NCBI GenBank assembly: GCA_029204225.1
Contig: CM055103.1
Coordinates: 41,333,368 to 41,397,367, forward strand
Direction of reading: 5' to 3'
Length of the DNA stretch: 64,000 nucleotides
From: Diphasiastrum complanatum
Taxonomy: Eukaryota; Streptophyta; Lycopodiopsida; Lycopodiales; Lycopodiaceae
The notes beneath the pieces were generated by a model, which was not told the origin of the DNA, searched no databases, and saw only the letters and a program-made list of their open reading frames with translations. The position numbers and the translations under genes are program-made. Below are positions 1-64,000 of the stretch, in pieces; position 1 is the stretch's first letter, and every line of letters begins with the position of its first letter.

Positions 1-295
1 GCTGTTCGGAAGACTGACTTGCAACATCAGAGGCTTCCGTTCTCACAGAGCAGTCACGACTAAATCTAAACTGAACCCATTTTCTTTTTGGAACCGCACG
101 TCTTCTTGGAGATAAAACCGGGTGCAACCAACAGAGTGAATCCGATCCACGGGTGGCGACACAGCAAGACATGGGGAGCGGAGGTATTGTAAGGCAGTTT
201 CGGCTCCTGGAGGAAGGGCAAGAGAGTATATTGATTCCGGAAAGAGGTGCAGGAGGTGCAATGAGATAAAATCCAAATTCTGCACTCAATGCCAT
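1..295 (-). CDS. 5' end of a probable plastid-targeted protein gene, cut by the left edge
   Basis: Read on the minus strand from an ATG at 295, the frame stays open for 98 codons to the edge of the window. The start context (acaaATGGC) is a good plant initiation context. The protein begins MALSAEFGFYLIAPPAPLS and is rich in Ser, Cys, Pro and Arg (SSRSRNC at 28-34, SPRRRAVPKRKW at 62-73) with very few acidic residues until about residue 87. It then changes to VRTEASDVASQSSE (84-97). That is the classical layout of a chloroplast transit peptide followed by the mature N-terminus, with possible stromal cleavage near VRT. The mature protein lies outside the window, so its function is unknown. Overlapping ORFs in the other minus frames have less protein-like composition. 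The transit-peptide call is inference from composition. Confidence 0.6.
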   Translation of the reverse strand, partial: MALSAEFGFYLIAPPAPLSGINILSCPSSRSRNCLTIPPLPMSCCVATRGSDSLCWLHPVLSPRRRAVPKRKWVQFRFSRDCSVRTEASDVASQSSEQ

Positions 296-1625
296 TTGTG
301 GGCTTACTAATTAACGATCTGTTGAGTTCTGTGAGCAAGCAAACAGAATGCGCTTGCTCCTCGCGATAACAACAGCATTCATAAAGGAGCAGTAGGAAGT
401 GGGAGAGAGGAGTAGCAACAAGAGTATGGCTCGAATTCTCGCCCACCCTTCTTTGTTTGTGATCTTCTGATCTTTGTAAAAAGACTAAAGACCCAAAACG
501 TGGCCCAACTATTTTGCTTCATTTTTTTTTCCTGCATTATGGGACATATCCTACCTAAGGGTTCCCTTAAATCACATTTTTGCCCAACATGATTTTTTTG
601 TAATGATTAAATATTGGGCATCTAAGGGTAATCAAAGAATTTTAGCTTTGCCCGCATCTATGGATCGTATCTTACAAGCACTTGAGCTTTTGGCCCCAAG
701 TGTGCTCACAGCCATAGGTTTTTTTTATTTTAGATTTGGGTTGCCCGGAGCACCATGTCATTGGGCAGCCAAAAAGATTATCCCATAATCAAACTCCTGC
801 TTTGTCTAGTAACTCATATTATTGCAAGTTGGACAACTATCTCACAAACATGTGGGTGATTGGGAGAAGGATGCTAGTGCCCACAAAAGAAACGGCCCCC
901 ACATTTAAAAGTTGGATCACAATTCACGATGGAGGTTGAAGCGTGCGATGGCAGCTCTCTTGTTGGTCGTCCCACCGCCATCCCTCTCTCACATATTGGG
1001 GGAGGGCCTTTTGCTATCACCATTGTTGGTGACGACGACGACTCCTTCCTCCACGCTGCCTTCTTGTTCTTCCTTCCCTCCGCTTTCGCCCTCTTCTTCA
1101 TTTCACCCTGCTAGCGCTTCCTCCTCTTCTTCGCCTGGCTCCGCCTTCTCTCTGCTTGCGGCCTACTCTCCTCTTGCTGCTCCTTGCTCGCCACCTATTA
1201 TAGGATTCCTTTCCTCAGAGTCGATGCTTCCTTGGCCTCCAATTGTGGTTGCAGGGTGTTCTGCTCTCCATCCTACTCACCCTTCCCTTTTCCCTCCCTT
1301 ACAGTCAACCTTGCGCCCTTTCTCTGGAGTGGGCCCCACTCTAGGCCGGCTCCACCTTTGCTCCCCCTTTCACCTTCTTATGGGCCAATCTTCTCAGTCG
1401 TTGGGGCCGCTTCTGGCTTCCGAGGATTAGTGCTCAGGTGTGTGCTCAAGAAAACTAGCAAACTATAGGAATAGAATCGGCAAGTTATCTAAAAAATCGG
1501 CATTTTTTTGTGAATGGTAAGGGAAAGTGGTCCTTCCGTGTCATAATGTTAAGCACTTTCAGAATGACACAAATTCGCATTTTTCCATTCTTCTTGGGAA
1601 CAATGACTATGGGTGAAACTCATTA
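296..1625. other. Upstream region of the left-edge gene; no other gene seen
   Basis: Bases 296 to about 470 would be the 5' leader of the left-edge gene. The rest shows no convincing coding sequence. A 172-codon plus-strand frame at 912-1430 exists, but it is a C- and T-rich low-complexity stretch (runs of Ser, Pro, Leu) that is also open in a second frame. I read it as compositional, not as a gene. Confidence 0.4.
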
Positions 1626-2110
1626 TGTCATGCCCATGACTGGTCTCGGGTGGCGTGTCCATGCTAGGAAGGGGAAGACCAACAACCTGTAAGTTAATTG
1701 TGAATATAAGGGAATTGGGGCCCTTATGTGTACATGGTCATAATTAATGGTTGTAGGTCTAAACACTTGATGGTGGATTTGTATGGGTCTATCAGTGAGT
1801 CATTGGGGAACCGGATGACGTGGCTCAGATAGGCTGCAAAGGTGTCCAGTGAGGTGCCATAGTGCACTACTAGTGGTGCATGGGCCTTGGAGGGTATAAG
1901 TAGACCTATTGGGCTCTCACTAGTGTATGCTTGATAGCATGACCGATAGCAGTATGTTGCTGGTGTGAGGCCTCATTCCTCTTTGTGATTGATAAATAGC
2001 TTGGGGGCTAGATCCGTTCGATCTAGGTTTGGTTGGGTTGGTTTGTCCACCATCAAGTTCCCTTGTGTTGCTTGTGATTGGCATGTTTAGAATAGAATCC
2101 TTGGATTGAG
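1626..2110 (+). repeat. Gypsy-type LTR, left copy
   Basis: This 485-bp block begins TGTCATGCCCATGACTGG and recurs at 7725-8209 with about 93-94% identity by eye. Most differences are C/T or G/A transitions. Both copies carry a TATA-like TATAAGTA (1895-1902 here). The right copy directly follows a Gypsy integrase and a polypurine tract, which fixes it as an LTR. I see no tRNA primer-binding site after this left copy, so it could be the 5' LTR of a decayed element or a separate solo LTR. The 3' boundary is uncertain by some 25 bp, since a CA end near 2083 is also possible. Confidence 0.75.
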
Positions 2111-3277
2111 AGCCAATTCTAAGCTCATTTTGCCATTGATTTGTGTTCAAGAGAAATGTCAAATTGTGGGGATTTTTCCATTGTGTGATATGGAATCTTG
2201 ACACTTTTTCGAGAATTCAATGGAGTATGCAACGAAGTGGTGAAAGTGCGGATTATTCTTCCCATGGATTTCCTTGTTTGAAGTGTAATCGATTGTGTGG
2301 TAAGTGCACTACCAAGTATACAATCAGTTCGATTTTTAGACACTTCATATTGGTTTTCAAGAAGAAAATTTCAGGTTTTCAATTCACTTGTGTTGTCGTT
2401 TACTTCATTAGAGACACTTTTCCGTTAGCAACGGGATCAATTAGAGTAAATGCTGGTTTTTACGACTTTTGGTTTGTTAAATAATGATTTAGGTGGTTTT
2501 GTTGGCTGTCTTTTGCTTTTTATTGAGACAGTCTTGGCTTGAATCTTAGGAAAAACAGGAAAAGAAGCACAAAAAAGACTAATCACTATTATGAGTGTTG
2601 GTGGTTCTTACAGGATTTGCATGGAGGATTTTTTTTTATGATTCACGAGTTCGAGCTGGCTTTTTCAGAAAACTAATAGTCTTTTGCAGGCTTGTGTAAA
2701 TCAGTAAAGCCATGTTATGATGGTATGAATTACAGGAAAGCCTATCCTGTGCTTGAAGGATGAGGCAACCTGCAAGACTGGGGCTTTTTGTAAATTTTGG
2801 CAGCATAGACCCTGTTTGTCAAGTTTAAGAAATCTTATGAGTGTACAATCTGTAAGAAAGCATTGTTTATGCATAAAGGAAAGCATAGCAGCAGTGTTTG
2901 CATTCTTCTAACACCTTTTATCTGTAAGAAATGTAGTAAGAAGGGTATATAGCTTCAAGCTAAAGCTAGTACAAGTCTTAAGCTCTATTTTTTTCACAAA
3001 ATATGATGCTTAGGATTATGGCAAAGCAAAGCACTACAAATCCGCCCTGAATGCTTCTTGTATCTGCATAAACAGCAGAAGGGAAGCAAGAAAATATTCA
3101 GGCATCAACAAAAAAGCTAATTTAACTATGGTTCTGGAAAAAAACAGCTGATCTAGGCTCAAAATTAGTGCCTGATTGCACCAGCGCGCTCTCCATCCTT
3201 ACATCCACATGTAGGAAGTCAGAGGTTGATGAGGAGGAAAAATCACGCCATTACCTCTCCATTGATGACCTCCTTAG

Positions 3278-3328
<51 letters not shown>

Positions 3329-6300
3329 GCCTTTCAACTCGCGGACAACTCGCGGAGAGCAAGTGAAGCCCGAGGTTTCTATTTGTGAGGGAAAAGGGGG
3401 GAGGGGGGTTGTGCTAAACTTAAGTTTATTTTCTGGTAAACTCTAGTTGTAGTTGGTAGCAAGTAGGTTGAGGAGGGGGAGGGGAGGCTTGGAGGCTATT
3501 GTAAGGTTTTTTTTTCCCTGCATTTTGTGTTCCATGAGCATTCTAGTTGTTAAAGACTATACAAATGCAAATGTAGTTAATATAGTTATATAAACATAAT
3601 GGCCTAAATATTGGTACAAATTAGATTTTTGAGGCATACAATGGTTTTTCCCGCAAATTTGTTACACAATATCCATTTTGCAAAATCATTGGTATAAAGT
3701 CCATAAGCACGATGTTGTTGAAAACTGCGTTTTTTATTGACATTGCTCAATTAGAAAATTATACCCTCATTGATGGCAACCGAACGTAAATTTTTTAAAA
3801 TTTTCAATTTTTGTGCAAATGGAGGGAGTGATATTCCAGTTAGGGGAGGCAAATGAAAATTCGCCCGACATCGCTTGACAGTGATGGCCCCTTAAAATAT
3901 TAAACACATGGTTGCAAATTTCCGACCACGATGTGCTGGAATTTCATCTACGCAATGAATAGGAAAAACCTAATGCAAAATCTATCTAATTGATTATTAG
4001 CCATTATGATATACAGCTTGGGCTTAAAAACAGAAATTTTTCTGGTGAGTAAAGCCCGGAAGTTGTCGATGACTGGATAAACCGTTTGTTGCTGCACAAC
4101 TTCCCAGAGTAAACAAAAGCGAATTTCGTCGGTGCTTTGGCTCAAGCCTCAAGAGAGTGCAACCCATAGAACTGTGACTAGGCTGAATTCCTGGTGGAAT
4201 TAATGAAATGTGTATTCGCTTTATTAACTGCAATGGGCAATCGAGAACGGGAATTCTTGGATTTCTTGGCCAAGGTGTCATTTTTTCAAAATCGTGCACG
4301 GCCAGAAAGGGCCCAGAAGCCTAGGATGAAAATTGAAACGGAACAAAAAAGTTGTTTCTTGATGTGCTTGAAGTCGTGGGCGTACCAACACTATTTGTTG
4401 TTTAGAACAAGAAAAAGTCGGTTCATTCTTCCGCATTTCTAAATTTGTCACTCAAGACATGTTACGATGAATAATTTTATCCTTTTAGTGACCGTAAAGA
4501 TTGCAAAAATGGGCGAAGAATGTGGCAATGGAAATTTATTTATGAAGTTGGAATTTGTTAATAAATCCTGAAAACTTCATATTATTGTACTATTTTTTTT
4601 TGACACTTTGATCAGGAAGTGGAGGGCCTTTATGGAGGAAGAACATGTGGTATAAGACGCATGCAATTCCAAAATGAAGATCTGAAACTAACTGGATCAC
4701 TTGACCGTAGTATGGTCATAAATCTTAGAGATGCCAAATACTGTCGGTCATAAAACGTGTGTTTTGTCGGAAATTTGAGATGTTGGTCATAACCCCTTTT
4801 TTGGATATCTCAAATTTACAGAACCGGAAGCCCGACAAGCTATTTCTTTGTAAAAGATATATTGGTGAATTTCTTAAACTCTTATTAACCCGGTTTCTTG
4901 TGATTCCTTGGAAGGTAATTTTTTATTACCCGTTGACCTTGGACAATGTCACACACATGGTTAATGACGTTTTTTTCTCTAAACGGTTTTCCTTGCTTAA
5001 ATCTTCAAGAACTCTTTTTTCTGATCTCAACGCTGGTAATAAAGAAGATCTTTTGTTAAGTCATTGTGTTGGGACATCATTGGTATTTGCTTACAATAAT
5101 GCAACACTTCTTTGGCTTTCAAGTTTTTTTCGGATCTTTTCTTGGAAACTTCTCCCAAGGCAAATCTACATTGATATGCACCCCTTGGAAACTCGTGTCA
5201 TTTTTTGTAAAAAAAGGGGGAGAAGTAGGAAGAAAAGAGAGTTACCAATGAAATACATCTATCATAGATTCCAGGGGGAATCTGTTATGTGTATAGATGT
5301 GGGACCTGTTTTAAGAATCAGAAATGATAGGATATTTAGGTATTACATAAAACCTTTATGGATTATAGTAGATATCTGGTTTGAAGATTTAAAGGGGAGA
5401 AATTTGGGAAGTACTCTTGCGGTAGAAAAGCGGCTGATAACAAGTCCGATTGATTTGTGTCAGAACTTGGTAATTCTATTGCAAGATGGGGGTTTGTTGA
5501 AACCTGTTCCTTGCTGGCAATAGTCAGCTTGATCTTAGTTTGGACTGAGATCCGTGGGTTGATGCAAGGGAGGAAATTCATGCTAGCAATATATTCTTTT
5601 GAGTTTATCTCTGGTTGAGATTTTGAGGTGAAATAGCACTCTTTGAGAAATATTCTCTCTTAGAGGATAACCAAGTTACAGGATTCTCGATTATGAAAGT
5701 GTTGTGTCAGGAGTCATTTGTAGAGATATGCTATGTAGTGAATCTTTGTGGGATCATTAAACCATTTGTACAAACTTTTAATCCTATGGATCTACAAAGT
5801 ACTTCATGAACTAAGTTATTTGCATGTACATATAGGCATATTGATGAGAATTGTGTTTGAGACAATTTCTCGCTGGGTTATAGCAATTTCTCATTGAGAA
5901 TTGCTTATTGACCTAGGGTTGCTTTAGAATCAAATTAAATGTGGTGTTTTGGTACCACACCAAGACATTTAAATATTTTCTAAATCCGATACAGCTAACC
6001 AAGCTAGGAGCGCTACTTCTGAATTAGTTGTTGTAAATCAACAATAGAAATCTTACTTATGGATATTATTGTTGAAATTTATTGCTTATAAGTCACAACA
6101 TTTATGATTTGTTTTGGATTCATTTACAGATGGGTGTGCATAGAATACACGAAAACTTTTGGGACTTATCTTTTCCCATTCAGAAAGGGCGGAATGCTAT
6201 CCTAGAAGACTCAGGAGAGTTGGATAGTTGTGGGTTGCCAAAAGTTAGAACTTCACATAATGAGGTTCTGGTAAATCTTAAGTTATTCTAGATTAGAACT

Positions 6301-6634
6301 TAAAAGGAAAATCTAGACGTATTCTAGATTGGGATCCTAACTTTGGAATGACAATTTGTGCCATGTCTGAAGTAAGGGCGTTTTCTAGATTACAATCCTT
6401 ATATTGGCACCGTGTGAGAGTTGGAAAAGTATGGAACTTTCCAGATGGAAAGGACTTTCAGGTACAACTCATGTGTCTTTTAAGAATTGTGATGCACTCT
6501 TATGATAGGGTATGGTCTTTGGAATCTGGAGAGTTGAGATTGGTGATACATAACTCAGATTCTAGGAAGTACCTAATCCATAGGAGAGGATAATGTTCAT
6601 ACCCTGGATGAATAAATAGGTTAGTGAAATTTTG
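2111..6634. other. No identifiable gene; probable decayed transposon interior
   Basis: AT-rich sequence with many stops in all frames. The longest open frame (4759-5523, plus strand, 254 codons) has no motif I recognise and an amino-acid make-up typical of chance translation of AT-rich DNA (many Phe, Leu, Ile, Lys). Short degenerate runs near 2820-2940 could encode Cys/His residues but are too short to call. A (CT)n tract lies at 3278-3326. Confidence 0.5.
3278..3326. repeat. (CT)n microsatellite
   Basis: About 49 bp of CT repeats with one interrupting G. It is one of several CT/GA tracts in this window. Confidence 0.95.
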
Positions 6635-7705
6635 GAACAATTGATCACCTTACCAAATCGACTATGTTTATTCGGGGATAGGCCAAGAAGTTATAGAGTA
6701 TCTGTTTAGGCTTTACAGATTATCAAAGTGACATTATGAATATTCACGTTTTGAAGTTCATTGGTCGCTTTTTGGTCGACCGTATTTGCTAAACTAGAGA
6801 TGACTCTAAAGCTTAAATGTTCTTCTGATCATTGGTTGTTGCCTATGTGAGGGTATCACGTTCTTTTATTGAGTATAGGACAAGAATTCAATGAATTGTG
6901 ATTGATGAATCATAGTTTAGATTCTAGTTATACTTAATCGTTTAAAAGAAGGATTACTTGCATGATCAGAAGATCGGATAAAATATGTATTCATATTTTC
7001 ATAGCAATCTCCTTGGAGAGGAAGTTATCCTTGATGGAGATTGAATTATAGTAAGCATTTGGCTACCGGTTATAGACCGTTTACGCTTATGTACGGATTT
7101 GAGCCTAGGTCACCCATTGTGGTTGAGACTTGGTCAATTAAGTTTAAGAAAGTAGTGGATTTTCTACATGATATGCAGGAAATACTACGAATTGCATGTG
7201 AGAATGTCCAGAGTGCCCAGGATAGGGACCGACGTTATGCAAATCTGAAAAAGATCACCGAGAGACTTCCAAGTGGGGGATTGGGTATACTTGAGAATCC
7301 CGAAGGATTCGAGTGTAATGCGTACCGGCAAGCATTATAAATTGTCCCCTAGATATAGAGGACCATATAAGATCTTGAAAAAGATCAGATCCTTAGCTTA
7401 ACCAATTGGGACTCCCGGAAAGATCGCAAGTGCATCCCGTATTTCATGTAAGTTGTCTCTAGAAGAGTCTACATGAAGGAGAGTATCTTGGATCTGGAGA
7501 TCAATTGGACCTGTTTGATGAATCGTCGGTTGTATCTCATCTTGAACCCGAAAAGGTCTTGGATGAAAGAACTAAACGATTGAGCAATCGTATAGTTACC
7601 GAGCATCTGGTTTGATGGATGAGATGTACGGACGATGATGATTCCTAGTAACAGGAGAGAAGCTTAAGGAGGTTCTTTCCCAGTTTTAAGTTCTGAGGAC
7701 AGAAC
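6635..7705 (+). pseudogene. Gypsy integrase core and C-terminal region, degenerate
   Basis: Successive frames give IDHLTKSTMFI (from the conserved DRLTKxAHFI block), a frameshifted core, ATGYRPFTLMYGFEPRSPIV, ENVQSAQDRDRRYANLK, KHYKLSPRYRGPYKILKKI and HPEF-like text ending in HLEPEKVLDE. This is the usual order of a Ty3/Gypsy integrase: catalytic core, GPY/F module (RGPYKILKKI) and tail. Numerous frameshifts and stops make it non-functional. The longest clean frame is 7041-7340. The same family, better preserved, appears three times at 57.7-61.8 kb. Confidence 0.8.
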
Positions 7706-7711
7706 TTGAAT

Positions 7712-7724
7712 AAGGGGGGAAGAA
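7712..7724 (+). other. Polypurine tract of the Gypsy element
   Basis: AAGGGGGGAAGAA lies immediately before the TG of the right LTR, where plus-strand DNA synthesis would be primed. Confidence 0.75.
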
Positions 7725-8209
7725 TGCCATGCCCATGACTGGTCTCGGGTAGCGTGTCCATGCTAGAGACCGGTAAACCAACAACCCGTAAGTTAATTGT
7801 GAATATAAGGGAATTGGGGCCCTTATGTGTACATGGTCATAATTAATGGTTGTAGGCCTAAGCACTTGATGGTGGATTTGTATGGGTCTATCAGTGAGTC
7901 ATTGGGGAGCTGGATGACATGGCCCAAATAGGCTGCAGAGGTGTCCAGTGAAGTGTCATAGTGCACTACTAGTGGTGCATGGGCCTTGGAGGGTATAAGT
8001 AGACCTATTGGGCTCTCACTAGTGTATGCTTGATAGCATGACTGGTAGCAATATGCTGCTGGTGTGAGGCCTCATTCCTCTTTGTGATTGATCCATAACT
8101 TGGGGGCTAGATCCGTTCGATCTAGGTTTGGTTGGGTTGGTTTGTCTATCATCAGGTTCTCTTGTGTTGCTTGTGATTGGCATGCTTAGAATAGGATCCT
8201 TGGATTGAG
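7725..8209 (+). repeat. Gypsy-type LTR, right copy (3' LTR)
   Basis: Starts TGCCATGCCCATGACTGG directly after the polypurine tract. It matches 1626-2110 almost throughout, including the TATAAGTA at 7994-8001. Its right edge abuts the next Gypsy fragment, which reads in the opposite direction and is broken there. This suggests the element inserted into that older Gypsy copy. Confidence 0.8.
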
Positions 8210-9415
8210 GACTTTATACATTCTGTGTGCTTCATTTCATAGATGAAATCGGCATCAAGCAATTTCTGCAACTCTTGTTTGATCAATTCAGTGTAGTTTG
8301 AGTTACAACGGTAATATCGACTCACCTTCAGTGTTGCTCCTTTGACCAAAGGTATGGTGTGTTGGACTACAAATGATGGAATTTCCTTCAAACATTTATA
8401 AGACCATGCAAAGCAATCTTTATATTCCATTAATACTTCTCATATCTTAGTGAATTGTGAGGGCGTGAGTTTTGCTTCCACATGAACAATTTTGTCTTCT
8501 TCGTCTGGCTCTGCTAGATTTATCGGTTGAGTGTGAGCCGGCGGTCTCTCGTAGACTTGTTTTTCTCTTTTCTGATTTACATCAGGCTCCCATTGCGCTT
8601 TTGGTAACATGATCACCACCTCGTCCAATGTATAACTTTTGAGGTTATCTGGCACATCAAGGGCTGGTGCCTTGCTCGTTTCTTCTGTCAAAAAGTTGAT
8701 CGTCGTTCGATTCACAAGTGATAGCTTGTGCATTGCTTCTGACATTCTTGAAGCTGATGTTTAAACTTGGTCATATGGTGATTCAACAACTTTTTTCTTT
8801 CTGCGTACATTATCATTGGTTGTTGTTGCCTCTTTGCTCGTTGCCTTCTGTTGAGGCTCCTTGACATTCATTATATGATCTCGAATGTCTACATCCACCA
8901 TGGCTATGGCCTCTTCTGGTAAATCGCTCCCCTTGATCACCTGATTGTATCTTTGCTTTTGTTGATTTTTCTTTGGTATAGGTGCTTTCGGTGGTGGCGT
9001 CTTGGAGACTTTAGCACGTGGAGTGGCTGAACTGGTATTCGTTGATGTCCATAGCGTGTAGGATCCATGTGATGTAGGATCTACTCATTGTCATCTCATC
9101 TTCCTCATCATACAATAATGCATATTGCCAAGGAACTAGATCATCTTCAACAAGTTCCAAAATAGGTTCCATTAATAGCCATGCTACATTCATCATGTTC
9201 ATTGAGATAGGCATGTCTAGGGAGAATCCTCTTGGTGGTGATTCGTTGGGTTCTGAATCTGAATCTAGATACGGATGACATGTATGCCTAACCATACAGT
9301 CAATTATTGCCAATGCATATGTCCACAAAAACGGTATCAATTTGTGAATCATAGTGAACACCCATTGAAGCTTTTGGGTGATCAATGTCGTGGTCTGTTG
9401 TGGAAGAATTGTCAT
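8205..9415 (-). pseudogene. Second Gypsy retrotransposon fragment: pre-RT region and RT N-terminus
   Basis: On the minus strand, frames 9415-9011, 8745-8440 and 8430-8205 follow each other. The last encodes EYKDCFAWSYKCLKEIP, VVQHTIPLVKG and LQKLLDADFIYEMKHTE. These are the well-known block just before and at the start of Gypsy reverse transcriptase (E..DVFAWSY, HTIPL, LLEAGFIYPVxHSEW). An in-frame stop separates the frame ending LTPSQFTKI from EYKDCFAWS. The upstream frames are charged linker (DEEDEMTMSRSYITWILHA). The fragment is cut on the RT side by the LTR at 7725-8209 and on the other side near the Copia LTR at 9458. Confidence 0.75.
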
Positions 9416-9457
9416 TAGCTTTGGGTGGTATAGGTCTCACCACCCATGTGGAGGGTG

Positions 9458-10254
<797 letters not shown>

Positions 10255-10570
10255 TGGTATCAAAGCTTGTGTTGCAGATTATTGAAAGATCAGCCATAAT
10301 TAGCAAAGATTTGGGGGAGTTACCAATTCTAGAGTGTGCTAGATTGTTTTCTACTCAGAAATCAAGCATTTTACATGTGTAGAATTGATCTTTTGTAGGT
10401 CAAAACTCAGCTTAGGTTTCTGAACTTGAAGTAGGTCCGATTTCACACGTGCCTTACTAGATTTGGCTGATTTTAATTACATTAGGAAAGCTTCATTAGA
10501 GGCTACAAGATTCTATATCAAGTTTGGCAATTGCATGTACAATTTGCAAGATTTAATTTTTTGTCCATAT
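10255..10570 (+). other. Copia primer-binding site and untranslated leader
   Basis: TGGTATCAAAGC (10255-10266) is one base off the plant Copia site TGGTATCAGAGC, complementary to initiator tRNA-Met. The following 300 bp is homologous to 33235-33446 after the other LTR of this family, so both copies were 5' ends of elements whose genes are now lost. Confidence 0.8.
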
Positions 10571-10586
10571 TTTTGAGAAAAACCCT

Positions 10587-11290
10587 TCTCTACAAGTTTG
10601 GCCTTGTATATCGAAACATTTCCATTCGGTCCATACTTGAATTTGTAAACCCACTTGCACTACACTGTCTTTTGTTTCTCTAGCACTGGTTGTAGTGTCC
10701 ATACCTTGTTCTTCTTCATCGATTCAATTTCTTCGTTCATGACTTGGATCCATTTGTCCTTTTTTGGACTGTCAATGGCTTTCTTGAATGTTTGTGGTTC
10801 GCCACTGAATCCACAAAATTCTTCGGATGTAGAGGTCGAGCTGCCTGGCACAAATCTTGCTGGCGCTCTTCGCTCTCTTGTTGATCTCCTGGGAGATTTT
10901 TCTGGTACTACAATGCTCTTGCCTTTGTCTTTTCAACTAGATCCAAAACCATCTCGATTTACAAGAGTTGTAGCTGTTGGCAGGCTTGCGAACCTTTCTT
11001 CATCTGATTCATCACTCAACTGATGTGGAGTTCAAACACCTTCGTCTGAGTGTTCGGGTTTTGCTCCCTCTTTCATGGTTGACAAGTCATAATACTGCTT
11101 CTCTAGGACTTCATAGCTGGTAGAATCATTGTCGGCCATTGTTATGGTCTCATTGAACTTGACGTCTCTAACGGTCTTCACTAGATTCATTTTTGGCATG
11201 TAAATCCTGCAATATGACTAATAATTGTCATATTCGACGAGGTATCCTAATTCGAGCTTCTCGTCGAGCTTCTTCCAAAATTTATCAGAA
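10587..11290 (-). pseudogene. Copia fragment: integrase-RT linker and RT N-terminus
   Basis: Reading down from 11290 on the minus strand gives FWKKLDEKLELGYLVEYDNY, a Ser/Pro-rich linker with RRSTRERRAPARFV, then EPQTFKKAID, KWIQVMNEEIESMKKNKVW, and finally KWVYKFKYGPNGNVSIYKAK. This is the standard Copia order, ending in the first RT block (CKWVYKxKxxxDGxxxxxKARLV). Stops and frameshifts are present. It ends abruptly near 10587 and is replaced by unrelated sequence near 11290. Confidence 0.8.
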
Positions 11291-11366
11291 ATGTGTGCAT
11301 AAGATGAGTTTGGCTCACAAAATTTATCACACCACAAAATTGTAAATTTTTGGTTGGACACCTGAT

Positions 11367-11598
11367 ATCGGTACGACGCGCGAGTGCACGACTACTCGGG
11401 ATTCTCTTTAGCTCGCGTGCATGGATCCGATATTGGTACAAATATGCAATATCGGTATGATGCGACTGCTCTGGATTTTTTTTACCTCTGGCGCGTCGCT
11501 CCAATATTGGTACTGATATGTGATATTGGTATGACGTGCAGATGTACAACTGCTCTTGGTTTTCTTTACCTCTGGCACATCGATCCGATATTGGTACG
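11367..11598. repeat. Three tandem units of about 76-80 bp with GATATYGG motifs
   Basis: Three diverged direct units share a GATATCGGTA / GATATTGGTA core, a GACGYGC-type block, a TTTACCTCTGGCGCG-type block and a second CCGATATTGGTA. The ORFs that cross it are internally repetitive on both strands only because the DNA is. The motif resembles the sites scattered through 39.4-46.6 kb. Confidence 0.75.
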
Positions 11599-11860
11599 GA
11601 CAAGATGAAAAGTAGAGAGAATATAAGAACTTTCAGAGAGAATATTGAATTTTTTCCACTTCGGCGCAGCGGCTACGCCTCCTCCTCTTTGCAAAGATTT
11701 TGAAATGTGTGATCGTTCAAAAGACAGAGATCAATAATGTGAAAAGTATGAAGCTTCCTAACTCTGAATGACAGTACTAGACACTATCTAGTGTGATTTG
11801 TGGTACTCCAAACAGACAAATGAGAGATTTCTTGGCAAACCTCTCACACAAATAGCACTT

Positions 11861-12062
11861 TCCACAACAACTAGGAAGTATTGTAAGAATCTCCCCCACT
11901 CAACAGATTTTCAATCTGTCTAATAGTGCCCTGGCCTTTTGGATGCCTCCGGGACTGTGCTTTTCACAACAACTAGGAAGTATTGTAAAAATCTCCCCAC
12001 TCAACAGATTTTCAACATGTTTGATACTGCCCTGGCCTTTTTGATGCCTCCGAGACTGTGTC
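11861..12062 (-). repeat. Tandem duplication of 102 bp in a Copia leader
   Basis: The segment containing CAACTAGGAAGTATTGTA and CAACAGATTTTCAA occurs twice with a period of 102 bp (CTAGG at 11871 and at 11973), differing at roughly a tenth of positions. It lies downstream, on the minus strand, of the LTR and primer-binding site at 12231-12509. Confidence 0.85.
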
Positions 12063-12230
12063 TTTGCTCCCCACTGATGATTCTGAGCTCCAAACCTACA
12101 AAATACACCAAAGAAGGATTTCTTCCAGCCGTTTTTATCTCTCCAAGCTTTCACCTCCCATGAAGGACTTTCTCACTTCATTGTGGAGCTTGTGACAAGC
12201 TGTATCCACTGATCAGGCACACAAGACTAT

Positions 12231-12246
12231 TGCTGCTCTTATACCA
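12231..12246 (-). other. Copia primer-binding site
   Basis: On the minus strand TGGTATAAGAGCAGCA directly follows the LTR end TTGACA. It differs by one base from the usual TGGTATCAGAGC. About 600 bp of leader follows toward lower coordinates. Confidence 0.75.
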
Positions 12247-12509
12247 TGTCAAGAATTAGATATGCAACATCAAACATTCACCATAAGCAATCACCACAAG
12301 AAGACAGAAGAAGAACACGAATTGTCACTCTATCACACTAACTCATACAGAATGTAAAATGTACAAATAAACCCTGAACCCCTGATAGAGAGAGAAAACC
12401 TACAAGTAGACTAATAGACTAGCCTACGGCTAATGACAGTTGGTCACAACTGTCAACATTAATGTACCTCGTAAACAATAACAGTGAAGTTTATCATTGA
12501 TTTCTAACA
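12247..12509 (-). repeat. Short Copia LTR (about 263 bp)
   Basis: On the minus strand it runs from TGTTAGAAATCAATG to CTAATTCTTGACA and is followed by the primer-binding site. It is preceded by GAGAGGAT, a remnant polypurine tract. A shorter reading with TGTTGACA (12458) as the start is possible. It is placed like a 3' LTR relative to the pol gene on its right and like a 5' LTR relative to the leader on its left. That is expected if two tandem elements share one LTR. Confidence 0.7.
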
Positions 12510-14862
12510 ATCCTCTCACAACCAACCGTGCTTTGTACTTGTTGAGTTGCCCATCCGCTCCATATTTGATCTTATAAATCCATTTGCAAGTGATAGGCAT
12601 CTTACCGTAAGGTAGCTCAACCAAGTTCCACGTCCTATTTTTTGATATGGCCTCCATTTCTATTTCCATAGCTACAGACCCCTCCTTGTGTTCCTTTGCT
12701 TCATGAAAGGTTTTTGGTTCTTGAATCTTGAGCATGGAACCCATTAGGGCTAGATTCATCTCTAACCTTGCAGGAGGTTTCCGATTTCTGCTTGACCTTC
12801 TAAGCTCTCCATGTTCACTAGATTTGGGAGTATCTCCCTTCTTAGCCTTACCTGTAACTGATAAGTACCACTTAGGTACTCTCTTAAAAATTTCAGCATC
12901 GAACTTGCCTTTTTTCATCAGATCTTCCGCATCAAGATCCACTTCCTTCTTGACTTGTACTTTCGCTCCCTCATCAAACGGTTCAGTGATTACTTCAGAT
13001 TGTTCACCTTGACTCATCTCGTCAAATGTAGCATCCTTAGAAATCACAAGCTTTTGTGCATTTCTATCATACATCTTGTATGCCTTGGTCTTCTCATCAT
13101 ATCCAAGAAAAATACACTTGATAGATTTTGCATCCAATTTTCTTCATTTCTCATCAAGAATATGAGCATAAACATCACAACCAAATACTCTCAAATGAGA
13201 AATATTAAGTTTCTTTCCAGTAAAAGCTTCATAAGGTGTCTTACCTTCCACATATTTCGTAGGACACCGATTCAGGATGTGCGTAGTTGTGCTACAAGCT
13301 TCTGTCCAAAAGGTGTTTGGCATACCCTTGCTTTTGAGCATTATCTTGGCCATCTCAACAATGGATCTGTTCTTTTGCTCTGCAACTTCATTTTGCTGCG
13401 GTGAATAAGGTGGTGTAGTCTGCCTCTTGATCCCTTGATCTTTTCAAAAATCAATAAATTATGTGGAAAAGTACCCACCACCTCCATCAGATCTCAAAGT
13501 CTTGATGTAACATCCTGTTTTTTTTTCAACTAATGCCTTGAACTCCCTGAACTTAGCAAAAGCATCTGATTTCTTGCTTATGAAATAAATCCAAATGCAT
13601 CTGCTATAATCATCAATAAAGGTAATAAAGTAATAGCATCCACTAAGAGATCTAGTTTGCATTGGTCCACATAGATCACTGTGGACAAAATCTAGGATGC
13701 CACTGGCTCTCCTTGTTCCACTTTTGGGAAACCTCTCTCTGTGTTGTTTTCTAAAATGCAACCTTCACAGATTTTTCTTCAAAAGAAATACCAGGCAATC
13801 CAGTAACTAGATTACCTCTTTTGAGAATCTGTAAAGTTTGAGCACTAATATGACCAAATCGTTGATGCCAAAGATCACTTTGGCTATCAACAGTGCTTAC
13901 CATAGCTTGAGTAAAAGATCTTGCATTCAATTTTTAAAGTCAATTCCCGTTGACTCTAGCTCCTGTAGCAATCACTTTGTAGTGATTATTGATGTCCTTG
14001 ACGAGACATTTGTCGCTAGCAAACTCAACCTTGAGTTGTTGATCAGCCATCGTCCCAACTGATAGTAGATTATTAGCCAAACCAGGTACATACTGTACAT
14101 TGCTTATCCGCTTTATCATCTCGCTAGCTAGCTTCAATGGTACCACTCCAAATCCTTTCACATGTAGCAATTGGCCATCAACTTGTCCAACTTCATCGCC
14201 ATTGTGGATTTTCTTGAATTCCAAAAACCACTCCTTCCTCAAAGTCATGTGCTTGGATGTCCATTGTCGATGTACCAAGTATCCATGGCTTCGTCACTTG
14301 TTGTTAGCGCTGTAATGAACAAGTTTGAGCTTTCACCTGTATCATCTTCATATTGATCATCATCGTATTGATGTTGATCAGCATCGTTGTCTTCATAATA
14401 ATCATCATCAAATTGATGTTGATCAGCATAATTGTCCGCTTGCCATTTGCCTTTTCTTTGTGCTATCTCCTTCTGTTTCTTGAAGCATTCACGCTCCCAA
14501 TGGCCAGGTTTGTTGTAGTACCTGTAATTTCCAAGTTTATTTTGCCTAGAATAGCCATGTCCTTGACCTCGACCTTGATGCCAATTGCCTCGACTTGGGC
14601 CATCATTGGATTGTTCTTGGAATTGTTGGAACGATCCACGATTTGAGTTTCCACCTCTTGATTGGTGTCTTCCACGACCAAATATGCCACCACATCCTCT
14701 AACTGCAACAGCTTGATCAAATCCCCTATTGCGATGACTCAAGTTCTCTTGACGTTGTTCTTCCTACACGAGCAATCCACCTAGCTCTTCATAGGTTGGA
14801 AGATTCTCCCGTGTGGCAATGCTTGTCACAAACATCTGATGTGACTTCCGCGCTCCATTTCG
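12510..14862 (-). pseudogene. Copia polyprotein, minus-strand copy (gag to RT start), truncated
   Basis: In order on the minus strand: gag tail (SHQMFVTSIATREN), an Arg/Gly-rich stretch with a degenerate zinc knuckle YRYYNKPGHWEREC in which both first cysteines are Tyr, an Asp-rich linker, protease (WYIDNG, where Ser of the usual DSG is Asn), GAG-pre-integrase, integrase (VHSDLCGPM, TLRSDGGG), and the RT start CKWIYKIKYGADGQLNKYKARLV. RT is then cut and joined straight to the polypurine tract and LTR, so most of RT and all of RNase H are deleted. Several frameshifts split it. It is the same family as 14935-18508, in opposite orientation. Confidence 0.9.
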
Positions 14863-14934
14863 ATATCAGGTGTATAACTGAAAAAAATATATTATACAGT
14901 TTTATGGCATGATAAAATTTGGAGACTAAGTTGT

Positions 14935-17900
14935 GTGTTCAGATTGAGCCATTTTTGCGATCCGGACTTGTCTATTCAGTAATGGCAACTCTAAGCGAGA
15001 GTGTCCTCAATGAGTCAAGCAAATTGGAAGGAGCCGGCAACTATGCAGTTTGGAAATTCAAACTGAAGAACATTTTGATGGAAAAGGAGCTATGGCAGAT
15101 CGTGACAGGTGAAGAGACAAGGTCATTGATTGAAAAGATCAACGAGCATTTGATAGGAGAAAACGAAAAGCACAAAATGTCATCAACTTATTAGCTAGAG
15201 ATGCAATTATTCCCTACATTTCGGATTCAGAAGGACCAAAAGAAGCATGGGATACGCTGAAGGCATCGTTTGAGACCACAAACACATCTCGAGTCCTATT
15301 CCTGAAGACGAAGCTGCACACATTGTGGATGAATGATGGTGCAACTGTTGCTGATCACCTACTGAAGATCAAAGAGATTCATGACCAATCAGCAGTAGTT
15401 GGAGAGCGAGTACAGGATCGTGAGATCGTGCAGTTGACATTGAATAGTTTGAGTGAGTCACATCAGATGTTTGTGACAAGTATAGCCACACGGGAAAATC
15501 CTCCAACCTATGAAGAGTTAGATGAAACAAAGAAAAGACAAAGGGCAAGTGAGAAATTATGCTGATCAACATCAATTTGATGATTATTATTATGAAAACA
15601 ATTATACTGATCAATATCAATACGATGATGATCAACATGAAGATGATATAGGTGAGAGCACAAAATTTCTCATTACAACATTAATGACAAGTGATGAAAC
15701 CAAGGATACCTGGTACATTGATAGTGGTTCATCCAAGCACATGACTTCAAGGAAAGAGTGGTTTTCAAAACTCAAGAAAACTCATAATGGTGATGAAGTT
15801 GGACAAGCCGATGGCAAATTGCTATCTGTTAAAGAAGTTGGAGTGGTACCAGTGAAGTTAGCCAGCGAGAAGATAAAGTGGATAAGCAATGTGCGATATG
15901 TACCTTAGCTAACAATCTACCATATGTTGGGACGATGGCTGATCAACAACTCAAGGTTGAGTTTGACAATGACAAATGTCTTGTCAAAGACATCAAGAAT
16001 CACTACAAAGTGATTGCTACAGGATCTAGTGTCAACGTGAATCGACTCTACAAATTGAATGCGAGATCTTTTGCTCAAGCTATGGTAAGCATGGTTGATA
16101 GTTGAAGTGATCTTTGGCATCAACGATTCGGTCATATTAGTGCTCAAAGTTTACAGATTCTCAAAAGAGCTAGTCTAGTTATAGGATTGCCTGATATTTC
16201 TTTTGAAAGAAAAATTTGTGAAGGTTGCATTTTGGGAAAACAACACAGAGAGAGGTTTCCCAAAAGTGGAGCAAGGAGAGCCAGTGTCATTTTAGATCTT
16301 GTCCACGATGATCTATGTGGATCTATGCAGACTAGATCTCTTACTGGCTACTATTACTTTATCACCTTTATTGATGATTATAGCAAATGCATTTGGATTT
16401 ATTTCATAAGCAAGAAATCAAATGCTTTTGCTAAGTTCAAGGAATTCAAGGCATTAGTTGAAAAGCAAACAGGATGTTACATCAAAACTTTGAGATCTGA
16501 TGGAGGTGGTGAGCATTTTTTGACAGAATTTATTGATTTTTGCAAAGATCAAGGGATCAAGAGGCAGACTACAACACCTTATTCACCACAACAAAATGGA
16601 GTTGCAGAACGAAAGAATAGATCTATTGTTGAGATGGCCAGGGTGATGCTCAAAAGCAAGGGTCTGCCAAACACCTTTTGGGAAGAAGCTTGTAGCACAG
16701 CTACACACATCCTGAATCGGTGTCCTACAAAATCCATGGAAGGTAAGACCCCTCATGAAGGTGTTACTGGAAAGAAACCTATTATTTCTCATTTGAGAGT
16801 ATTTGGTTGTGATACTTATGCTCATATTCCTGATGAGAAACGAAGGAAATTGGATGCAAAAGCTATCAAGTGTATTTTCCTTGGATATGATGAGAAGGCC
16901 AAGGCATACAAGATGTATGACACAAATGCACAAAAGCTTGTAATTTCTAGAGATGCTACGTTTGACGAGATGGGCCAAGGCGAACAATCTGAAGTAATCA
17001 CTGAACCTTTTGATGAGGGAGCAAAAGTACAGGTCAAGAAGGAAGTGGATTTTGATATAGAAAATCCATTGGACAAAGGCAAGCCTGATGCTGAAATTCC
17101 CAAGAGAGTACCTAATATGGTACTTATCAGTCACAGATGATGCAAAGAAGGGAGATACTCCCGAATCTAGTGAGCAGGGAGAGCTTAGAAGATCAAGTAG
17201 AATAACCTCCTGCAAGATTAGAGATGAATCTAGCCCTAATGGGATCCATCTTAACGGCTCAAGAACCTAAAACTCTCAACGAAGCAAAGGAACACAAAGA
17301 GTGGCGTGCAGCTATGGAAACAGAAATGGAGGCTATATCGAAGAACAAAACGTGGGACTTGGTTGAGCTACCTGATGGTAAGACGCCTACCACATGTAAG
17401 TGGATCTACAAAACGAAGTATGGAGCGGATGGGCAACTCAACAAGTACAAGGCACGATTAGTTGCAAGAGGTTTTGAGCAGCAGGAAGGTATAGACTTTG
17501 AGGAGACCTTCGCACCTGTAGCCAAAATGGTAACTATTTGTTCTATCATTGCAATTTCTGCTTTCTATGGTTGGAAAATCCAGCAAATGGACGTCAAATT
17601 TGCTTTTCTTAATGGAGTATTGGATGAAGAGGTATATTTAGAGCAACCTCAAGGGTTTGTGGAGCCAGGAAGAGATCATTTGGTTTGTAAACTCAGCAAA
17701 GCCATATGTGGATTGAAGCAAGCACCACGAGCATGGTACTCTTGCATTGATGAGCACTTCAAGCGAAGGAAAATGGTAAAGAGTGATGCTGATCCTAATC
17801 TTTACATTATAAGGCAAGATGTAGATATAGTGTTCATTGTATTGTACGTGGATGATTTGATTATTACAGGAAGTAATGAGAGGTTAATTAATGAAATCAA

Positions 17901-18508
17901 ATCAAATCTTTCCAATGCTTTGGACATGAGTGATCTAGGATTGATGCACTACTGTCTTGGCATTGAAGTATGGCAAAAAGAAGACATGGTCTTTCTTACA
18001 CAAAGCAAATATGCACGAGATTTGCTTTATAAGTTCAATATGCAGGCCCTTGAGTACACCTATGGATGTCAACATGAAGCTTACTGCATATGATGAATCT
18101 GAGAAAGTGGATGCTTATTTGTATAAGCAGTTGGTGGGTAGTTTGATTTATTTGACACACACACGACCTGATATTTCTTATGCTGTTGGTGTTGTTAGTC
18201 AATTTATGCAAAATCCTAGTCAAGCACACTGGAAGTCTGTTAAATGTATTTTTAGATATATTCGAGGGACATTGAATTTTGGTTTGAAGTATGATCAGCC
18301 TAAAGCGCCAAAGTTGGCAGGTTATATAGATGCCGATTGGGCAGAGAATATTGATGACACAAGATCTACTAATGGTTATACATTCAGTTATGGTACAGCT
18401 GCAATTTCATGGAACAGCAGAAGACAACCTACAGTAGCTTTATCATCAACAGAAGCTGAATATCGAGCACTCAGCAATGCTATACAAGAAGCGGTATGGT
18501 TATGAAGA
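14935..18508 (+). pseudogene. Copia polyprotein, plus-strand copy (gag to RNase H), truncated
   Basis: Gag begins MATLSESVLNESSKLEGAGN (14982), frameshifts near 15194 and continues to 15565. The zinc-knuckle region is deleted: the frame jumps from the YEEL block to the Asp-rich linker. Protease keeps WYIDSGSSKHM. Integrase has the H-x-H / ICEGCILGKQ zinc module, LVHDDLCG, LRSDGGG and NGVAERKN (D, D, E). RT has KWIYKTKYGADGQ, QMDVKFAFLNG and YVDDLIITGSN. RNase H has YIDADWAEN and ALSSTEAEY. Frameshifts occur near 15565, 15908, 17110 and 18060. The sequence stops inside RNase H at EAVWL, where an unrelated Gypsy gag begins. No LTRs remain. Confidence 0.92.
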
Positions 18509-18848
18509 TTGCTTGTGGATTGCTTGTGGCTCTCGCTGGACAATTCTTGTAACAATGTCCATATCTACACTTGCGGCAAAAGGGTGTGTAAATTTCTTTG
18601 TTTGGACATTCGACAATCCTATGTCCTTCTCCGCATCCATAGCATCCATAAAGTCTGCCCCCTTGGCATTGTGGTTGTGCAGCGTATGTGGCATAGTACT
18701 CATTAATAGTAGGATCGATGAAAGGTTCATCAGGTCCATACCATTGTTGCATTTCCTATTAGAAAAATATTTCAGCTTTCGCTGTCGTGAGATTCACATG
18801 GGCTGCTTGAGGATTATTTGGCCCTGGTGGTGCTGGTAGTGCCATTCG
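18500..18848 (-). pseudogene. Gag fragment with two zinc knuckles (probably Gypsy)
   Basis: Minus-strand frame with ALPAPPGPNNPQAAHVNL, a stop, then MQQWYGPDEPFIDPT and two Cys/His clusters, CYGCGEGHRIVEC and FCRKCRYGHCYKNC. Both are C-x2-C-x3-H-x4-C, one residue shorter between the second Cys and His than the usual retroviral knuckle. It is cut by the Copia fragment on one side and the LTR at 18849 on the other. The family assignment to Gypsy rests on composition only. Confidence 0.55.
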
Positions 18849-19490
18849 TGTTGGATTTATCTCCTCTACTCTCCTAAATCCTATGTTAATCTGCATCCAT
18901 TCATGCTGTTGTATTTTACTCATGTTGTCGCACAGTCTGCATATTTACATGTAAAATAAGACAGGAAAAAAATGCGACTGTCTGCAGGCAAAAATTTCCA
19001 CAGGCGAAAAAAAAGACACTGTATTTTTACACGTGATTTGTGAAGGCAAAACGACATTGCCCTACAAATGCCGAAGGTGCCCTAATAGAAAAGCGAAGGG
19101 ACCTTGTAAATCAGATTTTAAGGCATTTGTCAAAGTGTCACATTTTTTGCATTTTCATCAACGTTCATTTCAGTGAAGGCTGATGTCGCGGCCTTCTCAC
19201 GCTCATCCCATGCATTGTGCAATCAGATTTGACAAAGACAACAGCCACTCACGATCTCCTATAGACAACACATCCACCTTTGTACTTTCTTCATCTGCAC
19301 ACTTGTAAAAATTATGTATATATATATTGAATATCACCTATGTATTCAACAACAAGCAAGCATGTCAAAAATATAACAAGCATCAGAAGCTTATAAAAAA
19401 TAGACGAAGTAGATGCTTTCGCACATCGATTCTTTGTATTGTTAGTAAAAGGTTTATTCCTTTTTCAGATTGGATTAGCTTTGTCAAGCA
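18849..19490 (+). repeat. Truncated LTR, same family as the solo LTR at 20414-21573
   Basis: Starts TGTTGGATTTATCTCC and matches the first half of the 20414 LTR through CGATCTCCTA and TTTGTACTTTC, then up to GATTGGATTAGCTTTGTC. After that the similarity ends. A 3' end and second duplication are missing, so it is a broken copy. Confidence 0.75.
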
Positions 19491-19639
19491 AAAAAATTAG
19501 CAAAATCTACCTTGGGTTTGTTCTTGTTTATGAGTAAATCTCACACATGTGGAGCGTTTCCCATGTGTGAAAAAAATTCAAAAATAGCTTAGTCATGTTG
19601 AGTAAGGGATACATAAAGTTAGAGACATCTACCCAAGTC

Positions 19640-20150
19640 TCTACCGTTGGTGTTGAGCTATAGTGAACCGATACCGTTCACTTGATGTCTAGATCCATCT
19701 CCAAGAACTATGAATCTTGAGGGATCTGCACTTCTGAAATCAGACATGATTCGTCTTGATGTCATGAAGTGCGAGGTGGCTCCTGAATCTAGGATCACCT
19801 CAAGTGTGTTAGATGTTGATGCTGCACACACATCTTCATAGATGTAGGCGGTCGAACAATTTCCGTTCGTTCTTTCTTCGCCCATCTTTGAGCTCTTGGG
19901 CTCCTCGACATAGGAATAACTATTGTTGTTCTCCTGTTTGTTCTGTGTTGATCTGTTTCTTGGGTTCTGGCGACAATCCATGGCTGCATGATCCTTCTTG
20001 TGGCAATGGATACACTCAATCTTGGGATTGAGCTAGCATGTATCAACTGTATGCCCGTCTCTTCTGCATCTCAACGCAGGTCTTCTTGTCTGCATCTTGT
20101 CGTTTCGACCTCCCTTTGCTCTTCCAGTTGCTCTTATTGGTCTCCAATAG
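19640..20150 (-). pseudogene. Copia gag zinc knuckle and protease fragment
   Basis: The minus strand encodes NWKSKGRSKRQDADKKT, then after a stop IECIHCHKKDHAAMDC, a perfect C-x2-C-x4-H-x4-C knuckle. It continues with QNPRNRSTQNKQ and VILDSGATSHFMTSRR, a Copia aspartic protease with the DSGA active site, and ends with IVLGDGSRHQVNGIGSL. Gag, knuckle and protease are therefore in the normal order. The fragment meets an oppositely oriented RT fragment near 20150. Confidence 0.85.
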
Positions 20151-20413
20151 TATCGATCTGATAAAAGAAGACAAGACAATGCTATCTTTTGAATTCGACA
20201 TGACCGATCTAGGTGAAGCTCATTTCTGTCTTGGTATTCAAATTCACAGCGATAGAAATTGAAAGTCGATCTACATTACTCAACAGAGGTACATCTACAA
20301 TATGTTAGTTAGATATAATCTACTTAAATGCAAGTTAGCTCTCTCACCAATGGAACCAGGTCTCAAATTGTCAAAGGACTAGCGTCCCCGAACAATCGAA
20401 GAGAAGGTGCAGA

Positions 20414-21573
20414 TGTTGGATTTATTTCCTATACTCTCCTAAATCCTATGTTAATCTACCTCCATTCGTGCTGCTACATTTTACTTGTGTTGTCCCACAG
20501 TCTGCATATTTATACGTAAAATAAGACAGAGAAAAAAGGCGATAGTTGCAACAGTTTGCATTTTTACTCACTATTTATGACAAGCGAAAAATACGACAGT
20601 TGCATAGCTTGCATATTTACAAGTAAACCTAAACAGGCAAAAAATGCAACACTGTATTTTTACATGCATTGTATGATAGGCAAAAAATGCGACACTACAT
20701 TTTTACATGCATTTTATGACAAACAACACTTGCCTAAAATGCGACACTACATTTTTACACGCACTTTATGACAGACAAAAAGTGCAAAAAATGCGACACT
20801 GCATTTTTACACGCAATTTATGAAGGCGACACTTGCCTCTAAAAATGCGACACTTGCCTTTATAAGGACGCAGATTGTCTTTAGGTAAGGACAAGGCCAA
20901 AGGCCAAAGGGTGTTGCAACTTTCGCATTTTCACCAACGTTATTTTTGGCAAATCTCGACGTCGCAGCCTCTTCATGCCCGTTCTATGCACTGTGCGATC
21001 AGATTTGACAACAGCAGTAGCCACCCACGATCTCCTACAAGCGGCACAACCACTTTTGTACCTTCTTTATTTGCACACCTATAAAATTTAAGTATAAGCG
21101 CAATAAGCGAAATAAGCAGCAGAAACAAGCGAAATCAGCTAGCAAAAATTGTAGCTTGATTTTGTTACATGTGAGATAGACTTAGTAAATGCTTTCACGC
21201 ATTGATTCTTTCTTTCAGACAGATTGTCAGTAATAGGTTCATAACCTTTACAGATTGTAGTTAGCTTTGTGAGTACGTGGTTTTAACCGCTATTGTCTTG
21301 TGCTCACTTGCATTATTGACTTGTATATTTTGTTATACTTAATCTGATTACAGCTTTGTCTGGTTCTGCGTTCAGATTTGTGTCAATACTGCAATGCTAT
21401 TCTATGTTCTGTCTGGCCATCTAATTGATTTGTCTGGTTGTCTGCTCATTGCTTCCACTACCATCGTGCATTAAAAGCTTTAAAATTATTACGTTCTTGT
21501 GTTTGCCTACTAAGTCACCAGTTGTGCACGCACCGAGAAGAGAAATCGAGTTTCAATTTTTTTTCTTTCGACA
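20414..21573 (+). repeat. Solo LTR with target-site duplication inside a Copia RT
   Basis: Runs from TGTTGGATTTATTTCC to TTCTTTCGACA. The flanking 5-mers are GCAGA (20409-20413) and ACAGA (21574-21578), a 5-bp target-site duplication with one change. Removing the LTR rejoins the RT reading frame at VQM-REYPYHS. It holds an internal repeat array (20530-20865). A truncated sister is at 18849-19490. Confidence 0.9.
20530..20865. repeat. Subrepeats inside the solo LTR
   Basis: About five imperfect units of 45-60 bp share AAAATGCGACACT, CATTTTTACAYGCA and TTTATGACA. The truncated sister LTR shows only one or two such units (near 18960-19050), so copy number differs between LTRs of one family. Confidence 0.8.
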
Positions 21574-22277
21574 ACAGATGCGTGAGTATCCCTATCATTC
21601 TATAATAGGATCTCTTATGTACGCCATGATCTGTACCAGACTAGACATAGCTTTTGCAGTCAGCTCTTTAAGTCAATATATGACCAACCCTTGTGTAACA
21701 CATTGGAAGGCTCTTATCAGAGTCATGAGATATCTTCGAGCTACTATGGACTTTTGCATTTGTTATGGAGCAGTCAACAACGACAAACTCAATTTACTCA
21801 TTGATTTTACAAATGCAAGTTGGGCAGGAGATGTAGACACTCATAAATCCACTTTTGGATTTACATTCTTTCTCAATTATGGTCCTATTTCTTGGAACAG
21901 TCGCAAGAAATCTTCGATAGCTCTATCTTCTACAGAATTAGAGTATATCGCAGTCTCACAAGCTACAAAGGAAGCAATTTGGTTGAGAAACTTACTTTCA
22001 GATATCAGTCTGAATCAATATGCTCTGACATTATTATTTTGTGATAATAAAAGTGCCATTGCCTTATCAGCCAACTCTAGATTTCATTCTAGGAGTAAGC
22101 ACATTGAGTTGAAGTATCACTATTAGAAGCAAAGTTCTCAACGAAGAGGTCAGATTGCCGTTGTTGAACGCAAATATGATAGTAGATATTTTTACTAAAA
22201 CATTAAGCTTGGATGCACACTAAAATTTCTATGCAGTTTAAAGGTCAAGGCATTCATGGATTCAGATTAAGGGGGAG

Positions 22278-23105
22278 TGTTGGATTATTCTCCTTCCTAC
22301 TAATCGACTAATTAGTTTTTAATTTTCATCCAACTGTTTATCCAGTTTTGCGGATTCTCCCGTGTTTTACACAGTGTGCAGAATTACAATGTTTTTACAC
22401 AGTCTACACAAATACACGGAGTTTGACAACAATGTCGAGAATTTTCTCTCACTACAAAACCCGACACTATCGTCTTTTTGCTATAGTCAATTTTCTCTTT
22501 TTGTGACACTGTCGTTTTTTCTAGATGACAGTTTACGTTCATTTCTGTAGAGTGACAATTACATTCATTTATGCAGACAGATTGTTTATGGCCAAATGTC
22601 AGCACTTATTAGCAAGCAACTTTTGAGAAGAACTAGATGAACAGTAGACTCCAGCCAACTGACAGCCACATTTGACTACCTAATTGCTTAGTATAAATAG
22701 TTATTCATATTCTTACATCAACATGATCAGAACGATCAGGCTCAAGCCTGCGAGCTTGAACACCTCTGAGCATTCTAGCTCAGTTCTTTAGATTTGATTA
22801 GAGATTGCTATTGCGCTTACTGCTTATCAGTAGTTGCACTTAACTTAGGCTTTTATTTAGTCGCTTAGAAATAGTTTAGAGTATGCGGCTTCGATCCACA
22901 AACTTGTCGTACTATTTTTTTTTTGTTTTGTTTCACACTGAATCAATACTATCTTTTATTGCGTTCAGGTTTGTCTCAAAATGTATGCATTTATGTAATT
23001 CTTTGCGACAAATTATTTGTCTAATAATTCAATGCTTTAAATGTTTGGCTATGTAATCATTGTAGTACTGATGATTTCAAAGTTAGTTACACACCTCTTT
23101 CCAAC
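22278..23105 (+). repeat. 3' LTR of the interrupted Copia element
   Basis: Starts TGTTGGATTATTCTCC right after AAGGGGGAG (22269-22277). A TATA box TATAAATA is at 22692-22699. The right end is uncertain: I place it near 23105 (CCAACA). Sequence around 22955-23095 (ATGTATGCATTT, ATTATTTGTCTAATAATT, GATTTCAAAGTTAGTT) recurs at 44030-44140 on the plus strand and 48710-48830 on the minus strand. Confidence 0.65.
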
Positions 23106-23119
23106 ATCGTAGTCTACAT

Positions 23120-23790
23120 TGTTACTATTGTAAGCCATTAACAGTCCTGACGGTTTGTCTTAATCAGATGTTTGCTCCTTAAATTTTGCTGCATTGGTAG
23201 AGTTCGACTGCTAGTGTTGCTGTTTCTTAGCCTCGTTGTAGATTTGGATGTGACAATCCTTGATGTCGTCGTTCACCCTCTTACAGTACCTACAAAAGAG
23301 TTTCTTTCTCGATCCACTGCTCCCTGATTGTGAGTTTGAGGCTTCTTCTGCTGCTGCTTTTGCACTTGATTCTTGCCCTTGAAATTGTTTTTCTTCTTGG
23401 TGTATAGAGCTAGGGACTTGTCTTTGACGGACATATCATTGGTCTTTCTCCACATTTTTTTTTGAAGAAGATGACCGATGACCTTTTGAAGAGTCAGGTC
23501 AGGTTGAGTGGAGTCATCACAACAAAGTGCTGATAAGACTTTGGTAAAGAAGAAAGCAAGGTCATTACAACATCATTATCCTGAATAGTGCATCCTACAA
23601 CTGATAAATGATCTAATAAAGATTTAAAGATGCGGGTAGTGATGGCTGTTGAATCAGACATTCTAAGAGTAGAAAACTTATTTCTAAGGTGTAACCATGT
23701 GGTCACATCTTGAGTCTCATAGAGATTTCATAACAAATCTAATGCTTCCTTAGATGATTTGCATGTGGTAACGTGGGATATTTGGGAGTC
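23120..23790 (-). pseudogene. Copia gag fragment
   Basis: The minus strand gives SSKEALDLL, a stop, NLYETQDVTTWLHLRNKFST and LRMSDSTAITTRIFKSLLDH, then DNDVVMTLLSSLPKSYQHFV. This is the UBN2-type gag core of Copia elements (L...L.MxExxSVxEHLxxF....ALLxSLPxSY). A Lys/Gln-rich tail and CKRVNDDIKDCH follow, resembling a decayed zinc knuckle. Confidence 0.8.
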
Positions 23791-23849
23791 GGCCAGATTC
23801 AATGTGATTGATCCCAGGGTCGTTTCTACATGTCATAGTTGGAGTGAGG

Positions 23850-24850
23850 CAATACTTGTCTTGTATCATGCCTCTTGTACGGACATATTGCTTTAATTGC
23901 TTAGATTTTTTTCCAAATCATTTTGAAAGCAAGTGGTTGGGTCATCAAATGTATGCTCTTGGATCTAGTAAGAGCAAGATTGAGTTTGTTACTCATAGTT
24001 TGAAGAATCATGTTTTTCATCTTGTGAGGCATTTTGTAAGCTTCTCTTGAGATTAAGTGAATCATCCTTGAAGGACACTTACATCTTTGACCAAGTATGT
24101 AGCCTCAAGAAGATCAAGATAGTGTTTGATTTCAAGATTAGATCCATCATGGATAAAGTTCATAGTATGTGGACTAGTCAAGCTAGAATGCATAATCTTG
24201 ATAATCATCACATTTGCTCATTTTATGATCTTGATCTTTATGATCTTTGTGAGACATGGAAGCCTCAGATTTCTCACTTTATGGCGCAACCATCTTCGTG
24301 CAATTGGAGCTTTCAAGTCAAAGATCATCTTCAAGCATGGAGGGAACACAAGAGTATAGTGGCAAATTGGTGGAATGCTCTTCAAAGGAGGTGGCAAGTG
24401 ATTTCTACCAAAGAAATCTTATCATGGATATGCTGAGGTTCGCAGCTATGGATAGGATGTAGAGGAGGAAAAGAAGGGGTCCAATCATGTTTCACTCCCC
24501 TTCATGTTAGATTACTACTTATATGTGCCTCACACTCATTCTATGTATGTTTGTGGAGTTATGAGATTTCTACACTATTTTGAGACAAGTTGGTTTTCTC
24601 TCTCTACTTTAGTTTTCTTGATTGGATTCTCTCTCTACCGGAGAGGAGGGCATTTCCACACTAAGTTTTCGGTTGTACACACGTGTGAATGTACTTGTCT
24701 TGATGATGTATGCATGGTAGAAAGTGCTCTTGCCTTAGATTTATGGAATAGATCTTGATTTTCAATCTATGTGTGATCTATGTGCAATCACCCCATCTTA
24801 GGAGATCAAAAGTACACTTTGTGGCATTCCCACACGTGTGAAATTTAGCA
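23850..24850 (+). mobile_element. 3' part of a Copia family with partial LTR
   Basis: Bases 23930-24440 are homologous to 50630-51130 on the minus strand, and 24580-24850 to the LTR at 49699-50520. Shared landmarks include GTATGCTCTTGGATCTAGTA, TTGGTGGAATGCTCTTCAAA and, near the LTR end, CTTAGGAGATC and CACACGTGTG. In the minus-strand relative this stretch lies between integrase and the LTR. Here the frame is broken, so I do not call a gene. Confidence 0.65.
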
Positions 24851-26900
24851 ATTTTTTTGATGATAAATGGTTTTTCTTCCAATCCTTTATTGCAAAGTCC
24901 TTCAATTTCTATTCATAGAACAAATTTAATTGAGAAGTATCTTTGAGACTACCAATGCCTCTATGGTGCTAGATTTGAAAATCAATTTGCATATATTAGG
25001 TTTTCTTCTCAAACCTAGCAAGACCCCAAACAAATTGGTTGCCAAAGGGCCTGATGCATGTAAGTTGCAATGACGGTAGGTAGCGATTCTCATTTATTTT
25101 GCCAACAAAGAGGCGACTACTTTATCAAGCTTCGAAGTAGTCATAATATTACTGGTTATGGTCACTATGAGATTGCCTTATGAACATGGAACTAAACATA
25201 ACAGGAGGATACACTTTTTTTCTTAGGCATATTGACACCAATTGAGATTAGCTTGCTCGCCACACTAGTGAACGCATTTAAAAAGTTGGTAACAACATCA
25301 CCTTCATTCGTCGTTATGAGGGAATACAACTTCTTAAAAAAATATACCTTGTTTACTAGAGACTTTGTTTATTCCACGTATCCTTAGTTGTGGTTTTTGA
25401 TACAAAGATTCTTAGTTGTGGTTTTTGTGGATACAAATATGAGAGTCATAGGTAACAAGGTACACATTGAATTCTCTTATTATAATGAGTTTTGCCATCC
25501 TTAATCGACATGAGATATTATCATAATCCTAGGTGATGATCTTAATGCTAGGAGCATAGATATTTAGAATTGGGAGAAAGTGATGCCTAGTTTTTAACTT
25601 TGACTAGTGTCCAGTGACCAATGAGGTTATTGCAAGTTGGATGATGGTGCTAGCTTGATGAAAACACATTCTTGGTTAGAACCAGAACCTTTTTTCTTCT
25701 AATGCATATGACAATATCAATTTTGCATAGAGAGGCAATGATTGAAGTGAGATATGCATGCTAACTAGGGTATCAAGTTGTCTAAAAATCCATGACATAA
25801 TATTCATGGGAAAGTAGTTATAATTACCTTGGTTGGAGGTGCAGGACACTCACTCTCTTATTGTTTGAGAAGTTGTTAATTCTTGAGTTCTTGGCTTTTG
25901 CTTTGAGGGTGCCACTGGTATCATTATCTCAAAAAAGAATAAGCACAATTACTATAACACTTCCTAATATTATTACAAATTTAGATTTTGTACATTAGAT
26001 TCTATCCTATTTTTGCAATCGTAAAAAACATATACATCATTGCTCACTTACAAAACTAGTATATCAATGGATGAGTTTCTTGATATATCATGAAAAGCTT
26101 TTTCGTACACATTACATTGAAATAAATAAGAAATCAATGGGAACCTTTTTGTTTGATAAGAGAAAATCTAACGAAATTAGGCCCGAGAAAGAATTTGAAA
26201 CATAAACAAAACAGTCAAAAATAGCAAAACCAGTGGTTCTTTGATCACGACCACCTGTTTGTTGAAGCTTGTTTAGCTCCAAGAAACCAAGAGAAAGCCA
26301 AATAAAGCCAAACAAATGAGTTCCTCACTACGGCTTTTTCAATAACAACTTTAATTTTACAACTGTAGTTTACTAATAATCATCCCTGCTTTTATTAAGA
26401 ATGATGGAAAAACTCATGACCATACAAAAATATTAAATTATATAAAATAATACCGCAGAACGGCAAAAATGAATCATGCTAATCAAAAGCTTACTAGTTT
26501 ACTTGTCCCTCACCTTGGAACATGCATATCCATTAAAAGCAAACATTTTTTCAAACCTAATGAATATTGTTTTCAGTGATGTACTAAAGTTCCCCCACAT
26601 ATACATAAACGTGACTCCGCTCAAAGAAACAACAAAACCAACAAATGTGACTTTGCAATCTTCACTAGAAAAAGAGACTATATTTTACTAATAGCAAAAT
26701 CCCACTTCATAAAAAATATATATGCATGTATATGGATAAAATTAACCTACTTAAATATGTTTTAACCAAAAGGGCCATGTGGCCTCCCCTGTTTTTATTT
26801 TGAGAAAAAGCGAAGAAACGTTAACCCTTTGTTACAATTTCCACTCGCTTCTGACACAGGAAATGCAATCAGGTATTCTGGCTTCATGTAAGAAAACTTG
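24851..26900. other. No clear gene; possible decayed LINE endonuclease
   Basis: Mostly AT-rich sequence without supported genes. On the plus strand around 25515-25570 one frame reads DIIIILGDDLNARS, like the LGDxNAR block of LINE-type AP endonucleases. Supporting downstream blocks are weak and full of stops, so this is only a suggestion. The stretch 26100-26900 is probably the distal upstream region of the helicase gene. Confidence 0.3.
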
Positions 26901-26909
26901 TATGGATAA

Positions 26910-27061
26910 TTAGGGTTTCAAATTTGAAACAGATTTGAAGTTTCTGGCCGTGGTTAGATCGGGATTATATTCGCGTCTGGTTTTGCGCTGCTTGTTGAGG
27001 TTGCGATCATCCCTTGATTGAGTGAAATAGTTGATTGCAAGAGATTATGGGATTAGGGTTT
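26910..27061 (+). promoter_or_regulatory. Two telo-box motifs upstream of the helicase gene
   Basis: TTAGGGTTT occurs at 26910-26918 and 27053-27061, with a third inside the coding region near 27374. Telo-boxes are known in promoters and leaders of plant translation and ribosome-biogenesis genes. Their position here, 60-210 bp before the start codon, suggests the helicase is expressed with that gene class. The functional link is inference. Confidence 0.5.
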
Positions 27062-27121
27062 TGGAATTTTTTATTCAAACGGTCTGTACTCCAAGTGCAA
27101 TCCCTTAGAATGCTCAGATGA
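27047..27121 (+). promoter_or_regulatory. Possible upstream ORF overlapping the helicase start
   Basis: An ATG at 27047 opens a 24-codon frame whose stop TGA (27119-27121) overlaps the main start codons ATGATG (27118-27123). A second ATG in the same frame (27110) has only two more codons. If the transcript begins upstream of 27047, ribosomes would have to reinitiate or leak past these ATGs. The transcription start is not known from the sequence. Confidence 0.4.
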
Positions 27122-28740
27122 TGGAGGTTTCTGCTGTAGAAGCGCCCATAAAGCAAAGGAGTATTGATCAGAGAAAAGCAGAGCAAGGGGAGCCTGAGTG
27201 TGTTGTCTGCGGGCTCTATGGGGAGTATATATGTGATGAGACAGATGACGATGTGTGTAGCTTGGAGTGCAAAGCGATTGTTGTCAGTCAGAAATTATCT
27301 TCCTCAAGCTTTGCAGTTTCAAATCCGCAAGCAACTAGCATAACCCCCTCCCCTGCTGTTCACCCTATCGCAGTTAGGGTTTCTATTTCAGCCACGGATG
27401 AATGTATTATTGTGAGCGATGGGCAGAAAAAGCTGCCAGAATGGCAGCCAGAGGAGTCCATGCTGACAATACAGCAGATTGATGCTTTGCGCAGGCAAAT
27501 TGAAATCAGCTTAAAGGGGGATGCACAGCCTCCACCCATTTTAGAGTTTTCAAATTGCAAATTCAATCCAAAGCTTCAGGATAATCTTACATCTGCTGGA
27601 TACGAGACCCCAACTCCAGTCCAGATGCAAGCTCTTCCAGCTGCCTTGAAGGGCAGAGATGTTCTTGTGTCAGCAGACACTGGATCAGGAAAGACTCTTG
27701 CTTTTCTGCTCCCAATTATCTCCAAAAGCTGCATGATCCGCATGTGGCATCTATCTGAGAGGGCTCATCCCCTTGCTATTGTGCTTGCTCCAACAAGAGA
27801 GCTTGCAGCGCAGGTTGAGGAGCAAGCAAAAGCCTTGGCAAAGGGGCTTCCATTTAAGACTGCCCTTGTAGTAGGAGGGGATGCAATGCCTCAGCAGATT
27901 TACAGGATAAAAAATGGTGTAGAACTCATAGTGGGAACTCCAGGCAGGCTTATAGATCTGCTATCTAAACATGATGTGAGCTTGGAAGACGTTTGCATGC
28001 TCGTATTAGATGAAGTTGACTGCATGCTAGAGCGTGGCTTTCGAGACCAGGTAATGCAGATAGTGCAGGCTTTATATCAGCCTCAAATTATGCTTTTTTC
28101 TGCTACAATTCCTCCTGCTATTGAGAGTTTTGCAGCTACTATATTGAAACAGCCTCTGCTGATTTCCGCTGGCCGGCCCAGCCTTCCAAACAAGGCTATT
28201 CGGCAGACAGTTATTTGGGTGGAGTGCAAGAGCAAGAAAAAGAAGCTTTTTGAGATTTTGCAGAGCTCCAACCATTTCCAACCTCCTGCTGTCATCTTTG
28301 TAAATTCAAGGATGGGTGCTGATCTTCTTGCAGAAGCAATCCAAACTGTGACGGGCCTTCGAGCAGCAGCTTTACATGGGGAGAAGTCCATGCAGGAACG
28401 GAGGCACATACTGAAAGCTTTTCTTCTTGGAGAGCAACCTGTGATAGTCGCTACCGGAGTATTAGGCCGAGGGCTTGATCTCCTGCGAGCAACACAAGTG
28501 ATAATATTTGACATGCCAAATTCCTTAGAAGAGTATGTGCATCAAATCGGTAGAGCTTCCAGATTGGGCATTCCTGGATCTGCTATTGTCTTCATCAATA
28601 ATGATAGCAAGGTACTATTTAAGGGGTTCATCAAACTTCTGCGGGAGACTCAAGTGTTCATTCCACCAGAGCTTTCAAATTCTCCATATGCACATTCAGC
28701 TTATGCCGTCGCATACAACTCCAAGAAAAGGAGGCGTTGA
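27118..28740 (+). CDS. RH41: DEAD-box ATP-dependent RNA helicase with HIT zinc finger (RH41 type)
   Basis: A complete 540-residue protein. An N-terminal HIT-type zinc finger (ECVVCGLYGEYICD ... CSLEC, Cys 28, 31, 39, 47, 51) is followed by the two helicase domains: Q motif GYETPTPVQ (161-169), motif I ADTGSGKT (186-193), Ia PTRELA (225-230), Ib TPGRL (274-278), II DEVD (298-301), III SAT (328-330), IV VIFVNSR (392-398), V ATGVLGRGLDL (445-455) and VI HQIGRASR (475-482). It ends KKRRR. DEVD instead of DEAD and GRAS instead of GRTG are, as far as I know, normal for plant RH41 and its animal counterpart DDX59. The zinc finger and helicase core imply ATP-dependent RNA remodelling, probably nuclear. 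The substrate is unknown. The frame has no intron although the Arabidopsis gene is, to my knowledge, split, so a retrocopy is possible. Start: two adjacent ATGs, either usable. Confidence 0.93.
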   Translation: MMEVSAVEAPIKQRSIDQRKAEQGEPECVVCGLYGEYICDETDDDVCSLECKAIVVSQKLSSSSFAVSNPQATSITPSPAVHPIAVRVSISATDECIIVSDGQKKLPEWQPEESMLTIQQIDALRRQIEISLKGDAQPPPILEFSNCKFNPKLQDNLTSAGYETPTPVQMQALPAALKGRDVLVSADTGSGKTLAFLLPIISKSCMIRMWHLSERAHPLAIVLAPTRELAAQVEEQAKALAKGLPFKTALVVGGDAMPQQIYRIKNGVELIVGTPGRLIDLLSKHDVSLEDVCMLVLDEVDCMLERGFRDQVMQIVQALYQPQIMLFSATIPPAIESFAATILKQPLLISAGRPSLPNKAIRQTVIWVECKSKKKKLFEILQSSNHFQPPAVIFVNSRMGADLLAEAIQTVTGLRAAALHGEKSMQERRHILKAFLLGEQPVIVATGVLGRGLDLLRATQVIIFDMPNSLEEYVHQIGRASRLGIPGSAIVFINNDSKVLFKGFIKLLRETQVFIPPELSNSPYAHSAYAVAYNSKKRRR

Positions 28741-31700
28741 CTGTTTATTACAGATCAAGCCTGAACTATGGAGTTCAGTATGAACACTCAGTAGTTCCAT
28801 CTTCCACTTGAACCTCTCAGTTGATCTCGTCTACTCAAGGCAGGGATGCAAGCTGCTTACTTTAAATTTGATTGTTGCAAGAGCCATGAGAAACTATAGT
28901 CTGTCATGTGATTGCAGATGATAAGTATTCAATGCCCCAAATATTTTTTGGCAAATGCAAACCCATGTTGTATATTAGAAGGTCAATTGTGGCCTCTGAA
29001 CTTACCCAGATTCTTTATATGCTTTTATGTGTTTAGGAATTTGAGGATTGAGCTCTGCTAATCACTGATGATGTAAATCTTTCATATTATTTTCAATGAT
29101 CAACATATGCTTGGTTTTACATTGGAGTAAGGTGGGTTTTTGTGAATAGAAAGGGCAATCAACTTCTCATTCTAGCTAATAATTTGTTGTGTCATCTATT
29201 TGAGCAGCATAATTTGAAAAGCAGCTAAAAATGCTCGACAAGACTTGAATAACCTTGTGAGAGAAACCATGTGGTGGAGAAGTTCAAAGTTAAGCGGATT
29301 ATCCCATAGACAATCTCAAATCCTCTGGCTCCAGAAAACTGCTTGTGATAACAATTTTATATATCAGATGGATGCTGAATATTAGAAATGTAAACAAAAA
29401 TGCGAAACGCTTACATCTCTGTCCCTCCGTTGCATCTTCCTTGGTAGGAACTCTGGTGTTGGGAGTGTTTCCACTTTAGTAGCAGATCTTGAACCATTAG
29501 TCGATTTCAGCAGTGATGTGCTTAACCTCAGTTTTAGGGATATTTTCACAGTTGAGATATGACACTTGTTCCAGGCGGCACCTGTGTTGCGCTTAACATT
29601 GCTATTACGTAAGGAATGGCATTGTATTTGTTAAGATGACAATTTGCTACGATTGCATCATGGTTTTCCAAGGACTGCACATATTTGAACTTTATTTAGA
29701 GTGGTTCCTGTGTCTTGCAATTACCAACCAAATCATGCCCACAGAATTTGAAGATGCTTGCAGCTGCCATACATCCAGTCTCAAGCAGATTTTTGAAATA
29801 CTTGGCATTGTTGATTATTTCATGCCAGGTGTCAAGTTATTAGATCCATCCAGGGTAAGCTATTACCATGCAGAATAACTCCAGGAGCCACCAAATTGCT
29901 CACTGTTGTGAGTGGTGGGCCTATCATCCAAGTTGGTTGTTTTGCTACATGCAATGGCTTTAACATTTTCCCTTGAAGAATTTGATTTATAGCTGTGTTT
30001 CTAGTATCCACATGATGAATGCTACAATTTGCTATCAAGAAACAATTTGTTCTTTAAGCACCTATGTTGTCCTGTGTAGGTCTTCCATGGATTCCAAGTT
30101 TTTATAGCTTACAAAACTCACACTTTGGCAGTTGTAGCACCGATCATCTGCATCCAGGAGCTGTGACAATTTTCCCAAAAGGCTTGCTGCATTTTGAGCT
30201 CAACATTAGCACAGAAATTTCCTTATTCAGCTCCACTCCGAACAGTCAGCATCCAGGCACACTGGTATTCTACAAACTTATTTCTCTGAACTGATTGGAA
30301 AAATCACAACATGCCATATGCCTTTTGCACACATGCCTTGTCTATTTCTATCATATCTGATATCATCCTTTCATGGCTTGGACTGCTAGTGCTCTTTTTC
30401 AGTTACCAGCGGTGGCCTTGACATCAGCTTTGAATTAGACAGTTGAAGCTGTGAGTGCCATAAACTCCAGTCTCCACCCTTTATACCTACCTACCTGCTT
30501 CGCCAAAGAGCAGCATAACAGACTGTGTAGCAGATCAATCAGAGACCATCCGGAAGTTGCAAAGAATGAAAATATAATCAGCAGCTTCCAGCAGTAGCAG
30601 GTTTATCTTATTAGAATAAGGAAGAAGTAAGCAACCACAACTTAAGCATTATTTCCAATCTGAGCATAGTTATGAAAGAAATCATATTGTTGCAGCAGAA
30701 ATTAGTGGTCATTGATTTTGCAAGCACGATGAGAGAAGACGATCTCAGAATTTTTTTTAGAAATCAGTCTACAACTATCACTATTTGGCTTTTTTCTAGC
30801 TAGATTTTTTGTTTCTATTTGCATGTCATGAAAATATTTGTGCAAAGGAGCGATTTTTCCAAATGTGATTTTTGACTTGGAAAGTTTGAGGATGTGTTGT
30901 TTGCATGAAGTCATAAGCTACCTTATGTAAGCTAGTTCGTCAGTATTGATCTACCATATGATAATGCTTTGGAGTTTTGTCATGAATAGAGCAGAGAATA
31001 AGCTTAGCTAGAGTTTATCCATATTTCCACATTTACTTGTTCCTTCGCACACGCATGTCAAGGGTGGTTTCACTGGGGAGTTGAGGCAACAAGTTCAGTA
31101 GAATTGTCCTATCGTTGTTCAGGCCCTTTTCCCATTTTACATGAAAATCTACTTCCTCAGAAACTCACCTCACCATGTGATATCAACCTAAGTAAGCATA
31201 TTAGAATATCATGTACGTTCATATCATTGCGGAGCTATTAGCTCTTTCCAATTTGCTTTTTCTGGTAGTTCAGTTTTGTTTCATAGACTGGAGCACTTGA
31301 AATTTGGAAGTGATTTGGATCGGGATGGATCGTGTGTTATGTTTTCTACTACAAAGTGGTAGGTTTGGCCTTGAGTCTATTCTGAAGATACCTGTCAACT
31401 TCGTGTTTTTGTTTTTCTCTAGCAAGTGCAATCTTCATAGTTGAAGATGTTATTGTCGACGTAGACTCCACCATATTCTATGTAGTCAATGAGAGGCTTT
31501 TTTTTGAATTTAGTGATATACAAGATATTTTTACCAGTTCTTCTTTGCCACTTCAACTTTTCTCAAGAAACGTAGAAAAATGAAGACACATTACAATCTA
31601 CTAGACTAAATAGAATCACAATTGACTCACTCTTGTGCATTGGAGATGTTGACACCACCTAGCATGACCAAGCATCCTATGATAATTAGTGTCCCATACC

Positions 31701-32462
31701 ACCATTGCAGTCGACTCTCATAGGGACTCATCTCCATGACTAGAGATGCATCTTGGTTCTTACATGCTCATACCATTTATGCATTCCTTGGACAGACTAA
31801 TGGATGATATAGGGTTCTCCCACCTCTATTTACATTATACAAGTGGGTCCCATCATAAAGCATGGTTCGGGCTTAGATCTATGACACGAGACAGTCCGAG
31901 TTGTTGACACATGGCACTAAAAATGTCAACAACATCGGCCCATTGTTTTGTCTCATGGTGAGGCTGTCACCTCAAGGTCATACCATTCTGGTCAAGTACA
32001 TTTCGACCTGGTATGTTGACTCAATAGGTCTGGCACGTGTGGGGAATGCCACATCATCATAGATCCACCAATAAATACAAGATAAGCCCCCACCTCTTTG
32101 AATCCTAACTTGGTGTCATTGCCTCAACATGATTTTACTTGATTTGAGGAAAATCACCTAACTTACAGGAACTTTGAAAGATCAACTCTACTGATTTTTT
32201 CCTGATCTGTACACACGTGGGAACAGCCTCTCACACGTGGGAACCATGTCTCATTCACATGGGGATGTTAGATCAATGAAATGGTGCCACATGGCAATTT
32301 TTATTAAAGGACGTAAAAAAACATTTTAAAATACATTATTTGATTCTATAAACTTATAAATGAACGCACGAAAATGAAAAGTTGATGATTGTGAGGAAAC
32401 TAGACGAATCCAAAATTATCAAAGGTAAAAAATTGGAACGGATGAGTTTGATGACCAAAGTT
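28741..32462. other. 3' flank of the helicase gene and gene-poor sequence
   Basis: No supported gene. The first few hundred bases must hold the helicase 3' UTR, but no decisive poly(A) signal stands out. Short frames at 29636-30300 and 30702-30914 look like chance. Sequence from about 31648 (TGTTGACACCACCTAG) to 32280 contains CCAATAAATACAAG and ACACACGTGGGAACAGCC/TCACACGTGGGAACCATG repeats. It has the feel of an LTR remnant, but no partner copy is present to test that. Confidence 0.4.
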
Positions 32463-32863
32463 TGAAAAATTGTCAACTAGTTTGGTTTAGTCATTTCTAG
32501 TTTAATTGGCAATTTTGGCCAATATGCATCTTAAACTTAGAGATAAACATTTTGGTGATATTTTAGTCTAAGTTCATATGCATTACCACTTTTAGAAAGT
32601 GTGGGAAAAGTAAGTAGGTCGAGTTTGGGAAGGTTCAAATTTGAATGTTTGGTAATTGAATCTAGTCCATTTATATCTAGAGTTTGGAATAGATCTAGAA
32701 GTTTTCTATTGTTGACGACAAACTTTCCCATATATGAACAAAGAATATCATTCATCATCTACTGGAAAGTGGCAGGCGCAATTTGGAGAAGGACATCTTA
32801 ATAGGTCAAGGACCTATATTAAATAATGTACAAGCGTGGGAAGAGATCAATTCTCTCTCTCTC

Positions 32864-32902
<39 letters not shown>

Positions 32903-33222
32903 CATGCTTAAACATGAGTTCTCTTTGGGGTTCTATACTCATTGGTGCACTATAGTATTGATATCTTGAATTCTTGTGTGTAGAATGGAATTGTATGTTG
33001 TTTAGTGGATCCACTTGTGTGAAATATAGTACTTTACTGTTATTGTATGGAAAGAAACTTCATTCATACATATGTTGTTTGATCAAGATCTTATTGAGTT
33101 TGCATCTTCTGTGTGTAGTAGATGTTAGATTTTTACATTGTTAATGGTGCTAGATGTGTTGCCATTCATAACCAAAGATCAAAGGGACATATTGGATCTA
33201 AGTGATATGATAATTCTTCACA
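32463..33222 (+). repeat. Copia-type LTR, second copy of the 9458-10254 family
   Basis: Starts TGAAAAATTGTCAACTAG and ends CTTCACA before TGGTATCAGAGC. It is homologous along its whole length to 9458-10254 except for the microsatellite, which is about 48 bp here (32852-32899) and impure. Confidence 0.85.
32852..32899. repeat. (CT)n microsatellite inside the LTR
   Basis: CT repeat with a CCTTT interruption, at the position of the 168-bp tract of the sister LTR. Confidence 0.95.
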
Positions 33223-33446
33223 TGGTATCAGAGCTATTGTTGCAGGTTATTTTTCATGTGGAGAATTGATTTTTTGTAAATCAAAACTCAATATTTTCTG
33301 AGCTTGAAGTAGGCCAATTTCACACCTCACTTACTGGATTTGGGCGACTTTAATTACATTAGGAAAGTCTCATTGAAGACTACAAGATTTTATATCAAGT
33401 TTGTAGCATTTGCTTATAGAATCTGGATGATTCAATTTTTTGTACT
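33223..33446 (+). other. Copia primer-binding site and leader
   Basis: TGGTATCAGAGC (33223-33234) is an exact plant Copia initiator-tRNA site. The leader matches 10267-10560 until about 33446 (ATTTTTTGTAC), where the similarity stops at the probable CACTA end. Confidence 0.85.
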
Positions 33447-33448
33447 TT

Positions 33449-33745
33449 TCACAACTACAAATATCAGCCCATTGCCACACACATAAGACGGGAACCAGAT
33501 TTGACCCGTTGGCCCTCGTGTGGCAATGTCCGTGACAATCACGTGGCAAATTATGTGGCAATGGATGCGTGACATTGCCACGTCGTCAAAACTTTCCATC
33601 ACGGGCCCTTCTCCGACCAGAGTTGTGAGGGGGGGGTGGGGCAAATTCGAATTTTGAATATGCGTGGCAGTGACACTCGCGGTATTGCCATGAAAACAAA
33701 AATTCTGAAAATTTGCCATGCGTGGTAACATTTTTCAGAGGTGCT
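33449..33745. repeat. GTGGCAA-type subterminal repeats
   Basis: At least eight copies in both orientations of GTGGCAATG / TTGCCAC within 300 bp (for example near 33473, 33531, 33541, 33556, 33576 and 33664). Such clusters are transposase-binding arrays in CACTA elements. Confidence 0.65.
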
Positions 33746-33903
33746 CTTGTGGCACGCATAATTGTTTTATTATTATTTTATGTTGCATGTCTTAATTTAA
33801 GATATGGTATTTGATTTGTGTGTCTTAATTTAAATTTAAATTTTCATAAATGACAGTCTTATATGTTAATTGATGAATATTTGTTTCCCATGTTTGAAGG
33901 ACT

Positions 33904-34368
33904 ATGGATCGTCATCTAGCTCTAGTGACGATGACAACAATCACTCCATATCCAAAACAAAATTGGCATACAACTTGGCCACACATAAATCAACTATCAC
34001 ATTGTGAGCGTATGGGATTGCGAGCCATGATGAAAATAGATGAACAAAAACGTGCCAAAACAAATCAGCCTCGACCTACTACTTCTTCAGAATCAAGATC
34101 AAGTGCTGAAAATGATTTTTTCATTCAAGATGAAGTTGAAATCATGAACTTGATAAATAACATCTATGAGCATCATGACGTGGAAGAACGCACTGAACAT
34201 GATAGTAAATCATTTATTAGTGCCGAGGAAAAAAAATTGAGAGAAGAATCAAACACACCATTATATCTTGGAGCAACGACATCTTGTTTGGCCGCTTCGT
34301 TGCTTATATTAAACCTCCAACCAAAATATAAATGGAGTGATACAAGTGTTACATCCTTATTTGGGTAA
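33904..34368 (+). pseudogene. TNP2-like CACTA transposase, N-terminal fragment
   Basis: A 154-codon frame. The first half is polar and low in structure (SSESRSSAENDFF). The second half, EESNTPLYLGATTSC and LLILNLQPKYKWSDTSVTSL, follows the pattern at the start of the Transposase_21 (TNP2) family: PLYxG....S.L....LLNLK.KY.WSD.S...LL. The catalytic region does not follow, because the frame ends in TAA at 34366-34368 and the next kilobase is not coding. It sits just inside the left subterminal repeats, as expected for a CACTA element. Confidence 0.5.
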
Positions 34369-35540
34369 ATAAGATTGAGATTTTTTTTAAAGATTTTAGT
34401 AGATGTGTTGTTCAAGTTAATAGTTTAAGTTGGCTAGATGATTTCAATTGCATCTTTGTTGATTTTTCACTGTTTTGGATGCCGTAAGGACAAGTAGCTA
34501 GCTGTAAGACGTCGCTAGATAGCCATGGAGAGTTTTTGAGTCTTTTCTTCAATATCAAAGTACAATGGCTTTCTCACTATAGAGAGAGGAAATCCAGTTT
34601 CTCAAGTTGCTTAAAAATTCTCATTTTTCCATAGAATCTAGTGTTCAAGAGGTGTATATCCTCAATAGCTAATGGGCGACCGTGGCTGAGGCCTTAGATC
34701 AGGCTAAAATTCGATCAAAAACAAGAAAGATTGATCAAAATAAAACTGTTGTATGATGGTTTTAGATAAATTCCACTATGTTAGAAAATCACAAAAGCTA
34801 CTTGGCATTGTCAAATAGTCAAAATTAAGGATCTCCAAATTAGTAGGATGCCATGTGGTATGATTTTGAGGAATTTCAGCACAATAAAATTCGCAAAACT
34901 CGGGAATGATTTACTCGCAAAATGTCAAAACACGTGCAAAATTACTGTGTGGTACGCTAATCTACAGTTAAAATGTGCTTGTCAACAATTGCAACATTAT
35001 GTGCACAACACACTAGAAATGAAAACTTTACACTCAAGCACTCTATAGCAATTACATTCACTAGTCTTAGGAACTCAAACCAAAATATGGTAGAATCTTG
35101 GAGAAGTTGCGATTTGAAAGTTTGAAATCTGTTGTTGATGTAGAAGTTATAAAAAAGACAGTAATGAAAAGAAAAAAAAAATTATCAAAGAAGAATATTG
35201 ATAACTTATCCTTACATAGCGACAATCGAAAGAAAATAATTCGAACATTCAAGTATGATTGTCATTATGTTATTAACTGATTTGTACTTGTTTATTTTTA
35301 CCTAGTTATATGCATTTTTAATTTGATTATGACAAAACAATATTTGGGTTTGATATGTGTGTTGCAGATAATGTTTAGTAGCAAAGGAATTAAAGATCAT
35401 TCATGCATTGGAGAATCTTTAAGTTATCCAAAAAAATTTGCAAGGACATTGATGAAAAATGATTGATTTGAAAAAAATGAAAAATGAAACTGCAGGATGG
35501 TTTTGAGTAAGGTGCAAACTTATTTGGATGCAAATGTGAT
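34369..35540. other. CACTA interior without a recognisable gene
   Basis: AT-rich sequence. Small Lys-rich frames (35098-35280) and a stretch near 35370-35460 reading FSSKGIKDHSCIGESLSYP could be exon remnants, but I cannot assign them. Confidence 0.3.
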
Positions 35541-35545
35541 ACAAA

Positions 35546-37160
35546 GTGCACGTGATCATGTTGGAATTAGCAGAAATGCTTATTTCACATTTTTTTAAAA
35601 TTGTACAAGAAACAATTTTTCAAGTAAAGATTAATGATCATGCTAATACTGTTCAAAGCTTTTCCATTCAAAAGACTTTAGCAAGCATGGTGGATGTGCA
35701 AGAGATATTGATGAATGAGGAGTGTAGGCTTCAATCAAGAGGAGGTGGAGCTACATCTCAAGTTGATGGAGAGGAGGCTATGTTCATCAAAGGCAAAGGC
35801 AAAAGCAAGTGGTCAAAGGGTCAAGATCAAAGTGTGCCTTCATCTTTTGATAAGAAGAATAAAGATAGGTCAAATTCGAAGTGATTCTATTGTGGAATCA
35901 AAGGGAATTTTGCTATTGATTGCTACACGAAGAAGAGAGATCAAGGTCAGAAACAAACCAACCTAACTATTGATGAAGATGGTGTTGGTGAACAAATCTC
36001 AAATGATGCTTTTGTTATGTCATCTTGCTTGTTGGCTAATGATGGCCCACATTGATCCTTGGTGGATTGATTGTGGAACTACATTGCACATGACATATCA
36101 TGAGGAGCATTACTCATCCTTGATGGCATTTGAAGGTGACAAGGAGGGTATCTACACGGCCAATGATGGTGAGTGTGCAATCAAAGGGATTGGCACAATT
36201 CCTATTTCCCTTTCTGCAAATAAGAATGTGAATTTGAGAGATGTTTTGTTCATTCCTTCCATTACTAGGAACCTTCTTAGTGTAAGTCAATTTCTTGATA
36301 AGGGATTCAAGGTGGAGTTTTTTGGTGGTGCTTGTTTGATCAAGAAAGAAGATGGATTGATTGCAAAAGGGAAAAGTCAAGGTAAGTTGTTCAAACTTGA
36401 TGCTTGTCTTGTTGCTAACTAAGTTGGATGTATGGCAAAATAAGCCATGTCAAATCAAGAAGTATATCATAAGAGATTGGGGCATCTCAACTTAAAGTGG
36501 AGGTGATGGCAAAAAGACAAGTGGTTCTTGGTCTTCCCAAATCTTTGTCAAGCAATAGTCATGTTTGTGAGCAATGTACACTTTCTAAGTCACATACGTT
36601 ACCTTACAAGAGATCTAAATCAAGATCAAGTAATCCTTTCCATCTTGTGCATTCGTATATAATTTCATGGTTTATCTACAATTGGCAATAGTGGTGCCAA
36701 GATGTATCTTACATTCATTGATTATTTTAGTAGATTTTGTCGGGTCTATCTACTAAAAAGCAAAGTTGAGGTGTTTGATGTCTTTGTCAAGTTAAAGATT
36801 GCATGAGAGGTTCAATTTTCTACAAAGATCAAGTTCTTGAGGAGTGACAATGGTGGATAGTACATATCTACCAAGTTCAAGGCCTTTTGTGAAGAACATG
36901 GGATCCAGAGGGAGTACACAAGCCAAAGGACACCACAAAAAAAAATGGAGTGGTCAAGAGGAAGAATAGAAATTTATGTGAAGGTGCCAAAGTCATGAGC
37001 TTAGGTGCTAATCTTCCTGAATCCTTTTGGGATCAAGCTTTGTTGTGTGCTAATTTTCTATGCAATAGATGGCCAAGTGTGGTATTGGATGGAAAAACTC
37101 CTTTTAAATTATTGTTTGGTAGGAGGCCGAGTGTCATAAGCTTTTCAAAACGTATTTAAG
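35546..37160 (+). pseudogene. Copia gag-protease-integrase fragment, heavily mutated
   Basis: Gag ends with GKSKWSKGQDQSV and a ruined zinc knuckle FYCGIKGNFAIDC, where the first Cys is replaced by Phe after a stop. Protease reads WWIDCGTTLHMTYHEEHY (DSGAT changed to DCGTT) and continues to VLFIPSITRNLLSVSQFLD. Integrase gives YHKRLGHLN, FIDYFSRFCRVYLLKSK, LRSDNGG and a late block SFWDQALLCANFLCNRWPS. At least eight stops or frameshifts occur. It stops at 37160, before RT. Confidence 0.85.
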
Positions 37161-37164
37161 AATA

Positions 37165-37460
37165 TTCAGGATTAGTATTCACAATCACTATTCAAAATAT
37201 TCACGATCAGTATTCACTGTTTTCTCATTATTCACGAGTATTTCATAATATACGTTTCTCAGTATTCACAATTTCACATCAATATTCATGATTAGTATTC
37301 ACAATGTCCTTAATCAGTATTCACAATATTCACGATCACTATTCACAGCATTTACGATGCAAATCTCAGAATCTCAGTTTCTCAGAATTTCAATTTATCA
37401 GAATCTTAGTTTCTTAGAATCTCAATTTCTCAGAATCTCAGTTTTTCAGTTTCTCAATAT
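37165..37460. repeat. Two adjoining degenerate short-repeat arrays
   Basis: Bases 37165-37360 are built from TATTCAC(A/G)ATCA units (about fifteen). Bases 37365-37460 are built from TCAGAATCTCAGTTTC units (about six). The unit changes abruptly near 37362. Confidence 0.75.
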
Positions 37461-37634
37461 TCACAATTTTAACGATCACAAACCATCAATAATTATCTTC
37501 AATATGCATCTCTAAAAATTTGACCATTTCTTCATGTAATATGGAAGACATTGTCTATATGTCCTACAAAACAACAAACTTAAAAAAAAATAATCATAGA
37601 CGCATCAGGTTCAAAAGAGTATTTTTACTAGTAG

Positions 37635-37760
<126 letters not shown>

Positions 37761-37941
37761 TGATTGGTGGCAAACTAAAAACATGCGAGTTGGATCCTGA
37801 CCTGTGGCTGAGACTTTGAAGGTAACACCCAACATGAGATATAATAACATATATTTTTTGAAATTATGGTTTAAATACATTTAATTTTATACAATGTAAT
37901 GATGAACATATATATGATTTTGCATGTAAATTTGATTAGCT

Positions 37942-38181
37942 ATGTTTTTTTTTTTTTTTTTGTGTAGAACAAAGATTTTGACTAATTATATGTCAAGAAC
38001 AAACCCCGATGACAAAGTAATGAAGATTTTAGAAGAAAATAGTCGGGGACGAAAGAAAGTAAGAGGCCTAATTGTCTGTAGAAAAGAGATGCAGTTTTCT
38101 TCCCAAGTAGATGAAATGAGGAAGGAGATAGAGAGACAAAGTGAAGAAATGGAAGAACTCCGAAAGACTGTACAGATATAG
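37942..38181 (+). pseudogene. Coiled-coil exon, possibly from a CACTA accessory (tnpA-like) protein
   Basis: After a poly-T run and a TGTGTAG acceptor-like site, the frame reads MSRTNPDDKVMKILEENSRG, then MRKEIERQSEEMEELRKTVQ, a strong heptad pattern. Plant tnpA-like transposases (Transposase_24) often end in such Glu/Lys coiled coils. There is no further support for that identity. A candidate donor (CAG-GTTAGT, about 38208) lies just after the stop. Confidence 0.35.
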
Positions 38182-38291
38182 ATGAAGATGATAAAAAGTT
38201 TATCCCAGGTTAGTTCGCTTTCTCATTTCTTCTTTCTCTCTCTCCATCTCTTTCTTTTGAAACTTGGTACGGTCCTAGCTATCTACATAAA

Positions 38292-38356
38292 GAGAGGGAG
38301 AGGGAGAGAGACAAAGAGAGAGAAAGAGAGAATGAGAAAGAGAGAGAGAATGAGAC
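38292..38356. repeat. Imperfect (GA)n tract
   Basis: GA-rich purine run of about 65 bp. A shorter CT-rich run at 38232-38255 lies upstream and could pair with it. Confidence 0.85.
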
Positions 38357-38734
38357 ATATTCCTTATTTTAGTTTTGATCATGCATCATGTTGTTGTAGA
38401 GGAAGATCCAATGCTACAATAGTTGGGTTCAGCTCAACCGTTATCTACAGTTAAAGAGATTTAACCTCACTTCTTTCTAAGAGTCTAATTATTGCACATG
38501 TACTTTGAGACAAAAGACAATGCATGGGATGTCATACTCTAAATTTTGAAAGCCTTTTAAAAAGTATGGACCTCATTAGAGAGATAGAGATAAGTTTTCT
38601 TACAATTTCATAATTTTTTTCGTATGTTATGTATTGTGCAACTATAGAGAAGGAACCGACGCCACGGCAGTCATGTTTAGCTCAGCCATGATCTGAGGTA
38701 AAGAACTTGCTATCGAGGTTTAGGGTCAATGATA

Positions 38735-39337
38735 TTTTTTTGCAATTTTAGCCAACAAATTGCAAGTATTTATTCGCAATTTTTTTTGGCAAAAATTGTC
38801 AAAACAATTGCAAAAATTCATTTTCGAATTTTTTTTCAAAATAGTATATAAAAATTGCGGAAAATAAATTCTCAATTTATATTCTATTGCGAATTTGTTT
38901 CCAAAATTTTTGACACTATTTTGAAAAAAATTACAAAAATGAATTTCTGTAATTTTTTTTTCGCAATTTTTGTCCAAAAAATTGCGAAAAAATATTCGCA
39001 AATTTTTGCCACAACAATTGCGGAAATGAATTTTCGCAATTTTTTTTGACAATTTTTGCCCAAAAAATCTAGCAAAAAATATTAGCCAAACAAATTGCGG
39101 AAACAAATTGTGGAAATAAATCCGCAATTATTATGCCAAAAAATTGCGGGTGGATTTTCGCAATTTTTCTATTGTTAATTTAGCCATAAAAATTACAAAA
39201 AATTAGCCAAAAAAATTGCGGGACCGAAATTGCAGATTTGTCAAAACAATTGCGGAAACTGTTTTCGCAAATTTTTTGTTAAAAAATGGCAAAAATTACG
39301 AAAATTTTCGCAATTTTTGCCACCTTTTCTTGTAGTG
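38735..39337 (-). repeat. CACTA right terminus with AATTGCG subterminal repeats
   Basis: Some twenty copies of AAATTGCGAAAAT or its complement, in both orientations, occupy 600 bp. They end in the terminal repeat CACTACAAGAAAAGG read inward from 39337. This terminal sequence and layout are diagnostic of plant CACTA elements. Frames crossing it (Asn/Phe/Lys rich) are not genes. Confidence 0.85.
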
Positions 39338-39500
39338 AAACTTAACTGGAGATTGTGGAGCAATTAGAATCTCATGCAAAGGAGATGACTCTGAAAAATC
39401 CCTCGTTTTATTAGTATCTCTTCTTTGAAACACTCCCGTTCTGTACTTGAAAACTCGGACGTGTTGAATCGATACCGCATGGAAGTAGAGAACGATAAAA

Positions 39501-39692
39501 ACTTTAAGCAAAAAAATTAAGCATCGTCCGTCTGTATATATAGTGCAGATTCGAAATGATTGCATGCGTGATGGTTTGGAATTCCGAGGTTCGGATTACG
39601 CTGATGATTACTTCAAGATATTCAGAGGCTTGTCAATCAAATCCAATTAAATATCCATCGGTCATCAAAATGATTAGTCGATGTGGCTAATG
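39501..39692 (+). repeat. Inverted repeat partner of 42885-43066
   Basis: Bases from TTAAGCATCGTCCGTCTG to GATTAGTCGATGTGGCTAA match the reverse complement of 42885-43066 at roughly 80%. In the minus-strand copy it would encode part of the transposase-like gene (GLEYRDTDYGDYLI). Here the related frame GLEFRGSDYADDYF is also visible but is broken after about 25 codons. The same segment recurs at 45025-45205 in unit B. Confidence 0.75.
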
Positions 39693-41032
39693 ACGACCAC
39701 AATTAATTTTTACAAAAGTATGGTCACATCTACAATTAATTCTACAAAAGTATGGTCACATCTACAATTAATTTCTGAAATTGACAAGGTTATGTTATAA
39801 ATATCCAACCTTTTTTTATATCCAATCATTATAATTTCGAAAATTTTCAACCGTCATTATTTCATCCAATAGCGAATCGACGCACATATATTGCATGTGT
39901 AAACCATAGGGGCTATTCTCATGTGTTGAACCGATATTGGACGATATATGAAAGATCAGAACTTGATTCGATAGATTCTTATTAGCTTTGGACAATATGA
40001 AAAGTCTACTGAATCAAGCTTTGGTCATGCATAATGTCGTCCAATAATTTCGACAATTTTAAATTTTTTTTTCCCTGCAATAGTGATTCGACGCGCGCAG
40101 TCCAACGGAAAAATCACTTTCTTCTCCCATGCACGTTGATCCGATATATGAGACACACTGAAAATATACTGGAACGCAATATGAACCATAAAAGCTTGCT
40201 TCGGCTGAATTTTTTAAGCTTTGGATGTATGAGGATTCTCCCGAAGCAAGCTTTGATGATTCATAATACATTCCAATAGCGAATCAACGCACGTAGTCCA
40301 AGTTGAATTTTTTTTTTTTTTGGGATGGGCGAGCTGATCCGATATTGGATTTGTCATACCGGAGTATTTAATCAACGAGCACCTATTTGATCTGTTCCTT
40401 TGAAACACTTGTCCTCTCGCATGGAATCGATATCGGCTCTTTCAAAATGCTCCACCTTATGAAAATCTTCTGAATAAACAATTATCTCAAAAGAAAAATT
40501 TTCATCTTTATGGTGCTTAAATAGGACGAGAGACTGTAATAATTGCCCTCGTACACGTTTTTCAATGATGTCCATTTAATATTTGTTTATTATTTGTTTA
40601 ATGATGATTCGGAGAGGCTAGTGATAGACTATTTAATGTATTCCGGCGTAGGTACAAATTTTAGGTTCAGGGCTAATGATGATTCGGACAATCTAGTGAT
40701 AGACTATTTAATATCTTCCGACGTAGGAACAAATTTGTCTCTCTCTGAATGGTGGATAAATATAGGCTGTGCTCCTCAATTCATTATTTGACAAATGTAT
40801 GGCTGTGATCAATAGGAATAGGCTATAAATATGGGAACCACTTTTCATATTTCAATTCCATGATCTTTTATTTTGAACTTTTTCGTCATTTTGTTTCTTT
40901 CTTTCTCGCGATATCGAATCAATGCGCGCCTTCACATACAGTGCATGGTCGGATTCATTCAGGTGCGTTGAAGCGATATCAGCTTCTTCGACCGAAATCA
41001 TTCAGTCACGTTGAATCGATATCAGATTCAAT

Positions 41033-42581
41033 ATGGCTAGTTTCTCCATGTCCTTAGATAACAAACTTCTGGATTTTTTGAATGCCAGTGACATTCTATC
41101 TGAGAAATTAGAGCATTTTTTTCAGAAATTTTTTTGCTCCATTTGATATCAATAAGCTAGTTTATCAGAATTGTTATAATTTAATTTCTCTTCTTGATAA
41201 TTTTTCTCAGATTATTAGTACTCATGTTCAGGATATAGATAGTTTTTGTTTCGTTCATTTTCAGGACCTTGTGCATTCACAACCATCCTCTAAGCATAAA
41301 CACAATAGAAAGTACTCTAACCTGCATGACCATTTCAAAAGAAATATATAATGTGGTATCCACAAAAGAATATGTCACCTTCTAATCAAAGGAATGACTT
41401 TTGTCTTTTACAAATTTGTTGAAATTTCAGATGACGAGTCTGTTGAATCTTCTACTGTTCCATTGATTGAAGCATCTTCATCTGTTTCAGTTGATGTAGA
41501 TGATGCAGATACTGATATAGGGGTTGAAGCTGAAGCATCTATGGCTTCAGATTATCAGAAAACTCTCCTTCGTTCTATAATCCTTTGTGATTCTCTTCCA
41601 TCTGCATCTCTTGTTAATCAATTAACTCTACTCAATGTTTTCTTATATTTTATAAATAATGAAAGTTATATTTCATTTAATGATATAAAAGATGTTTTGA
41701 TTTTGAGAGAGGATGAATCCTCTTGATTTTTGCACAAACTTTATCATAATTTTCTGACATTGTTGATTACACATATGATGACCTTGAAAGTGAGATAGAT
41801 TATGATAAAGATGGCAATTAGAAATATGGCAACGAGGCCTTGGAGGCCATGATTGAAAAATCTAAAGCCTATGAAAAAACTTTGCCTACATAGGAGGAAT
41901 TTTTGGAATTCCAAAAAAAATATCCCCCAAGGACTCGATATACCTCCTCCGGAAATGTAGAGGCCATTTGGAGGACATGACATTAGCAGAGCAAACGTCG
42001 TTGAATACGATGATTATGATCAAGTACGTAGATATTATATTGGTATTGATATTGTTCAATTTTCTTATTTCAAACACTGTGTTAAAGTATGAGTTTGCAG
42101 TGTTATGTATCATTCTAAATTTATTTTCTTCACTCGTTTACAGGATGCTATTGAAATAGATGCCTTTGGTATGAGACATGGAGGCGTCCGAGGTGTATCA
42201 GCCAGGAGAAAGGATGTGTCTCTATGTCATTATTTGAAAAACTTTCAAAATAATGAGATTTGTATATATGATTCAACTTTTAATCCATATGCAACCACTG
42301 TCATTATGGCCATCAAATCATTATCAGTTTGTTTAGGAGGCCATAAGTACGCAAGAGGAACATATAAAATATTTTTTTGTGAAAAGAGATTTGGCAATTA
42401 AAATATTGGGTTATACTCCCAATGAGACTACAAAAAGATCATCTGCAATGGCCCTTTATCGGGTTACATTGATATGAGCAATAGGAAAAATTTAGAATTT
42501 TTGGATCCATATGAAAGAAGATTATTCCTTCATGACAATACCATCCGTCTGAATCTTGAAGAGGATGATGATGATAATTAA
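41033..42581 (+). pseudogene. Unit A gene 1: spliced plus-strand gene of unknown family
   Basis: Starts ATGGCTAGT (MASFSMSLDNKLLDFLNASD). A later exon after GAAATTTCAG (about 41430) reads DDESVESSTVPLIEAS and DTDIGVEAEASMASDYQ. The frame then passes stops and shifts (FSDIVDYTYDDLESEIDYDK, EALEAMIEKSKAYEKTLP). A clear intron (GTACGTAGAT at 42022 to GTTTACAG at 42144) joins VEYDDYDQ in frame to DAIEIDAFGMRHGGVRG, NNEICIYDSTFNPYATTV and LGGHKYARGTYK. The C-terminus is probably YERRLFLHDNTIRLNLEEDD. Unit B has the same exon-intron layout. No domain is recognised. Disabled here by at least four lesions. Confidence 0.5.
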
Positions 42582-42610
42582 ACAATTTTCTGTATTAAAT
42601 TTTTGATATA

Positions 42611-44000
42611 TTACAAGGATCTCTCTTTTGTTATGAATTTGAATGCCTTTCGAAAAATCGTAACATTTGGCGAGTTTTTCGCTTGATATCTAGATTGTAC
42701 TCTTCTATAAAACCATTGAAAAAGTTGAACTAAATATTTATTTCTTGAATTGTGTCCTCCATGATTTGTGGCTCTATAAAATGCTCCCCTTGCTTGCCAA
42801 TGAGATTTTTCCATGCCTTGTGATGATCAGATACTTAAGTTCCAATATTCCTTTGCAAAATAAGTTGCATGATTACAATAGTCATTAGCCATATCGACTA
42901 ATCATTTTGATGACTGATGAACATTTAATTAGGATTTGATATTCAAGTCTCAAAATATCTCGAATTAAGTAATCACCGTAATCTGTGTCTCGATATTCCA
43001 AACCACCACGACTGCAATCATGTCGCATTTGGCACTATATAATCAGATGCACGATGCTTAAATTTTTTGCAATTAAAGTTTCATTCGTTCTTTTTTTACA
43101 TGAAGTATCGGTTCAGCATGTCCGAAGCAACTGACCTGCTTACCGTCTTTAGCCACAGACTCCGGTTTATGATTCCATGCTAGTAGAATATGCAGGTAAA
43201 TAAGGTTTTCAATAATACGAACCTCAGCATGCAATGTGCATATGTGAACATTTTTTAATGGAATTGGCAAAACACTTTTCATATTTGGATCTTCAGTTTT
43301 TTTTGTTGGGCCAGTGTTTGTTGATCGTCCCAAATTCATATTGTAACAATCCTTTATGCAATAAAAACATGGATGCTTTGATGTTGCCCCATGAGAGACA
43401 TTATACATACATTTTAATGTTTTGAAATCCCCTGTAAGGTGCCATTGAATTTGAAAACTTCCATGGTTTTTGACTGTAAATTTTTTACCCTCCAAATGTC
43501 TCTTTATAATCTCGCCATAATTTGTTTTTGAAAATATCCATGAAAGTATTTTACAGTCCTCTTCAAGACCTGTAGAGAAGCAAGTAATGCATGACATGTC
43601 AATAAAAACTGGCAAGGTATGAAATGTTAATAACAATATTCTAAATGAAAATTGAAATGTATACATGGAATGCCGCCAAGCACCATATGTGATTTTCCGA
43701 TTGAACACTAAACATTCGATCATCTGTATATGAAATTTTGTTCATCAAAGTGACACTCCCTCGTTCCAACTTTTGACTTTTGATGATTTCAGATTCATCC
43801 AATTTTATTACAGTAATGATCTTTCCATTTACTTGATGTTCGTCTAGTTTATAGAATCAAATAATGTATTTTAGAACATTTTCAATATCAAGGAAAATAT
43901 TATTGCAATCGTTATAATTGAGCTCACTATATTCTGATTTGTATAATTCAGTTATATGAAGTGGTTAGGCCATTATAATAATTTCTTGTTAATCTTACCC
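42611..44000 (-). pseudogene. Unit A gene 2: transposase-like spliced gene
   Basis: From 44000 downward: ELYKSEYSELNYNDCNNIF, LDEHQVNGKIITVIKLDESE, FSVQSENHIWCLAAF. An intron (GTATACATTTC to TCTACAG, about 43660-43570) follows. Then GLEEDCKILSWIFSKTNYGE, LTGDFKTLKCMYNVSHGATS, KHPCFYCIKDC, VLPIPLKNVHICTLHAEVRI, DCSRGGLEYRDTDYGDY and a last exon GMEKSHWQARGAFYRATNHGG. The blocks GDxKxL...G....PCxYC, IPLxNVxICTLH and QGxEKxHxxxR..THGG recall a widespread eukaryotic family of transposon-associated proteins without a settled name. That link is from memory and unproven. Several stops, and the shared 185-bp inverted repeat inside it, indicate decay. Confidence 0.5.
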
Positions 44001-44960
44001 GATTGCGTTCAACTTCATCTCAGAATGTATGCGTTTTCTGGAATTCTTTGCGACTAATTATTTGTCTGATAATTTTCGATGCTCAATTTTTTTTGGCTAC
44101 GTAATCACTGTAGTACTGGCGATTTCAAAGTTAGTTCCTATAAGTTCAAATGTGATTTCTATCACTATTGCTTTGTTTGAAATTGATAGGCGTAGTCATG
44201 CATTGTGAAAGAGGAAGATAGTTTATTCTACCATGCACACAAAGTTTTCTTTCTAGACACACGAATTATTTTTATTCGTTTCTTTTCGAGCTAGACCTAT
44301 CTTCTACACACTTCTTTCCGACAGGACTGGACAATGATGAATGAGAATGATGGTGTGGGTGTGTCTCGGATCACTGAAAACTATGTGGGACCTCTTTCAA
44401 TCTAGTCCAAACAACTTAACAAGAGGAAAAAATTGAGTGCAGCAGCAAGAGAGCAAGCAAAATTACAGTCGTTGGTGTGTCTAATGCAAAGATTGAACAA
44501 ACATGCAACTGCTTAAACCCACAAGTTAGAACATGCGTTATTTTATTCTAATTATTGAATATTAAATTATAGAAATTTTCTATATTATTTGTATCTTGAA
44601 GTCTCCATTGTTTTGCTTTAGATCACTCAACTGTTTGATTTGTTTTAATTTGTTTGTGCTTGATAGGCTGCTTCCGATTTGTTGTTGCATCAGGGTTAGT
44701 AGTTTAGTATGATTTGTTTGGACGCCTAAACTAGCAGCCTCCTTGACCCCATCATGTGATTGGGATTCCACAAAGGTGGATTTGTATTGTTTGCTTATTC
44801 CACGCCATTACTATCCAATATCGGATCAACGAGCGAAGAAGGAGAACTCGATATCAGAAGTCTAGTCGAGCGCGTTGAACCGATACCTGAACTTAGACCA
44901 AACTGATACCTGAGAGTGGATTGGCACGCACAAGTAGCATAATGTAGGTAGGTTGCTTTT

Positions 44961-47900
44961 GACGCGCTGAATTGATACTGCATGGAAGTAGAGAACGATA
45001 AGAACTTTAAGCAAAAAAATTAAGCGTCGTCCATCTGTATATATAGTGCAAATCCGAAATGATTGCATACGTGATGGTTTGGAATTCCGAGGCTCGGATT
45101 ACGCTGATGATTACTTCGAGATATTCAAAGGCTTGTCAATCGAATCCAATTAAATATCCATCAGTGATCAAAATGATTAGTCGATATGGCTAATGACGAC
45201 CACAATTAATTTCTACAAAAGTATGGTCACATCTACAATTAATTCTACAAAAGTATGGTCACATCTACAATTAATTTTTGAAATTGACAAGGTTATGCTA
45301 TAAATATCCAACCTTTTTTGATATCCAATCATTATAATTTCAAAAAATTCCAACTGCCATTATTTCATCCAATAGCGAATGGACGCGCATATACTAATGT
45401 GTAAACCATAGGGGCTATTCTCACGCGCTGAATCGATATTGGACGGTATATGAATGATCAGAGCTTGATTTGATAGATTCTTCTTAGCTTTGGATGGTAT
45501 GAAGAGTCTACTGAATCAAGCTTTGGTCATGCATAATGTCATCCAATAATTTCGACAATTTTCAAAAATCTTTTTTTCCTACAATAGCGATTCGACGTGC
45601 GCAGTCCAAGGGAAAAATCACTTTCTTCTCCTAGGCATGTTGATAGATATCTGAGACTTACTGAAAATATATTGGAATGCAATATAAACCATCAAAAATT
45701 GCTTCGGTTGAATTTTTTAAGCTTTGGATGTATGAGGATTCTCCCGAAGCAAGCCTTGATGATTCATAATGCATTACAATAGCGAATCAACGCGCGTAGT
45801 CCAAGTTGAAAATTTTTTTTTTTGGGATGGGTGCGCTGATCTGATATCCAATTCGCCATACCGGAGTATTTAATCAACGCGTACCTAATTGATTTGTTCC
45901 TCTGAAGCACTTGTCCTCTCGCGTGGAATCGATATCGGCTCTTTCAAAATGCTCCGTCTTATGAAAATCTTCAGAATGAACAATTATCTCAAAAGTTTCG
46001 TCTTTATAGTGCTTAAATAGGACGAGAGACTGTAATAATTGTCCTCGTACACGTTTTTCAATGATGTCCATTTAATATTTGTTTATTATTTATTTAATGA
46101 TAATTCGGAGAGTCTAGTGATAGGCTATTTAATGTATTTCGGCATAGGTACAAATTTTAGGTTTAGGACTAATGATGATTCGAAGAATCTAGTGATAGAC
46201 TATTTAATATATTCCGGCGTAGGTACAAATTTGTCTCACTCTGAATGGCGGATAAATATAGGCTGCGCTCCTCAATTCATTATTTGACAAATGTATGGCT
46301 GTGATCAATAGGAATAGGCTGTAAATATGGACACCACTTTTCATATTTTGATTCCGTGATCTTTTATCTTTCTCTCTCGTGATATCTAATCGACGTGCGC
46401 CTTCACATACAGTGCACGGTCGGATTCATTCAGTCGCGCTGAAGCGATATTAGCTTCTTCTGACGTGTGCTCGTGGAAAATTTCAGGCTCGTCAAAATGA
46501 TATTGGATCAACGCGTGCACTGTTGTTCAGTCCTCGACCGAAATCATTCAGTCACGTTGAACCAATATCGGATTCAATATGGCTAGTTCCTCCATGTCCT
46601 TAGATAACAAACTTCTGGATTTTTTGAATTCCAGTGACATTCCATCTAAGAAATTAGACTATTTTTCAAGTAATTTTTTTGTTCCCTTCGATATCAATAA
46701 ACTAGTTTATGAGAATTGTTATAATTTAATTTATCTTCTTGATAATTTTTCTCAGATTATTAGTACTCATGTTCAGGATATAGTTATTTTTGTTTCGTTC
46801 ATTTTCAGGACCTTGTGCATTCACAACCATCCTCTAAGCATAAACACGATATAAATTACTCTAACTTGCATGACCATTTCAAAAGAAATATATACTCTGG
46901 TGTCCACAAAAGAATATATTGCCTTCTAATCAAAGGAATGACTTTTGTCTTTTACATAATTGTTGAAATTCCAGATGATGAGTCTGTTCAATCTTCTACT
47001 GTTCCATTGATCGAAGCATTTTTATCTGCTCTAGTTGATGTAGATGATGCATATACTAATATAGGGGTTGAAGCTGAAGAATCTATGGCTTCAAATTATC
47101 AGAAAACTCTCCCTCGTTCTATAATCCTCTCTGATTCTCTTTCATTTGCATCTCATGTTAATCAATTAACTCTACTCGATGTTCCCTTACATTTTATAAA
47201 TAATGAAAGTTATATTTCATTTAATGATATAAAAGATGTTTTGAATTTGAGAGAGGATGAAATCTCTCGATTTTTCCACAAAATTTATTATAGTTTTCTG
47301 ACATTGTTGATTACACATATGATGATCTTTAAAGTGAGATAGATTATGATAAAGATGGCAATTGGAAATCTGGCAATGAGGCCTTGGAGGCCATGATTGA
47401 AAAATCTAAAGCCTATGAAAAAACTTTGCCTACATAGGAAGAATTTTTGGAATTCCAAAAAAAATATCCCCCAAGGACTCAATATATCCCCTCCGGAAAT
47501 GTAGAGGCCGTTGGAGAACATGACATTAGCAGAGCAAACGTCGTTGAATACGATGTTTATGATCTGGTATGTAGATATTATATTGGTATTGATATTGTTT
47601 AGTTTTCTTATTTCAAACACTGTGTTAAAGTATGAGTTTGCAGTGTTATGTATCATTCTAAATTTATTTTCTTTATTCGTTTACAAGATGCTATTGAAAT
47701 AGATGCCTTTGGTATGAGACATGGATGTGTCCGAGGTGTATCAGCCAGGAGAAATGATGTGTCTCTATCTCATTATTTGAAAAACTGTCAAAATAATGAG
47801 ATTTGTATATATCATTCATCTTTTAATCCATATGCAACCACTGTCATTATGGCCATCAAATCATTGTCAGTTTGTTTAGGAGGCCATAAGTACGCAAGAG

Positions 47901-48515
47901 AAACATATAAAATAATTTTTTTGGAAAGGTATTTGGCAATTAAAATATTGGGTTATACTCCCAATGAGACTAAAAGTTTGAAATTGATAGGCGTAGTCAT
48001 GCATTGTGAAAAGATAGTTTATTCCGCCATGCACGAAAAGTTTTCTTTCTAGACAAACGAATTATTTTCATTCGTTTCTTTTCGGGCTAGACCTATCTTC
48101 TACACACTACTTTCCAACAGAACTGGGCAGTGATGAATGAGAATGATGGTGTGGGTGTGTGTCAGATCGTTGGAAGCTGTGTGGGACCTCTTTCAATCTA
48201 GTCCAAACAACTTAACAGGAGGAGGAAATTGAGCGCAGCAGCAAGAGAGCAAGCATAATTACAATCGTTATTGTGTCTAATGCAAAGATTGAACAAACAT
48301 GCAACTTGCATTATTTAATTCGAATTATTGAATCGTAAATTATAGAAATTCTCTCTATTATTTGTATCTTGAAGTCTCCATTATTTTGCTTTAGATCACT
48401 CAATTGTTTGATTTGTTTTGATTTATTTGTGCTTGATAGGCTGTTTCCAATCTGTTGTTGCATCAGGGTTCGTAATTCATTATGATTTGTTCGGAGGCCT
48501 AAACTAGCAGTTTTG
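44961..48515. mobile_element. Unclassified two-gene element, unit B (internally deleted)
   Basis: Colinear with unit A from its first base to the equivalent of about 42420. It then jumps (near 47972) to the equivalent of 44178 and continues to the CCTAAACTAGCAG shared end (44729 in A, 48509 in B). About 1.75 kb carrying nearly all of gene 2 is missing, so B is a non-autonomous deletion derivative. Nucleotide identity to A is around 90% by eye. Confidence 0.65.
46579..47985 (+). pseudogene. Unit B gene 1: second copy of the plus-strand gene
   Basis: Reads MASSSMSLDNKLLDFLNSSD, FVPFDINKLVYENCYNLIYL and, from 46815, HDHFKRNIYSGVHKRIYCLL, PDDESVQSSTVPLIEAF and INNESYISFNDIKDVLNLRE. The 5' part is more open than in A, with 91 codons before the first break. 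The same intron is present (GTATGTAGAT at about 47568 to TTTACAAG at 47687), although the acceptor G is shifted compared with A. The 3' exon keeps RLQDAIEIDAFGMRHGCVRG and continues past the deletion point. Some substitutions between A and B look synonymous or conservative, which hints at past coding constraint. Confidence 0.5.
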
Positions 48516-48526
48516 ATTGTTTGCAT
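48311..48526 (-). pseudogene. Small minus-strand coding remnant shared by units A and B
   Basis: Encodes ASLGLRTNHNELRTLMQQQI and SSTNKSKQIKQLSDLKQNNG. Unit A has the same at 44580-44771 (ASLGVQTNHTKLLTLMQQQI). It lies upstream, on the minus strand, of gene 2 and may be its first exon. A helical, Gln/Lys-rich segment with no recognised domain. Confidence 0.4.
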
Positions 48527-48679
48527 GCAAGAATCATTTGTAGGAGTTGCAATACCTTTCTTCTATTCTATCCATCTAAGTTTTGCATGTGCAGTAACGC
48601 ATTGTTTTTTCATCCACAAACAGTGTGCATAGTCTGCAGTTACTCGAGAAGAAGTTGTGACAACATATATGCTAGCAAT

Positions 48680-49510
48680 AGTGATAGAAATCACATTTGA
48701 ACTTATAGGAACTAACTTTGAAATCGCCAGTGCTACAACGATTACATAGCCAAAAAAAATTAAGCATCGAAAATTATCAAACAAATAATTACTCGCCAAG
48801 AATTTCAGAAAACGCATACATTCTGAGATGAAGCCGATTGCAATCGGGTAAGATTAACAATAAATTATTATAATGACGGAATGTTCAAAGTAGTTGGCTA
48901 ACCACTTCATATAACTGAATTATACAAATCAAAATATGGTGAGCTCAATTACAACGATTGCAATAATATTTTCCTTGATATTGAAAATGTTCTAAAATAC
49001 ATTATTCAATTCTATAAACTAGACGAACATCAAGTAAATGGAAAAATCATTATTGTAATAAAATTGGATGAATTTGAAATCATCAAAGGTCAAAAGTTGG
49101 AATGAGAGAGTGTCACTTTGATGAACAAAATTTCAGTTATAGATGATCGAACGTTTAGTGTTCAATCGAAAAATCACATATGGTGGTTGGCGGCATTCCA
49201 GGTATACATTTCAATTTTCATTTAGAATATCATTATTAACATTTCATACCTTGCCAGTTTTTATTGACATGTCATTACATTACTTGCTTCTCTACAGGTC
49301 TTGAAGAGGACCATAAAATACTTTCATGGATATTTTCAAAAACAAATTATGGCGAGATTATAAAGAGACATTTTAAGGGTGAGAAATTTACATCGAAAAC
49401 TATGGAAGTTTTCAAATTTAATGGTACCTTGTAGGGAATTTGAAAATATTAAAATGTATGTATAATGTCTCTCATGGGGCCACATCAAAACATCCATATC
49501 TATACAAACA
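48680..49510 (-). mobile_element. Inverted partial copy of the unit A gene 2 region
   Basis: Reverse complement of about 43355-44175. It keeps the gene 2 segments for ELYKSKYGELNYNDCNNI, the same intron (GTATACATTTC to TCTACAG, here 49202-49298 reading plus) and GLEEDHKILSWIFSKTNYGE, so gene 2 reads on the plus strand here. It ends at 49510, where a Copia gag fragment starts. Confidence 0.7.
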
Positions 49511-49514
49511 TCTA

Positions 49515-49698
49515 TAGCCCTTCCGAGACACCACTCATTGTGGCATGTACCAATTCAACGTCCCTAATTGGTTCTCCAATTGCCACAAGTTGATCTCTCA
49601 GCTCCTTTATCTTGGTGAAGAAAGAGCCCAATGATTCACTTTCTTCCATCCTTACTGCGTTCAATCTCGACTTCAAGAACATGGCCCGAGCTGGATTG
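49515..49698 (-). pseudogene. Copia gag fragment
   Basis: The minus strand encodes ARAMFLKSRLNAVRMEESES, LGSFFTKIKELRDQLVAIGE and PIRDVELVHATMSGVSEGL. This matches the UBN2 gag pattern (LxxxFxxLKMxExESVxxFFxRVKELxxQLxxxGEPI). It lies directly after the LTR without primer-binding site or leader, so those were deleted. Confidence 0.8.
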
Positions 49699-50520
49699 TG
49701 TTGAATTTCACACGTGTGGATTGTCCACTACATGTACTTGTGATCTCCTAAGGTGTGTAGATGCACCAAGATCAAGACTAGATTGAGATTCAAGATCTAT
49801 TTTTGATTCTATGGCAAAAACACACTACTACATGCATTCAATCATTTCCAACTCTCACTCACATGTGTGGGAAGTGTTCCAAAAGTATTCTAAGTAAAAA
49901 CAAGCTGCTCTCCTCAAGTAGAGAGAGAAAAACCATCATGAGCTCTCGAGTAGAGAGAGAAAGCTAGAAATTCAATGACACTCAAAATCCACTCAATCTC
50001 AAAATCAAATTAGATCCAAATGAGTACAATGATACTAGTAGATCCATGAGCTACCACTATGCTTAACTATGATTGGATCACACTTTGCCACCTCTTAATT
50101 CTATTGGACCATTGATCCATGCACCTCTTAATTCTATTGGACTATATTCAAGCACACCTCAAATTCCTATTGGACCACACATGGTTCCACCTCTAAATCC
50201 TATTGGACCTCTTAAACTTCATCAAACAAAAGCATTACACTTGTCTACACTCTAATTGGCACAAGTTTGGCCTCCTACTCTATTTTGGCTCAATAGTGGC
50301 ATTACAAGTGGAAATGGATAATTTGCCATCTATGCCAAATTTGACCCTATCAATATCCTACACCTAAATGCTTGACTATGAAATTCTATGAGACCCCTAT
50401 ATCAAACATTTTTATTTACTTTACAATTCTCCACATGTGGGAACATCCTCCACACATGTGAGATTCACTTACAAACTTCTATCATAAAAAATACCAAGCT
50501 AGATTTTTGCCAATTTCTCA
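49699..50520 (-). repeat. Copia LTR, minus strand
   Basis: On the minus strand it starts TGAGAAATTGGCAAAAATC after a TTGAGGAGGAG polypurine tract (50523-50532). It ends CACACGTGTGAAATTCAACA at 49699. The end region matches 24780-24850. It contains a short minisatellite (50085-50212). Confidence 0.7.
50085..50212. repeat. Minisatellite inside the LTR
   Basis: Four to five imperfect units of about 25-35 bp share CACCTCTTAATTCTATTGGACC. The plus-strand frame over it is repetitive (PPLNSIGP, APLNSIGL, PPLNPIGP) for that reason alone. Confidence 0.75.
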
Positions 50521-50629
50521 CACTCCTCCTCAAAAAATAGCTTGGAAAGGTACTAGATCACTTGAGAAGTTTGTAAATCTTCTTGAGTGGATCCTTTGTT
50601 ATGCATAAGAAGTGAAGATCAACCAAGGG

Positions 50630-51645
50630 ATCCATCATAGCAGCACCCTCACCATATCCATGATAAGATCTCTTTGGTAGAGATCTCTTGCCAATGCCTT
50701 TGAAGAGTGCTCCACCAATATGCCACTATGATCATGGGCTTCCCCCATGCTTGATGATGATCTTTGCTTTGAAAGTTCCATTTGCATGATGGATGCATCA
50801 TAAATAGAGAAATCTGAGGCTTTCAAGCCTCATAAGGATCATGGAGTGAGATCATAAGATGTGAAACAATATTGATTATCAAGATTATGCTTTCTAGCTT
50901 GACTAGTCCACATACAATGAACTATATCCATGATGGATCTAATCTTGATCTTTTTTAGGCTAGTTACTCTCTCAAGGATGTAAGTGTCCACTTTGGATGC
51001 TTCACTTAATCTCAAGAGGAGTTTACAATTTGCCTCAAAACATGTGATAACATGATTTTCAAAAAAGTGAGTACCAAGCTCAATCTTGTTCTTACTAGAA
51101 CCAAGAGCATACTTTTGACAATACAATATCTTGCTTTCAAAAAGTATTGGAAACACATCTAAGTCAATAATGAAAAGAAACATGTCCATACGATAAGCAT
51201 CATACAAAACTAGTATAGCTTTTCTTGAACTTTGAGATCCAAAAAATTCAATGAAGCAAGATAGCATTTCAAGCAAAGGAAGAGAAGCATATATGAATGT
51301 GTTGTAGTAGATACAACATGAAAGATGCCCCTCTTTGCCATGTAAGGTGAGCCATAAGGACTCGGCCATGCATCTTGAAGGTCTTCTTGAAATTATATGA
51401 AGAAGAAACTCCTCCTCACACCTTGGCCCCATCATAACTTGAATACCTTCAAAACAGATAACTTGTGATGCTTCTTGAGAAGCCTTGATCTCGGCCACTT
51501 CCAAGATTGAATCTTCATGCAATATGACATCTCTATTCACAATCACTTTTGAAATAGAGAGTGTAAAGACACTAAAGGCCTCCTTGATGGATGAGTATCC
51601 AATCATGATCCATGAGCTTGGATCATCCTTCCTCCTTGTTTCCAA
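50630..51645 (-). pseudogene. Copia integrase C-terminus and following internal region
   Basis: A 268-codon minus-strand frame (51645-50839) starts with SSWIMIGYSSIKEAFSVFTL and SKVIVNRDVILHED, the block that ends Copia integrase (FIGYxxxxKAYRVYxxxxxKVIISRDVxFDE). RT does not follow. Instead the frame runs on through CMAESLWLTLHGKEGHLSCC and SSKNKIELGTHFFENHV to 50839. This part has no recognised domain. The related plus-strand copy at 23850-24480 preserves the DNA but not the frame, so the extra coding is probably fortuitous. Confidence 0.65.
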
Positions 51646-51724
51646 GGGAATATGTGCAAAGACTTTTGATAGTAATTTGAATTGATCATGCTAGATTCGA
51701 AATCTTACAGTACCTTCACCTTCA

Positions 51725-51960
51725 ATGGTGTGAGTACTATTGTCACCAAGATGAACAAATTTCTTTGTGTTGTAACGCGTGTAAGAGTTTTGTGGAAGAT
51801 CCATCAAATGGATGTGAAGTCCACATTTTTAAATGGTGACTTAGAGGAAGAAGTTTACATGGTCCAACCACAGGGCTTTATGCCAAAAGGGCAAGAACAG
51901 AAGGTATGTAAACTACACAAAGCACTTTATGGCCTTAAGCAAGCGCCACGCGCAATTTGT
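51725..51960 (+). pseudogene. Copia reverse-transcriptase fragment
   Basis: Encodes [29 protein letters not shown] and [17 protein letters not shown], the RT block with the first catalytic Asp (QMDVKxAFLNG) and the LYGLKQAPR motif. It is cut after PRA. Opposite in orientation to the fragment on its left. Confidence 0.9.
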
Positions 51961-52182
51961 CCCTTAACGTTGATTTTCTCCAAAGTCCATTGACCAACCT
52001 CACCACATAGTATTGCCTTTGCCAGGCAAGGCCAAAAGAAAACCCTCCTTTCAATCTATAAGGATGAAAAGACCATCACTAGAAAAAGGAATGAACCTAT
52101 GAAAGTAAGATTAAATACCTATCAACTAGAAAAGGGCTTTCATTATATAAGAATGGAAAAACTCATCACTTAAAAAAAGGTG

Positions 52183-52420
52183 ATCATGAAACATTTGAAA
52201 ATAAGAATTAAAAAGCTATCACTATAAATAGGGCTTTAGTTATATAAGGATGAAAAAACCTATCCCTAAAGGAAAGATGATCATGAAACATTTGAAAACC
52301 ATCATCAAACATAGGGCCTGAAATATTTGAAAGTAAAATCCAAAAGCAAACTAGTTATTGGAAGAAAGTTGGCTTGTACATATTCAATGTGACCATCTTG
52401 CACGAATAAAGCTTATAACT

Positions 52421-52476
<56 letters not shown>

Positions 52477-52910
52477 CTCTGACCGCACACACACATACAC
52501 ACTTTCTCTCTCTCTCTCTCATTATAAATCTAATATAAATTTTCTATCAAACACTATTTATTTAAATACCGTAAACTAATGCATAATACAAAACATCATG
52601 AAACATTTGAAAATAAGAATTAAAAATCTATCACTAGAAATAGGGCTTTAGTTATATAACGATGAAAAAACCTATCCCTAAAGGAAAGATGATCATGAAA
52701 CGTTTGAAAACCGTCAGTAAACAAAGGGCCTGAAATATTTAAAAGTACAAACATTTGAAAGTAAAATCCAAAAGCAAACTAGTTATTCGAAGAAAGTTGG
52801 CTTGTACATATTCAATGTGACCATCTTGCACGAATAAAGCTTATAACTAATATCTCAGTCGAGGGGGGCGAGAGAGAGAGAGAGAGAGAGAGACTCTGAC
52901 CGCCTGCGCA
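52183..52910 (+). repeat. Direct duplication of about 0.4 kb upstream of the RING gene
   Basis: Bases 52183-52490 recur at 52595-52910, offset 412-428 bp, with only scattered changes. Both copies contain GGGCTTTAGTTATATAA, CTTGTACATATTCAATGTG, AATAAAGCTTATAACTAAT, a (GA)n tract (52425-52473 and 52870-52892) and GACTCTGACCGC. The second copy runs into the leader of the RING gene, so promoter and leader sequence may be duplicated. Confidence 0.85.
52425..52473. repeat. (GA)n microsatellite, followed by a CT tract at 52505-52520
   Basis: A 49-bp GA run and a short CT run 31 bp later could form a hairpin. GA repeats near plant starts can bind BPC/GAGA-binding factors. Whether they do here is not shown. 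Confidence 0.9.
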
Positions 52911-52953
52911 TAGACGAAAGCGTAGCAGCTATCTGCAGTGCCGAGAGGAGATC

Positions 52954-52968
52954 ATGGAGGTAAGATAG
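52954..52968 (+). promoter_or_regulatory. Tiny upstream ORF (or splice donor) before the RING gene
   Basis: ATGGAGGTAAGATAG lies 7 bp before the main ATG and encodes MEVR. It would be read first by scanning ribosomes. The same bases contain GAG-GTAAGA, a near-perfect plant 5' splice site, so an alternative reading is a first exon that splices downstream. Confidence 0.45.
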
Positions 52969-52975
52969 CTACACC

Positions 52976-53971
52976 ATGGAAGGAGCTTTTAATATGGCTG
53001 AGAATGTCGAAGATCTTAGTCAAGTCGAAGTCAATATTGCAAGTCTCCAAACCGTGCAAAGTGATGAGGAAGGTGGTGAAAGCTTCATGCTAGTGAGAGC
53101 GCCACAATATAGTGCTTTATGGCTTGCGACTCAGCATGCCATAAGGTTCACTGCGGATGAATACAGATGCTCCAGCACTAGGGAGCTGCTTCGCCGGATC
53201 CTCTCAAACACTGCGATAATTATAATTTGTTTAGCGTTGGTCCATTATAGCAAAACAGAGGGTCCGCTGAAACCCTTGAGAGCGTTAGTCGCATGGAATA
53301 TTTTAGAGCGCATGATTATCATGTACTACAATTATTGTCAATTCGTGTATGGAGATCGCTTTCGATACGAAGAGGCAAGGTGGCAGCTATTAAAAGCCTC
53401 TTTGCCGATGCTTTTGATATGGATGTTCTCATTCTTTCCACGCCTAGTTATGAGCATTTGGGCGCTAAGGTTTTCCTTCGATGCTGCTGCTCCCGTGCTT
53501 TACACGCTTGGCTGTGTGCTCTTGGGTTTAGATGTGTATTTTGTTTTTCTGAATTCCCTATTGTTCATCTGGAGAGTAGCCGATACATTTTATCGAAGAC
53601 CTCGCCGTGGCTCGCCGCGGGACATTAACTCGCTCGGAAGTTACACGTTTCAGCTGCTTATATCTGGAAATGAGAGAGCTGATGTAACTATCCCTGTAGC
53701 TCGTTCGGGCTCCGCAAGTTATTATATTCCGAGTGACGACGAAGACGAATGCTGCATTTGCTTAAGCACTTACCAAAGTGGGGAAGAACTGCGCAGGTTG
53801 TCATGCATGCACCATTTCCATCGTATTTGCGTTGATAAATGGCTAATGATAGATGCTAGATGCCCACTATGCAAGGAGTCTATTGGACTGCCCAGGGTAG
53901 AAACAGATCAAGCACGCGTACAACTTGGGGCATACACGGACAGAGCCTGGCGTTTGTTAGCAATTGTGTAG
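52976..53971 (+). CDS. Membrane-anchored RING-H2 E3 ubiquitin ligase
   Basis: A complete 331-residue protein. An acidic N-terminus (1-40) is followed by hydrophobic segments at about 76-90 (LSNTAIIIICLALVHY), 103-120, 139-166 (LPMLLIWMFSFF) and 171-202, so it probably spans the membrane four times. A linker with RRPRRGSPR (207-215) leads to a C-terminal RING-H2 finger with all eight ligands: Cys259, Cys262, Cys277, His279, His282, Cys285, Cys296 and Cys299 (C-x2-C-x14-C-x-H-x2-H-x2-C-x10-C-x2-C). The conserved Trp of DKWL (289) contacts E2 in this class. It resembles the Arabidopsis At1g12760/At4g11680 group, which is longer. The role would be ubiquitin transfer at a membrane. The substrate is unknown. 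The frame has no intron. The start at 52976 gives the first long frame; Met7 is an alternative. Confidence 0.9.
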   Translation: MEGAFNMAENVEDLSQVEVNIASLQTVQSDEEGGESFMLVRAPQYSALWLATQHAIRFTADEYRCSSTRELLRRILSNTAIIIICLALVHYSKTEGPLKPLRALVAWNILERMIIMYYNYCQFVYGDRFRYEEARWQLLKASLPMLLIWMFSFFPRLVMSIWALRFSFDAAAPVLYTLGCVLLGLDVYFVFLNSLLFIWRVADTFYRRPRRGSPRDINSLGSYTFQLLISGNERADVTIPVARSGSASYYIPSDDEDECCICLSTYQSGEELRRLSCMHHFHRICVDKWLMIDARCPLCKESIGLPRVETDQARVQLGAYTDRAWRLLAIV

Positions 53972-55640
53972 ACACATCCATTGGTATTTTTCAATCTGAA
54001 CATACTTATTTTCTTGTATGCAACAACACGTGTACATAGTTTTGAGATTCAGTTGTGCTGTACATTCCGATCAACCAATTTGATGACTGCGTCGTTGTTG
54101 GATTGACGGCAATCACAAAACTAACATTCATTCAAAACTTCAAAAGCAAAACCCAAAAGCTTCACTTTGTACACAAGGTGGACCTTGTAGCTTAGGTACA
54201 CAAAATTCAACATCTAGTTTGGCCTTTAGATCGGATGGTCGCTTTGTAAAATACCTATAAAGTGCGTGCTTTATTACTCTATTCATAATTGTGATTTGTT
54301 GATGAAAGTATAATAGTTTTTTGAGTTCTAGAGTTATAACTCACTTGATATCCTTGTCATGTGGTGTGGCTAGTGAAGCTATGTTGTATGTGGATAATAT
54401 GTTTTGTCAATCAAATGTTGGTACACGGTATAACACCACAAGATGTGATTTTCAGCAATTTGTACATGACAGAATTGAATGAGGTGATGACTTAGCTCTA
54501 AACAATATCTAACTTGATTATGTGCACTCATGCTAGATCAAGATGGTGTGCAATGTAGGGATGATACAACATGACAAAATGGATGTGCATGAATGTGCCA
54601 TGAATATTGAAAATCTGTCTTTTGAAGTTCAGAAATTTGAACTCCCTCATTTTTAACCATAAATAAACATGTAGGATAAATTTCTCACCCTTTAAATTAT
54701 ATATATTCCTAATTAGTTTGCTCACGGATAATATATATCTTATTCAAGCTCATCAAATGGACAGATGGATTGCAATTGATTTCAATATTAATGGATGCAG
54801 TATGTTTCATAATTGATATGATGAATGATATAAAATGATCGTATGCAAGATGATAGTCACATTGGAAATTTTTCCATATTATTTTTTTGGTTTTTCTAAT
54901 GAGAAGTTGATGGAAAGTATTTTGGCGCAGAACATGATGCAATAAAAGAACAATAGAAAGTCATTGTAGCTGATTATTCATCATCGCATGATTCAAATTC
55001 ATTAGCCTTGAATACATCAAGTTTTAATCCATCTCCACTTGATATTTCCATTATCACTATAAAATTTAAACTTTACTTCGTTCTCCTCGCTCATGGAATC
55101 ACTATCTGACCTACAAACATTATATAGTGTATCTACTATAGAATGATTGTCCCTTGCATTCACAGAATCCTAAACATTAAAAGCACTTGCAAATATTTTG
55201 ATTTTCTCTTTACCTATATTAGGCATGTACAAATATGTGTTTAGTATGTGGCTTAACCTAAAGAACATACCACCAATAATTATTTAATCAATCAGGCTGA
55301 TAGATCATTTACCTCTATTATTAGATTCTCATGCAATCTTCTAACGAAATTCCAGATGTCGCAAATCGTACGAGAATATACCATTACGGAATCGCAACCC
55401 CGGAACTACGGAGCTCGTCTACAAAAGACTAGCAAAGGGTACTCTAGAAATTATATTCACTAAGAACTATAAATGGTGTTGTAAATCTGATCTGATTGAT
55501 TATTAGCGCCTCACTTTGCATCATTAGCTTTTTTTTTATTCACCTTTCTTGTTTCATTTTTTTGATCCACTTATTTCCATTAAGAAAGATTTGCAAAAAC
55601 ATTGTGCAAAAACATTGAGAAAATCCGAAAAGCGAAACAT
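53972..55640. other. 3' flank of the RING gene; no gene seen
   Basis: AT-rich with short chance frames only. The RING gene 3' UTR should occupy the first few hundred bases. The stretch 55330-55500 changes to more balanced composition, probably the start of the Gypsy remnant that follows. Confidence 0.5.
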
Positions 55641-55661
55641 AGAAAGTAATTACTCTAGTGT

Positions 55662-55980
55662 ATGCACCTAAAATCCGGTAGGAGGCTATCCGTGCTGGAT
55701 CATCACGAGCTACAAGGCATACCAATCAAGATAACCAACGAAAATGTTGACATAGATTTGCCTATGATGGATGATCCTAGTCCATTTGTTCCTCATGTCG
55801 TCCAAAATGTTTTCAAGATCGACCTAGCATGGTTTGATGGAAAGGGAGATCCTAGATGATTCTTACAAATCTACACCCAAGCACGTAGAGCCTATAGAGA
55901 TGACAACCCGCAAGAGTTATTACGCTACCATAACTTGTACCTTACTCACACTATGAAGAATTGATTTTCAATCTAGAGCA
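55662..55980 (+). pseudogene. Probable Gypsy gag fragment
   Basis: The frame reads FVPHVVQNVFKIDLAWFDGK, GDPR, a stop, then FLQIYTQARRAYRDDNPQEL and LRYHNLYLTHTM. The FDGKGDPxxFLxxYxxxxRAYxxDD pattern is that of a retrotransposon gag core (P.FDGxGDPxxHLxxF). It is short and disabled by one stop. Confidence 0.45.
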
Positions 55981-56378
55981 AAGTGTTTTCTTGTGTGTAG
56001 TATGCTTAGGGTTTGGATCTTGCTTACGATAATGGAGGTAATGCATTTTTGGCAGGAGACAATTAAGCTTGTTATCGAAAATTCATATCCAATTGCAATA
56101 CAATGTGTCCTCCACCATGGAAATGGAGATCATAGAAAATAAAGAGCCTCATAGAAAACGTGACTCATAGAAAAGATCATAGAAAAGGTGGGTCATATAT
56201 TTTCAAAAATGATGTATACAAAAAATTATATTACATAATACAAAATCACATTGTTCAAAATCTATGGATTTTAAACTTTGATGGATGTTCCAAAGTCTTT
56301 GCATTTTATATGCTTTTGCTGCCTTGCTCTTAGTTGCACAAGAGCCGATTCACTAAGAAATAGAAAAAATGAAAATTT

Positions 56379-57197
56379 TCATATGGCATAATGCACCTTT
56401 ACACCATTCAATCGAAATTGATAGTACTTAGGTAGATTGAATTGCAACATGTCTAATTCTGATCGAATGTGATTGAGACTCCAATCTTCCTCAGCCTCAA
56501 CCATTGCAAGAATTTTGTCATTTCTTTTCACTGTTATTTGAAGTTGCTCTTGAGAGTTTATTTCAAAATCTTGATCAAGTGGCTTCAATTCATTTTTGTA
56601 TTTTATCCATCTTCTATAATACAACAGCAAAGTGAGCATTTGTTTTTCGATGTGATATCTGAATGTCATTGATGAGCAACATACTTTGCACTCAACTTGC
56701 TGATTTTGTTTCGTATCCCAATCATCATCCAACAACTCGACGATTATTTCAGCACTCAAGTCCTTACAAATAAATATTATTTTCGTTCTCTGAACATTGC
56801 ATTTGGAAAAAAAATCAACAAAAATAGTAAAAGGTAGATACCAACATAATCTATTATTCTTTGAATGAGTGCTAAATTTTAATATACTCTGAATATCAAT
56901 ATATGGTCTAGATCGAAAACTTTCTGAAATTGCTGCATCAGGAGAAATCCATTTTTCACTCGAAAAATCCGGTAGAGGATATGGCTCAAATCTACCCACT
57001 AAACCATTTTTATCAAGAAAATAAGTGTGATCATAAAAGAAAACGCCTGACTCTAAAAGTGATTTTGGAGAACAACCTTTATATTGTAGAATACTGATAT
57101 TCAAATTTATAACATCAATTTTTCCTACAATTGATTGAACTGTTTGCCATTCAACGAAATTTGATGGATACAAATATGCAAAACCAACAAGATGCAT
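56379..57197 (-). CDS. ORF of unknown family, 272 codons, source of the triplicated fragment
   Basis: An intact minus-strand frame. It starts MHLVGFAYLYPSNFVEWQ and includes CSPKSLLESGVFFYDHTYFL, DDDWDTKQNQQVECKVCCSS and, at the end, LQITVKRNDKILAMVEAEED and WSLNHIRSELDMLQFNLPKY. The last 50 residues have the strand-turn-strand-helix feel of a ubiquitin-like fold, but I recognise no family. Upstream on the same strand (57314 down) a short frame MATHNRRPRGTIDAINICNE leads, after one stop, to the ATG, so the first exon may lie there. The third repeat unit keeps an extra 284 bp of probable coding sequence at this junction, which suggests that this copy lost part of its 5' coding region. Could be a host gene remnant or a transposon gene. 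Confidence 0.45.
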   Translation of the reverse strand: MHLVGFAYLYPSNFVEWQTVQSIVGKIDVINLNISILQYKGCSPKSLLESGVFFYDHTYFLDKNGLVGRFEPYPLPDFSSEKWISPDAAISESFRSRPYIDIQSILKFSTHSKNNRLCWYLPFTIFVDFFSKCNVQRTKIIFICKDLSAEIIVELLDDDWDTKQNQQVECKVCCSSMTFRYHIEKQMLTLLLYYRRWIKYKNELKPLDQDFEINSQEQLQITVKRNDKILAMVEAEEDWSLNHIRSELDMLQFNLPKYYQFRLNGVKVHYAI

Positions 57198-57769
57198 AAA
57201 GATCCATTGATATTTTCAATATATTCTTGGTATCCATTGATATTCTGCATTTTTTTCATTGCAAATATTGATTGCATCAATGGTTCCTCTTGGTCTCCGA
57301 TTGTGTGTAGCCATTAGTCCAAAATATGTGAACGAAAGCTGAGAACAGAGAGAATGAAGAGAATGAGAGGTAAACCTAAGAATGACAATAAAAAATAACA
57401 GATAGAATGAAGAGAATGAGAGGTATACCTAAGAATGACAAGAAGTTCCTAAACCATAAGGATTAGTTAACTACAGTTTACGACTATTGACGTCAAATCA
57501 ACCTTGAGTGTACAAAGATGGGCAGCAAAAGAGTATTTGGGCAGTAACTGTGGTCCAATCACAATCGTTTGTTTTGCCCGGGCGGGATATTTGAAAATCA
57601 CAAAAATTTGGCCAAGAAAGTTAAATTTTTTTTTCGTTCGTCAACCACTGTTACAATTCATCATAGATGGACACCATTGATTGAGATACATAAGCGTTGA
57701 AAGCGTACAAAGTCAAAAATCACATCTTGACAAAGGGCCCATTTTGAGTTCTAATATCCCCTAATGCAT

Positions 57770-58412
57770 ACCAGTCAAGTCAACTACAAAGGCTTCTGAT
57801 TTAGCCCAGGTCTTTGTTGAAAGATTATTTAGGCTTTATGGACTACCAAGTGATATAGTTAGTGATAGAGATCCTAAATTTATTGGTCACTTTCGATCAA
57901 CTGTATTCCATAAGCAACAAACCTCACTTAGTTTTGGTTCTACTGATCATCCTGAATTTTATGGCAAGACTGAGAGAACTAATCAGACTATGGAGGATAT
58001 GTTGAGAACATATGTTTGTCACAGACAATCTAAGTGAGAAGATTATATTCCTTTGATTGAGTTTTCTTACAATAGTAGAAAACATTATGCTACTAGTTAT
58101 AGTCCATTTATGTTGATGCACGGTTTTCAACCTAGATCTTCGATAAATGTGGAGACGAAGTCTGTTAAGATCTAAAAAGTTGCGGATTTCTTGCATGATA
58201 TCATTAAATGTTGCAAGTGGCCCGTGATTGTATATGGAGTGGTCAGGATAGAGTTAAGAACTATGCCGATATCCAGAGGTCTCCCAGAGATTTTAAAGTT
58301 GATGATTGAGTATATCTTAGAATACCTAAAGATTCTAAGACTATGCGTACATGGAAGCGTTATAAATTGTCTACCGAATATTTTGGACCATTTCGGATTA
58401 TTCGAAAAATTT
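57770..58412 (+). pseudogene. Gypsy integrase fragment, tandem copy 1
   Basis: Encodes MPVKSTTKASDLAQVFVERL, FRLYGLPSDIVSDRDPKFIG, KTERTNQTMEDMLRTYVCH, YSPFMLMHGFQPRS and YKLSTEYFGPFRIIRK. These are the integrase core with the second Asp (VSDRD) and the Glu (KTER), then the GPY/F module. Stops at RQSK-stop-EDYIPL and VKI-stop-KVADF and a frameshift after HDIIK are shared by all three copies, so the element was already dead when it was duplicated. It fuses into the unknown ORF at 58403. Confidence 0.85.
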
Positions 58413-58639
58413 GGTAGAGGATATGGCTCAAATCTACCCACTAAACCATTTTTATCAAGAAAATAAGTGTGATCATAAAAGAAAACGCCTGATTCTAAAA
58501 GTGATTTTGGAGAACAACCTTTATATTGTAGAATACTGATATTCAAATTTATAACATCAATTATTCCTACAATCGATTGAACTGTTTGCCATTCAACAAA
58601 ATTTGATGGATACAAATATGCAAAACCAACAAGATGCAT
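58172..58639 (-). pseudogene. Truncated second copy of the unknown ORF
   Basis: Same N-terminal 77 residues as the 56379-57197 ORF (MHLVGFAYLYPS to FEPYPLPNFS). It then runs into antisense Gypsy sequence (NNPKWSKIFGRQF) and stops at 58172. Its C-terminal half is missing because the duplication breakpoint lies inside the ORF. Confidence 0.85.
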
Positions 58640-59209
58640 AAAGATCCATTGATATTTTCAATATATTCTTGGTATCCATTGATCTTCTGCATTTTTTTCA
58701 TTGCAAATATTGATTGCATCAATGGTTCCTCTTGGTCTCCGATTATGTGTAGCCATTAGTCCAAAATATGTGAACGAAAGCTGAGAACAGAGAGAATGAA
58801 GAGAATGAGAGGTAAACCTAAGAATGACAATAAAAAATAACAGATAGAATGAAGAGAATGAGAGGTATATTTAAGAATGACAAGAAGTTTCTAAACCACA
58901 AGGATTAGTTAACTACAGTTTACGACTATTGACGTCAAATCAACCTTGAGTTTACAAAGATGGGCAGCAAAAGAGTATTTGGGCAGTAACTGTGGTCCAA
59001 TCACAATCGTTTGTTTTGCCTGACGGGATATTTGAAAATCACAAAAATTTGGCCAAGAAAGTTAAAATTTTTTTCGTCCGTCAACCACTATTACAATTCA
59101 TCATAGATGGACACCATTGATTGAGACACATAAGCGTTAAAAGCGTACGAAGTCAAAAATAGCATCTTGACAAAGGGCCCATTTTGAGTTCTAATATCCC
59201 CTAATGCAT

Positions 59210-59852
59210 ACCAGTCAAGTCAACTACAAAGGCTTCTGATTTAGCCCAGGTCTTTGTTGAAAGATTATTTAGGCTTTATGGACTACCAAGTGATATAGTT
59301 AGTGATAGAGATCCTAAATTTATTGGTCACTTTTGATCAACTGTATTCCATAAGCTACAAACCTCACTTAGTTTTGGTTCTACTGATCATCCTGAATTAG
59401 ATGGCAAGACTGAGAGAACTAATCAGACTATGGAGGATATGTTGAGAACATATGTTTGTCACAGACAATCTAAGTGAGAAGATTATATTCCTTTGATTGA
59501 GTTTTCTTACAATAGTAGAAAACATTTTGCTACTAGTTATAGTCCATTTATGTTGATGCACGGTTTTCAACCTACATCTCCGATAAATGTGGAGACGAAG
59601 TCTGTTAAGATCTAAAAAGTTGCGGATTTCTTGCATGATATCATTAAATGTTGCAAGTGGCCCGTGATTGTATATGGAGTGGTCAGGATAGAGCTAAGAA
59701 CTATGCCGATCTCCAAAGGTCTCCCAGAGATTTTAAAGTTGATGATCGAGTATATCTTAGAATACCTAAAGATTCTAAGACTATGCGTACATGGAAGCGT
59801 TATAAATTGTCTACCGAATATTGTGGACCATTTCGGATTATTCGAAAAATTT
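59210..59852 (+). pseudogene. Gypsy integrase fragment, tandem copy 2
   Basis: Nearly identical to copy 1, with the same stops. Glu motif region reads ELDGKTERTNQ. It also reads DRAKNYADLQRSPRDFKVDD and VYLRIPKDSKTMRTWKRY. It fuses into the third ORF fragment at 59843. Confidence 0.85.
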
Positions 59853-60478
59853 GGTAGAGGATATGGCTCAAATCTACCCATTAAACCATTTTTATCAAGA
59901 AAATAAGTGTGATCATAAAAGAAAACGCCTGACTCTAAAAGTGATTTTGGAGAACAACCTTGATATTGTAGAATACTGATATTCAAATTTATAACATCAA
60001 TTATTCCTACAATCGATTGAACTGTTTGCCATTCAACGAAATTTGATGGATACAAATATGCAAAACCAACAAAAATATCACAAGAAAAATTTAATTTAAA
60101 GATAATGTTAATACTAAAGAAACTAAATCTGAATATGTACATTCCAATTGAATATGTACAATTGCATTTTCTGCTATCATTTGGATTCAAATCATGAATG
60201 TTGAGCTCTTTGTGAAGATAAGCATGCTGAACTAAAACTTCCGTGATAGATTGACCAGCAGGTGATACTATGAAATCCATTATCCTGCCTTTCCAAGAGC
60301 TTCTATAGATGTTATCTGATCTTTTTCTTTTCTGGAATGAGCCTTTTGCGGAGGGATGCATAAAGATCCATTGACATTTTCAATATATTCTTGGTATCCA
60401 TTGATCTTCTGCATTTTTTTCATTGCAAATATTGATTGCATCAATGGTTCCTCTTGGTCTCCGATTATGTGTAGCCAT
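59612..60478 (-). pseudogene. Third copy of the unknown ORF, with extra 5' coding sequence
   Basis: From the ATG at 60478: MATHNRRPRGTIDAINICNE, one stop, then MHPSAKGSFQKRKRSDNIYR, SSWKGRIMDFIVSPAGQSIT, EVLVQHAYLHKELNIHDLNP and, after an AT-rich stretch that looks intronic, VGFAYLYPSNFVEWQTVQSI. Copies 1 and 2 lack the middle part. The joins have no GT-AG borders, so they lost it by deletion rather than by splicing. It then runs into antisense Gypsy sequence like copy 2. Confidence 0.6.
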
Positions 60479-60929
60479 TAGTCCAAAATATGTGAACGAA
60501 AGCTGAGAACAGAGAGAATGAAGAGAATGAGAGGTAAACCTAAGAATGACAATAAAAAATAACAGATAGAATGAAGAGAATGAGAGGTATACCTAAGAAT
60601 GACAAGAAGTTTCTAAACCGCAAGGATTAGTTAACTACAGTTTACGACTATTGACGTCAAATCAACCTTGAGTCTACAAAGATGGGCGGCAAAAGAGTAT
60701 TTGGGCAGTAACTGTGGTCCAATCACAATCGTTTGTTTTTCCCGGCGGGATATTTGAAAATCACAAAAATTTGGCCAAGAAAGTAAAAATTTTTATTCGT
60801 TCGTCAACCACTGTTACAATTCATCATAGATGGACACCATTGATTGAGACACATAAGCGTTGAAAGCGTACGAAGTCAAAAATAGCATCTTGACAAAGGG
60901 CCCATTTTGAGTTCTAATATCCCCTAATG

Positions 60930-61822
60930 CATACCAGTCAAGTCAACTACAAAGGCTTCTGATTTAGCCCAGGTCTTTGTTGAAAGATTATTTAGGCTTT
61001 ATGGACTACCAAGTGATATAGTTAGTGATAGAGATCCTAAATTTATTGGTCACTTTTGATCAGCTGTATTCCATAAGCTACAAACCTCACTTAGTTTTGG
61101 TTCTACTGATCATCCTGAATTAGATGGCAAGACTGAGAGAACTAATCAGACTATGGAGGATATGTTGAGAACATATGTTTGTCACAGACAATCTAAGTGA
61201 GAAGATTATATTCCTTTGATTGAGTTTTCTTACAATAGTAGAAAACATTCTGCTACTAGTTATAGTCCATTTATGTTGATGCACGGTTTTCAACCTAGAT
61301 CTCCGATAAATGTGGAGACGAAGTCTGTTAAGATCTAAAAAGTTGCGGATTTCTTGCATGATATCATTAAATGTTGCAAGTGGCCCGTGATTGTATATGG
61401 AGTGGTCAGGATAGAGCTAAGAACTATGTCGATCTCCAGAGGTCTCCCAGAGATTTTAAAGTTGATGATTGAGTATATCTTAGAACACCTAAAGATTCTA
61501 AGACTATGCGTACATGGAAGCGTTATAAATTGTCTACCGAATATTGTGGACCATTTCGGATTATAAGAAAAATTGGTTCTTTAGCTTACAAACTAGATCT
61601 TCAAGACAAGACTACTACTCACCCAGTGTTTCATGTAAGCCAGTTAAAATTATGTTTACATGAAGGTGACGTACTTGGTTCAGAGGAGGATCTTACCCAT
61701 TTGGAGGACTTATCACTTAGTGTTCCTTTGGAACCTGAAAAGGTACTCAGAACCAAAGATAAACAATTGAGACTTTCCTGGTTTCTGCTTCTAAGGATAG
61801 AAGTGATTCAAGGGGGGTAGAA
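60930..61822 (+). pseudogene. Gypsy integrase and tail, tandem copy 3 (reaches the element's 3' end)
   Basis: Carries the same stops as copies 1 and 2 but is not truncated. After CGPFRIIRKIGSLAYKLDLQ it continues TTHPVFHVSQLKLCLHEGD and PLEPEKVLRTKDKQLRLSW to a stop at about 61820, then a polypurine tract AGGGGGGTAGAA (61811-61822). This is the original insertion from which the truncated copies arose. Confidence 0.88.
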
Positions 61823-62275
61823 TGTTATGTCCATGTCCTATGTAAGGGAATCAAAATAATTCCTGACGTGGATAGTTGGTCACTCCAGTTGTATGTAGTT
61901 ATTAGTTATGCTACATCATTCCGAGCATGGTCGATAAAGTAATTAATAATCATATAAGGGGCCAAATCTATATTTGGACATAGGAGCACTTGCATGGTGT
62001 ATGAATGCTATAATGCAATAATAGGAGATCAATAGCTTATTATAGGTTGCATGGGGATCCTAAGGAGAATATTCTCTCCTCTTGGAAAGAATACATACCA
62101 TGGAAACTCGCCCATCTCCCTTTTGGAATTTCAGATTCATGAGCCAGGATCCTCTCCCCTCTTGTATTCACTCACTGTGGCTTGGGGTTGAATTGGTTAG
62201 GTATTGACTAGTCTTTTCATGTAATGGGTTGGGTGGTTTATGCTCCACAGGTCTCCTTTTGGTTTGCAGGTGACA
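61823..62275 (+). repeat. Gypsy LTR (3')
   Basis: Starts TGTTATGTCCATGTCC right after the polypurine tract. The end is tentatively TGACA at 62275. Parts (TTGGGTGGTTT and the following CTCC-TTTG-TTTGCAGGTGA) resemble the end of the LTRs at 1626 and 7725, so the two elements are distantly related. Confidence 0.65.
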
Positions 62276-62329
62276 AGATTCTTGAAGATCTTCACTTGGT
62301 AATCATTATAGCAAGACCAAGGGCAAGAG

Positions 62330-62815
62330 AGCTACATTCAAGAAGAACCAAGCAAGGAATGAAGATCAAGATGGATCTTCAAGTTCAACACCAAGCAAGA
62401 TCAAGAAGGACAAGTCCAAGATCAAGTGTTACTATTGTAGCAAGATGGGGCATTATGCCTCGGAATGCTTCAAGAAGAAGCAACCAAATATCATCCAAGA
62501 GGAGGAGGAGAGTCCACAAGAAGGCTCACTAATGATGTCAAGGTTCGCTTCATCAAATTTCAAAGAGGAAGATCCATGGTGGATATATAGTGAGGCAAGT
62601 TCCCAGATGACAAGCAAGGGGGAGTATTTTTCAAACCTTTTGTCTTATGAAAGGCCGATCAAGTCTATATTTATAGCAAATTATGATGTTTGTAAGATAG
62701 AAGGAGTAGGTTCCATCCCTTTGTGCTTAGGGTCTTAAAAAAGGGTCAATGTTGATGGAGTCTTGTACATTCCTAGCATTACTAAGAATCTACTTAGTGT
62801 TTGATAATGGCTTTT
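62330..62815 (+). pseudogene. Copia gag zinc knuckle and protease fragment
   Basis: Encodes IKCYYCSKMGHYASECFKKK, a correct C-x2-C-x4-H-x4-C knuckle, then an acidic linker and WWIYSEASSQMTSKGEYF, a protease whose DSGAT active site has become SEASS and is dead. It ends VGSIPLCLGS, a stop, and VLYIPSITKNLLSV. It joins the Gypsy LTR directly. Confidence 0.85.
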
Positions 62816-63238
62816 GTGTGAAACTCATTTCAAATGATTGTTACATAAAGAAAAAAAAAAAAGTTATTGCTAAAGCAGTAGGGAAAATATGGGCCCTTTA
62901 ATAAATTTCACTTTAGAGAGAGGTTACGTAGAGAGAGAATGCGAACCGATAACTCCTAGTCGTCGTTTTTTGAGTTTTCGGCCTTGCCCTATGTTTAACT
63001 GGTATGGTTAACTTCAGACAATAGCTAGTTAAGCATGAGATGTAATAAATTCTCTTCATGCTCATTCCAAAATTCAGGACTAGAGCTTTAAGATTGAAAA
63101 TCTTGGTGTGCTCAATGCAAGAACTGAAGCAGGAGTAGCAGAACTTTTAAAATCAATGTATGCTTATAGTGAAATATGAGGCGGGAAGATTTTTCAATGC
63201 GACATAAACATTACAAAAGTAAGGTATGCTAGATCTAT
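62816..63238. other. No feature recognised
   Basis: Non-coding AT-rich sequence with a poly-A run near 62855. Confidence 0.5.
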
Positions 63239-63690
63239 TCATGTTGATTTACTATAGTTTGAAGCCTTACGGATTGTAGCTTTTAACAATGCGGCAATGT
63301 TCCATTTGCATGTTGCTCTTCCTATGGAATGCACTCCAATTATTAAGAAAAATTCGAAAGTTGTAAAGAATGCTGCTGCAATAGTTAGAGAATAAGCAGG
63401 AGGGAAAGGCCTCTGCAGAAGCTCGAAGTGCACGGAAATGAGCTTGAGCGAAAAGAGGACCAGCCAAAGGATCACCTTGACGAGTACCTGCTGTAGACTG
63501 GATAGTGGAAAGATCCCCAGAGCGCACATGGTGACTGTAAAAGAGAGGAGTCTCAGTAGCATAGAACAACCGCACAAATGGGATAAGCTGAGCCAACTCA
63601 CCACCAACTGCGCGCAACTCCTAAAAGATCACAGCTCTAGACCGAACTCAAACTGTATGCAAAAGGATGACCTGGAATTTAGTTGACGGT
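63239..63690 (-). pseudogene. LINE-type reverse transcriptase fragment
   Basis: The minus-strand frame reads LRAVGGELAQLIPFVRLFYA, LSTIQSTAGTRQGDPLAGPL and FAQAHFRALRASAEAFPSCL. The GTRQGDPLAGPLFA stretch is the RT block before the catalytic aspartates of non-LTR retrotransposons (GxxQGDPLGxxLFA). The FADD motif that should follow is replaced by NYCSSILYN, so the copy is broken there. It is the only clear non-LTR RT in the window. Confidence 0.7.
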
Positions 63691-64000
63691 TCCTTCTCCA
63701 ATCGACTCGCTAAAAAATCTGAGACCAGAGGTGACTCCAGTTTTTGATGATGGTGGTGATGTAGTTGAAGGCATGATAGCTGAAAATGAGTGTCAATGTA
63801 TCTTTTTCTCTCAACTTATTGAAGTGTCACTGAATTGCTGGGTCAGAGAGGATAGAAACTCCTCCTCTTCTTCTTTCTGAAGTGCGATGAAGTAGCTCTG
63901 AAGTGCAATGGCAGACAGAAGGACCAGAAAAGGTAGAAACTTCTCTTCTTGTAGCTCTCTTCTCTGTCAGCGATGGTTAGGAATGAACATACTGATTTCT
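63691..64000. other. No supported gene at the right edge
   Basis: A short plus frame (63683-63880) and an open frame from ATG 63908 to the edge (MADRRTRKGRNFSSC...) exist. Both are too short to support a call. Confidence 0.35.

Follow-up and report, generated by a model that had tools for sequence, protein, structure and literature searches.

The window, i.e., the whole 64,000-nucleotide stretch of Diphasiastrum complanatum DNA that was analysed, contains two direct units, A and B, which start at 39458 and 44961, ~5.5 kb apart as the sequence-only reading had it, and are 89.5–93.1% identical. Both units carry a plus-strand gene (gene 1), and unit A also carries an opposing minus-strand gene (gene 2), whose frame ends at 42611, ~30 bp from the gene 1 frame end at 42581; both genes had been seen in that reading. 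It further took unit A as a full element and unit B as its deletion derivative and non-autonomous partner, which is contradicted by the blastn layout of the two units on a reference copy of 9913 bp (L029:3132 to L026:8044).

Unit A spans ~1987–5191 and 5696–6572 of L026. Its left part (39455..42873, plus strand, blastn identity of 84–91%) corresponds to the first of these spans and comprises a non-coding stretch, gene 1, and the end of gene 2, with a gap at ~40186–40455. Searched by tblastn with the majority protein of 16 copies, gene 1 exon 1 (41033..42044, plus) is broken, with five stops in one piece, and exon 2 (42144..42581, plus) changes frame at ~42370–42430. Gene 2 is represented on the minus strand by an exon with the catalytic Glu (QGMEKSH; 42614..42895; tblastn 81%), an exon with the second Asp and CxxC (43148..43567; 91%), and an exon with the first Asp (IKLDESEI; 43668..43964; 91%, one stop), and part of the gene is replaced by an inverted copy of L026 1981–2216 (42892..43131, minus, blastn 72%). 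Unit B (44745..47976, plus, blastn 84–88%) spans ~1772–4754 of L026, with a gap at ~45690–45955. Its gene 1 exon 1 (46579..47587, plus; tblastn) is likewise broken, with three stops in one piece, and is followed by exon 2 (47687..47971, plus; tblastn 92%).

Comparison of the units and fetched copies identified a segment common to A (44175..44737) and B (47976..48510), located after the last element stretch of each unit and without a match in the other fetched copies. An inverted gene 2 fragment (48843..49504, plus; tblastn and blastn) adjoins unit B and contains, with stops, the first-Asp exon together with the beginning of the following exon. Neither unit has a detected terminus. Because of the shared end segment, the inverted transposase fragment, and the purely internal coverage, the autonomous/non-autonomous relation fails. 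The arrangement resembles the product of a local duplication accompanied by rearrangements, and, judged by their alignment to the reference, A and B are decayed, broken inner pieces of a longer, many-copy element.

Two fragments of a histone H3 gene lie next to these pieces, both on the minus strand. One is a remnant of the linker/C-terminal region at the left edge of A (39341..39453, L026 1220–1339; blastn and tblastn), and the other is the first 23 codons, with one stop, cut at the A/B joint (44740..44808; tblastn E = 6e-5, and translation). The sequence-only reading missed this gene because only its first 23 codons remain in the window. Parts of other copies lie further downstream on the minus strand: a 5′ end (59887..60929, blastn 85–90%) with the terminus CATTAGGGG at 60929, partly repeated at 57766–57005 and 59206–58447, and a 3′ end (62886..63393, blastn 91%), of which the last ~21 bp are unmatched and which includes the gene 2 start (63294–63392; tblastn).

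Structure and Copy Number of the Whole Element

Many dispersed copies with common termini were found: in the 1.74-Gb genome, each end gave more than 1500 first-look candidates, of which 40 were scored. In one search there were 1517 candidates, and all 40 that were scored reached at least 90%. The inverted ends are ~35 bp long (CATTAGGGG...CCCTAATG), and eight copies bounded by listed ends, two of which are duplicates of each other, measure 8091–11319 bp. Among matches reaching the query end, 10 5′ ends and 10 3′ ends were sampled, and all share the same final base position and have CA..TG termini (10/10 and 10/10). The flanks of these ends look unrelated, except for one common to L048 and L050, and show no common target by eye; the sampled termini contain no CACTA core. 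The genes are in the order H3 (minus), gene 1 (plus), and gene 2 (minus). Short tandem repeats occur in the non-coding stretch of the element.

Of the features that the sequence-only reading proposed to look for, the common termini are present, while a target-site duplication of 2–5 bp beyond chance is not found in eight paired ends. Identical flanks of 3–5 bp occur in 0/8 pairs, of 2 bp in 1/8 (0.5 expected), and of 1 bp in 5/8 (2.0 expected), and none of the eight has an 8-bp duplication; these counts come from old copies, with four of the eight pairs resting on gapped alignments. Since no 2–5 bp duplication exceeds chance, the element is not filed in the CACTA/RAG clade. As read from its ends and gene order, it is a three-gene DNA transposon of 8–11 kb with terminal inverted repeats.

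Gene 1 and the Transposase-Like Gene 2

The element is, as the sequence-only reading described it, mobile, with two spliced genes in convergent orientation, one of them transposase-like; the statement that gene 2 follows no recognisable pattern is not borne out, as a D-D-C(2)C-H(4)H-E layout is seen in it. Profile searches with both genes gave, as the sequence-only reading had anticipated for an undescribed system, no Pfam match above the cut-off and only weak sub-threshold rows, such as HisKA_3 at 21.6 bits (cut-off 24) in the N-terminal part of gene 2. Gene 1, in which the 16-copy majority has an intron before exon 2, matches no Pfam family above the cut-off, the hAT transposase domain included. 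Gene 2 has no match in Pfam, NCBIfam, or the PDB, and a scan of IMG/VR with the transposase found no relative. L091, where gene 2 of the L067 copy would be expected, also gave no match.

The acidic residues and cysteines of gene 2 are conserved amongst copies (D 13/13, D 11/12, C 11/12, C 11/11, and E 11/13), and the two histidines of H(4)H are each kept in 10/13. There are two candidates for the H(4)H motif, HICTLH and HILLHH, the second of which has the RAG1 spacing. The CMCT clade is outlined in PMC12730594 as having a DDE transposase with C(2)C and H(3–4)H between the second D and E, and this layout is found in the gene 2 sequence. The element resembles CMCT transposons and RAG1 in its CA..TG ends, the C(2)C after the second Asp, and an H(4)H with the RAG1 distance of 20 residues to the catalytic Glu, but it lacks a 2–5 bp duplication beyond chance and significant overall similarity, and it adds gene 1 and the H3 gene. 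Gene 2 aligns best locally with RAG1 over the H(4)H-20-E segment, which ranks 1/1326 amongst anchored E pairs; anchored in the same way, the second Asp ranks 84/228. In the overall Smith-Waterman comparison, 84/1000 shuffles scored at least as high, and hhalign gave a score of 1.2, with 50 shuffles reaching up to 9.5. An AlphaFold model of the part from the second Asp to the Glu is too poor to use (pLDDT 39.8). Based on the motif layout, gene 2 presumably encodes a DDE-type transposase of the CACTA/Transib/RAG1 layout, predicted to cut and move the element.

A Divergent Histone H3 Encoded by the Element

The third gene encodes a protein with a histone fold (Pfam Histone PF00125, E = 2.8e-20, 73.2 bits against a cut-off of 26.4, for the unaltered 404-aa L067 genomic frame). 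PDB H3 chains match the family majority at 2.6e-20, with majority residues 1–131 aligned from residue 1 on H3 3–134, and H3 is indicated rather than H2A, H2B, or H4, as 60/60 displayed PDB matches (the best 60 of 176) are H3-type chains. The core is identical to canonical H3 at 37/81 positions without a gap, and 9 of 13 checked core residues are kept (K56, K64, R69, R83, H113, R116, T118, K122, and D123). In the tail, K4 is present in 36/37 copies and K9 in 0/38; K9 and S10 are replaced, and beyond residue 14 the tail is a proline-rich stretch. By these residues, the protein is a divergent H3 and not a canonical one, in which a modifiable tail with K4, K9, and K27 would be expected. CENH3 proteins have a divergent N-terminal tail and a longer loop 1. 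This identity was rejected, as the majority tail starts with MAxTKQTAR and the core aligns without a gap across loop 1. The histone is fused to a C-terminal extension with a conserved region; an Ulp1-type protease, suspected there from an HW motif, has no Pfam support at E values up to 10. An AlphaFold model of the protein is too poor to use (pLDDT 34.4). Its helices fall near the H3 helix positions, and Foldseek lists nucleosome entries in its top six rows, but at E values of 0.81–1.6, so neither was counted as evidence.

The H3 gene is present in 13/20 fetched 10-kb loci, always on the minus strand and upstream of gene 1, and missing in the other seven. At least one of the 150 listed H3 matches lies within 15 kb of 11 of the 66 distinct listed 5′ ends, and all 11 have one such match 3.4–4.8 kb inside, on the opposite strand. 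Stops interrupt 121 of the 150 listed matches and 29 have none; open frames of 351–412 aa remain. In a diverged (~70%) gene 2 lineage, 0/3 copies have H3 at the expected offset, so the gene may be confined to a part of the clade.

The dN/dS of the H3 fold is 0.33 among 34 copies, compared to 0.59–0.68 in control frames. Between the two subfamily majorities, there are 11 synonymous changes per 60.8 sites versus three nonsynonymous changes per 203.2 sites (Fisher p ~1e-5). An earlier estimate from fewer copies gave a dN/dS of 0.73, no lower than that of other genes. Purifying selection has apparently acted on the histone fold during the divergence of the element family.

Comparison with Known Elements

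In Dothideomycetes, hAT elements with 8-bp duplications are described as having captured a host H3 gene, which RIP inactivated (PMC6710886). As presented there, these are also high-copy DNA transposons of ~9.5–10 kb with an H3-like sequence, but the H3 examined here is strongly diverged, selected, and fused to an extension, and its carrier is a plant element with another transposase and no 8-bp duplication. The VANC proteins of VANDAL elements bind element DNA and have demonstrated anti-silencing activity, and in the account of PMC10398659 the likeness extends to a plant DNA transposon, an accessory gene directed against silencing (supposed in our case), and short tandem repeats in a non-coding stretch. 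Here, in contrast, the accessory protein is a histone and no Mutator-type transposase match is found in Pfam. TET/JBP genes on fungal DNA transposons, as treated in PMC12730594, encode epigenetic enzymes acting on DNA methylation and share with the present case an epigenetic protein carried by a transposon, with a function deduced from conservation; the protein here is a histone and not a DNA-methylation enzyme, and the host is a plant and not a fungus. VANC (PMC10398659) and TET/JBP (PMC12730594), as reported in these texts, were counted as precedents for an anti-silencing reading. In the open-access PMC literature, covered by titles and abstract openings, no account of a histone H3 gene belonging to a plant transposon was found.

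Potential Role of the Histone Variant

Transposon silencing in plants is maintained by H3K9 methylation. In the proposed mechanism, the gene 2 transposase would cut and move the element, and the H3 variant, encoded divergently from gene 1, would pair with H4 and enter nucleosomes on or near element DNA. As the variant has no K9, it would be unable to carry H3K9 methylation, and thus the element may stay expressible and resist silencing. We regard the account as a whole, of a terminal-inverted-repeat transposon with a CACTA/Transib/RAG1-layout transposase and a selected H3 variant without K9 directed against silencing, as evenly balanced between being right and wrong. The stronger version, in which a plant transposon has its own silencing-proof nucleosome, the K9-less H3 breaks the loop between H3K9 methylation and DNA methylation, and the transposase lineage has dispensed with the usual 2–5 bp duplication, is tentative and somewhat doubtful. 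The loss of K9 can also reflect drift if the protein serves a different role.

One such role would be in transposition, with the H3-like protein incorporated in nucleosomes or tethered to them, guiding the transposase to chromatin or building its complex. RAG-type recombinases read H3 tails via RAG2, and this, together with the retention of K4 and the fusion to a conserved C-terminal region, is consistent with such a function; however, it leaves the loss of K9 and of the remaining tail unexplained, and no target common to the flanks of the sampled ends is visible by eye, so we consider it rather unlikely. Passive capture of a host gene (transduplication), amplified with the element and functionless in it, is improbable. 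It would account for the prevalence of stops amongst the listed H3 copies and for the missing H3 in all three copies of the diverged lineage, and PMC6710886 describes an H3 gene that fungal hAT transposons took up and amplified before RIP inactivated it. Nevertheless, a core reduced to 37/81 identity has kept the histone profile, with purifying selection between subfamilies, the position of the gene is fixed where it is seen, and long open frames persist. The element could also be an ordinary CACTA/EnSpm-type transposon without recognisable profile matches, in which H3 is one of many accessory fragments. The termini and the D-D-C(2)C-H(4)H-E layout are shared with the CMCT clade as characterised in PMC12730594, but the lack of a 2–5 bp duplication beyond chance, of a CACTA core, and of a Pfam transposase match, as well as a partner gene of unknown family, make this classification doubtful.

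The transposon counter-measures cited above act, as their sources describe them, on DNA methylation or through proteins that bind DNA. A selected, transposon-encoded histone variant, if true, would be a different route, in which the substrate of silencing is itself replaced. The element would offer a direct test of the need for H3K9 in keeping a transposon family silent, and it would mean that histone variants can originate elsewhere than in the histone genes of the host.

Structure and Termini of the Element

Comparison of 20 loci of 10 kb around element copies, together with 5 kb upstream of four of these loci, placed the two direct units of the window (unit A, starting at 39458, and unit B, at 44961) within a larger element. 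The direct repeat described in the sequence-only reading was borne out, with 89.5% identity between 39458–40992 and 44961–46464 and 93.1% between 40985–42434 and 46531–47975. Its view of unit A as a full unit and of unit B as a deletion derivative was not upheld, as alignment of the fetched copies indicated that both represent the middle of the element only; judging from these alignments, the window holds a tandem of internal element pieces. The two units have in common a segment with no match in the other fetched copies (44175–44737 and 47976–48510), unit A contains an inverted insert (42892–43131), and an inverted gene 2 fragment lies at 48843–49504. The histone H3 gene described below is left in the window only as its first 23 codons, with one stop (44808–44740, minus strand).

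The suggested genome search with unit A yielded many further copies: 40 matches to a 1-kb query were scored, all with at least 90% identity, of 1517 first-look candidates in the 1.74-Gb genome, and matches were spread over many large contigs. The retroelements of this genome mark it as that of a plant. Exact common termini were also recovered. The unbroken reference copy (L029:3132 to L026:8044) is 9913 bp long, with inverted ends of approximately 35 bp that are 86% alike. Most copies begin with 5'-CATTAGGGGATATTAGAACTCAAAATGGGCCC and end with ...GGGCCCATTTTGAGCCCATATTTTCCCTAATG-3', L029 differing at a few bases. Another ten ends of each kind (5' and 3'), sampled from matches reaching the query end, stop at the same terminal base. 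The flanks of these sampled ends are unrelated by eye, except for one common to loci L048 and L050; among seven other 5' ends, one flank is common to L035 and L036. The pair L033/L034 (contig C14) is a 98–99% sibling of the reference copy and was ruled out as a separate jump because both of its flanks are identical to those of L029/L026, which indicates duplication. Counting this duplicate, at least eight bounded copies of 8091–11319 bp emerged when all listed ends (66 at the 5' side, 63 at the 3' side) were paired.

Other copies in the window have 5' ends at 57766, 59206, and 60929 (minus strand) and a 3' end near 62886, the last ~21 bp of which have no match. The stretch 56031–61800 is made up of three tandem units whose starts are 1440 and 1723 bp apart; in every unit an element 5' end, terminus included, is joined to what we take to be a Gypsy-integrase-like stretch. 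The arrangement suggests that the element inserted into a retrotransposon and was later multiplied in place. Frames that are presumably Copia-like (gag/pre-integrase and reverse transcriptase) occur at 35970–36422, 49512–49727 (minus strand), and 51682–51993, and a perfect (CT)60 run at 37637–37757.

In a 16-copy majority, gene 1 (plus strand) starts with a 358-codon open frame, which an intron ending in a CAG acceptor separates from a second exon; the majority protein had no match in Pfam. Between the H3 gene and gene 1, the non-coding sequence carries a short tandem repeat of 31–32 bp (39699–39776 and 45202–45276 in the window; 2226–2299 in L026). In VANDAL elements, VANC likewise targets tandem repeats located in non-coding sequence.

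Transposase Class of Gene 2

The N-terminal part of gene 2 (minus strand) gave only coiled-coil-like, sub-threshold Pfam matches. The exons encode, in order, a first Asp (IKLDESEI) and a second Asp (HLAGDLK), with CLYC starting 20 residues later, and the last exon encodes QHILLHH followed after 20 residues by the E of QGMEKSH. The residues of this predicted catalytic layout are kept in 13/13 (D), 11/12 (D), 11/12 (C), 11/11 (C), and 11/13 (E) cases, and the H(4)H before E in 10/13 and 10/13; a second H(4)H (HICTLH), 38 residues past CLYC, is kept in 10/11 and 11/11. PMC12730594 describes the CMCT clade (CACTA/Transib/RAG1-type transposases) as having C(2)C and H(3–4)H between the second D and E, with CA..TG ends in most cases and duplications of 2–5 bp. 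The element has both the C(2)C and H(3–4)H arrangement and the CA..TG ends. Among the eight paired ends examined for target-site duplication, identical flanks of 3–5 bp were found at none, of 2 bp at one, and of 1 bp at five (2.0 expected). The pairs L029/L026, L095/L096, L054/L097, and L039/L098 represent bounded copies, and the other four (L030/L019, L015, L024, and L040/L017) were joined via gapped or insert-containing alignments, so that their ends may not belong together.

The best local alignment of gene 2 to RAG1 pairs HILLHHATYFAKEYGSLSIWSSQGMEKSH with a 29-residue RAG1 segment; anchored on E, it scored 22 and ranked first of 1326 E–E pairs (next, 13). The plain Smith-Waterman score was equalled by 84 of 1000 shuffles, the second Asp, used as anchor in the same way, reached a rank of only 84 of 228, and hhalign detected no similarity between gene 2 and RAG1. 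Predicted structure models, both for gene 2 and for the H3 protein described below, were unusable. From its residue layout, gene 2 looks as if it would work like the CMCT clade transposases, and membership in the clade is not claimed.

A broken, diverged relative of gene 2 (about 72–74% DNA identity) occurs in the window at 32317–32463 and 34953–35625. Another lineage of gene 2, about 70% identical (e.g., C1:87420644 and C10:62387226), has open frames of 426–506 aa with stop-free matches and looks younger than the family in the window. The protein encoded at locus L015 (1305–688, minus strand) shares about 25% identity with the N-terminal portion of gene 2 (MTKLYHLHVDLSPEYAPL...) and would belong either to a second, distantly related family of elements of this kind or to a relative in the host.

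A Divergent Histone H3 Gene in the Element

The H3 gene (minus strand) lies upstream of gene 1 in divergent orientation, and was found in the same place and on the same strand in 13 of the 20 loci; it was not found in L010, L015, L017, L018, L020, L021, and L024. At least one of the 150 listed H3 matches lies within 15 kb of 11 of the 66 distinct listed 5' ends, and in 11/11 an opposite-strand match lies 3378–4780 bp inside (with an additional same-strand match at 11.7 kb in one case). Among the H3 matches listed, those within 15 kb of a 3' end (four of the 63 listed ends) are likewise all inside and on the opposite strand. Some copies with equal end-to-H3 distances may be duplicates. The H3 copies L067–L070 sit in element DNA, since their alignment to L026 (1665–1800 of 1801 bases, 81.7–83.5%) extends to sequence outside the frame. 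No H3 was found at the expected offset in three copies of the about-70% gene 2 lineage.

Stop-free matches number 29 of the 150 listed. Unaltered genomic frames include L067 (404 aa from Met; Pfam Histone E = 2.8e-20), L068 (412 aa, start codon changed; 1.5e-15), L070 (351 aa; 2e-19), and a 170-codon stretch in L028 (5.7e-21), and the family majority sequence matched 176 distinct PDB sequences (best E = 2.6e-20), with the alignment starting from residue 1. Against a canonical H3 reference, the core aligns without gaps (37/81 identical) and, of 13 core residues checked, K56, K64, R69, R83, H113, R116, T118, K122, and D123 are kept and R63, K79, C110, and R128 are changed. In the tail, K4 is kept in 36/37 copies, position 9 is G (17), V (14), I (5), or L (2) and never K (0/38), position 10 is H in 37/38, and past residue 14 the K14–K36 region has given way to a proline-rich stretch. 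The fold is followed by about 230 conserved C-terminal residues, which had no family match in Pfam.

Among 43 copies with the H3 region, 41 remained after removal of two exact duplicates, 34 of them with at least 150 codons. The dN/dS was 0.33 for the fold, 0.57 for the tail, and 0.41 overall, compared to 0.59–0.68 for shifted frames and the antisense of the fold; these control values imply that dead copies, through drift, account for much of the spread. When the majority sequences of two subfamilies, with G (17 copies) or V (12 copies) at position 9, are compared, the fold shows 11 synonymous changes over 60.8 sites versus 3 nonsynonymous over 203.2 (Fisher 9e-6), and the whole 24 over 123.5 versus 15 over 386.5 (Fisher 2e-7). 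A smaller set (20 loci, upstream pieces, and the window), computed without frame control, gave 0.73 for H3 (12 copies; C-terminal part 0.65) and 0.56–0.71 for pieces of genes 1 and 2, values that alone are weak support for selection.

Proposed Role of the Element-Encoded H3

On these comparisons, the H3 is encoded by the element, occupies a fixed place where seen, has been under selection, and lacks K9. No case of a plant transposon carrying a histone was found among the titles and opening abstract lines listed for open-access PMC articles in searches aimed at transposon-borne histones. In readings that rival the one given below, the element may have captured H3 passively, as in fungal hAT elements (PMC6710886), or its H3 may act in target choice or complex assembly.

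Plants keep transposons silent through a loop that couples H3K9me2 to DNA methylation. An H3 without K9, in which most of the checked nucleosome-core residues are kept, would be unable to take part in this loop. We infer that the variant would be expressed, targeted to and incorporated at element DNA, with K4 still modifiable, and that its effect would be to hold the DNA of the element open.
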